Part shown: piece by piece, positions 1 to 64,000 of the stretch | How positions within the stretch are numbered: the first letter of the stretch is position 1 | How the letters are laid out: every line of letters starts with the position of its first letter | Assembly: GCF_000003815.2 (NCBI RefSeq) | Contig: NC_049991.1 | Coordinates: forward strand, 13,245,133 to 13,309,132 | DNA from: Branchiostoma floridae | Lineage: Eukaryota; Chordata; Leptocardii; Amphioxiformes; Branchiostomatidae | Length of the DNA stretch: 64,000 bases | Direction of reading: 5' to 3' | The notes under the pieces: generated by a model | What the model was told of the DNA's origin: nothing | Database searches by the model: none | What the model saw: the letters and a program-made list of their open reading frames with translations, nothing else | Made by a program: the position numbers and the translations under genes

Positions 1-1003
1 ACCCCCTACAACAGAACCTCCCACCAGTGTACCCCCTACTACCGAACCTCCCACAACCGAACCCCCTACTACAGAACCTCCCACCACTGTACCCCCTACT
101 ACAGAACCTCCCACCACTGTACCCCCTACCACAGAACCTCCCCCAACTGAACCCCCTACTACAGAACCTCCTACCACTGTGCCCCCTACTACACAACCTC
201 CCACCACTTTACCCCCTACAACAGAACCTCCCACCACTGTACCCCCTACTACAGAACCTCCCACCACTGTACCCCCTACTACAGAACCTCCCCCGACCGA
301 ACCCCCTACTACAGAACCTCCTACCACTGTACCCCCTACTACAGAACTTCCCACAACCGAACACCCTACTACCGAACCTCCTACCACTGTACCCCCTACT
401 ACAGAACATCCCACCACTGTACCCCCTACAACAGAACCTCCCACCACTGTACCCCCTACAACAGAACCTCCCACCACTGTACCCCCTACAACAGAACCTC
501 CCACATTCGAACCCCCTACAACAGAACCTCCCACAACCGAACCCCCTACTACAGAACCTCCCACCACTTTACCCCCTTCTACAGAAACCCCCACCACTGT
601 ACCCCCTTCTACAGAAACCCCCACAACCGAACCCCCTACAACAGAACCTCCCACCACTTTACCCCCTACTACAGAACCTCCCACAACCAAACCTCCTACT
701 ACGATACCTCCCACAACCGAACCCCCTACTACAGAACCTCCCACGACCGAACCCCCTACTACAGAATCTCCCACCACTATACCGTCTACTACAGAACCTC
801 CCACCACTGAACCCCCTTCTACAGAAATCCCCACCACTGAACCCCCTACTACAGAACCTCCCACAACCGAACCCCCTACTACAGAACCTCCCACAACCGA
901 ACCTCCTACAACAGAACCTCTTACTACTTCACCTCCCACTACAGAGCGTGTGACAACGAATCCTCCCACAACAGCACCCCTCACTACCGAACCCGCCACT
1001 ACA
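1..1003 (+). repeat. 30-nt coding tandem repeat, PPTTEPPTT(V/E/L) units
   Basis: About 33 units of a 30-nt repeat encode the decapeptide [10 protein letters not shown] with substitutions at the last position. The correct frame is the one rich in Pro-Thr-Thr. The two other open frames (Tyr-Pro-Leu-rich on plus, Gly-Arg-rich on minus) are by-products of the repeat. Units diverge towards the 3' end, the usual pattern at the edge of a tandem array. Confidence 0.9.
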
Positions 1004-4000
1004 TAAGCACCCACAACAGAACTGCCAAGTACTGTACACCCTACCTCGAGGGCTGTTACCACAATCCCATCTACCACAAACCCTGTAACCACAGAATCAC
1101 CTACCACTGAACCTTCCACCACATACCCTCCTACCACAGAGCCTCCTATCGCAACTACGGTCGCAACAACTGAAGCGTCGGCAACTGCCATGACGACAAC
1201 ACAAGCCCCTACCACAGAGTCAGCTACTACACAGCCTGCAACAACTGTACCCCCTTCTACTGCTCCTTCTACTACTGTGAGTCCTACTACTGAAGCTCCT
1301 ACTACAGCCAGCCCAACTACTGAAGCTCCTACTACAGCCAGCCCAACTACTGAGGCTCCTACTACTGAAGCTCCTACTACTGAAGCCCCTACTACGGCCA
1401 GTCCAACTACTGAAGCTCCTACTACTGAAGCCCCTACTACTGCCAGCCCAACTACTAAAGCTCCTACTACGGACAGTCCAACTACTGAAGCTCCTACTAC
1501 GGCCAGTCCAACTACTGAAGCTCCCACTACGGACAGTCCAACTACTGAAGCTCCCACTACGGCCAGTCCAACTACTGAAGCTCCTACTACGGACAGTCCA
1601 ACTACTGAAGCTCCTACTACTGCCAGTCCAACTACTGAAGCTCCTACTACTGCCAGTCCAACTACTGAAGCTCCTACTACGGACAGTCCAACTACTGAAG
1701 CTCCAACTACGGAAAGTCCAACTACTGAAGCTCCAACTACTGGCGCTCCAACTACGGAAGCTCCTACTACTGCCAGTCCAACTACTGAAGCTCCTACTAC
1801 GGGCAGTCCAACTACTGGAAGTTCCAAATACGGACAAGCCAACTACTGAAGCTCCNNNNNNNNNNNNNNNNNNNNNNNNNNNNNNNNNNNNNNNNNNNNN
1901 NNNNNNNNNNNNNNNNNNNNNNNNNNNNNNNNNNNNNNNNNNNNNNNNNNNNNNNNNNNNNNNNNNNNNNNNNNNNNNNNNNNNNNNNNNNNNNNNNNNN
2001 NNNNNNNNNNNNNNNNNNNNNNNNNNNNNNNNNNNNNNNNNNNNNNNNNNNNNNNNNNNNNNNNNNNNNNNNNNNNNNNNNNNNNNNNNNNNNNNNNNNN
2101 NNNNNNNNNNNNNNNNNNNNNNNNNNNNNNNNNNNNNNNNNNNNNNNNNNNNNNNNNNNNNNNNNNNNNNNNNNNNNNNNNNNNNNNNNNNNNNNNNNNN
2201 NNNNNNNNNNNNNNNNNNNNNNNNNNNNNNNNNNNNNNNNNNNNNNNNNNNNNNNNNNNNNNNNNNNNNNNNNNNNNNNNNNNNNNNNNNNNNNNNNNNN
2301 NNNNNNNNNNNNNNNNNNNNNNNNNNNNNNNNNNNNNNNNNNNNNNNNNNNNNNNNNNNNNNNNNNNNNNNNNNNNNNNNNNNNNNNNNNNNNNNNNNNN
2401 NNNNNNNNNNNNNNNNNNNNNNNNNNNNNNNNNNNNNNNNNNNNNNNNNNNNNNNNNNNNNNNNNNNNNNNNNNNNNNNNNNNNNNNNNNNNNNNNNNNN
2501 NNNNNNNNAAGCTCCTACTACGGCCAGTCCAACTACTGAAGCTCCTACTACGGCCAGCTCCAACTACTGAAGCTCCTACTACTGAAGCCATTTCAACTAC
2601 TGAAGCTCCTACTACGNNNNNNNNNNNNNNNNNNNNNNNNNNNNNNNNNNNNNNNNNNNNNNNNNNNNNNNNNNNNNNNNNNNNNNNNNNNNNNNNNNNN
2701 NNNNNNNNNNNNNNNNNNNNNNNNNNNNNNNNNNNNNNNNNNNNNNNNNNNNNNNNNNNNNNNNNNNNNNNNNNNNNNNNNNNNNNNNNNNNNNNNNNNN
2801 NNNNNNNNNNNNNNNNNNNTACTACGGGCCAGTCCAACTACTGAAGCTCCTACTACAGCCAGTCCAACTACTGAAGCTCCTACTACGGCCAGCCCAACTA
2901 CTGAAGCTCCTACTACTGACGCTCCTACTACTGAAGCTCCCACTACGGCCAGTCCAACTACTGAAGCTCCTACTACGGCCAGCCCAACTACTGAAGCTCC
3001 GACTACGGCCAGTCCAACTACTGAAGCTCCTACTACGGCAGGTCCGACTACTGAAGCTCCTACTACAGCCATTTCTACTACTCAAGCTCTTACTACAGCC
3101 AGTGTAACTACGGAAGCTCCTACCACAGCACCTGTCACTACCAAACCAGTGACAAGCGTACCACCTTCCACTTCTGCTCAAACTACTGACTCTCCCACCA
3201 CAGTCATGTCAACTACTGAGGCTCCCACCACAGAATCTCAAACTACCAAACATGTAACAACCGCGGTTCCAACAACGGAATCACCTACGACAAGCAGTTC
3301 AACTACCCAGGCTGTTACCACAGATTCAGCTACAACTCAGCCTACAACGACTGCACCGCATTCCACGGCAGGAGCAACAACAGAGTCTCCCACTACAGCC
3401 GTCCCAACTACAGAGGCACCTACCACGGAATCTCCAACTACCGAAACAGCAACAACTGCCCGTCCAACAACGGAGTCCCATACTACAGCTAGTCTGACAA
3501 CTGAGCCTCCCACCACGGAATCACCAACAACCAAATCTCCCACCACAGCCATTCCAACTACCCAGGCCCTTACCACGGAGCATCCAACGACCAGAGCCGC
3601 TACAACGGAATCACCAACGACGGCCGCTGCAACTACTGATGCTCCTACCACTGAGTCCCTAACCACGAAACCAGCAACGACCGCACCCTCTTCCACTGCA
3701 GCTCCAACTACTGTGTTGTCCACCACAGCAAGTCCAACAACTGAAGCTCCCACGACGGAGACCCCAACCTCAAAACCTGCGACGACTGTGCCGCCTTCCA
3801 CTGCAGTTAAGACAACCGAACCCTCTACTACAGCCAGCCCAACTACTACAGAAACAACAGTCAGAACAACTGAGCGATCTACCACGACCACCAAGCCAGC
3901 AACAACTGCTGTTTCAACTACGGAATCACTTACTACTCAGGCACCTACTACAGAGTCTCCAACTACAAAAGCTGCAACAACTCTACCGCATTCAACTACA

Positions 4001-5538
4001 ACGGACTCAGTCAGTCCGACTACCCAGGCCCGCACCACAACCACGAAGCCTGTATCAACTGTACAAACTACCGAATCTCCAACAACGGTACGTCCTACTA
4101 CCCAGGCTGCTACCACAGCAACATCCTCAACCGCAGCTCACACCACCCCATCGCAGACTACAGCCCGGACTACTTTGACGTCACAACAGTCCACCATTAG
4201 ATCGACTGCTCAACATACAACAAATGCAGCAACGAGTACCGAGCAAGACAACTCAACTACAACAGGTATTGTTCATTAGGTCTACACCAATGGGTGATTT
4301 CTATATTTTCTATTGCTAGGCCATGATATTATCTGCAGAATAGATTGCCAGTAAGTATTCTATGCCAGATAGTTTCTTTTGAATGTAAAGACGGGTATTT
4401 GGTCCCGAAATCGTCACACTTTCAAAAGAGAGCAAAAGACTTTTGTTGTATAAAATTACGTTTACACTAATACCCATTAAAATCTCTGTTGTAACAGCAG
4501 TGCCTACTACATTGACGACGTTAGCGTCAACAACAAGAAGAGGAGGAGTGCCTGCATTTGGTAATTCACTTTTTCGTCAATAATGGTTTTAGTCAAGGTA
4601 CATTACATCCCATGCTTAGTAATGTTACATGTATTTGATGTTACATTTGGATATATGCTAACACAAGAAAAGCAGATGTAGATCATTAAGGAACGTTATT
4701 TTTCTAAAGAAATGCGGTGCAAAGAAAGTTGTTACAGTAAGGCTTTATAAGCATGACCATGATCTGAAAAAATGAACCTTACTTGTAGGCTTGTTGTATA
4801 GTTAAGATTAAACCAGTACACTACCATTTTCCACAGCATCTTCAACTAACATTTACTCGGATAAGTGATATGATACGACATCTCAAAAACACTAACAAGC
4901 TCTCATACTTTGTTATAGTCTCCGACCTGGTGAAGTCCAAAATCAGGATCACGAACAAAGTCTTCCAGTCGGAGTTTGCAGACAAAACCTCCGAGGAGTA
5001 CCTGAACATAACCGGGTCTATAAAGACAGTGGTACGTGTATCTTTATTTTGTTGTACAAGTTTAACTGCGGGGTATTAGACACTTTGAGATTGCTATGTA
5101 CATAAGCAGGAAGTGTTGAAATAAAGGCGTTTGTGGGCATTCTATTCCACATGTATGTAAACTCGAAAATGATAATAATGTGACCGGTGTGACAGCGATC
5201 TCGCCCCCCCCGCGATCTCGCCCCCCCCGGGGGGCGAGATCGCTAGCGTTTTCGCCCCCCTCTGGCGTTTTCGCCCCCCCCCCCCCCCCCCCTGGGGTTT
5301 GGCCCCCCCTCCCTAGGGATATCCTTCCCGTTTNNNNNNNNNNNNNNNNNNNNNNNNNNNNNNNNNNNNNNNNNNNNNNNNNNNNNNNNNNNNNNNNNNN
5401 NNNNNNNNNNNNNNNNNNNNNNNNNNNNNNNNNGCTCTTAATCCTATTGCTGTGATAATGATTAGCACCTGTCTTGTTACCTACTTTTGTATATATATAT
5501 ATATATATATATATAACTTTTGTATATATAAATAAATA

Positions 5539-5615
<77 letters not shown>

Positions 5616-8567
5616 TTTTGTATATATATACCTACTTTTTTACATAGCCTTAAGATACTTAACTTGCAGCTTGTTACTTCATATAAATCGAGCTACCTGG
5701 AACAATATGGTACTTGGATGTCACGTATATAGTGTGTTACCTGGTATCTATATATACGTGACACCTTAGTATGTTAAGATGAGATACAGTACCTGTGAAG
5801 CCGATCCTACCTGGGTGGGTGCAAGCACACTTTGCATTGAAATAAAACAGATACATTTTTGTTGTGAATTTGTGGTGACTTTTATTAACATCACGAACGT
5901 ATATTAACACATGCATATCAACACACCTGTTGCTGAGAGACACAAAATGCACGCGCTCTTGAGAGATGTATCTTTTCCACAAATACACACAGAATTCGAA
6001 ACGCTACCCAAAATATAAAGTGAAACTTCTTGGCGAACGCAACAATAGGAACAATGCACTCGTAGATTCGAGCAAAACTGCACAGTGCAGTGTGGTGATT
6101 AGGCTCTCACACATGAAGTAGAGATATTGCACGTCGCGTAGGGGGTTAACACTCTCCTCTTTGAGCACAAATTGAGGATATTTGCATCATTCTCGGAGCG
6201 AGCCTAGTATAAAATGTGTGTCTCCATTATCTATGAGATTATGTGTAAACCTTATATAATACTTNNNNNNNNNNNNNNNNNNNNNNNNNNNNNNNNNNNN
6301 NNNNNNNNNNNNNNNNNNNNNNNNNNNNNNNNNNNNNNNNNNNNNNNNNNNNNNNNNNNNNNNNTCTTGTAAATGATGCGGAATAGAACGTATTGTATAC
6401 AGAATATTTTGCACAATGGTTCTGTACCTGTGTTTGTTGGTTAGTCTGTCGACCAAAATAGCATAATGGATCCTATACTTATATCACGTCAATGGACGTA
6501 ATTGTTGGCTGACGAAATGATTTCATTCTCAAATATATTTCATAACTAATTATTTTTCATAGATGACAACATGTGCTAATTACAGATACATTTATGTAAT
6601 CTGCTTGTGTCACTGAAACAGAACTTCCCTTTTTTCTTTTTACCTTCACATACCATGATATAAGGGATAAGTGGCATGGGCTTTACGAAATGACATGCAA
6701 AAATGCAAATTAGCACATAATTCGCATGATTCAGGAGACGAATATGTAATTCTATTGTTTCCATGTTGTGACTTTAATACACGTAATCTATGTAATGTAA
6801 AGGTTATGGAAGGTGAAACATATCAGATAATGATTATGAAAATGAGATGCTGATTTGCATAATTAATGTCAAAGTACAAAAATTCTAAAGTGCAATGTGC
6901 AAATTAATTGTGCACCACTATGTATAGACTGTGCAAATGCGCAAGTCATTTTCTTAATTCAGGACAAAATGTCATCATAAAATGCAGCTAAACGAAAGTA
7001 TCTGCACACGTGTTAACTCTAACGTGTCAATTACAGCTTCATTTGCATAATGAATGAGACTAGATGACACTATAAATCTGCAAGAGCTAAAAATATTTAA
7101 TGGAGGTATGATGTGATTTGTACGAAGCAAAAGTAATGTAACTTATAGGTTTATTGGAGATGCAAATCACTAGAAGGATGCAAATCACTGGAAATCCCTA
7201 GCGATTTCGCCCCAAGAGGGTAAGGGGAGGCCAAATCATTAGCGATTTCGCCCCGGGAGGGGGGGGGGCGATCTCACTAGCGATTTCGCCCCGGAAAGGG
7301 GGGGGGGGCGAAATCACTAGCGATTTCGCCCCGGGGGGGGGGCGATATCACTAGCGATTTCGCCCCGGGGGGGGCGATATCACTAGCGATTTCGCCCCGG
7401 GAGGGGGGGCGAAATCACCAAAGGGGGGCGAAATGGGGGGGGGCGAAATCCCTAGTGATCCTGCCCCGGGGGGGGCGAAAACACTAGTGATTTTGCCCCC
7501 GGGGGGGGCGATATCACGGGGGGGCGAGAACGCTGTCACACCGGCACGACTGCAATATATCTGCATGTATTTTTAAATTTATGATAGAGAGAAATCACAC
7601 TAAAACTATCTTATCCACAGTGATCCTTCAGTGAAGCATACGGGCTATTGCAACTATATATCAATAGTTTGTATTTTGAAGAAATGTCTTATTTTCCCAT
7701 TGTAGTTGACCGATTTTCATCAGAGAGCTTTGGGCTCCAATTTCCAAAGTGTGGAGATCCTTGGACTCCTCAATGGCAGCCTGCTCGTCGACTACGTCGT
7801 GCACGTCATACTGGACAGCGGGGTGACTCCGCAGGAGGTGAAGGAGACCCTTACTGACGAGCTGCAGGCAGTCAGCTACACCAGTGGGGGCTTTGACTTT
7901 GATAGTTCAATCATTGTTTCAGGTTAGAAACATTTATAACTTTATTCATAGCTAACGGTGTCATAACGTCCAGTACAGTGGCGTTTGTGGAACTGTTGAA
8001 ATAGGTTGGTTAAACTTGAGTACAGTGCCACATTGCCCCGTCTGTCCAAAAAATAACGTTGCACTGGCTTGGAGTAGTGTCGACATGGCTTCTCTCCTTA
8101 TTGATACTTAAGTTCTCTCTTCGCTCTATCCTTCGTATTGTCGCCTACGGATGATAAATCGAAATAACAAAAATGTGAAAAGAAGGTTTCATTTGTTACC
8201 ATTTTCATCTCCCTCAGTTTTTTTACTATTGACATCTGATTTGGTCTCAACATTCGTAAAATTCTATTCACCAATACACGAGAGTTCCAGTAGCGGACTC
8301 TTAAGATAGTATCTGTACAGATTCGTACGTTCTGTTAGGTTTGCCCTGAGATTTTTGAAACAACACAGGTCTCCTAATCTAGGGCATTATTTCCCTCCAC
8401 CCCACCCGCTCCCCTCTCTACAGACCTTGATGAGTGCGCGTCATCTGATCGGAACGACTGCGGGGAACTGTCCACGTGCACCAACACGGACGGGTCGTAC
8501 TTCTGCTCCTGTCAGGAAGGGTATCGCTTCGTCTTCCAAGCTGGGAAGAAGGATGGGAATGTGTGTG
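1..8567 (+). CDS. Secreted or membrane mucin with PTS repeats, SEA and EGF domains (3' part, incomplete)
   Basis: Exons are 1-4264 (broken by two gaps), 4498-4560, 4919-5031, 7706-7922 and 8424-8567, and all junctions agree in phase (1, 1, 0, 1). The first exon encodes well over 1000 residues of Thr/Pro/Ser/Ala repeats, the substrate for dense O-glycosylation. Exons 3 and 4 together encode a SEA domain, starting [10 protein letters not shown] and containing GSLLV at 7775-7789, which resembles the GSVVV autoproteolysis site of MUC1-type SEA domains. Exon 5 is a phase-1 module encoding a calcium-binding EGF domain (DLDEC, six cysteines, [12 protein letters not shown]). The gene starts upstream of the window. 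No transmembrane exon can be seen after the EGF exon. An in-frame TAA at 1004-1006 interrupts the repeat frame. Function as a gel-forming or cell-surface glycoprotein is inferred from architecture; the family assignment (mucin-like) is secure, the orthologue is not. Confidence 0.85.
1856..2508. other. Assembly gap (653 N) inside mucin repeats
   Basis: Run of N within the [10 protein letters not shown] array; the size may be an estimate. Frame is lost just before it (TGA at 1847-1849). Confidence 0.99.
2617..2819. other. Assembly gap (203 N) inside mucin repeats
   Basis: Second run of N in the same array. The 108 bases between the two gaps and the first bases after this gap show frame-breaking single-base differences from the repeat consensus. 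Confidence 0.99.
5334..5433. other. Assembly gap (100 N)
   Basis: Placeholder-sized gap directly after a homopolymeric C tract, where sequencing probably failed. Confidence 0.99.
5491..5614. repeat. (TA)n microsatellite
   Basis: Nearly pure TA dinucleotide tract with a few interruptions, inside the foldback element. Confidence 0.95.
6265..6364. other. Assembly gap (100 N)
   Basis: Placeholder-sized gap in AT-rich intron sequence of the mucin gene. Confidence 0.99.
8424..8567 (+). other. Calcium-binding EGF-like domain exon
   Basis: A single symmetrical phase 1-1 exon encodes D-L-D-E-C followed by five more cysteines (NDC, STC, YFC, SC, NVC). It contains the Asn/Asp hydroxylation consensus C-x-N-x4-Y-x-C. 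This is the classic shuffled cbEGF exon and follows the SEA domain as in several membrane mucins. Acceptor is at 8422-8423, donor at 8568-8569. Confidence 0.88.
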
Positions 8568-9868
8568 GTGAGTGCAGGTCTTTTGTTGTTTGTAATTCCA
8601 TTCTCAGGTTATGCGGTATGCCTTGTTTCCATCGGAAGACAAGCTGCTTCACGCTTCCACGATTGGTAGAAAGAGCCTGATAAGCGCAAGGGACATACGA
8701 AAAGACGGCGGAGCAAGCGAAGGATATTTCGTCTGTGACATTGCATGATACGTTGATGTCGCATAATGAACATCGTCTTTTGTTTATCGCATGCATTTAC
8801 ATACATTTTATGAGTGAGTGAGTGAGTGAGTGAGAGTGAATGAGTGAGTGAGTGAGTGAGTGAGTGAGTGAGTGAGTGAGTGAGTGAGTGAGTGAGTGAG
8901 TGAGTGAGTGACTGAGTGAGTGACTGAGTGAGTGAAATTGCAAAGAGTCATAGCACTGTATCTCAATACTTTTAAAGCAATTCAAATGGTACGGACATTT
9001 CAAGGCCATTTTATGGATGGATACCTCACTCGAACACGCTACTAGGGATAGGGCTTTGTTCTACTTCTAGAGTATCAATGATAAGATAGATGTTCTCTGG
9101 TGAAAACACGTGTAACCATTAAGATTTGACAGTAATGGGTTTGATTCACAAAGTTCTGACATCCGCAAGACAAAGACGCCTTTGTCAAAACCAATTATCA
9201 AGCTATATTAAAAGTACATTCGCGATGCGCAATCGCGAAGCAACGGAAACAATAAAGTCTGATCCTAACGCCACACCCGGTCCCATTGGAGTTGGGTAGA
9301 GCCACGGTTCATCTTGTTTCTCATATTGATTCTGACATTCCTCTTCAGCCTGGAGATGTCCTTGCGTCAGGACGACAAGACAAAAAGAATACTACAAAAA
9401 AGAATGCTACATGGCATTTCAATCAATACATCACTCCATTGTCTGGCCTATAGACAGGGTCTTTATTCAGTTTGACATCTTCCGGCTGTAAATCGATTTT
9501 TAATTAAGTGCTTAAGCACGCCAGACTAGGAAAAATAGTATCCAAAACAGCGGGCGTGTCCTGGATACGGCCGTGTATTTGAAAATGGATATGGTCGTCA
9601 GGGACAACATGTTAACAAGCAGACGTCATTGCGTTACTCCCTCCATTGTTAACAAACGGCCATTCAAACGCCCCGCACCTGACTGAGGTCGAGCACAATA
9701 GTCTCTGCTGCGTACAGGTTACGACATCGCTGCTTCTTACATTTGGGAGCGACCACGTTGGAAATATTTCTGTCGTTCTCAAAAGCGTTCCAACCCCTGA
9801 CCAAGATACAAGCTTGACATTTTGCGACTACAAGACATTTCTAGATCTAGCCCAGGCAACGCAGGGCG
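8568..9868. other. Interval without a confident exon between mucin EGF exon and paralogue 1
   Basis: I searched this interval on the plus strand for a phase-1 exon encoding a transmembrane segment to finish the mucin gene and found none. Acceptor-like sites at 8622-8623, 9348-9349 and 9718-9719 lead only to short frames without a hydrophobic stretch. The proximal part contains the GTGA microsatellite. The last ~250 bases are probably promoter and 5' UTR of the next gene. Confidence 0.5.
8813..8932. repeat. (GTGA)n tetranucleotide microsatellite
   Basis: About 30 copies of GAGT/GTGA with few interruptions, between the EGF exon and the next gene. The reverse-complement tract (TCAC)n occurs at about 43066-43200. 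Confidence 0.95.
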
Positions 9869-12826
9869 ATGTTTTACAAGACCCTCTTGGTTGTCTTCGT
9901 CGCACACCTCTGTAGAGGGCAACAACTTGCAGACGAGGCTACGCGGCACAGTGTAATAGTAACCTTCGCTGGATCATCCACATCTGAGGTAAGTTCGTTG
10001 CTTTAACATCGTCGAATAAAAAATCAGGAAAAGATTTTGACAACCGACAATTCTTTAAGCTTAAGTTTAGACTTTGTCTATTGGACTGTTATCAGCGTAT
10101 GTACTCAGTGATAACATAAACGCTACAAAGCACCTTGCAGTTATCACAACTTGAATGATACTTTTGAATGTTGTATGAACTGTCTTTGATATTATATTTC
10201 CCTGCTATATTTTCATGGTTTCTTGTATCTAACTGGTAGACACTGTTTCTTTCCAGATAAATGCAAATTCAACCGCCTTGAAAGAAGTCATCGTAAACGA
10301 AACCAACAAACTGTGTCAACAAGATGATCACAAAGCGAAGTGCTGCAAGGACATAAAGTACACAGAGTGAGTATATTTATTTTATTTAACGTTTTCTTAG
10401 TATTACTATCGTATGGGAAGAAAACATGAAGTAAAGATTCTATTGTTGTAGAATAAATACTTTCAGGGAAAAAAGACTCCAGTATCTTAACGAAAATCCT
10501 ACACGTCATTCACAGAAGATCCCCGGTAAAGGTGTATGTTGATGGAAAAGCCGTCTGCTTAACAACCATGACGTTAGTAAATGTGGTTGTCATAATAGAA
10601 CCTTGATCGTTACAATGGTATGGCTCAAATTCCATATCCCAGCGTCAGTTATAATTGACATATATTTAGCCTTGCGTGCGAATTGGCAGGGTCCGATTCA
10701 AAGACGTTTAATTATTGCAGAACCATAGGGTTTTTACACCTCAACGCAAATATTTACTTCAGATTTACACATTCCAAGGGACATGAAAAATATTCTAGAT
10801 ACATGTTTCTTGGTTCAGTTACGGTTAATTGCCCCAATAGTAACATTCAAAGACTTATATTCACAGAATATAGATGGAATACGAAATGGTGTATCTTTGT
10901 GGTCACATCGAAAGCTTGTTCAGTTCCTGGTTCTAGAGTGGTCCAATAAACATCATGCCATTTGTTTCTCATACATTTTGTCCTTCTTATCTACTTATAG
11001 GCTGGGAAGTGGAGACATCATCGTCCCAGGAACGAATCTGACGGCAGAGGACTACATTCGTTTTCTATCTGTGGCAGGAGACTCTTCAGCTAACACAACT
11101 AGCAGTGTCAAGTGAGTATTGTGTATGATGCTATTGACGACGTCTAAGAAAGTGAACTGAATTGGAATTTCAAAGCAGTAGCTTCTCCTTCGTACTTTTA
11201 AGTAAAAGGATCACGGATGTATGGATTTGTCCCCCTGTTTTGCTTTGTTGTAGACACGTCCAGGGTACGGCTTCCTAATAACAACTGTTGTATTTTTATG
11301 GACATAACTAACGAAATAACATTTATTTCCCATTATAGAGTGACGCTTGCCATCGTTGTGCCACAGGAAGCCGATGAGAATGACCTGTGCCTCGTAGAAA
11401 CACCCAGCCGCAAGAGGAGAAGTACTGCAGAAGACGTGTTCTTGAGAAGGAAAAGGCACAGCGTCACCACAGCTGCCCCCACTGCCGCACCGAACTATAT
11501 CTATCTGGATCCTGACCTGGTCAAGCTGCTGCTGAACTCCAACAGCTTCAGAGCTGCTGTGAACGTAAGCATGTGCCTTTAATGTGTTGAATATATCCTA
11601 TGATTTTCAATACCAACGATGACGAATCTCATGAAAAATTTACAATAGTGTTGTTGGCATTCGGCGTACAAAGAGACGACTAGGCCACCTAGGAATATCC
11701 GCATAACAATTGGATGTATAGTGTTACTGTCCCAAAGCAACAGTGTGCCAGTCAGCACTTAAATAACAAAAGCTACTGCATATAGCGATGATATGATCTA
11801 CATCTCGTTTGGGATAACATTTCTGAGACAGTCTTTGCTCTCAGGACCCCTCAAGGTGGTATCTGGGGCATCGGTGCACTTGGGCATCGGCGGCACGAAT
11901 TTCAGAGATAAAGAACGAATTTTCTTACGTTTTGTGTCCTTTGTTGTCGATCGTCCAAGTCATACTCTTAAGTATTACGCAATATCTTAATTAGAAAAAT
12001 ATCGGCGCAAATAACACAACAGTGCCGCAGTAAACGAACCTCGCAGTGCCGCACCGGTACCCCAAGTGCAGTGTGATATCACCTTTAGGTTGATTTTCAA
12101 AATTAGAATGAATGTTGAACCAGACCGCCATTCAGACGCTAATGAAACCACTGTTCTCTTCCCACAGTCCCGGCTCGGTCTCATCTCAGCCTCAGTCGTC
12201 AAGTCTGATGAGAAGAACTGCACCTTTGAAGACGACATCCAGCCGTGGGTCATTGCCCTCATCACCATCGCCTCCTTCCTCCTTCTCCTGCTGCTGGCTG
12301 CCACTATCATGATGTGTCACAATGGGTGCGTCAGATCTATCTCTCTATTATATATTATAATTTTAAACTGTACATTCGTACACAAAATAAAGCGCTTACC
12401 AACAAGCTTTCAGTCCTCTGATGCTTGCCAAGTTGAAATGGTCCTCCAAAGCCTATTTTATGTCGTTGATTTCAAAACTGTATGTTATATATGTTGTAAG
12501 GACTGTATTGTATTCATGCATGAATTTTATTCCCGGTTAAAACTTTATTCTTAAAGTACTAGATGACTCATATATTTTCTTGAAATTACAGTCCTTATAC
12601 GACTTTATGCTATCTATACAAGCGAAGTACTAATAAACCACCCCGTTCTTGTCGTTACAGATCAAAGAATAGCCCCTATTCCAAAGGGTCGATGGGGTCA
12701 CTCATAAGAGTGTCACCAGGTCCAGAACAAGCAGGGACTTCATACGGAACATACAACCGTGTAATCACTCCGACTTCATACGGAACATACAACCGCCCGA
12801 TCACTCCAAAACTGGCCTTTACTTAG
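9869..12826 (+). CDS. Paralogue 1: type I membrane protein with tandem furin-type sites (296 aa)
   Basis: Six exons: 9869-9988, 10257-10366, 11001-11111, 11339-11564, 12168-12325, 12661-12826. Their sum is 891 nt, an intact frame with intron phases 0-2-2-0-2. The ATG was chosen because it opens a signal peptide (MFYKTLLVVFVAHLC) at the same place as in paralogue 2. The ectodomain has conserved cysteines (one, then CC, then C131), N-glycosylation sequons, and two basic motifs: RKRR at 138-141 and RRKR at 150-153. After these come a short Thr/Ala/Pro linker, the family motif YLDPDLVKLLLNSNSFR, one more cysteine and a transmembrane helix (about 217-239). The tail carries a perfect-length internal duplication, TSYGTYNR(V/P)ITP twice. 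I do not recognise the family; a SEA-like fold is possible. Role at the cell surface is inferred only from topology. Confidence 0.88.
12737..12808 (+). repeat. 36-nt tandem duplication in the cytoplasmic tail of paralogue 1
   Basis: Units 12737-12772 and 12773-12808 differ at only a few bases and encode TSYGTYNRVITP and TSYGTYNRPITP. The unit adds two tyrosines per copy to the tail and is absent from the two other paralogues. Confidence 0.9.
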
Positions 12827-15608
12827 AAGTAGGGCACAGGGCGCTGTTCATTCAGCTACAGTTCGCCATCTAGTGCCATTTCAATGTCATTCACATTCGG
12901 AAGGAATATCCGGGAACAACCATAACAACCGAATTGATTTCTGAAATATTATATTGAAAAACTACATATTACAGTATCTGTTTGGCGCAGAAGAAATCAT
13001 CCTACCTCACATGGCCTAGGTGGACAAATAAGTCATTATGATTCAAGACCAATCCAATGTTTAAACTTGCCACACTTACATGTGTCATGACAACAGAAGT
13101 CAGGTATCCTGTAGTTCCATCTGTCTCTCTAGGCACGTAGGATTTGCAGCGCCTACCTTTTCGACAAAACGTCTCACTGCCCCACGACATTGAACTTGAA
13201 GCACATATGTTGTGAATGAAGTTATCTGTTCTCCATATCGCCAGACATTTATGTTGAGTTGCATCATTCCTTCCATTGCTATCACATGTAAGGTATCTTC
13301 GTTGTTTAAGTTTTGCTGGTACGTGTACTAGAAACGATAGTGTAGTTACGTACAGCCGTAAACAGTAGATACTAATATAACATTTGTACATGCGGTAAGC
13401 GGAGAATAACATTGTACTACTTTTGTATCATTTCATTGCTGGAAGTACGAAGAAGTGAATATGGATAAAATGTATGAGGTGTAAACCACACGGTTACATG
13501 GCTTTTCACGAGGGCATTGTATAGATCAAGAGTTATCGCTTATTTTTGTATCAATTGAGAAATAAAGCCTCTCAACACTGTCATTTGACTGTTAGCAGCT
13601 TTCAATGTTTGCCATTGAATGGCGATGTTGTCACCGCTTGCATTTGATGTTTGACGTCAATAAAGGATGCATGAACAGCCGTATCTAAATAAGTGCCTCT
13701 TGTACTATTTTACTATTCTTTTTAAGGACCTGGTAGTCCCCATGACTCCTACGACAATGCGTTAGTTACCGTTGGAACATTCATGTCTGAAAGATTAAGA
13801 GTTGCCAATATCAGTGATAACATACAGCTACCCAGGATGATATCCTGTAATGATGGCTTAACGTTTTGCGGCAAAATGATAAAGTTGAAGCGTTTTAAGT
13901 TTACCTAGCTAGCTTTACACGTTTTCGTCCAGCCAATTACTAAACATATGAATGCAAAGCTTACTGTATCTGTTGTTTCTTCGGGTTATCATAAATTAAG
14001 TATGATATAGAGAAACGCACTTAGAATTGATATAACAATAAACAACAAAGTTTATTGGAAATTCTTGCCCGAAGGTGACAAGTGACAAAAAGATTAATTA
14101 TTCCGATGCGAAAATTTGTTTCTATATTATTTATCTTCAAATCTACGTAACAGATGAACAAATTCAATTTCGTTTTCTCCCTCAATGCCAACCTTAAATA
14201 TTAGGCTGTTTTGACAAGATCTTATGCAGTGGATGTAAGACTTTTGTGATAGAAAGAGAACCAATCAATAAGGAAGATTTATTTGACTCTAGATTTGGAA
14301 AGATGTTTTTCAATATTCGCTTCATTGGCGAATAATGCCTTAAGATATGTGTTAGGGTGTGACGCAGATGAGTTTGAATAACAAATCAAAACAACTATTG
14401 TATGTCGTCCATAGAGACCGTGTTTCTGCGGTCAGTACAATAACAACGATATCACGCAAACCCTTTGTACTTAACAAGCCACCTGCGGTCATCAATAAGT
14501 CCCTATAGCCTGTAGAGATACATATCCTGTTCTTCAGCAACAATGTATTTTCAAAGACATCATTTGCATTAATTGAAGGTTTAGAACCAGTTTCATCAGG
14601 TAATTCCAATTGGGAACCGTTTTTATGAATTTTTATTAAGAGATAAACTGCTCTACATCTCAAAATTTGGAATCGCCAGAATTTTCGATTGAATCAAGTT
14701 GAGAACAGATTATCTCTTCAAATTTTAATTCGAAAACTCAGGTGAATGTTGATGCTTTGATGAATAGTGCTGATAGTATCAGTCTTATTTTTCAAATAAA
14801 AATGATGAATATATTTTTTGTCGTTTTTGTCCGAGATTTGCAATGCATACGTGATCACATGAACTGTAATGACCAATTTATTCATTTATGAATTCTCAGG
14901 GCGGTCCCTTCAGTTAACTTGACTGATTTCGAAGTTAGCTCTTACAAAATAATATGGTGATGTTTTGTTTGCAGAGAAGGATCATGTCCATGAGATATCA
15001 AATCATGTGGCTGTTTTGAACAATAACGTGTTTTCGGGTGACGGCAAACAGCATTAGAGGCAATCTACAAGAGATTTGGGTCCTGGGGGACGTTTATTGC
15101 GTGCTTCAGCAGATTCTATAACAACGGGTGCAAACGTTCCTATTCAACGAGCTATCAAGGCAACAAAGGGATTCTTGTTCCTACAAACAGGATTATCATT
15201 GGATACGACACAAACACAAAACGAACAAAACATTTGTTTAATGCATTGAGACGGTTGTCGACTTGATATTGACAGGGATCGTGCGCTGATATGCAGAATA
15301 GATTGTCAAGGGCACTCTGACATGTACCGATCCAGGTAACTATCAACAAAAGGCGTAGCGTAGCAGCGGAGCTGTTAAAGTAGAGATGGTCTCCGCAGAT
15401 ACCAAAGATACATACAGGGATTTAAAGTCCATTGTGTGTGTTAGTGCCCCAGATTACATCTGTCTCTCAGCTTGGGCTCAAGAGCACTGAGAGATATTTC
15501 CTACCCGAGCGTGTTTTTCACCAAAAACTTTTCACAAAGTTCGAATATTGCTGTTTCGTTTTGTGAAGGAGGCGTGCTTTGTTTGGATCTCGGTTTTGTC
15601 ACGGAACG
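12827..15608. other. Intergenic: probable 3' UTR of paralogue 1, then AT-rich spacer
   Basis: The first ~750 bases are likely 3' UTR, ending near the AATAAA at 13561-13566. The rest is AT-rich with short chance frames on both strands; none has domain-like content or an exon pattern I trust. The final part before 15609 should hold the promoter of paralogue 2, but no clear core element is seen. Confidence 0.45.
13561..13566 (+). terminator. Candidate polyadenylation signal for paralogue 1
   Basis: AATAAA, 735 nt after the TAG stop, in an otherwise non-coding stretch. A second copy lies near 13660. Placement is by position only. Confidence 0.35.
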
Positions 15609-18086
15609 ATGTTTTCCAAGGCCCTCTTGCTAGTGTTTTGTGCACACGTCTGTGTCTCGGTGGAAATTCCCAAGGATAATGAGAAGAAGAGCGTTTACGT
15701 CAACTTTGCTGGCGCCGGCACCTCAACGGTAAGTGTTCTTCTCATCGTTTTAAGTACTGTAAAGGACGGACTCTTGTACATTGTAGAAAGAAATTAAACT
15801 TAGCTATAAAACTATACGTTTTTGTTAGAAATTGTGTTTATTATTATCATTCTGGTGATCCTATGAATTCATTCTCATTCAATTTTATTTACTGTTACGA
15901 TTATGCTACATTATGCTTGTAGTGAAATGTTCTACATGTAAACATGTTTCCTTGTTTACATATGACATATATGTCTATCATGATCATATTTTTATCGTAA
16001 AATATGTTATTTTTTGCAGATTCAGACAAACATATCAGACATAAAAACGCTCGTAAGGGACGAAGCGAACATCTTCTGCAATGCTACCGACTACAAGAAA
16101 AAATGCTGTAAGGACACCAAATATGAATCGTAAGTACACTTTACCACGAAGCTTTACAAGAGCATAGGATACATTCGACATTAGATGCTCATATCTTCAA
16201 GTTCGGAACGTTGAATATATCGAGGTCGTAGACTGCATAACTCTTAAATTAACCTATCTTTCTACTACAATGTAGCTTTTCATCTAAAATAGTTCCAAAG
16301 ATTCAACACAATCTTGCAAAATCTGAGGCTGCTCTTCGAACAAAACCTTCCTGACGAAACATATTATTATTATGTCGACACAACCTGTCCTCAAAAACTG
16401 TTTGTTTTCAGTTGCTACGGCTTTGTCAATTCTGAGGAATATTAAAAGTCATTCTTTGTTCCTTGTGTCACAAAAGACAATGTCCGTGCGTGTTGAATTA
16501 TGGAGCATACGTCAGAGCGAGTTATTGAGTTGTGGATGAACTTATTCATCTCCATGTGATGGTTATAAAGCTACGTGCACAAGAACAATGAACATTGTAG
16601 ACATTTCCTCAATGCCAGGGTTCAATGCGTCTGAATCATTTATGAGGGCTTTATACATGCAATGAAGAATTGTTTTCCTTATCCCCTAATGTTAATAGAT
16701 GAACACAAAGTTTATGAGTACAATCATGAAAGTTACGCTCAGTGCACGTTAACTGTCGTCCAACTTAACGTATCCGTTTTGAATTGCAGCCTTGGTAACG
16801 GGCCGATGATCGTGGCTGACAACCATTCCGCCGAAGAATATGTGTTCTTCTTGCACACGGACGGCGATGTCAACGCCAGTGCAGACAGCAACGTCAGGTA
16901 ATCATTCCGCTCTAGAAAGCAATTAAAAACTTAAGCAAGAATGTGCGTACGTTGTGTGATAAAGTTCTTTGTTTCCTTGAGCAGTTTATAAGCTTGATTT
17001 TGTTGAAAGCTAGTATTTTCTCTCCTTTGAGTCGTGTTGCTTGCGAGTAATGAGACACAGGAACTCATCATCATCATCATCACCACCATCATCACCATCA
17101 TTTCCTTCCACACCTTCCACAGGATCGAGGTCGCCATCTTAGTGCCCCAGGAGCACCATGACAACGAGCTGTGTGTGCTGGAGGATCACGCCCGCAGGAG
17201 GCGGAGTGTGGAGGCAGTCATCCCCCACAGGATGAAGAGACACCCCCACAGCACGGAGAGCCCCACCCCGGCCCCCAGCTCCGTGTACCTGGACCCGGAC
17301 ATCACCAAGGCTATCCTGCAGTCAAACAGATTCCGAACTCAAGCCGCTGCCGTGAGTGTCTTTACTAACCGCAAAGGTTGCCTTATACCCCCCTCATATT
17401 AGGCGAAAATCGATCGAACGACGAGTCTGCGAGCTCTAAATTACGAGGAGGCATGACCCTGCTGCCGACGAAGAAATGGCAGAGTTCCCCCCTTCCCGTC
17501 AGGGTAATGCCTCCTCGTAATTTAGATTTCGCAGACTCGTCGTCCGATCGATTTTCGCCTAATGTGAGGGGGGTATAAAGACAATCCCAAGTAGATCTGC
17601 AAAAGCTGCATATATTGAACCTTTAAGTCATGCTACTAGAATGTGTTAAAGTAACGTTGGTGTTTTGGATACTCAAATTTTCTTCCAAGACAACGTATTC
17701 AAAGGAATTGGTCTAACAGTCCACTGTATTCATACTTTTGTTTTGCACCTGTCCACTTTCAGAGCGGGTTTTACGTCGGCGAGGTGTCCAGGGCGGACGG
17801 GTTTGACAGCCCCTGCCGAGATGGTAAAAGAGACGATGACGTCCCGTTCCAGCCGTGGCTGATTGCTCTGCTGACCATCATGTTCTTCCTACTCCTAATC
17901 CTGTTCGCAGCAACCATCATAATGTGCTGCAACAGGTCAGTTCGTTAGTCATCAATTCTTAGGCGCTGTCAATGGTTGTCGTCTTTCCTTTCCATTCTCT
18001 CTCTTGTATCTTTGTATATAATCTCTCTCTCCCTCTCTCTCTCTCTCTATATATATATATATTTATATATATATGTGTGTGTGTAT

Positions 18087-18121
<35 letters not shown>

Positions 18122-18393
18122 CATATATATAAATATATATGTATAACTTTCTCTCTATATAGAGATGAATAGATAGATAGATAGATAGGTATATTCAAGA
18201 GAAAGAGAGAGAGAGATTGCTTTAAACCCAGTTTGAGACTGTTAATTACGTGATGCGCTTTGACTTACATAAAGCCAGATATAGCTCTTGCTTGATGATA
18301 TATGGTGACGTTTTGTCCCTTATTGTCTCTTCTAGGAAGAAGACCAAAGGCTACTCCAAGGAACTGATGGGATCGAGAGTAATTCCACAGTAA
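15609..18393 (+). CDS. Paralogue 2: type I membrane protein with tandem furin-type sites (265 aa)
   Basis: Six exons: 15609-15728, 16020-16129, 16790-16897, 17123-17351, 17763-17935, 18336-18393, total 798 nt, phases 0-2-2-0-2 as in paralogue 1. Exon 1 (120 nt) and exon 2 (110 nt) have exactly the same lengths as in paralogue 1. The signal peptide is MFSKALLLVFCAHVCVS. Conserved ectodomain features are VYVNFAG, IFC, KKKCCKD, AEEYVFFL, VEVAILVPQE-like strand and C130. Basic motifs are RRRR at 137-140 and RMKR at 149-152, followed by a Pro/Ser/Thr linker, YLDPDITKAILQSNRFR, a stalk cysteine and a transmembrane helix (about 222-245) ending in CC. The short tail (KGYSKELMGSRVIPQ) matches the YS-K...R-V-x-P pattern of its neighbours. 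Function unknown. Confidence 0.88.
17066..17101. repeat. (CAT)n trinucleotide tract in paralogue 2 intron 3
   Basis: Short CAT/CAC-rich tract ending about 20 bases upstream of the exon 4 acceptor. Confidence 0.85.
17383..17578. mobile_element. Hairpin MITE (~196 bp) in intron 4 of paralogue 2
   Basis: The ends TTATACCCCCCTCA and its near reverse complement, plus about 70 bp of further inverted complementarity (CGAAAATCGATCG, ACGAGTCTGCGA, AATTACGAGGAGGCAT), leave a loop of only ~45 bp. It begins 32 bp after the exon 4 donor. No coding capacity. The TTATA at each end could include a TTA or TA target duplication. Confidence 0.8.
18046..18208. repeat. Mixed simple repeats: CT, TA, GT/CA, GATA and GA tracts
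   Basis: Consecutive dinucleotide and tetranucleotide tracts in intron 5 of paralogue 2, partly self-complementary (GTGTGT next to CACACA). Confidence 0.9.
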
Positions 18394-19004
18394 AGTGGGG
18401 TCTTCAGCAGTTGGTCCAGTAGCAGTGCCTTCTGTATAACCTTAGAGACTCGGAGGACAGCCAAGGAAACTTGTCTTTCTATTTCACTTCAGTAATCTGT
18501 ATAATTTGCCATCTTAGTATCATAAAATCATGGGGTGTATAACAGTAATGCGAGAACAGTGTGAAAGATACAACTTAAGGCATGTCAGCTAAAATTAAAG
18601 GTTTAAGGATTTACAAAAACCTATCCTTTGTTGTATGGAGATCACGTGGGGTTCGACAGATTGGCATCTGAGGAAAGGACGATGAAGAAAGCGAAGGACT
18701 CTAACGGTGTATGTAAACTGGGTGGGCGCTTTGGGACTGATGTTTGATCTGCAATGACCACATGGAGCAGAACTGAATGATACTTAAGCGACCATTCCTT
18801 AAAGAAGAAGGAAGCTTTACCATCTTGGTGTGACTTTGATATTAGGCTGCTGCAAGCTGAATTCCTAGTCATTGAGATCCCATACTTGAAAACAATTTGA
18901 CGCCGTAATATTTCTAATTCTATATTGTATCGGGACATGCACAATAACCAACGTTATCGATTTATCGTGGAGAAATGAGATGAAACGTGAAATGTTATTA
19001 TATA
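18394..19004. other. Intergenic: probable 3' UTR of paralogue 2
   Basis: Non-coding sequence after the TAA stop at 18391-18393. ATTAAA near 18593 is a possible polyadenylation signal. Nothing else recognisable. Confidence 0.4.
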
Positions 19005-20111
19005 TGTCACAGTGGAGATCACGATCCAGGAGAATCGCCGATCCTCCTAGGAGAGATCACGATCGGAGTTTCTCCTAGGAGAATCGCCGATTCTACTAGT
19101 ATAGATTGCGATCGGGATTTCTCCTAGGAGAAACTACAATAGATATAGGAAACAGATCCCGTGTCACTTCTACAATGTTAACTTCACCGAAGACTACCAC
19201 ACTTGAGTCACTTCTGCAACTTTACTCAATGCACACTTTTACTCAATGCTACCTCACTATTGTCACTTCTACAACTATACTCAAGATACCATACTGGTCT
19301 TCTTCTTCTTTCGTGTCATCACTACTGGTGTCACTACAACTATACTAAGGCAACCACACTATCATATAGTATATAGCATCATTTCAACATTACCACATTT
19401 GTGTCTTTCCCAGAACTATACTCAAGGATACAAGGAACTGGCTGGAGGGAGAAATTTGTCCTTATATGTCTTGGGGGCATGCAAACTCTGTTTGACACCT
19501 GTTTGATCACTTTACAATGGTTATTGGTCTTCAAAAGTTGTGAACTGATGCCATACACGTCTGACTAGTGAATGTACTCAATAGGTGTGAAATTGTGAGT
19601 AATATCTTGAAACTCTGCTTGATTTTTTGACACCTGTTTGACAACTTTACAGTTGTTATTGTTCTTCCAAAGCCGTGAAATTTGCATACTGACACATTGT
19701 TTGATCACCTGTTGGTGTCTTTCACATATTATAAGATTTTTGCCACTACTTTAAAAGAAATTACTTTATCAGAAATTACAGAAAACATACTCACATGAAA
19801 TTTACCATGAAAGTGATGCTATATACTATAGTGTACCTTGAGTAAAGTTGCAGAAGTGACTCAAGTGTGATAGTCTTTGGTGAAGTTAACATTGTAGAAG
19901 TGACACAAGTAGGCTTGAGTGTAGTTGGTAATGAGTTAGTAGGTTTGCATTAATACCGAATAAAATCATTGTTTATCAAAAAAATTATTGCTGTTTCATA
20001 CATCCTAGCATCGTTTGAGTTTGGATCGGAGTTTCTCCTAGGAGAAACTCCGATCGCGATCTCTCCTAGGAGGATCGGCAATTCTCCTGGATCGTGATCT
20101 CCACTGTGACA
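19005..20111. mobile_element. Long foldback element (~1.1 kb) between paralogues 2 and 3
   Basis: The left end TGTCACAGTGGAGATCACGA is the reverse complement of the right end at 20092-20111. Complementarity runs further inward: the CCTAGG-centred palindromes TCTCCTAGGAGA recur in both arms (near 19050, 19070, 19120 and 20035, 20065), and 19145-19260 pairs with 19830-19915 (TGTTAACTTCACC, GAGTCACTTCTGCAACTTTA). Flanks share TATA on both sides, suggesting a TA-type target. There is no transposase frame, so it would be non-autonomous. Confidence 0.8.
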
Positions 20112-20329
20112 TATACATACCGAGAGAAATATGTATCAGAATGTTACCTGAAAGTCAATGTGTCTTGTGTGTACGTTTGAATTTTCCAAATATGTTTGAT
20201 ATGTCTACGTATGTAATATCTACGGTAGTAACATGTTAGAATATAAGTGACAACAACACTTTGTTATTGGAACATACAGTTGCTATGGTGATTCACTCGG
20301 CACCAGTGACGCTCCTGTTTACGACGTGC

Positions 20330-20380
20330 TGACGTCATCACACAGTAGCAATCTGATTGGTGAATCATTATGTGCCAATC
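20330..20380. promoter_or_regulatory. Candidate promoter elements upstream of paralogue 3
   Basis: A perfect CRE palindrome TGACGTCA sits at 20330-20337, followed by an inverted CCAAT box (ATTGG near 20355) and a direct CCAAT near 20375. The cluster lies 0.7 kb upstream of the first recognised exon of paralogue 3. Identification is by motif only. Confidence 0.3.
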
Positions 20381-21057
20381 AGTAGTGTAGCCTTTTAGGC
20401 CAGAATGGTTGTTTCATCCGAAGCAACTTTGTTAATAGTACTGTAATTAAACTCTACTGCTTATACGTTATTTGAGTCCAAGTTATACATGACAACGAAG
20501 AAGCAGATTTGTTCTCTACTTGTCCTTATATACTATTTACTTTACCAATATACTTATATATAATATAAGTGATCTAGTTGTTTTCTTTATCTCTTTGTTG
20601 TGCATTTCCTGTGTATTACATCTGTAACATGTAACGGGGACAGAAAATCCTGGATGTATGTATATGACGCACTGATGACGGGAGCAAAGGTGTTTCTTGT
20701 TCATTGTACATGGAATAAACACTATACCTGCTACAAACGGATCTCATTCCATGGTCCTTATTCATCTATCTCCTCATCCGTTTGCGATTGATAGTTAGCA
20801 ATCTCTGTTGTACATATAAAATGAATACTTACGTTGGACGTCCAACAAATAAAACAGTTCCAGTTTGGACACTGAATCACAGCAATCTGTACATGTTAAC
20901 TTTTTATGAATTACATCTTTATGTACAGTTGTACATTCATTGACAATTCTGTCAGGAATAAAAGTGTGCACGCTTGGTGTATTTGTGTCTAAACTTCCCA
21001 AACTCTCACTGATTTTTGTGATAAAGGTGATTATTCTTGTATATCGTTGCTTTGCAG

Positions 21058-24022
21058 CAAAAGAGTCGAGCAAGGACAGGACGCACAGCGCCCGATTGAA
21101 CATTGTGGGCGCGGCCATATCTAAGGTACGTTCACTGGCACAATTAAGTCAAGAAAAACTGCAAAATGTTTCATACGTGGTCAAAAGCTTGTATGGTTGA
21201 AAGCCATCACCCTTACAAGGTTTTCATTCTAACTCATTTGCAGAGAATGGTATATATTAAAGTGGACACCTTCTTGTTGAGTGTAATCGTTAGATATCTT
21301 GTTATAGCACTGTATATTATGTGAACGATGTGAGTAACAGTGATTGCGATGGCTTTGCACTATCCAAAAACATTATTTGTGTGCTGCAAAGGAATATTAC
21401 AAGACATGGAGACATGGTATGAAGTTACCCGATCTTTTCCACCTCTAGATTGGTCCAAAGAAATCCAGAATCAAGGAACTCATAAGGGATTCGGCCAACG
21501 AGTTTTGCAAGAATAGCGAAAACGCGGAGAGCTGCTGTAAGGGTATCAGCTATGTCAGGTACTAGGACTTCATTTTCAACTGTACAGAAAACATGTTGTA
21601 GGCATACATTTTACATGCATTTACACTTTAAACTGAAACCATTTACGTTCATATCTAAATACATTATACACTTAAACCTTACACCATTTGCGCAGATATA
21701 ACATATCTAATATCAATATAATATCTAATATCTTTGATATCTAATATCTAATACCAGCCAAACGATAGATAACAATAAATACGATTATCAATATGATTGA
21801 TTGCATCATGTTTGAACTTCCAGTCTGGCCTCTGGCAATCTGATCCCGATAACCAGTGCCGCTGCTGAGGAGTATGTGTTCTTGTTGCGAGTGGATGGGG
21901 ACGAGAGCAACACTACCGACAACAACGTTGGGTAAGTTCCATACTGGCAATCCTCTTCACGCACATAGATGGGTGCGGTGAGGGTGGTAGGTCAACGCGT
22001 TAAGTCAGTTAACGGTCATATCTACTCTTTGAATGAGGGTTTTTTTCGTGCCGCCTTTCAACAAAACACAGAAACTGTATACTATCTAGACTTTGATGTT
22101 TACGTATACAGCTAGATCGATGTCCAAACGTCCGCACCGCGTACCTTGGAAGCTGGTACTTTTCGCCGAATGGCCGTTATACATGATACAGGATATATAT
22201 AGAGAGATACAGATACTATCGATGATACTATTAGCCTGGTTACCAAACCCCAGCCCGATCTCAAGTATCTATCGTGCAGAGGTCTGGCAGGATGACATAG
22301 GAACTCTTCTCAATTTTGCCCCTTCTAGTGGGCAAAAAACTCCACCAATAGAACAGTAGCAGGATCAGCAGGAGGCAATTACACCCTACCATGATTGGTT
22401 AAAGACCCCGAACTGTATTTTTTGAATCCATAACAGTGACCACTAAGTACCTGATTCGCTACTGTGATAGCCTGCTGATCAACTGAGGTGTGTTGTAGCT
22501 GGCTACCTGTGGTGTGAGTGGTCATCAATCCTAGGTTCTCCTCCCTCTGATCAAGGGCCTTCGAGAACCTTTCTACAGCCATCCTGCCAGACCCCAACAC
22601 GAAAGATATCTGAGGTTGGGGTATGGTATCCAGGCTATGATACTATTCGTCATGACAAACAAAATGATGTAATTTTGTACCGTCTACAGAATCCAGGTCG
22701 TCTTGGCTGTTCCCAAAGGTGGAGAAAACGGAGTTTGTGTTCAGGACAGCAGTCGTAGGAAGAGAGACGTGGAGGACAACTCCCTTCACCGGGAAAAACG
22801 TGCGGTCACCACGCCTTCGCCCACAGTGGCGCCGGACCTGGTCTTCCTCGACCCGTCACTCGTGAAGACGGTACTGGACACACCTGGTTTCAGGACAAGT
22901 ATGAATGTAAGCAACATTAAGTGGTAATGTTGCCGTATGATAACAAAGAACCTTTAGTTTGCTTTGAAATAAAGAATCGGTCTAACAAAGGTGGAACAGT
23001 ATAAAGACTGATTTCCAAGACTGACCATAAGAGAACGTGAAACAAAGAACTAAATAGCTTCACAATCGCAAAACTCACAGAAGGTTTTCTGCATTCGCTT
23101 ACGTTATCTCATATGGCAGTGATATAACGAGATGATCGCTACTATGCCAACAGAATAGCGGCTATTCGAAGCAGGACACAGTTGACAAGGCTGGACTCCA
23201 GGCTAGCCGTGGTTGAGTATTTACGTATTTGGAGAGTCAGATGGGCCCTATACCTACCAATGGCCTCAGCAATCCTTTAGTCTAACGACAGGTACATTTC
23301 TGTACTCATGTTGACTTTTTTATGACTTACCACCCTTCAGAATGATCTTGGACTGTTGGTTGGACTTGTGGCAGTCCTGGAGGAAAGCGAGTGTGAGGTT
23401 GGTGGTGACCTCCAGCCCTGGGTCATCGGCCTCATCACCATCACAGCCTTCCTCACCCTCCTGCTCATCATCGCCGCTATCGTCATGTGTGTCAACGGGT
23501 GAGTACACACAACACAGGTTATCTCTTTCTCTGTAGTGTCTCTGTCTGAGGAAAGACCGTGGTCTCGTCCTTGGAGTACAGACTATAGAAGGGTAGGTGA
23601 AAGCTAACGAAGATATAGGACTAAAGACACCACTTTCGTTTCAGCAAAATTATCATATATACGTCCCTAATATACAACGAGTTCAGCAAACGTTCTGCTC
23701 TCAGACTATATGTATAGCTTCCATATTCAGAGAATAACATGATGGTGCACTGTGCTGACTTAAGATTTGACCAGCGATGGCTGTTTGAAAACACGATTTC
23801 AAGTGTCAATTCCTGTCCCAATGTGCAAGTTGTCATCCTTAGCCAGACGTCGGCTTGGTAACACGGTATTTGTGACTTGAATAAATTGAGAGCACACGCA
23901 CCGCCATGGTATGGAGGAACACACCCATGACTTGTTTTCTTTCATGCCATAACAGAAAGAAGAACAAAGACTACAGCAGACAGTGGGCCTCCAAGACAAG
24001 AGTTACACCAGTTGCGCAGTAG
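21058..24022 (+). CDS. Paralogue 3: type I membrane protein with tandem furin-type sites (leader exon not found)
   Basis: Exons 21058-21125, 21449-21558, 21824-21931, 22690-22906, 23341-23498 and 23956-24022 keep phases 0-2-2-0-2. Exon 2 is again 110 nt, exon 3 is 108 nt as in paralogue 2, and the membrane exon is 158 nt as in paralogue 1. The first recognised exon opens in phase 1 (CA|AAA|GAG, encoding KESSKDRTHS), so a leader exon should lie upstream; I cannot identify one. Ectodomain features are EFC, ESCCKG, AAEEYVFLLRVDGD, GVC, then RRKR and REKR basic motifs, a Thr/Pro linker, FLDPSLVKTVLDTPGFR and a stalk cysteine. The transmembrane helix starts after LQPW, and the tail ends KTRVTPVAQ. 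About 241 residues are recovered. Function unknown. Confidence 0.82.
22232..22637. mobile_element. ~406 bp MITE with 9 bp target duplication, copy 1 (intron 3 of paralogue 3)
   Basis: Termini TAGCCTGG and CCAGGCTA with extended imperfect inverted repeats. The 9 bp direct repeat TGATACTAT lies at 22223-22231 and 22638-22646. A second copy in opposite orientation is at 46465-46862. The 9 bp duplication is typical of Mutator-like elements. No coding capacity. Confidence 0.88.
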
Positions 24023-25015
24023 GCATACCACAGCAGCATGCCGAATGTACAAGACTAGCACCACGCTAAATGTCCACTGCGGAAAGGGTGACTAATTGTA
24101 GAAGACATAGTGAACGGTGTTAAGAAGTGCTTTGTTGACCTAAAGGATGTTTTTGTGATATTTCGCAAACACATCTGAGGGTCTGGATATAGAGCGTTTC
24201 CTAGTATCGTTCACTATATTATTTTCTAAAAACACTTGTATTTTCTTAAATGGGTGAGGCCGTGTGTGATAGCATGTAGATACTACCAGCAAAATCTCTG
24301 TCCTTACATGAGAATCTCAGCGGAGTATAAGGTGTTATAAACCGTACCCTAAACTCATTCAAACCGTGAATGTATATCTAAACCACGTACGCTAATTGTA
24401 ATATATGGAAGCTGCTATACATACATGTAGAAACGTCTGGTGTTGATAGCTTAATCTATAACGCTACATGTACAGATGTTCGCTATACGTGTCAGTCTGT
24501 GAGAACGTATCAATATCATTTCTCAAATCACACCATAACGTTAAGTATAATGCATGACACATCTAAGCGCTTCAGTATAAAATCACGTGGACTTGTTTGA
24601 TAGGCTAAGATGACACTACTAGGCTAGCGTTGGCCGCCCTGCCATGTGACTTTGCTTTAACATCATTACCATGTCGGGTGAATTGCCGGACCAAGCCATT
24701 AAGTGCTTTTAACAAACAACTTAATATCCCTCACATCCTAATAATACTGAATATCAACAGCTGACTTACAGTTACAGTGGCTACGATACATTCTAGTCTG
24801 TACAACGGAAGACAGGGTACAGAAGTACAAACGGTACATAAACACATCATACGTCCCTTAGCTAGTGTCACTGCAGACAGTAGAGGACGTCCGGCACCCT
24901 AACAGAAGTGTCAAATTACTGAGCGGTTTACCTGTATCAATACAGCGTTGTAAATACCTCATCGACCTAGTTTTATGCCTAAAATGCAAAGAATGAACAA
25001 ATAAACTATTCTGTC

Positions 25016-25021
25016 AATAAA
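25016..25021 (+). terminator. Candidate polyadenylation signal for paralogue 3
   Basis: AATAAA followed by a GT-rich stretch (AAAGTTTGTGTC), with a second AATAAA 16 bases upstream. It lies ~1 kb after the stop, so assignment is tentative. Confidence 0.35.
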
Positions 25022-25695
25022 GTTTGTGTCTTTAGGTAGACTTATGTGCAAGAGATATGATACTGCAGGGGCAGTGATGTGATGTATAACACCGGCTGCC
25101 ACACTCAAGTTGACGAAGAGGCAAAGTTACGAAATGCATGAGCTACTAGTAGTCTTGCATATCCTCTCCATTTGTATTAGTTCTGCACAAAATCAGTAAT
25201 TGAAAATTTCAACATGCTGTAATGACTCAGGAATTGCAAAAAAACATTGAATCTCCAGTTCTGTCTTTAAAATAGAAACATACAATATTGTTGGACCAAA
25301 GATCAGTTTTTCATGTTCATAAACCATCTGGATGTGGAAGAGAATTTTCACCTGAAATACCATGCAATGTCTGTAGTGTAAATAGCTTGTTGCCTTTAAA
25401 AGCTATTTTTGAATGTGTCATCTTGTCTGTTGTAAGTGATAATTATAATTAATGTACATTGTATTGTGCATGCAGTGAATAAAATTCACAATGGTGTAAA
25501 ATGACACTAATTCATGTTTGTTTTCCCTGTATTCAAGTTGGTAGAATGACCTACATTACAGCTACATTTTGACAACAAAGGATGCAAGAGGTAAAAGCAC
25601 CAAGTTTGGAAGCACAGCACTTTGATGGGTACATTCTTTTGAGCATTAGCCTGCCCGTAGAGCATTTAAGGTCTATCCTTGGGTAAAAATAAATA

Positions 25696-25869
25696 CAGTA
25701 GAAGCTGCTTAATTGCACGGCCTATTTGCCAGCGAATTTGGTGCAATTATCCGGCTGGTGCAATAATGCGAAGTTATCTAGCTGGACCGCACCGGTTTTG
25801 GATTTTAGAATTCCGTGCAGTTAACAGAAGTGTGCGTTAATCCGTTGTGCAATTAACTGGCTTCCACTG
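25696..25869. mobile_element. pogo/Tigger-like MITE (174 bp)
   Basis: Flanked by TA on both sides. The ends CAGTAGAAGCTGCTTAATTG and the reverse complement of the right end (CAGTGGAAGCCAGTTAATTG) are inverted repeats. CAGT-starting ends with repeated TTAAT/TGCAATTA half-sites are characteristic of pogo-family elements. Too short for a transposase. Confidence 0.82.
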
Positions 25870-26585
25870 TACTGGTTGAATATTGTTGAAGGACAGAAAC
25901 AACATTTGGTTATGTTTTAGTTTTTCTTTTACAAGAAGGTTATCTTCAGTACAGGACAGTAAGTATGTTCCAGATGTCAATTTTTCTCCTCCATTATGAT
26001 TTTAACACCTTTCGATTTTAAACACTGTGAGTTAGCGACTTATTCAGATCATATCTCCATGAACATAAAATCTGCTACGGTAATAAAATTCTTTGATTGA
26101 AAAAAAAGGACAAAATGACGGCCAACTACGATTTGCAACAAAGATTGTGGGTGTTGCATGACAACACAACATGGACAGTGTCTTTCACAATAAATCTAAC
26201 AGATATTAGCCAGTCCCTATCAACTGAATGTTTCCCCACAATACAATACTAGTACTCTCATCTAAAGGTATCATAGTACATCTGTACCTATGGAACATAG
26301 CAAGTAACACAAAGTATATCAGCCATAAATACAAGTATGATGATTTAAACACCACTGGTTCCAAGAAATATGAAGTGAAAGTATAAACATGAATCAAAAT
26401 TTGTCATTGTTCCATCTTCTTAAACAGATGTCTATCAATGTTTACATGGAAACATCACATGTACTGTAGATACTGGATTCTGATCCCATTCTAAATCTCC
26501 TTGACATTTTCAATCATTTTACCTAGCACTTATTGTCCAGTAAGCTGCCTTCACATCAGAAAATAAAGTCACCTTCATAGAAGAT

Positions 26586-26690
26586 AAAGCAAAACCAAAC
26601 AGGAAAAAGAAGAGTTCCATTCACTATTGAGAATGGATAAAGCAAAACCAAACAGGAAAAAGAAGAGTTCCATTCACTATTGAGAATGGG
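26586..26690. repeat. 54 bp tandem duplication
   Basis: The segment beginning GATAAAGCAAAACCAAACAG and ending in TATTGAGAATGG occurs twice in a row with no visible differences, so it is recent or an assembly artefact. Confidence 0.85.
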
Positions 26691-27190
26691 TTTAAATTGT
26701 ATGACCCCAATAAACCAGACAACACTATAATAGAATATTTAGCTGCTATAATACTGGTAGCTCAGTAAACAGAACTTCCAGAAAATGTAACATTCAATCA
26801 TGCTTTCATTCTCCATTTGTTATTTATAGTCCATTTAAATGAACACACAAAGTTTCTACTTGCATAGAAAATAACAATCCTTCACAACAATAAACAAATG
26901 TTCAACAAATTCTACACCAATTCAAGATTCTAGAGATACATAATATCAATGAATAATCCAAACATTTTCTTTATTTACAGAAATTTGCTTCTAAATCATT
27001 TCTTGTTTCTACCTTGTCTCAAAACATTTGAATTCCATTGGCATTACAGGCAGCCAGCAAGCAATAAGCACTGTAGTTTGTTTGTTTGTTTGTTCCTTTA
27101 GCATGTCTCTGCCTTGCTCTATCCATTCAGTGTCAGTTCTGAAAATGATGTCCAAAAGTGTTGACAGGTTCCATAAATATCTAACTAGCA

Positions 27191-30100
27191 TCACTTTGAT
27201 AACAATTCATCCAGTTCCAACACTGTATTAACAGGAAGGGAGCAGGCGTAGTTCTCACATACATATGCCGTAGCTTTGCCATCAACTTTTTTGAGTGTGC
27301 TCAAAACTTTGAGTTTCTCGTACAAGTAGCCATGCTCCTTGCCATCAGCAATTATGAGGATCTTGTTGGGGTTGAAGCTGGAGTGTACACACTGTAACAG
27401 GGCCTTGGTGTCCCGGTCTCTTGGATTTCCAGCAATGATGATCTGAAAAAAACAAACCCAAAACTCATTTATCACTACTATTATAATATATCTGCTGTGT
27501 AATTTCAGTTTCTTATCAGTGTTTGCGAAAGGTAGTGGCACCTTAACCTTTTATCCATTCAAATGTGATATTACTTCATTGACTAATAGATTGACTGACT
27601 GAAAAGTTGAATATCAGAATTACTGTAAATCAATTTAGTCTTTATTTCTTTAACTAAAGTACCTTTAATGGGAACTTTCAATCTGGATAAAAGAATGTAT
27701 TCTCCTTGGTGCTGAACAGGCATCATTTGGAAAATTCATTCTTTCATTCAAAGCACCTTTACTGGAACTCAAAGTACCTTTACTGGAAACTTTCAATGCA
27801 AATCAAAAAATGGATTTTCCAAATGATGGTTGTTCAGCACCAAGGAGAGGTGCTGAACAGCCATCATTTGGAAAATTCACTCTTTCATTCAAAGTACCTT
27901 TACTGGTACCCAAAGTACCTTTACTGGAAAATTTTAATGCAAATGAAAAAAATGGATTTTCCAAATGATGGCTATTCAGCGGCTCTCCTTGGTGCTGAAA
28001 AGCCATCATTTGGAAAATTCATTCTTTCATTCAAAGTACCTTTACTGGTACCCAAAGTACCTTTACTGGAAACTTTCTATGGGAATGAAAAATGTATATT
28101 TCAAATGATGGTTGTTCAGCACCAAGCAGAGGTACTGAACAACAATCATTTGGAAAACCCATTATTTCATTCAAAGCACCTTTACTTGTACCCTAATTAC
28201 CTTTACTGGAAACTTTCAATGGGAATAAAAAAATGGAATTTCTAAATTATGGCATTTCAGCACCAAGGAGAGGTACTGTAACAATGACAGGAAAGTTGCG
28301 TAATACCCCAAATGAAGTAGACAGCTTACCTGTTTGGGTGTCTGCTGGTAGAAGATGAGAGCAGACACCATTTCCGGCAGGGCCAGGGGGATGGCTGCAA
28401 GCCGGGCTCCGAATGCCGTCATCAGCTGCACAGACTTGTTCCTCCATCCTTCATCGTCATGGAAACTGGCTAGTCTCAACAGGTTCCCAGCAGATACAGA
28501 GTTCGCACTGGGTTCTGCACCGTCCTGGTCTGGTAATAACAAGACAAACATTGACCAAATGAGTGTTCAGAATACTTTACACTTAAGATGTATCTGAGAG
28601 GGCATTAATTTGGTATTTTTCAGACATTTAGTAAAATCAGAAATTCTCATCCTAAATGGTGGACCGAATCCTTTTCACCTACAAGACCCAAACACCACTA
28701 ACGATAACCTAGGTCCTTTATCAAGCAAAAAATGAAGATGGGCTGATGGGAATGTGAAAATAAAGGTGCCAACTTATTCTGTAGCTCAACACATAATGTT
28801 TTATTACCATAAAGTAAAAACAAAGTAATATCGATCCAGTGCAGCTCACTGGAAATATATTCTTCCAATGGTTGTGACAAAGAAGATAAATGCAATGTAC
28901 AGCTTTTATAGGTTCATTGTTCTGGAGTAAACCATAGCTTAATGTCCCATCCTAAGGACTGCCGCCCATTCCAGTAGCATGCATGTCAAGTGAGCATGCA
29001 TCCCGAATCATACACACGGCTTCTACTTTCGGACGCAGTGCTGCTAACCACTGGACTATACGTGATACCATAACACACCCCCCCTCCCCATCCACCATTC
29101 CCAGTCTGTCCCTAACCTTCCTTCATCCTGATGAGTACAGAAGGATCTGCCCCCGACACAGTGAAGTAGGCCAGCCCCTCGCTGTCCCAGAACAGCTTAT
29201 CCTGCTTTCTCTGCAGCTACGCAGGGCTGCTAACCACTGGACTATACATGCTACCATACTATTCCCCCCATCCAAGATTTCCATTCAGCCCTTTCCTTCT
29301 TTCATCCTGATGAGTACAGAAGGGTCTGCCCCTGACACAGTAAAGTAGGCCAGCCCCTCACTGTCCCAGAACAGCTTATCCTGCTTTCTCTGCAGCCATG
29401 CAAGGCCACAAACCACTTGACTATGCACGCTACCATACTATCCCCACCCCCCCACCATTCCCAGTCTGTCCCTAACCTTCCTTCATAATGATAAGTACAG
29501 AAGGATATGCCCCCGACACAGTAAAGTAGGCCAGCCCCTCGCTGTCCCAGAACATCTCATCCTGCTTCCTCTGCAGCTACACAGGACCGCTAACCATTGA
29601 GCTATACACGCTACCATACTACCTCCTTCCCCCTATCCACCATTTCCCAGTCAGCCCTAACCTTCCTTCATCCTGATAAGCACAGAAGGGTCTGCTCCCA
29701 ACACAGTAAAGTAGGCCAGCCCCTCGCTTCCCAGAACAGCTCATCCTGCTTTCTCTGCAGCTGGGCAGGGCTGCTAACCACTGGACTACGCATGCTACCA
29801 TAAAAGCCCCACCCCCCAATCCACGATTTTCTGCCTGTCTCTAACCTTCCTTCATCCTGATGAGTACAGAAGGGTCTGCTCCTGACACAGTGAAGTAGGC
29901 CAGCCCCTCGCTGTCCCAGAACAGCTCATCCTGTTTCCTCTGCAGCTGTGCTGCCCACTCCACCCACTCCTCATTATAAGAAGCCTCGTACAGGTCCAGC
30001 AGCCCGCGGATCAGGAACGCATAGTCGTCTGCAAACCCGTCAATGGGGTTGGCTCTGTTAGGGAATGTAAAGTGAAAAGCACTAGTAGTATTATCAGGAA

Positions 30101-33100
30101 GGTCAACCAACAAATCCTTTGCATAGTGAGATAAGGGGAAAAGAGAGCCTTCTTGTACAGGTCCAGCAGCCCGCGGATCAGGAACGCATAGTCATCCGCA
30201 AACCCGTCTATGGGGTTCGCTCTGTTAGAGAATGAAAAGTGAATAGTGTTATTGTTAGAAAGAAAACTATGTGTTGCTCAACCAATGAATCCTTTGCATA
30301 GTGAGACAAGGGGAAAAGAAATCCTCCTTGATATTAATTCATTGATACTTAAAGGTCTTCATACATGACAAAGTCATAGTCAGATGTTACGTGTACAATG
30401 GATTTGTTCTGCAACACTGCAAACATGCTATTGCAGGTTGTTTTGCTGTCTGGACAACCAGAAAAATTTTGCAACGTCAAATGGCCATAGACTGATAAAA
30501 TGACTGATTTAGAATATTTGGTTTGCAAAGACCATACTGCAATCTCCCTTCTTACTCACATTTGCGTGACACGGTCCATCTCGGGGTCGTGGTAGCAGCT
30601 GCGCAGAAGTTTGCCCGTGCTGTCATCATACATCTTCTTCCTGACAAACTTGGCAGCCTTGACAGCCCTGTCCAGGTACTGGGCTTCTCCCAACACCTGC
30701 GCAGCACGGGCAAACCCTGAGATCATCAGACCTGCAGGAGGAAGGAAAAACAATATTTGTTATTTGAAGATTAAATTTTACATTTACCAATATGTGGCAT
30801 TTTTTCCCCACAATATACGACTATGAAGACATTCTGATGTTTTGGGTTTCACTGACTGGAATATGATGCAAGACGTCAGTTCACCATAGTCTTGCCAAAG
30901 TTTAAGGTTATACCCATAAGGGAAGCAATCATGAGGAAGCTTGTTCCATAAATATATTGTTCAAAGAAAGACGCTTTCAGTTTGGAACGTCTTCTGTAGA
31001 GGTAGAAAATGAAAGAAGAATGGATGATTGCTTCTGTCATGGTATTACATTAAGGAAAGATGAAATTAGATTTCGATGTAGATTTCTTGAGTGGCTGACT
31101 GAATTGTTGTGATCAGTAGTAAGTGGCCAGGTATCAACAGTTTCTGATATGAAATATTTACATACATTTTAAGAAAAGAAATTTACTAATTTTTGTTCTT
31201 TAATCACAATTCTATTTACAGCCCAGCTTCCTTCCTTAAAAAAAGTCCTTTGTCTTTCAAAAACTTGCTTCACCCAAGAAATCTTGGAAAACAGCTTAGA
31301 AGACAACGTTATCTGTTGTTCCTCACCATTCCAGGCTGTGATCATCTTGTCATCCCTGTGAGGGGGTGGTCTCTTCCTGCGCACTTTAAACAGGATGTCC
31401 CGACACTTGCCCAACACTTCCTCCACCTGAGCCGCCTCCAGGCCAAAGGCTTTAGCCGTGTTCTCCACGGAACCTCGCACAATGAGGACATTCTTACCAG
31501 CAAGCTCTCCATGTGGGTCCTGTAACATACACAGTCTCATTAGTAAGGCAATAAATAGTAGACTATAATAGACAAGAAAGAGAAAATGCTTGCTCTCATC
31601 TATTGATTATGCATCATGGCAGTGTCCTATGCAGGTTTAAAAGTAATAGATTTATGACAAGTGCTCATCTTTACAATATAGAGGCCACTTTAGGTGAAGA
31701 AGTTAAACCTGTGCATACTAGTACACTTAAGACTTTGTTGTCTTAGTTACTTAGTTAGTATATATCACAACCTCACACAAATTGTACTAAGAATCACTAG
31801 GAACTGTACTCTATCCTCCTTGACCTGTACTTAGCTTGTTAGAGAGCAGAAACGTACAACAAAGGCCTTCAATATCTTTATCATTCTATAATTGTGTGTG
31901 AAAACAGTATAAGCCAGTACATGCCACAAACAATACACCATCCCACATATGCCCCCTCCCATCACCTGATCAAATGCCACATTGCCACTCCTGTTGATGT
32001 TGTAATGCTTGGCAAAGAGGTCAGCAAAGGTCATGTCATCGTAGTGCGGCAGTTTCTCTCCCAGGAGGTTGCGAATCTCGTCAGCTTCCCACACACAGAA
32101 AGCGCCTTCCTTCTTGGTCTTGTGCCCAGGGTTGGGCAGGGAGTCGGCATCCTCTGCACTGTAGAAACCTCCTTGCTGTGTGGGAAAATAGGAATCAAGA
32201 AAGGAGTGAGATTTGGTATGTTTGCAAAGTCTGTATTTGTCAAGTCAAGTGGAACAGATTTTCTATATACATTGTAGATTCATTCAAAGTTTTTTCAGCA
32301 ATAGTTTAAAGGCCAGAAAATCACAGCAGAGATTATACATTCAGTTTAAAAAATACTACCACTTCCTGTAACCTTTCAAGACTGAATAAAACACTCTACT
32401 TAACATTTAACCATTTAAATGGTTTCACTCATGTGGAAGCTCATCCCTCGTAAAGATTTTATCACGAATATTCACATGACCATGACTATCAATGACATTC
32501 TACAACCTTCTGATTTAGCAATGACATTTATCTGTAATTGGTTTTCACAATGGCACAAAATACTGTCCCTAAAGGCCATCAATGATTAAGATTACAAAGG
32601 CCAAAGTGCATATATACTGGCAATCCCTTGTATCTCTAAATTACCTTATGTTCACTGCGAACAAGTACATCCTCCATAGGATGGGAAAGAAACATCAGTA
32701 ACATCATAAAAGTCCATAGAACGTCTGATCTTACTTTAGTGTATTTTATGTAGTGATAAATAATACTGCATGAATCATTTTTAGAAGATTATCACCACAC
32801 CCTATCGCTGAGGTCCCTGGACACATACAGCAGAATATCTCGAGCGATGTCAGCAAAGATCGGGTCCTTGGTGATCTGGTAGGCATCACAGTAGGCTACA
32901 GCCAGCTGGCCCTGGTCATACAGCATCTTCTCAAAGTGGGGAACGTGCCAGGTGCGGTCAGTGGAGTAACGATGGAAACCCTGGTGAAAAGAACAGGTTT
33001 ACAAACATGATGAAAGACATATATATCTGTGAACAATTTCATCAATTTGGTAAGTCACTGGACAGTTGTTTAGAAGCCAAGTTTTTACCTAGATGATGTT

Positions 33101-36100
33101 TTGGTGAACATCTGGTAAGTTGGTAAGTCACCGGACAAAAATTATTTGTTTAGAACTAAAGGTTTTACCTAGCTGATGTTTTTGTGAACATCCGGTTAAA
33201 GGTACAAAAGAATCATTTGCTTACAATACATTGAAAGTTACAACCAAAGTTTTTCCCTAGCTGATGTTTCGGTGAACATCTGTCATCTTCTAATGGCTGG
33301 CTCTACTTTACATTGCAGCAGAAACACCTAGTACAATGGGTCAGTACTGCTCTGAGGAAGGTGACAGATGATCACCAAAATGTCCACTAGGTAAATACTT
33401 TGGCTGTGAACAAAGAACTTTGGAAAAAGGAGAAGTATACCAACCTGTCCAATGTGGTCATACATGCCTCCTTTGGCCATGAACCTGAGTGTTTCCAAAG
33501 CCATGTCCAGTGCCCTCTGGGCCTCGGGAGTACCCTTCATGCTGGACCACACTCTGAACAGGAAGTTGAAATTCACTGCAAAACATGACAGGAACATGAA
33601 GAAATACAGGGCATGTCTTGTACTTTTTTTGCTTTCCCTGACACAACAGAATCAAGCCTAACCTACAGAAAAAGTGCATTGCATGACTAAATGTGATTGT
33701 AACACCTAGCTTTTGTCCTAGGTTAGAAAGACGTTTTTTTACCCACTGATGGTCTCAGTGTTGTCAAGTTTAACTTGGATAATCCAAACCCAATCAGACC
33801 AACAGATGTATCTGAAGACAACTCTGCGTAAGGTCACTAACCTGGCTGAGGAAACTTTGGTGCATGCCCAAACCCTCCAAACTCCTCATCATACGAGTTG
33901 TCCAGTTGGTCCAGGCATTTCTTCACACTCTCCTGTCCAGGCAGGGTGGCAGTGCTGTCCACAGCCGACACAGACAGCTCCTTCAGGGCATCTATCACCA
34001 TGTTTCCCTGCTGGATCAACTTGTCCTTGTTGTTTTTCCACTAAAACGGTGGATAAGTAAGGGAGTAAGTTTTGGCTACAAACTTTACACTTCCTTACCC
34101 AGAAAAATTCTGCAAGGGTAACCCACTTAGGCCTTCATCGAATTTACAACCCGGGGCCCGGCCAGGTAGCTTTCGGGAACAAAAAGGAACAAATTAAACA
34201 AGACGAAAAGAGAATAGTCGTGGGCATTAAGAGGGATTCCCTCACTGAAACATGACCAAATAACTTTTACGATTCGCCTTCCGCTCTTTAAAAATAAGAT
34301 TTAGCCATTCTTCTCTTAGTTACATGTCTGTAAGAATCAATGCTTCATGATACTTGCTGACTTACAAAATACACAAGTAAACAAAGATGGTCAATATGTA
34401 AAACTAACAAGCAAGAAAAAAGATTCAGAGAAACATACTTGTTCAGAAATTCTTGTAAGGATGGTGCTGAATCCTGGTCTGCCCATGTGGTCCTTGGGTG
34501 GGAAGTACGTTCCTCCAGCGATGGGCTTCAGGTCAGGGGTCAACCATACGCTCATCGGCCAACCACCACCTCCACTGGTGGCCTAGAGGTGGGGATAAAC
34601 TTTAATATGACAAAATGTCTTGGGGTCTGACTCAAATATGATGACAAAATCCTTCCAAGAACACACTTTACAGATTCCTTCAATAATAAGAGCTGTTGTG
34701 TTATCAGCTTATTGTATCACAATTTTGATCCATCTTTGGATAACTTTCCACTCTAATGAAATACAGAAGTTATACAACAAGACTGAAAAGACATAAAAGT
34801 ATTCTTTCTCTATCAACATTTTTAAAGCCAACACTTTGTATCAACAAACTGTAAAAAAGATTAGAAGCTACCACAGAAAAGGTGAAAATAAGACTTGTCT
34901 TTACCTGTATAAAGGACATGTAGACCTTGTCTACATCAGGTCTCTCTTCACGGTCCACCTTGACGTTAACAAAGTGTTCGTTCATGATCTTCCCCACTTC
35001 TTCACTCTCAAATGACTCCCTTTCCATCACATGGCACCAATGGCACGTAGAGTAACCAACTAGAGAAACAACATGGCACTGAATACCAAAAATAGTAGAA
35101 TGTACAAGAATTGCGATGCTAGAGATGAATTATCATATATTCTCTTCTTTCAGTTTTTCTCATTCTTGCAGAGAAGGAACATCTTTGCTATTAATCCATA
35201 AATAAACCAGAGCAGCCATTGGCACAAGGTATTGTAGGCAAAGCGGAGGTAGACTGGAGTAGGCATATGTTGTATAAGCTTTCACATCTGAATTCCACTG
35301 GCTCGGATGAACTCACCTGACAAGAAAATGGGCTTGTTCTCTTTCTTAGCCTTCTTAAAAGCATCTTCTCCCCATGGGTACCTGAAAGTGTTTTACATGC
35401 AGGTTTAATACAAGATACTAGTACATACTTCTCAACCATTTACTATTTTTTAACAGCAAATGGCAGTTAAGAAAGAATATACCTGTATCATCAAATCAGA
35501 CAGGTGTGGGGAGGATACTTTTACAGCAATATTTCCTGATTGCTCAATTTTCAAGATTCTACTCTCCAAGAAATATGGAAAAATTCTACTCCTTAACATT
35601 TTCTTTGATATTGAAATTGCTAGTATATACTAGTACTCACCAGTCCACAGGGTTGTGGCAGTGTTGCAGCAGGTAAGGGGACTTCTCCTCAGCCAGCCGG
35701 TTCTTGTGCTTCCCACCCTTCCGGGAACCAGAACTTGATGCCCCGCCCGTTGCCATGGTTCTCACAGCTGTCAGAGGAGTCTGTCTGTGCGATATAGGAG
35801 ACCAAACTGAATCATCATATTCCACAAATACATGTATTTTATAAATCAAAACTGACATTACATTGAGTGTTAGATCATGCACATAGTATGCATGTACCCT
35901 GCCAAATATTTTGATATTATGCCCAAATGCTGAATGCATATTTACACCTTTAGTTGGTACTGCTTTCTTATATGATCAATATTTTCCAAAAACACACTGC
36001 AAATCTCCAGATCCTCAACCTCAACTTCCAGCTTAAACTAGGTATATTTTTCACACACACTGGATACCTGGCATTCTTTGAAAACTATGACATCATTAAA

Positions 36101-38576
36101 CCTGTTTTTTCTTCTTCTTAAATTCCATTGTGTAATTCACAGCTTTTATTTGTTCCAGAAAAACGTCTACCACTTCTACCATTTTCCAAATGAACATTGT
36201 TTTAATTACATTGTGGTTTTATGAGGTAGTAAACATTCATATATTTCATATTGATTCCATGGGGAAAACCAAAGTCATGCATATTTTATGCTAATACCCA
36301 TTGGCAATCAATTATTCGTTTATCACATTTATTTTTATTGCTGGGTACTGATTTCAAATGAAGTGAGGATGTTTTCCCTGATTTGAAGGATGACACAACA
36401 GCTGTGATTCTAAGTATTTCTGTCATATGTTTACCATATAATGGAATGTTACCTGATCTAGACTATAGGACAAGTTGTACAATGACAGGCACTTAAATTA
36501 TATCCCTGGTAAAATAATACATGTAGGAAGTACAAGTGCTCTCAGACAGAACAATTATGACAATAAGTTGTAGTTTAACATCACTGTTCTCTGTCTGTGA
36601 GCATGTGTACTTCCTATTATTTTTACAAGAAATAATTATTTATCACTCGACTACACACAGAACTTTTTTCCCATTTGATTCCAAGGTCCTTGACATGTAG
36701 TCTGGAAAGTGTTATGCTACAGCACCCTTTCTGTAATTTCCAATCTTGGGAAAACAATCTTAATGGCAAATTCATCATCATTCCTGAAAAACAAACTCCA
36801 CTCCAGGGAGACATTTGCTGTGATGCCAAACATTATAATTCATTCTCCATATGTACCTTATCATACTGTTAATGTTACATGCTTTCTTTTGTCGTTATGT
36901 TAAACAATTACACTGTGCAATACAACGATGGAGACTTACCAAAACAGGCTATACAAGAGGAATAAGCACAGTAATGTTGTTGCTACAAGTCTGTTCAAGG
37001 AGGCTCTATCTTTTAATAGAACCTCGTCGATCAGATTTAAATATAGAAAATAGTTGTGTAATGCAGTACCGGTAATTCTGAGTGTCATAACAAATATATG
37101 GAATGACGTCTAAGTTAGACCAGTTTAGGCACCAGGGACAAGATGAAGTCAGTTTGTTTACTCTTCATCTAAAATTTCCTTTGACAATCATATCCAATTT
37201 CAAATATTCCTGATACGATTTGTAAAAGTAATGACTACTTCAGTGCAGGGGTGAACAATGACCTGATATAAATATACATATGTTTAAAATGTCTGTTTGT
37301 TACTGATGATTTTTAAAGCTACATTGGCACATTGATGTTTAAGTGTGTGACCAATATCAAATATAATAAAGTTTCATATCACAGACATTGTATGGCATAT
37401 ACAACTGTAAGCAAAGAACTTATCTTCAACATGGATATCATTTGTGCAATTTTACACTGAGTAATCCGTTATGTTGTTATTTCTGCCAGACACTTAGGTC
37501 TTTAAGCTGTCATATACAGACTAGAAATGTTCAACTCAACAATACTGCCTTTAAATTATTTTCTTGAATTTTTGTTGCACTTTTAATGCAAGAAAATGAA
37601 AATAAAATCTTAATGTGTAATTCCAACATTATGTGAAGGTTTTCACTAATATACTCTTATTATGATTCTCCTTTGTAATTGCAGCCTTTTTAAAGCAGAG
37701 CCATACCCATTTATATCCATATATTCTCAACACTTTGCATGGAACATTTTATACTGCTCTCGTGGGAAATCACAGGTTCCCCTCTGGAATTTCAACGGAA
37801 GCATTTGTGGTTACAGTGCAATCTGCTGCGAATTTGCCAGCCACGCCACTTGTTTTGTTGAAACTGTTGGAATTATGTCTGTCAAGGTAAGTATGCACAG
37901 GGGACGGTGACTGTTAACTGTTAAGTGGATCAAAAAAAGCTTTTATGGATCAGAACATGTTCCTATATGATTTAGTATCTAGTATACGCCAAATCCGAAG
38001 TCATAGCATCATAAATCTGTTGAGATATTTATGATAGATGGAAATAGATCCGTATCTGTATCTGTATAGTCAGTATTGTTGGATGTTCATCGGTCTCTGA
38101 TACCTAAACTACATGCCCTATGGCACAACACACAAGCTTTTGTACCTGTATAGCCAGTATAACCGCCTTTTGGTGTAAGCAAGGATGTTAAAAAGGTTCT
38201 GGGGAAAAACGATTTTCAGAAACCTTAATTCTGAGTTGATAATTCAAAATGTAGGTCAAATGAAATCCAGTACATATACATCAGTGACATAAATCACCCC
38301 CTCAAGTTATATAATAGTATCTCCAAGAAACCTTTGACCCCAAACAAAATGAGAAAGTAGGAATTATTACGAAAATGTTAAAATGTTCCATGCAAGCGAC
38401 TGGCAGCAATTCATTGCATACACCACTTTAACCTACCTGAAGACAACGCTATTTTGACTGGCAATAGGGATGACAAGTCTGTTGTAGGCAGAAATAGAAG
38501 AAATTCCGCTGATTTTACAAAATTTCTGCAACCTCGCCCTCCCACAAGCCGATAAAACACGACATGCCAAAGACAT
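27191..38576 (-). CDS. SPATA20: SPATA20: thioredoxin-like (DUF255) plus (alpha/alpha)6-barrel protein, complete, 797 aa
   Basis: Fourteen exons, in gene order: 38437-38576, 35641-35784, 35317-35381, 34905-35059, 34439-34582, 33842-34040, 33445-33575, 32801-32980, 31966-32175, 31327-31519, 30560-30731, 29846-30054, 28330-28529, 27191-27442. They sum to 2394 nt with no internal stop. Exon 1 gives [19 protein letters not shown], Arg-rich with no acids, a probable mitochondrial leader; the junction [18 protein letters not shown] is in frame. Then comes the family signature [20 protein letters not shown], the thioredoxin-like redox motif CHWC (C122, C125) and [14 protein letters not shown]. Further signatures are [95 protein letters not shown] and the end [12 protein letters not shown]. 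Length matches vertebrate SPATA20 (about 790-800). The exact substrate of the family is not settled. Confidence 0.96.
27700..28290. repeat. Tandem hairpin array (~140 bp period, about four units) in last SPATA20 intron
   Basis: Units repeat at 27714, 27850, 27996, 28130 and 28271. Each contains an inverted repeat formed by CCAAATGATGG...TTCAGCACC, a short AAGGAGA loop and GGTGCTGAA...CCATCATTTGG. CAAAGTACCTTTACTGG segments follow. Confidence 0.85.
29117..29754 (-). pseudogene. Four tandem fragments of SPATA20 exon 12 (3' half plus donor)
   Basis: Relative to the true exon 12 (29846-30054), fragments recur every ~182 bp at 29117-29210, 29300-29389, 29477-29570 and 29662-29754. Each begins after a CTGCAG acceptor-like site and encodes versions of [19 protein letters not shown]. 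Fragments 1 and 3 keep an open frame and a donor (GAAG|GTTAG). Fragment 2 has lost the donor, and fragment 4 has a one-base deletion at GCTTCCC. The correct exon is the one continuous with the 5' half. Confidence 0.85.
30148..30325 (-). pseudogene. Duplicated 5' half of SPATA20 exon 12 with upstream intron
   Basis: 30148-30221 repeats the coding text of 29985-30054 ([21 protein letters not shown]) with its acceptor (CTCTGTTAG in plus orientation). The flanking intron (ATCCTTTGCATAGTGAGA) is repeated as well. After LYKKA the frame runs into intron-like sequence without a donor, so it is probably not used as an exon. Confidence 0.8.
33081..33403. repeat. Short repeat family with a hairpin copy in SPATA20 intron 7
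   Basis: The text TTTTACCTAG.TGATGTTT.GGTGAACATC occurs at about 33086, 33165 and 33250. An inverted copy ends at 33403 (ACTAGGTAAATACTTTGG). The segment 33244-33403 is therefore a MITE-like hairpin with CCAAAG/CTTTGG ends; the upstream copies look like solo arms. Confidence 0.65.
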
Positions 38577-39743
38577 CGCAAGCAGATCGTAGCTTATTTG
38601 GAATGCATAGTCCACGACAGTTCATGCATGGTCATTCTGTCCCTCCTGACAACGTCTGAAAAGCTTGTACAAGTTACTTTTGCAGCGAATTTTGCTGGAA
38701 AACTTGGAAAATTACTATTATTCTGCAGCAGCCGACGTCTCCTGATGTCACTCTTCGGGACGTCCACCGGGAGAACAGTACACGCTCTGTGATTGGTCTA
38801 ATCAGATATCTCGCTATGTTACAGGCTCGCCCATTGGTGAAAATATTTGGAGCGAAATTTGTACACATGCGCAGTTTTACTAGCTTGCCAAGACCCAATA
38901 CGCAAGGGTATCTAATCCTGAGCATAAACTATATTGAATATTTCAAACAAACAAAAAAATTCTATAAACGTCATATGTTTATTTATAACTTCCAATACTG
39001 TTTTACCGTGGTCTGGATCAATAAATTGTGCAGCGATAGAAGCACTACTTTGAACGGTAATGGTGTGTATCTAATTAGGGACACCATTATTTGGTATGTA
39101 TGGGGTCTTGGAAATCAGCACAGTCCCGGGAGAGTCGGAAGGTAGAAAGTGTTTTCCCTTTGCCCTTCGCCGTAGAAAATTTATTTTGCCTGCGTGTTAC
39201 TCCGCGATGTGACACCGCGCGGGGCTTGGCGGCTACCTGGAGCTCCAACCAAGGCGTCCGTGTGGATTTATCTGACGATCGATACTCGAGGACAGGCGTC
39301 TGGGACAAAAATCAAAGTAAGCGCTGCCTGTATGATCGTCATTCGCGACAGCTGCTGCCTTTTTGTATCTGCCTAGTGGGGAGGGGGGCAACGTGAAGTT
39401 TTGCTTCTCCGTGTTTCGTTTTTACAGATTCTTGTACGATTGCGTCTCTGTTGGAAAACTTAAGTGTTGACAATGTTTTGATTCAGCACAGACTCACAAC
39501 AGACGATTGATACTTCATCTGGCGTGTTGGCCACATCTTCCGGTGTCCTCGAGACCGGACGTGGACGGAAAAAGTTTTTTGTTGACGTTTTTCTGCGAGA
39601 GTGGAATTGAAAGGGCACCGTTATACACGGGGCTACAGCTGGGACCCATCTTCCACATCTGGAACGTTTCGTAGCATTTCTCCAACGTTGGAGCATCCAA
39701 GAGCGAAGGGAATTGGGTAAAGTTGGAACTAAGAGCAGCAACC
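38577..39743. promoter_or_regulatory. Shared upstream region of SPATA20 and CASKIN (head-to-head)
   Basis: The two start codons face away from each other across 1167 bp. On the SPATA20 side, CCAAT boxes on the minus strand lie at 38792-38796 and 38833-38837, 216-260 bp before its ATG. The part from about 39130 to 39370 is richer in CpG than the surrounding introns, and the last 300-350 bp are probably CASKIN 5' UTR. No TATA box is evident on either side. A bidirectional promoter is inferred from spacing. Confidence 0.5.
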
Positions 39744-42700
39744 ATGGGAAAAGATCAGGAACTTTTGCAGGCCGCCAAAAACCAGGACGTGGTGACTATG
39801 CAGAGGCTGGTGGCCAAGGCGAGAGCAGCCAAGCCCAGTAAGTACACCTCACCCTTCTCCCGATTTTTTTCCGAAAGCTGTAAAAATTCACACACCACAG
39901 CTTTCCCTGGCACCCTGTTTATGGTGAGAAGTAATCGTTTTTCCACACAGGCTGGTGTAGTTTATATCTAGTGACCTGAGAGTATTTCAGCAAGCCTGCT
40001 ACTTACGTAAACAATAGTTTACACTGGCACAGTTATGTCAAAAATCTACACGTGAGGGAAAGCACCTTTCCCACAGTAGGGATGACTACAATAGAAATCA
40101 TGTCATCAACTTATTTAGATTTTAAGCACCTCTGGTTCTATTGATTTTTGATAAATTTCTACCTGCTAAAAAGGTTATGGAAATGAGCAGTACTGTAAAT
40201 AGTGTTATGGTTTGTTCTTGACTAATACAAATTCATGACACCTATTGATATGCATGTATTCATAGTAAAACATCAGCACACATCCACCATTGACCGACAA
40301 CAGACATACAGTATGCTACGCAAATGTCACAAGTACACGCACCACCAACCAACGGCAGACTAATCATTGCCTTGCTGACAACAGTACACCATCATCTATT
40401 CAAACGTGGAGAACCACTGCCCATGATAATGACATGTAATGCAGTCTATATAACCCTTTTTTCAAAGTGTACTGGTATTGCTGATACTAGTGATAGCTGG
40501 TTTGATCTGTTTGATAGTGGGTCATACACCGGTTTGATCTGGGTTATTTCGAAGTGATTTTTTGGGGTACCGCTGACTTGGCTGTTTTATTTATTATAGT
40601 ATTATACATGTACTTGTAGTAAATAGTACATTTTCTGGCTGGCTATAGTAACTGTGGATACCTGAGCCTGAGGCAGATTTCTTTACATGTTACCTATCTA
40701 GAAAGAGAGAAAAAAGGAACACTTCCCCTCAACTTGAGCCAACGTTTGTGATTCTGGCGGTGGGCAGTAAGATATCAGATAGATAGTACGTGCGAATGTT
40801 CCGTAGATTCTACAATATCATTAATTTCAATATGTACCTGGTATACTCTACTCAACACTAATATGTCCCAGACGGACTAACAGAAGAATTAACACAAAGC
40901 ACCATAAGGCCAGCATTAATACTTGTTTTGTCAATACAAGAGAAACAAACGAGTCTCAAATGGGAGGTTTAAAATCAGGGATTTCGGAGAAAGCAATGGT
41001 GGATTGCCTGCAGCAATCTTCCTGTCAAAAAAGAACATGATAAATAGGTTTGAAATGATTGGATTTTGCATTGCTATATAGGGTAAGACCCCTGGCCTGG
41101 GGCATAGACAGGTAAACTGTAGAAAAGGCCCTTTGTCTTCCTCCCCAGGCTCCAAGGGCCACTGTATGATTGGTGCAACACAACACCTCAGCTTCACTAG
41201 GCTACATCATGCTTGGAATTTCTACCTCTTTGTAATGTGATTGATTTGTTGGACAATTTTGTAAAGGTTGAGGGACTCGTGTACAGCACGTCCTTCAGAA
41301 GCCTACTCCCCCCTCTCCGAGGGCAGATCAGCACCCGACGCACTAGACAATCCAACGAACTTGATGTGATAAAAACCAGAACTGAAAGATTCAAAAAAGT
41401 ACCATCCCGTACATTGTAAGACTATTAAACGAAAATGTCCTCTAATGACGTCATGACACAGCTACCTAAAGACCACTTACCGGCATACTTTGTTTTTATG
41501 AAATCATGTGCAATATCCGTTTTAGATAAGTGTTAAACTGTTTTTATATATAATGTTAAAGGTAATTCGGTTCAGCAATGTAATTCTTAACTGTGTATAT
41601 AGTATTTTTAAAAAATTGTTCCCGTATCTTTTTTAAATGTAACACGGCAGCACAATTCAGGGTCTTACTGACCCTGCTACCTGTATCGTGCAGTTGGATA
41701 AGAAATAAACCATTATGATGATGATGAAATTAACTCAATTTCCTATGATGTTATGCATGAGCATAGCAGAACAATATTCATGATTAGGCCTTGTGGTGTA
41801 TTCCAAGATGTGGTGCTGCAACTAGGTCAAAACTTCTGAAGGTTACCGGTAGTACTTAACAATTTCGCATAAAGACAGGAAGTCATGTAATGATTGAAAT
41901 ATGCTGTAGTTACATATGTATGTCCTAGAATCCTCTTTAAAAGTCAGTTACCTTTATATCATCATCGCAATACAAGCTACGGATATGTCAGATTTCACCT
42001 TTTGCTTTAGCAATCATTATAAATTTATATTATTTTGTAATGACATAGAGTGCAGGATTCAGTATTCATGACTGTTTTCATTGTCTTGTAGCAACAATCA
42101 GAGGTACATTTTGATTTTCAATATGCTTATCTAACACATACGTATGGAAATTACTTCTAAGTGTACATTTTAATAGAGTTTAAACATTGAAAATTTTTCT
42201 CTCCTTCTCTCAAATCAATGTCATCCAAGCAGAAAAGAATATGACTGATTTCTTTTTGATATGAAAAATCTCAGTGTACCCATAGTCACTGTATAGCAGG
42301 TACACAAATATTGAAATAAGAATGGATTACCTCATTTTGAAATGTCAGGTGCTTAGTGTTTGGTAAAATTTGACCCAGATCAGTGACTTTTCAAGTGTAC
42401 TTATATAGTAGTGCTGGCCAGTATGACCTGTACTGTCCATAGTCCAGAATGTCCCTGTGGGGATAGAGTCCCCACTTTGTTTACCTTTTCCTTGGTCCAA
42501 ATGGTGTGAATCCTCCAGGTCAGTCCATCCCACTGCCTCCTGCATATGTATGGCCTCTAATTAGGGGAAAGGGAAGGAAGAAAACACAGTGTGGTATGTT
42601 GGTGTATCTGAGAAACAAGTGCCATGAGAATTATCGGCATACATGCTTCAGGAACTGGGTATGTTGACACAATACCTGTGGAGAGAGGCTACTGACTATC

Positions 42701-45700
42701 CAAGCCAAGGGCAGTGTTGTCTACACAGTGCTGTGCGGACAATCTGGACTTGATTTTACATTGGGTGTGGTAGAGAAGACCAAATGTCACCACCAACAGT
42801 AGGAGGATGACTCAGACATGGTTGGGCTGGACCTGTAAGATCTAATCTCAGCCTGTTAGGCAGCTCAGCGTATTTGTGGTAGGGAAACAGAAGCTTGGGG
42901 GATTTTGGATGAAGATGCATTGAGATGTAAGCACTTCGAGTTGGAGTGTAAGTTCTACAATTAAACTGAATGCCACCAGGAAAGCCTTTTGTATTTTAGT
43001 GTCCTTGTGGTCAGTGTGTATAAAGAATTCTATGTGCTAAAGAATTTAATGTTGGTCACTCATTCGCTCACTCACTCACTCACTCACTCACTCACTCATT
43101 CACTCACTCACTCACTCACTCACTCACTCACTCACTCACTCACTCACTCACTCACTCACTCACTCCATTCACTCACTCTATTCACTCACTCATTCACACT
43201 CACATGCTCACTTTCTCAGTCACTTTCTCACTCACTTATATTCTACTTTTAAGTGTCTTGTTATTGCCATTCATTGATTTTCAACCGCATAAATGTATGT
43301 ACCATTTTGAATATGCAATTTGCCTTTCCTTCTCTAGCACCTTGTACATTTAGCACAGTCCAGTCCCTAGGGCCACCTTATCTCTTCTCAGAGGAAGTTT
43401 TAGATTTGTGTAATCAGAAGCTGGCATCTTCCTGACCAAATGGAAGTTGACATGAATAGTTGGGGAAGACTTGTGACCAGTTTCTGACAGAATAAGGGCA
43501 GGCCCTACTGCCTCAGTGGGTGCACGTCATATCTTATTTATCAGCAAGTTAATTAGAACAATAGATCTGTATCTTAAACTGACTTAAGGGCTATTTTTGA
43601 ATAGTGGACTAATGGGACATGGTTGGAAATGTCCTAATTATGCCAAGGCAGACCTTACATTATCAACTAGTCCCAGATGTTGTGAAGGAAGCTGCTACCT
43701 TTCTTGCCAAGACTACATTTTGTAATCTATATGTTGTTGATATTAAAGAGCATCCATGCAAAGGTACATTGTAACACTAACAGGTACAATTTTATGTCTG
43801 TCATCCTTGCACTCAAAGATCCTGTTAGTGATAATTGACAAGACAATAATGTATCAATGCAGTCAATATTTGAGAAGAAGCCATGATAAATTTTGTAGTG
43901 CCAGCAACATGGATTATGCTGAAGGCCTAACCACCCCCCTTGGCCTAACAATTTCCATCTGGGTGAAGTTCATGTGATATAGTTGACATGTTTTTACATG
44001 CCAGGTCCTGCCCTTTCCTATGGAGGAATGTGTGGGGGAGGGTTCTATCAATGAGGTACAGATGTGGAGAAATGACAACTTGCATGTGTCTGCAAAATAT
44101 GTCACAAAACTACAGAAAAGGTGTTGATGCAGTATGGGTACGCTGAAAGTGAATACCAATGTTACGGTTTTGTTCTAGAGATTGTGCAAGTAACAAAGAA
44201 AGCAATGTAAGTAATAAAGTTCCGAGAGAATTTTAATCTTATAAATCTGGATGAAACACAGGCTAGATAGTAGCTAGATATTGGAAATTCCACATTACAT
44301 GGACATTGCTAAGCAAAGATTAAACTTTGAGAGAAGTATCCGACAGAATAGGAATATCAGAACATCTTGCCATTAATATATTTGAAGCTAATTCAAGTCG
44401 GCAATGAACGTTCTACCTCACTTTGCAATGTATGTTTACAGGTAATGTCTTTTCTTTGTGAAAAAAAGAAAATGTGTATGTTGGCTTTACATAATACATA
44501 CCTTGGGTAAAGCCAGGACTTTACACGGATACAGCAGGTGAGCAACTTCAAACGGTAAATCACACCTGGGAGGTGAGAAGAAAGGTGAGCTGCCAGGATG
44601 TGGAGCTCTTCGTAAATACGATAATGCTATGTTATGACATCAGCCATTGTGCACTAACTCTAAGCCAGCAAGCCCTAAACGTCACCCTCTAACCTATTAC
44701 ACAGAGCCAGTGGCCAATGTTAAGCCTATAATGTCTCTTAACTGCGAGGTTCACTATAGCCAGTAGCACCATGTTTTGGATGGAATGCCGCATGCATAAC
44801 ACTCTACTACTTATTCGGTAGCATTCTTGGTATGCTTGTGGTTGACTAGGTTTGGCACCGAACTGTTTATTGGGTCAAGTTCGTGTATACTCATAATGAG
44901 CTTGGTTGTTGTGGTTCCTTTTCTTCCCTTTGCTCGACTGTATGATGGTAATCAGCTGTGCAGCCCGCATCTTTCAGAAATCTCTGAAACGGTTCAAGGA
45001 AAGTATTTACATTATGGAATCGGACACTAGGATAGAGGTGTTTGAAAAAGAGCAAGCGGGCATAGAGCAAGATTTCGATTCAGGAAAATAACCAAAGCTA
45101 GAGAAAGATGTGTAGTAAAAGGTGTGTGTATTGCCATGAGAAGTGTTTGATTTTTGGTTGTTTGTAGTCTGCTGACTGAAGATAAAATTAATGTAACCTT
45201 TGAGTGTTGAAGTGACATTTTTTATGACATTAGGGAAATGCATCAGCATACCAATATGTATTCCTGAGTAATTATTCTGACCATAGAAAAGCCATACAAA
45301 TTTATTTATGAAGGAAACTGTTTACTGAAAGTAGGTTAAGGCCATTTATGATCATCAAATGTAATCAAATATCATAATGAGTTATTGCCCTCAGGCCTAA
45401 CCTTGGTGTGTATCCCTGGATACAGTATGTACTATGTAGTCTTGGTTCTGTATTATACTATTATACATAGGTATTTGTAATGTCTGAATGTGATTTTATA
45501 ACAGCTGCCAAGATTACCTTCTCTTAAGGGTAGAAAAATCATGCATGTAGATGGTTTGCAGTCTACGTACTCATACATATTGGATATATATTCCTGCTAA
45601 TGTACTCTCTGCAACTTCTTCCCGGTTCAGGGTCATTCATGGGTCACTTCGGTATATCAGCACTCCAGTACCCAAATAACATTGCAATATGTGAGACAGT

Positions 45701-48700
45701 TATGGGCCTATAAATAACACCAACGTTGTCAAGGAAATGACCTCCTCCATGTGACCACTCAATATATAATACTAATGTTGTAATGCATATCTGTAACCTA
45801 TGGGACCAGTGTGCTTGTCACTAACACAAAGACCATGTCTTTGCACATATATCTAGATAATCAGAGGCTATAGATTAGAACTTGCTATCTTTTTTACTTC
45901 CTCATCTTTGATTTATTTGCAAAGAAAATGAAATGTAATCTATAGAAAGAAATGGCCTTTGCTATGAAGAGATATAGCATGGATATAGAATTTTCTAGAG
46001 TTACGTAATGAAGATATCATATTGGATGATAGCAGTATTATATGGCATGTTGAGTATGTGTTCCTGTGGTTTTCCTTTGTAAAGAGTGTAGACAGTGAAA
46101 ATAAGACATCCTGTGAGGGATAAGAAATATAGATGTAGACATGAAAGAAAAGGGAGCAAGATTTGCCATTGTCATGAGAGAATTGAGAAGAAAACTTTAG
46201 AATCCAATCTTCAAAAACTCTGGATGGAATTGAAACTGTTCTTTTCTTTGTATAACAAGCTTCTCTCGAAAAAGCACAAATTAATTCAAGGTGTAGACCT
46301 GGAAGACTGGAATAAACCACATTATACTCCATTTAGAATGCAGGGTCTGTAGTCTTGGCCTCTGGGTTCACATACATACAGGGTGCTATGGGACAGACAT
46401 GCAGAATTTGTTACTTGTGTAATGTGAACAGGGATTTGGCTGTTATAGGAAACAGTAGTTTTGTTAGCCTGGATTCCATACCCCAACCTCAAGATATATC
46501 TTTCGTGTTGGGGTCTGGCAACATGGCTGTAGAAAGGTTCTCGAAGGCCCGTTGATCAGTGGGAGGAGAACCTAGGATTGATGACCACTCTCACCACAGG
46601 TAGCCAGCTACAACACACCACAGTTGGTCAGCAGGCTATCACAGTAGCGAATCAGCTACATTATGGATTCAAAAAGTACAGTTGGGGGTCTTTAACCAAT
46701 CATGGCAGGGGTGTAATTACCTCCTGCTGATCCTGTGTTGTTCTATTGGTGGTGTTTTTTGCCCACTATAAGGTGCAAAATTGAGAAGAGTTCCTATTCC
46801 ATCCGGCCAGACCCCTGCACGATAGATACTTGAGATCGGGCTGGGGTTTGGTAACCAGGCTATAGTTTTGTAGGAAAGCATACTGATTCACTGGCTGACT
46901 CATTCCTGGAATAGATATTCTCTCCCTATCAACAGTATCGTAAAATGTGATAAAGTCTGAAAGGATTTTATAACTATAAAGTTATCGGAGACTTTCTTTC
47001 TGTGAATTGAAGTGATATTTCTGCCCGTTTTGCTGGAGTGATGACCAAAATATGATTAGAAAGTTTTCAAAGGATACAATCATGTAGTTTTTATCTGCAT
47101 AGTTTTACCTACTTAATTTTCTGTTAAGAAGTATATATAGATGTACATGTGGGGTATTAATTGATAATGAGTGAAAATAGAAACCTGTATTCACAAGTGT
47201 CAATGTAGCTGTATGAATAATGATCCCCCATGCAGTGTGGCTAACAACCCATGATGCTCCCACACCTGTCTGTAATGCATATTTTTGCATGCATGTTGGT
47301 AATAACATATCCATATACAAACCTTTTACTGTATGTCACAGTCAGATTTCAAGGATAAAGAATTTGTCTTCAAGAATAAAGATGACGAGAAACTCCATAA
47401 CCACCCCTTGGTACATAAACAAGTTCTACCCCTCATGGAGACATTGATAAATGTAATATTTTGGCTCAAAACCACATGCCGGAAAAGCCTTTCAGAGAAG
47501 ATTAGGATATAGATATGTATTTTGGAACCAGAGGGCCACCATGTATTATTGTGTTGGGTGTCTCCAGTGATCACATCAGTCACTGATTCAAGTGTCTACA
47601 AGTGTGCCACCAGACAGTCAGCAGACAGATGGATCATTGGAAACAGAAGGCTCAGAAGCTCCTGGCATTCTGTAGGGAAGAGGTAGAACTGAAATAGGAA
47701 GCTGTGCCAGACCACATAGGAAAAGATGTTTCCTGTATGAACTGCACTTTGACAAAGCTAATTTGGAATGTTATATTTTTTTCTCAGAAAGTAACAGGCG
47801 TTGTTGAATATGGTACGAGAATTGTAGCAGAAGGGAATTTATTGCACTAGTGGAGGCAGGGATGAGAAAATTAGCATTTTGAAATGAGACACTTGGTCAT
47901 TGGGGTATTCCTCTTGTAAATTACTTGATTTGTCAGGCTGTCATACTCATAGTATTGTTAGGATACAGGCACTACATCATGCAAATGATGCTGATAAAAT
48001 TATGAAAACTTGGAAAATAATATTTTCTTCTCTGTGGTAGGCCAGGCAGTTGTTTTAGTGGGAGAGTGAGTGAATAATTCCTTTTTTTAGTACCATATGT
48101 CATCATCATTACTTTGCGTAATAGCTTGACCACATGACCACATGTGAATCAGAGCAAGGAGGTTTTAACCTCCTTGATCAGAGCATATTAGATCTACTGC
48201 ACTGTCATTCAAAAGCAATATTGATATCCAGGTCTTGCAGGAGTAATTTGTGTGGTATCTGCCACAGGTAATGCCTGGGTGATGTCAGAAAGCCAGGCTG
48301 TCTAAACCTGACCCATGGTTCACCTGACAGAAATGGGACACTGTGGGGCTAGGTCACAGCCAGCAAGCCATTTGTCAAAACTGCTCTGGTTCAGAGAAGC
48401 TTGATGTGTCTGTCCTACAATATGCAAGGTGTAATACTCTCAGTTGCTGTGAAAATGCTTTTATTTTGTAGATTAGCTTTTTAGTTTAGAATAACTTATG
48501 ATACGTGATCTACCAGAATGGCAAGGGATTTATTTTAGTGATTATACATTTTCCTGATTTGTGTACCCATATGGCCAAATGTGCAGCTAGATTGACTTTG
48601 TTAATTGGAATGAAAGCCTCCAATTCTGTTTAATACAGTTTTAAAGGTTTAGATTTGCAGTGTTTTTTAGCACACTCCATATAAGGTTCATTCCAGTATG

Positions 48701-51700
48701 GCTTAGCCACCCAAGCACTGCTTTACGTTTCTTGAATATACACATGTAGGACTGTAGCGCTTGATCAAAGTCAAACTTTCTTGTTGGTATCCCAAAGTCT
48801 TCATTGTCAAGTACTTGGCCCAAACAAGCAGAATCCCCTATGGATGGGGGCTTAATGGTGTGGTAGGTATCTGATTTCTGGAGTTCCCCATGTTGGTGTT
48901 TTCAGTATGCTGAAGGGTCCTTAGCTATGTAATGCCCATTGGATCTCTTTCAACACTGCATCCTTATTAACAGGAAATCCTGGCTTGAAGTGGCAATCCT
49001 CGACCCTCAGGCTTCCTGCTTCGGTGACCTTGGACTTGTGTTATCCCTACCAAGTTCACTGGAGAAAGGGCTGGTCTAATCAAAGACTAATGAAAACCCT
49101 ATAGAAATACACTTCTGCCCTTTCATGTTTTCTCCTATATCTACAGACTGACATTCAGTAAGTCTTCAAAGGACACTTCCTTGTAGATTTATTTGATTCA
49201 TTAATAGAAATAGAAAGGATGTGAAAACTTAGTTCTACTCCAGTTGTTTCCAATTTTTTGTGCAAATGAAAACAGACAACAACAGTTTCCATCTATTATG
49301 GAATGAAAGATGTTTTCTACTACAAGATGTTTGTCTTTGGCGGCCATATTATACACTGGTGTAATTAGCAATTTGATTCTGAAAAGTTGTTATTGCCTAC
49401 TCTTGGACAGTCCAAACAGAGGTTGGAGGGGAAGATTGTGACCATATCATATGCCATGTTTTTGTTTCCTATCCACCAGGGCGGCCTGAAGAGCAGTTAT
49501 TGCCTTCCCCATGAAAACATGAAGGCCACTCAATTACCAAGATAATTAATCCTGCCGTGTTGACAGATCATTAGACACAGGGGTGTGAATTAGCCTACCA
49601 AACACTTGTGTGGTTGACTGTTGACTGTTGTGGCTTCACACGTTGGTGTTGATGTGCAGGGGGTTGATTTGCCCATTTCCTATGGGTTAAAGAGAGTTCG
49701 CACCAGCTCAGGTTGTATGTAAAACATGTGCTTCCTTTCCAACTGATACAGAAACCAAATTTTTACTGTCTGCAGTTTGTAATACATGTAATGTATGTAC
49801 ATGGTTGAGATAAATGACCTGGAATATCAGTTTTAATGGTGTGGAAGACTGGTGAAAAATATGACAAGGAGTGTGTAGGCTGATGTCTTTCTTCAAAATT
49901 GAGGAGAGAGTTAATTAATCCCCTTGTCCCAATCTTCCAGCAACGAAGTACAAATTTTTACATGTATGTGGGAAAAGATAAATGTGATTGAGAATTACAA
50001 ATGGAATAGTTTATATCCTAACATGTACCAATAGGCACACCTAGAGTTACATACCTCATAGTACTTGCACTAGTCAGTTTGAAAACACTTCAATCCTTGT
50101 TTGAAGTATTGATATGTTAAACCACTGTCCCACTTACCCATCCTTTCTTCTATGGATTTCATGGTGATTATAGGCCAATTGTTATCTCTTCAGTACTACA
50201 TGGAAAATCTTATCACTCTAGCTGGGACAATTTGCGGCTCAGAATATAGAGTTGCTTTGAAGCTATTTGTAATTATCTGAAGCTATTTGTAATTATCGGT
50301 ATTCACGCATTATTACAGGCTTCTCCATTGTTGTAAAAGCAGCGACCCTCTTTGAGATGAAAATATGGATTGTGCTAAACACAATATGCGTGGCCTATTT
50401 TCTATTTAAAGATGAGTACAAAGGGTAGGCATTCCATAATAATATAGAGTCAGAAATCTATTGTTATGTCTGTGTCCACCCAGGTGTGAAATACAGCAAT
50501 CTGCAGTTTTTTTCCAGTCATATGCATCAGAGCGCACACAGGTGGTGGTGATAGCTTATTTGTACTTCCTCACCTGGGGATGTCCAGGTAACAATGATAC
50601 AGCAGTTAGTGAGTTACTGCTATCTGAGATGCCTCTGCTATTATGTAAACTACAACAAACATATTCCCCAATGGCCTGGCATACAATGTTACAGTCCTTA
50701 TACAATTTTCTTTGTGATGACTGTTAGTACAAACAAATAAGTTACAACATCAATGTAAGTGCAGCCATTTTAGCCTGTAATTCAATCTGGAGAGTTCAAA
50801 GCGTGTGTCCCTCAGTGACGTCTGTACCCTGCTTTGTCGGGCTTCTCCGTTAGACTTTTCACAACATTCACAACAGAAGATGTGTGCTTGAATACAGAAA
50901 GCAAAGGACTACAAATAAGCAGAATCCAGTGGCAAACTGGCAGCAAGAACTAGGAAATTCTGGTCTCTTTGAATTTGAAGGCTCATTTACTGAACATTTT
51001 ACCTTCTTACTAGAAATCTAAATGTATAGTAAAATCTGAAAAATTATTCTTTTGAAAATGTTCTTCAATAGACCTACATTGTACATGTCATTGCCATTTT
51101 GTGGTATCTTTATTTTTGTGCTAACATACATAGTGGTAACAGCATTGTGAGTATGGCTCCCAGGGTACATTGTGAAGGGACCAGTGCTAGCATTACACCA
51201 CACAGTTGTGGGATTTTTAATGGGGAGGGGGGCAGTTGTCCAGAGTGGAGTGTACTCAGCTGGACATTCCTCCGGCCACCTCACACTGCCCGCCACATTC
51301 CTGCATCTCTTGACCCTGGCTGGAGCAGATGTGAACCAGTCACAACACCAAGGCTACTGATGAGCAACATTGGGTCTTCAACTGAATCCCAGTATAAATT
51401 GTGTAAATGTAAATTGCTCAGAAATGAAATTGGACAGGTAAAAATACAAATGTACAATGTAGTTGAGATTATATGTACATGTAGATGTTGCACAGGTAAT
51501 GTAATATGAGAACCAATTTTGGCTTATATGCATGTGCACATACAATGTACATGTACATACACATTGTTGTACACATTATTGTATACAACATGTACTTGAA
51601 TATGCATATATGAGCAGAGTGATATATATGTATGTATGTTTAGAGATATCTCCAAATGGTTACATTGTTTGTACTGTAAATTATACAACTTACTACAAGG

Positions 51701-54700
51701 ATATGATGAGAGAACGTGTATACTGGTAAAACCGTCCATGGTCGAGTGGCACTTGACTTGTATGCAAACATACAAAGATGCAGAAGCAAAATGCCAGGCA
51801 ACCACAATATCCAGGTTCTAGTTCCTTAAGTGAGATTGTTGTTGTTTCTTTGAAAATGAAAGGTGCTAAACTTAAAGCATGGTTGTTATGATCTGATGTT
51901 GCTGAATTCCTGAGGCAAGCGACCTGCTAAATGGATGTAAACAACTGTCTGGTTTTACTGTGTGGGTCTATTTTGGTCCTGTTATCTTCATGTTACTCTA
52001 CTGTCTGTACTGACTGTAACTTCAAAATCTTTTACAGAGATCTTTTACAGAAATTGTGCAAATGCATTTTTTCGAGTTTGAGGTTAGAGGCCATGAAAAA
52101 GTATTAAATGTAAAACAAGTAATAAGTAACATTTTGAATTAGTTTCAGTCCATTCACAAAGGAATTTTTCTAGGAGGGCAGAGGGCTGAGAATGTTAACT
52201 AGCCAGCCCTAATGATCATAAAAAAATTATTGTAGTATTTACATGCATGTATCTTGTTGACATTGATAACACCAAGAAGGTCGAACCTCCTTGATAACAC
52301 GTTGTAACTCACTTCAATCACGATTTTCCCAGTCTATTTACTGTCATTCTGCTACTTGTGCAAATCAGTTTTTTTCTCCATCTTCTCATACATTGTATAT
52401 GCCATTTACATCCCTACTTCTACATTTAAGCCAAAAAGCAGTTACTCAAGCAACTGGATATCACACACAACTAGATATGATTTTGGAAAATCATATCCAG
52501 TTGCTTGAGTTACTGCTTTTTGGCTAATACTTCTACCTTTGTTTTATTTAGATTTCCATTAATGTTACAGCATTTTGCCATCCTTCCTACTAGAGTCAAC
52601 ATAAATTAAGTGCAAAGAAATGAAATTTAAAACTTATATAACAATACAGAAATTGAACATAATCAAATGTGGTGAACATAAAAGTGAGTGGAGGTCACAG
52701 GTCAAAATAACAAGTATGAGCTGGGTATTGTTAGCCAGAAAACCTTTGATTCACCATAACCTCTTCACCAACCACAGAAGAATGTTCAATATTACATTGG
52801 ACATAATCAATAGTGGCTGTCACCCATAGCTTTGGTAATCACATTATCAAGACCTTGTTCTGTGCAATATCTTTTCTTCATCTGCGGCTACATTCCCCAA
52901 GGGACCCGTAACAGCCAGCAGGAATATTGTGCTAATGCCAAGAACGGATGTCCAATATCTACAGTTGTATTCAACAGCGGCTGGCCTTTTTTTGTATGCA
53001 AGGGTGGGAGACAAACCAAATGTCAGCACAACACTCGACCCTTTCTCTATTTCAGTTTGCTTGATGTTTGTCACAGAAGATTGGCCAGCTGTATATATGA
53101 GATAGAAAATGTCATGTAAGTATAAGTGTTTGTCTGGCTTTTACATGCAGTAAAGACAGTTCCCTGGGCCAACATAGCAGACAATTTTCCACTGGTAGTC
53201 AAGCAACAGGGTCAACAGGGCACCGCCTTCTGTCACCTACATGACATTCGCTGACCTCTAAAATATGGTGAAGCTTGATCAAAGTCCCCGAGAGTCATAT
53301 AACTGTGCATTTAGTAACATGTCTCTAGTAGTAAAGGGTGTTTGGCCTAGAGAAAGAATGGTATGAAGCATTGTCTGGAATTGTTCAAAGACATGACAGT
53401 CCCCTTGCCAGTATCACACCATTTTCTTGTGTTTAGACCTACATTTTTTTGTAAATTATTATTGTGAACACCAGTGTGGCAAAGAAGAGCTAAACAAATT
53501 ATACTTTTTTATAGTTCTGGACAAAGTTAATTAATGGTACCAACACAATGACATTGGAATTTTTGTGCCAGAACCATTGTCCACTTTTGTGAAGAAACTT
53601 TTATCCTTAGACAATATCGTTTATCGTTACATTTAATTTTCACTTAAAGACTGTTCTTTGAATTCCTTGTGAACTACAATGGATGATCCTTGCAGACTGC
53701 CAAGTCCATAAGCAGTAAAGATGCAGATTTTCACTCAGGCATCTGTGCCCTTCTGATAAAGTATGGTGCAAAGGTCTCGGGGGGTGCTTCCACAAATTGT
53801 CCCTGTGAAAGTGCAAGGCAAATTGTGATCTATGACTCTCCAATTCTCATCTGCAATTCTGGACCTCTGCCAAGATACATGGACATAGGTTGTAGCATGT
53901 TGGCTGGCCCTCTTTGAATGCCCTTTTATTTATGCCAACGACCTGGAATACACTGTGCTAAAAGATGCTATAAGAATGTTGAAAGTCACTGTATAAGTTA
54001 TAACACTAGACGTAGAAGTCACCTTGAACTTGAAATGTCTTTGCTGGTTGTATTAGCAGGGAAACTTCACTGATTTGATTTTGTTGCAAGTTGTCTGCAT
54101 TCATCATGGTATGTTCTTTATCTCTCTAACATGGTACTATGATTTTTTGTTGGCAAGGTTGGTAGTTTTTTTTAGCTTTGTTATATTCATTGTACGTAAT
54201 AAAGATTCTGTCATTTCAGACTTGGTAATCACTTATTGGCATGAGATGAGCTTTTCTTTAAGTGATGGAAAAACTGCATCTTTTGTGTCACCTTTGGTGA
54301 CAAGAAAAGGCGACAAGAATGAGAAATTAGACTCTAATAACTGGTTTTAAATTTTCTCATCCCTCCTTATAGAGTCCTATCGTCCGTCGGCAAATTAGAG
54401 CTAGTTAAGATGCACTGAGGCTATTACAGTGGGAGTGTCTGAGAAGAGGCTTAGAAAATAATTGAGGCTGCTTGATTTAATTGTATTGAAGAGCTTTAGA
54501 CCGGCCAGGTAATCAGCTATGATGGTAAATTGTGTCCAGGGACAATCACAGGTTTCCACCCCTGTAAAATATGTGAGTTAGCTGACGATGCTTTATATAT
54601 GGTAATGAATAGGTAGAGGTGACACTTGAAGGGATGATAACTGCTTATAATAATAGCCTTCAGACTAAGATGTTTTGGACCATCATAAAATATTTATGGG

Positions 54701-57700
54701 TCATCCTCAGAGCTAAATGCATTTTATCAGTTTAACACTCATGGAATCTTTGAGCAAGAAGATTGCACTTTACCAGGCTTTGTGTAAGTAGCTTTGGTAT
54801 GTTTTCCCCATGCCTCTCAAAGACTTTTGGTATAGAAAAAATGTTAACCCCAGAATAAAGCCAAACACACCAGGTGTTTCAAACTTTAACAGAATGCTGA
54901 GCATTGTGTATTACAAGTAGGTGAGATCTCAGGAGAGCTGTATCAAGGCACTAAATGTTCATCCTGCCTCAGTGTAAAATCTTGCACTGATATTTTACAA
55001 CGTACGACTTAACTGGATAATGGCATGGTAGTAGGAGCAATTTCGACTCCTCCTGGTGAACTGTCCATTAGCCAACAGCTCAGAGGACAACCTGAGAGTA
55101 CAAGGTGCCATTAGCCTACCTTTCAGTGGATCCTTTGTTTCCATGGGGACAGTTCTAAGTGGTTGAGAACTTGTGTTATCTCCATCTGTGGAGCAGTTGG
55201 GAATGAAAAGTTCAGTTGTCAAGGCCATTGGGAGAAATGTGGGTTAAATGTTTGAAAACCTGTCCATTTTCAAAGGATGCCTCGAAGACTTCAACTCAAG
55301 AACTCAAGTCAGCATTTGCTCTAGTAGAAAAATTCTATTCTAGATGTCACAAGTTCTTTGTTTTCTATGAAAAAAGTTCTTCTTCTAACATTTCAAAACC
55401 TGTCCATTTTCAAAGGATGTTTTCAAAGACTTCAAGAAAGCAAATGAGCATTTGCTGTGGTAGAGAGATTGTATTCAACTCAAGAACTCAAGTCAGCATT
55501 TGCTCTAGTAGAAAAATTCTATTCTAGATGTCACAAGTTCTTTGTTTTCTATGAAAAAAGTTCTTGTTCTAACATTTCAAAACCTGTCCATTTTCAAAGG
55601 ATGTTTTCAAAGACTTCAAGAAAACAAATTAGCATTTGCTCTAGTAGAAATATTTTATTCTTGATTTCACAAGTTCTTTGTTTCCTATGAAAAAAAATTC
55701 TTGTTCTATTATATCTAACATGTCTGATTCTAACCAAATTACATATTGTACCAGCATGTCTGACCATGACAGCCATTCACATATCACTCTGCACCTGTAG
55801 AGCACAAACAATAGACCAGGTGTGCTTTTATTCTCTTACCTGCCCAAATCAGAAAGAGAACAAATCCCACACTTCCATTAATAGTATCAGGTTTAGACAT
55901 CAAAGGATGTAGGGGAGACAAGGGAAAGGCAAAACCTACAGGTAGATTTCTATCACTGTCTGATCAAAGGCAGCCATACATGTAAGTGTTCTCTGTCAAA
56001 ACAACTCAAGAACATTGGTAGGTTTTCTTGCTGGGGGAGCATTCTCCTACCCATGTGAAACATGCAAGTGCATGTTTATATAGGATGCTACATTATATGT
56101 AATACATTTAGTGGTATACTTTTCTATCATTTTTCCCTTCGTGTCATGTTTACAATTCAAGTCACAGACAGTACTAAGAATGGCAAATGTCACCATTGGC
56201 AAGAAGATACCATCAGATTTCTCTGTCAGGAGACAAGAGATACATGTTATTTTTGTCTCCCTGTACAAATACTGGTCCAAGCATTATTCTGATGTATATT
56301 TAAGTCATCACTCCACATTGAGAAGCTGGGACAATGAGATGTTTTTCTTTTGGTATCAGTTTTCCAGCAAGTGAATGATAAAGTCAAGAGGTCATTGACA
56401 TATGTACGTGTTACATGTAAATACATCACATAAATACATACTATATACAAATATTGACTTTAATATAAAACCTACACAATGACTTGACTTATATCATCAA
56501 TTTATTTCAGTCCAAGTTGTCTGTTTGACTTTCATCTTGCACGGGCATCTTTTGAAACTGCTAGAGTAGATGGTTAACCATTCAGGTGGTTGACCTGTTC
56601 ATCCTTGCTCATGGTATAAATGGCTCGTATTTTCCTTGCCGCCAAATAATGACAGGCCTTCCTTACAAAATGGGCGAAATTACTAGCTAAACACATCCCA
56701 AGTGGTCGTTTGGAAATGTCACACAGGGTAATGATGGGGTGCTGCTCTGTTCAAAGCATGCCCTGTAAAACGAGCGAGATACTGCCATGGTTGAGATGTA
56801 GGTCTTCCAGCCAAGCAAGAAAAGCGATGAAAGGAAAAGTGGAACGTAAACAGAAACATTGATCAGAATTAGAGTGATTAGTCTTTGCAGATAAATTATA
56901 GTACTTGAAACTGATTTTTTTTTATATCTTTGTTTATAGTAGGTAGCCTTCTCAAGGCTATGTATTATATTCAAGACAGTCTTAAAGATCAATTTATGAT
57001 GAACAAACAAATACATCAGTACATCAGTAGAAAAATGTCATACTTGTAATGTACTTTGTAAAAAATTGTTACATCAAATCAGTATGTAGTGAATTGTATT
57101 GCCATAAAATCAAATTAAATTCTTCATAGAAGACAGGATTTTACAGAATAAGCCCTATACGACTTACTTCTCTGGTAAAGAGCATCTATGAAGGTCGTAT
57201 ATTGCACCATAATGCCAAGGTCAGGCCTACCATTAGTATGGCAATCAGCTGACGGCATCAGTGTAATAGGCTTTATACTGCCGTGGGATCATCCGATGGT
57301 GAGCATATTGCTTTTAGGGCAACTGACAGGATTACCATGGCCAATTGTGTAGAAAATGATTATGCTGCAGCGTGTGCTATTGTGTACAGCCTAAGGTGCT
57401 ATGCTACAAGTTCTATCTATGACTATGAGATACATGTAGTAGGAAAAACAGAAGAACCTACCAGATTGAACTGGTAGTCCTGTTTTGGCTTGCAAGTTTC
57501 TACAGATTTTCTATAACTTAAGCCCTTTCACAGAGATCAGAACGCATGTGTGGCGACAGGAATTCTAGGTAATATGTCAAAGGTAAAGTCCCTGGAAAAG
57601 AAAACAGTCCTTGTCGTGACCATTGTTTCGATTTGCATATAACAACGCCCAAACGGGTTTTGCTTTTTTTCAAGGCCTTTACCTTTGGCATATTACCTGG

Positions 57701-60700
57701 AATTCCTGTCGCTGCACATGCGTTCTGATCTGTGTGAAAGGGCTTCTTATCTAGTACATGTATTTATTTACCCAATGTTTGGATTACAGGGGAGGTTCAG
57801 TGTTCAGTGCTATTTCTTTTTTTTGCATGGTAGCAGTTTTACACAACTGTGTAATTACCTATTGATATTATAATTGCATGACATGCTGTACTAATTGTAT
57901 ATTATGAGACATTCCTGCTGTTTATCATGGTGTGAAATTAGACCACAGCTTGGCACCATTTCCTATATATAAACATACATTTACATCAAAATGTATCTAT
58001 TATAGTATTAGACTGCCAATTATGTAGTTAGGCAATTGAGCCATTTGATAATGGGCAGGAATACTGTAAATGCAGAAATGTTCGCGGTGGATTAATGTTC
58101 GCGGTTTTCGCGGTGACCACTTCACCACGAATTTAAAACCGCGGCGAACATTTTTCTATAATGATATTAGATTGCAGTCTGTGGTGTTACTGCGAACTTA
58201 AATCCACCGCGAAAAGTCCTTTTTCCCCGCTACCGCGAAATTAAATCCCCGCGAAATTAAAAACATTTACAGTATAATAGTAAGCCATAGATTGACAGAA
58301 TAAAAACATTGATTGGTTCAATGTTGTGCATGTTATATATACAGAAACAATCATCATATGCACCTATGCTGTATATTCCTATCCTGGAGGTAACCAAAGA
58401 CATCCCATTATTTACGGAGTGACATTGACCTTGTTTGTTGACCTTTGTGCTCTCGCAGTCACCCATGATAGAAGTTCTTATTCAAGGTTTGACCTGGGCA
58501 GGCCTCTATGAATATTATTATTGGTAAGCTGTCACCAGCTGTTGTCCTCAGTATGTCTACATGTACTAGCTTTTTAACCATGATATATTTCTTCTATTAG
58601 GTCAGGATGATTACCTTGGAAAAGCTATACATTTGAGTGTATATTAGCAAATAATGCACTGTCTAAGGTATCAGTTATAAAGTCTTTTCTATAACACCAA
58701 TCACTATCATACAAACTCTTATAATTGTTCTTACCAAGGAGGAGTCATTGCGCAATACAAGTGACCATTGTGTTTATGTTAGATTTGTTCAAAATCTTGC
58801 AGATTGAACATGACTGTGAGTTATGCATACAAAGTCTCTTCCATATGGTTTATTGTATGTCCATTCCTGGTATACGTTTGTAAACTTTGGGGTCATCTGA
58901 GAAAAGGTTTTGCAAATATCTATCGTAATTTCAATGTCATTTACCATACGTATTTACCTGAATGTATTAACGTACATTGTGTATGAACAAAAGAGAGAAT
59001 AATCCCAATTATGCAGTATTGTCGACCATGTATAAAACAATAGACATTAGTACCATGGTGGAGCAATGAGTTATCACCAGCAAAGCTCTCAGAAGAGCAG
59101 ATTATGAAAATTTAAAGATGGCAGACTCTCACTTGTCTAAGCAGGGATGTAAAAGTCGTAAATGCTCGCACCGATGAAGTAATATGTCAGGGTGTGAGAT
59201 CAAGGCGGCCAATTAGGCGATGGCTTCTGAATTTTGGAGGAGAGGAGACAATCGTGGCGGGCGCGGGACCATTTTATGGTTATGAATTGGTTCAATCTTT
59301 TCCTGTCGCCAGAGATGGTGGAAATATTGATCATGATATGGTAACAAATGAGGTGAAATAGCTACGTGTAGGAAAGAGCATATGAGGTGTGTCTGCTCCA
59401 CAGTCTGTCGGTGAATATCTGGAAGGTTAGAATCTTGCTGTTTTGAACAGATTTAATTTCTGTATCTTAAATGATGGATATCGGGAAACTTACAGAATGG
59501 GTCATGTCAGGCAAAAGATAATAATAATAATAATATCTGGTGTATTTTGCCAGCCAGTAGGTACCCAGTGTGTTGAATAATGAGGCTGATTAACGTGGTC
59601 GATCCAGAAATTTTTTTTTTTGATGGTTGATGCAGAATGCATGCATCACTAGAAAGGATACACAGGTTGAATCCCCAGGGAACAGTCTATATCTATACAT
59701 GTGTAAGAAGCACATTCCTCTGCAGGCCACTGAACTGTATTGACTTGCCTGATTAGCTGGGTCAGAGAGCTCAGGTAAGATCCTGAATGGTCCAGGTAGT
59801 AACCAGGTCAGCAACTGGGGCTGACCTGGCTGACCCTGTAAGGTTGTGGGCTGGACCAGTCTGCCCCCCTCCCCCATAGGAATTTGTCAGTTCATTAGTT
59901 TGAGAAGGAGCCTTGAACTTGAAGAGAAGATGTAGCATCCTTGCATACACACTTGAAGTAATGGGCATGCTGTTATAGTCAAGTCGTAAAATAAGTCAGC
60001 CCTACCACTTACGAAACTAAGTACTAGACAAAATCAATGAGGCCATACTCTCAGAAGTATGGGGCACATACACAATGTACAGCAATGGTATAAACCGTTG
60101 GTTAAGATTTATTACCATGAAAAATCCACTTATTGAAAAGGTCATCTGATACCTGTGTTTATCTGTGAAACAAAGGAGTTGTTAGTGGTATGTACACAAC
60201 ACCTGTTTGTTGGTAACTCAAGGACAGGTCAAGATATTTCACATAGCCTTGAGCTGAATGATAAGTTAAGTGTTGAGCAAACATAATCTATATTGCAGAT
60301 GAAAAACAGGTGAACTGTACTGTAGTGATAGATGGATAGGCTCACCTGTGTCCTCATTGGGTAATTGATCGCAGCAATTAGCACCTGGTCCCTTGGGTAT
60401 GAGGTCTATTGATTACTGTCATGACCTGTTACCAGTGTGACAGAATAGGATGCGCCAATGTGTGGTTTTGACAAGTGACCTTGCTAAGGTCTTACAGTGT
60501 AGGCCTTAGATCTAAGTGATCGACTCTAACTTTTGAGTTATCTGAGAAAAAGTATTGCAAATATGTATCAAAATTTCATGACCATTTATGATAGGATATC
60601 AGGTCTACTGATTACTGCCATGAACGGATGAATTGTCACCAGTATGGCAGAAGGATGCACCAATGTGTGGTTTTGACAAGTGACCTTGCTAAGGTCTCAC

Positions 60701-61643
60701 AGTATAGGCCTTAGTTCTAAGTGATTGACTCTTGTCTTCCGAACAGAGCATGACCCAGCTATCCAATAGATGACATGGGCGCCAAAGTCTTGATTTTCTC
60801 ACAGGCTAATCATTGACCCTTTTCAAGTAGATGTGCATGTTTAGTTGAGTGAACTAAAGCCAGACAAGACAGGTGTATTAAAGTAATAGGACTGATCTAA
60901 ATGTTAGATGACATATAGGAAGACCAAAAATGTTACCAGGGGTTAAAAAGAAGGTAGAAATATGAATTGAATGATTACCCACATGTGTAATCCTATCAAG
61001 AATTTATGGTGAACAGAACTGAACACATGATGGATACACAAGTCAAATTTTCTCCTCTTCTATAGATTTGTGGACATGAAAAAAATCTTTCTGCAAAAGT
61101 CAGCAAAAAATTAAGAGAAATGGGACGGTTCCAAAGTTAAACGATAACCAGAACTAAATCTTCATTATCAATATCAGTGATATATAACGTTAGATAGTAG
61201 AAGGGGAGAGTAGTTTCCTAGTTCTTAATTTTGCATAGGACAGTCATCAATTCCCTTGATGTAGCAAGAATTGGAAACTTTTCTTGCTTCTATTTGTCCT
61301 GTTTTCATGTGTCATTCTGTTGAGTTGATGAAGTACAAGGGGTGCTTAGATTTCAGTAGAGCATGTCTGTTGTCAGCTTGACACATTAAAGATAACAGCC
61401 CAGAAGACATTGATTGACACACCAGTCCCTGCCTTGTGGCAGGTGATCCTTTATAGGACCCCAACTTGTCTGGAGAATCACATTATGGGGCCACTTGGTA
61501 GTGGGGTACACTTTCAGGCAAACATAACGAAATGTCAGACAACTGGCATAGTTGACAGTAGTGCTGATGTTCTTTTCTTACTATTTTTCAGAACTACTGG
61601 GATCTTCCAAGAGGATAAATCTGAACTTCCAAGACCAGGATGG
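39744..61643 (+). CDS. CASKIN: CASKIN-type scaffold protein, first two coding exons (gene continues past the window)
   Basis: Exon 1, 39744-39837, encodes MGKDQELLQAAKNQDVVTMQ and then RLVAKARAAKP. Exon 2, 61592-61643 (52 nt), joins in frame (A|AA) to give KLLGSSKRINLNFQDQDG. This corresponds closely to the vertebrate CASKIN start (MGKEQEL..AVKAEDV, then LLGST.KINVNFQDPDG), where the ankyrin repeats follow. CASKINs are neuronal CASK-interacting scaffolds with ankyrin repeats, an SH3 and two SAM domains; only the N-terminal lead-in to the first ankyrin repeat is present here. ANKS1 proteins begin similarly (MGKEQELLEAA) but lack the LLGS..INVNFQ segment, so CASKIN is preferred. Exon 2 ends in phase 2 with donor GTAAGA. 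The start is the ATG after a TAA-containing upstream frame. Confidence 0.9.
41213..41727 (+). mobile_element. Truncated, frameshifted 3' end of a LINE-type retrotransposon
   Basis: The frame contains RRTRQSNELDVIKTRTERFK. After a frameshift it continues as IPYIVRLLNEN and a stop. This Arg/Thr-rich end with an IP..VRLLNE motif is typical of the reverse-transcriptase ORF terminus of CR1-like LINEs. A 3' UTR-like part follows and ends in AAATAAACCATT and (ATG)n, the kind of short 3' tandem tail seen in such elements. The 5' portion is missing, so it is a dead fragment. Confidence 0.55.
43066..43205. repeat. (TCAC)n tetranucleotide microsatellite
   Basis: About 30 TCAC/CACT units with a few ATTC variants. 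It is the same motif, on the opposite strand, as the tract at 8813-8932. Confidence 0.95.
46465..46862. mobile_element. ~398 bp MITE with 9 bp target duplication, copy 2 (CASKIN intron 1)
   Basis: Inverted orientation relative to copy 1 at 22232-22637, with shared internal text (GGTTCTCGAAGGC, CTAGGATTGATGACCACTC, TTTAACCAATCATGG). Ends are TAGCCTGG and CCAGGCTA. The 9 bp direct repeat TAGTTTTGT lies at 46456-46464 and 46863-46871. Confidence 0.88.
48148..48183. mobile_element. 22-nt palindrome flanked by 7-nt direct repeats, copy A
   Basis: A perfect palindrome with arms CAAGGAGGTT and AACCTCCTTG separated by TT occupies 48155-48176. ATCAGAG stands immediately on both sides (48148-48154 and 48177-48183). 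It looks like a tiny insertion with a target-site duplication. Labelled as a mobile element by inference only. Confidence 0.5.
52266..52300. mobile_element. 21-nt palindrome flanked by 7-nt direct repeats, copy B
   Basis: Arms CAAGAAGGT and AACCTCCTTG around CG occupy 52273-52293, an imperfect version of copy A. ATAACAC flanks it on both sides (52266-52272 and 52294-52300). The direct repeat extends to TTGATAACAC if the palindrome end is counted. Confidence 0.5.
52429..52525. mobile_element. Hairpin MITE (97 bp)
   Basis: AGCCAAAAAGCAGTTACTCA at the left pairs with the right end, and complementarity continues through AGCAACTGGATAT, giving a stem of about 33 bp. A second small palindrome sits in the loop (ATGATTTTGGAAAATCAT). 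Confidence 0.8.
55255..55695. repeat. Complex tandem duplication (~180 bp units)
   Basis: AACCTGTCCATTTTCAAAGG occurs near 55256, 55397 and 55579. The segment AACTCAAGAACTCAAGTCAG occurs near 55291 and 55477. TCACAAGTTCTTTG occurs three times. The long open frames across this stretch are repeats of one another, with no domain content. Confidence 0.85.
57520..57745. mobile_element. Hairpin MITE (226 bp) with ~70 bp inverted arms
   Basis: AAGCCCTTTCACA at the left and its reverse complement at the right, with further pairing through GATCAGAACGCATGTG, CGACAGGAATTC and GGTAATATG. No coding potential. Confidence 0.85.
58062..58275. mobile_element. MITE with TACTGTAAATG ends (~214 bp)
   Basis: Terminal TACTGTAAATG is mirrored by a right end whose reverse complement is TACTGTAAATGTTTTTAATT. 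The interior is packed with short GTTCGCGG / CCGCGAA inverted motifs. It resembles MITEs dispersed in marine invertebrate genomes, from general knowledge. Confidence 0.75.
60402..60732. repeat. Direct duplication (~130 bp, ~200 bp apart)
   Basis: 60402-60528 and 60601-60732 share GCCAATGTGTGGTTTTGACA, AGTGACCTTGCTAAGGTC and GTGAT.GACTCT with moderate divergence. Confidence 0.8.
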
Positions 61644-64000
61644 GTAAGAAAATGCTTGTACCTGCATTATTTCATTTATGCCTCAAATCGTCATTGCTAA
61701 CACCCTAGTAGGCATCATGGATACTGGTTAAAAGCACCAGATCCTTGCACCAATGAGCCAAACCAAATGCTGTAACAGTGAAAGTAAAAAAGTTCCAGCT
61801 CTCCTGTTGTTCCCAATTTCCCCACCGTGTAGTAGCAGGTGTTTCAAATCTCCCTGCATCAACCAACTGATAATTGCCAACCCCAACCAGAACAACACTT
61901 GTCAAATTAGATTTCACACTTTCTGCCACTGCACCATTCATGTAGAGCCCATGAAACATTTGCCCAGTGTTTTAGCCTGTTTTACATGCCGACCACTGGG
62001 GTATGGCTATAAATTCTGTATTGTTTCCCTGCCATGGAGGCTGAGTTACAGGAGTAGTAGGCAATATCAAATATGGTCGTTAATCTACATGTCTGTTCCT
62101 GCCACTGCTAAGAGATTTTTGCAAGAATGGTTGATCTTCAGTAGACTAGAGGACTAAATAATCAGTGAGTATGATAAAATTTGTGGTGATTTATTTGGTC
62201 CCTTGTTTAAAAAAAAATCTTATTAGGGATTTATTCATCATGGAATATGAATTTAAATTGAGTGAACTGCGCACTGAATATCACACAAAAAGATGTTTAT
62301 GCAAAAATTAGTGAATGAAATCAGATGGATTTTGTTATTTTCTCTACCTTTTTTGTTGTAAACTGTGAGAGGGTTTCTTTTCCCTGGAGCCTTGGTCTCC
62401 TGCTTGACAACAGGGGAAACCACAGATAGACAGTCTTTGTCAGGTACAGAATTGATTCTCTCCACCAGACCAGAAAGCAGACAGTCTGGTCCCACCCTGT
62501 CAGGGGTAGGAAGTCAGGGAAGCAGAAGTGAAACACCTTTGATGAGGACAAGAGTGATGTATCCTGGGTCTCTTGGCTTGGCCTCACCAATGAAGATCAT
62601 CTATCCTGGGTACAGCCATGTCAAATGGATAACTGAAACTCTAGGTAGCTGATGTTTTAAGGGAAAGGAATTCTTCCCTGTGGTCAGCTAGAAAAACAAG
62701 ATGAAAATATTTTGGTTTCACGGTTGCATGTTCTGAATGTTCTGAATTTTGAGCTGCAGTTTTAAAGGAAGCAGCAAGGGGGCTCCGAAAATACCCTTGG
62801 GCAAGGTCAGTATCCTGAATTGAAGAGCAGGCCAAACTGGAATGGATACTCCTACCGGACTGAAACAACTCTACTCTACTCTACTCTAACATTCATAGTC
62901 AAATAACAGACAGTGGAACACAATTCAGAGTTTTCCTGATGACAAATAGACACTGCTGCAAATTTGTCAGAATTTGAGATAATCAAAGGAATAAGAGTTT
63001 GAACAGCTGTCTTGCACTGAAGAGGAAGACAAGTGTAAAAGTTAGTGAAAGCCGACATTCCTGCCCTCCCAGTGAACAGTTAAACTATGGGACAAAAGTG
63101 AGAGTGCCCCAGTACAGAACAGATGGGAGGGGGTACCCCAGGGAGAGGAATGGGGCCATGAGTGAGTGTGCTTGCCCTCCCCTTTATCCTTTCCCTTTCA
63201 TGTCTGTTGGTCCAGAAAATCTCCCATTGACAGGGTACAGCTGACCAGCACATGCCGATTTAAAGCTCTCTAACCCCACATGGATTCCTGAGCCATGGTT
63301 ATTTGGTCATGGCAATATCAAAGTACTGTGCATAGCACCAGCATCCTGCATTTGTCTCAGTGATTGGAGTCCTTCCTTGTTGTGATGTTCGTATACTGTA
63401 GTCTATAGTTACATCAGGATGCTATACTTTGGAACACATAATAGTTTCAAACAGAAAGTGTCTCTAACTTTTAAATGTAACTCAATAACTGCAATTCTGC
63501 ATGAAAGCTCATCTGTGTTGATATACTTCATATTGAATACGAGGTGAGCAAATTTTGTGTTGTATGACAGTTGGAAAACTTCAACATAAACTGCAATTCT
63601 GATTCAAATTTACCTTCTTTATAATACACATGACCAGTTAGTCAAGGTGAGATGTTTATACAGGTCTACAAACACCCTATTTTGAGTCTAATTATTTTCT
63701 TACATTTGTATGCTCTCTGACAAGAAACATTTTCATGCTCTGACGTGTGTAACAAAGGGAGCACATTCTGCAGACTATGTATCCTACTGTCACATACTCT
63801 ATCTGGTGATTTACTTGAGATTAAAGGTTACTCTCTGGGAGACAGGAAACAGTTGTACAAACCTTGACTCCCCTGGTGCTTCAAGGGCAAGTTCAAGCTG
63901 CCTAGCCACATTGAAGAGTAAGTGTTAAGCCCTGAAGCCTAAAGGATTACTAATGCCCTGCAAATAACTCGCTCCTGGCCACAAGAACCAAGGCCAAATG
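61644..64000. other. CASKIN intron 2 (partial), no exon seen
   Basis: Sequence after the exon 2 donor. The next expected exon should start in phase 2 and encode the first ankyrin repeat (aromatic-S-A-L-H-H-A-A type). I find no such text before the window ends. A CTCTA pentamer tract lies near 62870-62888. Nothing else recognisable. Confidence 0.6.

Follow-up and report, generated by a model that had tools for sequence, protein, structure and literature searches.

Two flanked near-palindromes in an amphioxus window

The window is the whole 64,000-nt stretch of DNA analysed here (C13:13245133-13309132). Its first part (1-4300) is a large, mucin-like array of Thr/Pro-rich repeats that includes assembly gaps, followed by an EGF-type frame at 8378-8680, a reading frame over position 32166 that we take to be SPATA20-like and whose neighbouring frame matches PF03190, and a frame at about 39.7 kb that presumably is the start of a Caskin-like gene and had no match in a domain search. 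Two short near-palindromes, copies A and B, each lie exactly between two 7-bp direct repeats, and copy A is provisionally placed, from the reading frames, in intron-like DNA after the frame at about 39.7 kb.

Table 1. Coordinates of the putative excision scars in the window and of a further group of inserts elsewhere in the genome.
Feature	Position	Strand	Basis
Copy A, left 7-bp target-site duplication ATCAGAG	48148..48154	.	scan and genome-wide flank comparison
Copy A, putative 22-nt excision scar with TT between the left-end remnant CAAGGAGGTT and the right-end remnant AACCTCCTTG	48155..48176	.	sequence and family counts
Copy A, right 7-bp target-site duplication ATCAGAG	48177..48183	.	scan and genome-wide flank comparison
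Copy B, left 7-bp target-site duplication ATAACAC	52266..52272	.	scan
Copy B, putative 21-nt excision scar CAAGAAGGTC-G-AACCTCCTTG	52273..52293	.	scan and flank comparison
Copy B, right 7-bp target-site duplication ATAACAC	52294..52300	.	scan
Possible old third scar, 34 nt, arms CAAGGAGGCTCTAT / ATAGAACCTCGTCG, uncertain	36996..37029	.	tip match compared with shuffles
TAATCTCCAAG-type inserts	L033:5290-5516, L037:2475-2670, L039:1829-1997, L047:7887-8067, L049:2434-2610, L049:9423-9622		

An earlier, sequence-only reading had reported copy A at 48148-48183 with ATCAGAG flanks, which proved correct on re-reading, and a related palindrome with duplicated 7-nt flanks of its own, which is copy B (52266-52300, ATAACAC on both sides). 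It had also described the 22-mer as a perfect palindrome, but the 10-bp arms enclose a non-palindromic TT (CAAGGAGGTT-TT-AACCTCCTTG); the insert of copy B is 21 nt long, with arm mismatches at two positions. The longest direct repeat measures 9 nt at copy A (ATCAGAGCA) and 10 nt at copy B (TTGATAACAC) because adjacent bases happen to match, and the sole frame that fits both copies is a 7-bp repeat around an insert with CAAG...CTTG ends. Read on the opposite strand, copy A is CAAGGAGGTTAA followed by AACCTCCTTG, as expected if the stub of an element whose end continues AA had been joined to a 10-nt stub.

We scanned the window for exact 7-nt direct repeats flanking an inverted-repeat insert of 12-60 nt, with a low-complexity filter, and obtained seven hits, namely copies A and B and five in AT-rich, G-rich or repeat-array sequence; the same scan of 20 dinucleotide shuffles of the window gave no hit in 17 and one hit in 3. 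Arrays of G-rich and AT sequence and TCTCCTAGGAGA inverted-repeat arrays at 5212-7505 and 19026-20090 are mimics of flanked palindromes. The uncertain third scar has two 10-nt tips with three mismatches in total and a duplication that is not intact (4/7 positions match), and comparable matches occurred 0.15 times on average in 40 shuffles of the window minus its first 5.7 kb.

Further candidates in the window were rejected. An exact tip at 32166 is regarded as a coincidence, since it falls inside the SPATA20-like reading frame. The segment 52440-52514, taken at first sight for a third flanked palindrome with AGTTACT flanks, is the interior of a longer inverted repeat, and its flanks only look duplicated because AGTTACT is near-palindromic; this 97-bp near-perfect inverted repeat (52429-52525) has AGCCAAAAAGCAG... 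arms with partial duplications, and 28-29-nt pieces of it occur again in L018. Two TAGCCTGG elements from the 7-nt scan, about 400 bp long and in opposite orientation (~22223-22646 and ~46456-46871), have 9-bp target duplications by eye (TGATACTAT and TAGTTTTGT) and form a separate family, Mutator-like by duplication length.

The tips recur at about two thousand places or more

We searched the genome to which the window belongs, 513,431,437 bases in 431 contigs, in which all place counts are lower bounds. The tips CAAGGAGG and CCTCCTTG, with both 8-nt sequences exact and 0-30 nt between them, occur at at least 2,051 places compared to 5 for a reversed control, and the same tips spaced by 31-60 nt at at least 117 places compared to 7. 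Allowing up to three mismatches, the 22-mer of copy A has 358 matches on the plus and 340 on the minus strand, symmetrical copies being counted on both, and its reversed control has none. We put the number of probable excision scars in this genome at about two thousand or more.

The 29 loci listed for the 22-mer include copy A itself (L015), and three of them (L017, L025 and L027) represent a single insertion within a duplicated stretch. In one of the three copies of that stretch, an insert beside the palindrome is an unrelated TA-flanked element of about 485 bp (L027:1532-2018) with CAGTCAAACCTGCCC terminal repeats, about 10 nt from the scar.

The flanks are target-site duplications

The sequence-only reading had interpreted the flanks as target-site duplications of a transposon-type insertion and had proposed a genome-wide search for palindromes with 7-nt flanks. 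Run with up to three mismatches, this search bears the interpretation out, as the flanking repeat is perfect (7/7) in 19 of the 29 listed loci, 6/7 in 5 and 3-4/7 in 5. In a set of 66 candidates that were chosen by tips and arms, blind to the flanks, and that includes some chance hits as well as the 22-mer loci, each of the seven positions is identical between the two flanks in 53-60 of 66 cases, compared to 17 and 14 of 66 just outside, and 43 have perfect 7-bp flanks. The comparison also agrees at offsets -3 and +9 (41/66 and 43/66), which we attribute to the target motif, whose T and A are aligned there with T and A in the tips. A second flank-blind sample, made of the first 41 listed exact-tip places minus L001, which was already in the set, has perfect 7-bp repeats in 22 of 40 copies, 6/7 agreement in 11 and 5/7 or less in 7; among these last is L051, whose repeat is 8 bp long.

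The 59 perfect duplications comprise 58 distinct sequences and share a weak target consensus, with T at -2, GT...AC inside and A at position 10 (28 have G1, 31 have T2, 48 have A6 and 30 have C7; 34 have T at -2, and 42 have A at position 10). Whereas this consensus is palindromic, single sites are not so above shuffled columns (11 against 20.1 for positions 1/7 and 24 against 27.0 for positions 2/6).

One insertion can be compared with its empty site. L006 lies inside a repeat, and a copy of that repeat in L002 is shorter by exactly 29 nt (22 + 7), with a single GTGCACC at that spot. The empty sites with one copy of the 7-mer that had been predicted are therefore represented by one case, which is paralogous rather than allelic.

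Putative scars of one subfamily share their ends with full-length elements

An exact-duplication scan of 345 kb of locus sequence yielded nine further like-tipped inserts of 20, 26, 28, 28, 29, 35, 36, 42 and 44 nt, the last of which includes a 22-nt match from the 22-mer search. Across 89 inserts compared, those that differ have an end in common over up to about 20 nt, after which the sequence becomes that of the other arm; the common part is 22-23 nt in 7 of the 178 insert ends, where the other arm agrees too.

Two 20-nt ends allow these arms to be traced to longer elements. E1 (CAAGGAGGTTAAAGAAAGAG) has 103 exact places in the genome, of which 100 are listed, and E2 (CAAGGAGGTTAAAGAATCAC) has 88, all listed. 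Among the matches listed, facing 20-mers lie 39-46 nt apart in 25 pairs (22 E1/E2 and 3 E1/E1; 18 at exactly 39 nt) and 1,155-1,170 bp apart in another 25, with two pairs at 173 bp and one each at 314 and 1,233 bp. No further distances below 12 kb, and none of 47-172 bp, occur among these 100 of 103 E1 and 88 of 88 E2 matches, so that a size gap separates scars from elements.

We checked two of the complete elements, and both have perfect 7-bp duplications. One, of 314 bp (C13:9623956), carries E1 at both ends between copies of ATTTGAT; the other, of 1,165 bp (C3:16206500), carries E1 at one end and E2 at the other between copies of ATCAGGC, and its inverted repeats extend by AGGAGAG past the 20-mers. 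The three E1/E1 scars (40, 40 and 41 nt) likewise all have perfect 7-bp duplications. This tie between scars and full elements covers the E1/E2 subfamily and the one 314-bp element; copies A and B lie outside it, and the search of the window and of the loci of at least 3 kb found no complete element. A larger element suspected at L041:8301 had no convincing right end in the stretch examined. Recurring inserts of 155-213 bp with TAATCTCCAAG-type terminal repeats and flanking 7-nt matches (Table 1) are apparently a separate family.

For E1/E2, short pairs are about as many as complete copies with intact 20-mers (25 against 25 among the matches listed, with trimmed scars uncounted), and excision without restoration has therefore been common.

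Putative remnants of the E1 scars reach at most 23 nt, and joints vary

The E1 20-mer is complete, with a tip no more than 30 nt away, at 47 distinct places. Measured against the known ends, the remnants at these places reach 20-23 nt on the left and 8-23 nt on the right. Eighteen of these scars consist of E1(20) and E2(20) overlapping by 1 nt, so the 39-nt palindromes join both differing ends of the 1,165-bp element, 20 + 20 nt with one base in common; two others are 23 + 23. No end in the 47 scars reaches past 23 nt, although the pattern permitted a 30-nt gap, which sets the ceiling for the E1/E2 subfamily. In the wider tip search, the 0-30-nt gap restricts inserts to 16-46 nt by construction, so the edge in scar length is given by the drop of the count in the 31-60-nt band; a second tip lies inside a few of the 11 places listed from that band. 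A 54-nt case at C1:10092319 among them has maybe about 26 nt kept per end and cautions against taking 23 nt as a hard limit across all families.

End joining of chromosome breaks yields overlaps, trimming and copied filler. The joints of the scars are variable in the same terms, with microhomology, trimming or filler present across them. Three inserts have filler copied from their surroundings. In L042 it repeats the duplication and tip in inverted form; in L050, which has no 7-bp repeat, it reproduces 11 nt of the flank; and in L079 it is a copy of flank and tip.

Proposed origin of the scars

We propose that the palindromes are very probably excision footprints of a larger cut-and-paste transposon and not a miniature mobile element. 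A cut-and-paste DNA transposon would insert and create a 7-bp target duplication, and its transposase would later cut within the element, at about 20-23 nt from either tip. The broken chromosome ends would thereby retain up to about 20-23 nt of the terminal inverted repeat on each side, left and right. The two remnants would then be fused by end joining with trimming, 0-4 nt overlaps or templated filler, and the product would be a short near-palindrome made of duplication, left remnant, right remnant and duplication. The duplications, the empty paralogous site, the match of scar arms to element ends in one subfamily, the size gap that separates scars from elements and the 23-nt ceiling of that subfamily are direct observations; from them we infer the order of events, the staggered cut and the repair by end joining, and the remaining scars, including copies A and B, would share this origin. 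Against a footprint origin stand the absence of any locus seen in both full and scar state in the one assembly, and the poor flanks of some copies (5/7 or less in 7 of 40 flank-blind copies, 3-4/7 in 5 of the 29 listed loci).

As for the enzyme, we lean towards a transposase of the P superfamily. Repeat length, tip and, at the level of the consensus, target motif suggest it. The duplications are 7 bp, once 8 bp, as in the P superfamily with its 7 or 8 bp; and the tip CAAGG, which was the search key at the scars, is also present at both full elements read and fits the P terminal consensus CANRG. Profile searches for the transposase with PF12017 and PF21788 had no match, with control genomes silent too, and no transposase was recognized by eye in the reading frames of L037. 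The scars would arise in the manner of P excision, and we regard membership as probable rather than certain, since the repeat length, the consensus motif and the tip fit, yet a P-type transposase was not found and the remnants exceed 17 nt.

The same scars could have been left by an unknown or divergent transposase that does not belong to the P superfamily, duplicates 7 bp of target and cuts its ends at a depth of about 20-23 nt, which we consider rather unlikely. The unmatched P-type domain searches favour it, as do retained ends of up to 20-23 nt in place of the 17-nt stagger of Drosophila P, but a 7-bp (once 8-bp) duplication, a GT...AC target bias and a CA tip all fit P, and the domain-search negatives came with silent controls. 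That the enzyme stands outside any described superfamily, duplicating 7 bp, cutting at both ends about 20-23 nt from the tip and leaving scars in the thousands, is more doubtful still; if true, one genome would hold a natural library of break-repair junctions.

It is very improbable that the palindromes are internal deletion derivatives, in which the element stayed in place while replication slippage or an interrupted gap repair removed its middle, with no joining of cut ends. Two 173-bp derivatives with the same ends speak for it, but random deletions should end at many depths, whereas facing E1/E2 pairs are absent between 47 and 172 bp among the matches listed and the 47 E1 scars stop at 23 nt in spite of the permitted gap.

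Very improbable, too, is an ultra-short mobile element, that is, a 20-46-nt palindrome itself recognized and moved in trans by a transposase. It would explain why the copies are numerous, dispersed and flanked by perfect 7-bp duplications, and the identical 39-nt form at 18 places is readable as copies of one amplified mini-element. If the transposase is P-like, and only then, it counts against this reading that 22 nt is too small for internal transposase sites, which Drosophila P requires beyond its 31-bp repeats according to excerpts of PMC7776569. The sequence-only reading had taken the 22-nt unit for a mobile family of this kind, which the data do not support: lengths and centres vary, the arms of the best-resolved class unite two differing ends of elements of about 1,165 bp or match those of the 314-bp element, remnants can be asymmetric (20 + 8-10 nt), three inserts carry sequence copied from their flanks, and no end among the 47 E1 scars continues beyond 23 nt. 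Chance or hairpin-forming mutation at unrelated sites has a negligible probability, since template switching does produce short inverted repeats but for the family as a whole is already refuted by one tip at at least 2,051 places against 5 in the control, by the 7-bp duplications and by the empty site.

Annotation that starts from full-length elements would probably miss the scars described here, and they could be mistaken for tiny transposons, hairpin RNAs or regulatory palindromes. As each junction has two known ends and a known duplication, the set permits the cut site of a transposase to be measured from sequence only, and it also measures germ-line break repair in terms of overlap use, trimming and templated insertion.

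Relation to known systems

The scars stand out by their number and by how clearly they document cutting and repair; among the titles and abstract openings of the papers listed, we found no such scar family described. The closest parallel to the proposed footprints is the excision of Drosophila P, which, in excerpts of PMC7776569 and PMC10983969, cleaves with a 17-nt stagger inside each end. For transposons repaired by end joining, with P and Sleeping Beauty as cases, an excerpt of PMC3878927 describes the footprint as overhang sequence between target duplications. The amphioxus scars would resemble P excision, as far as these excerpts go, in the internal staggered cut that we propose and in a remnant between target duplications. 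Whereas Drosophila P has 8-bp duplications and 31-bp inverted repeats in the excerpts of PMC7776569, duplications here are 7 bp, with one 8-bp case, and the one element with both ends read has imperfect inverted repeats of about 27 nt; the retained ends measure up to 20-23 nt, and scar-like places number about two thousand.

Galileo, a Drosophila member of the P superfamily, makes 7-bp and sometimes 8-bp duplications with the consensus GTATTAC/GTANTAC and a palindromic target motif (excerpt of PMC4168063), which is like the duplications here and the GT...AC bias at 59 of them. Its terminal repeats are long and internally repetitive (abstract of PMC3573991), and it has a transposase segment, whereas the E1/E2-bounded elements span 173-1,233 bp and a transposase was not found.

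Zebrafish Pdre2 / THAP9 is a P-like element from an animal whose short inverted repeat starts with CA, as do the scars, but has 8-bp duplications and a different tip sequence (excerpt of PMC10983969). Its excision products carry deletions, and the section of PMC10983969 that describes them does not mention a dispersed scar family.

MITEs are like the scars in being short and in having inverted repeats and target duplications, and the 314-bp element is of the MITE kind. Unlike MITEs, the palindromes of 16-46 nt look like joined end remnants rather than mobile deletion derivatives.
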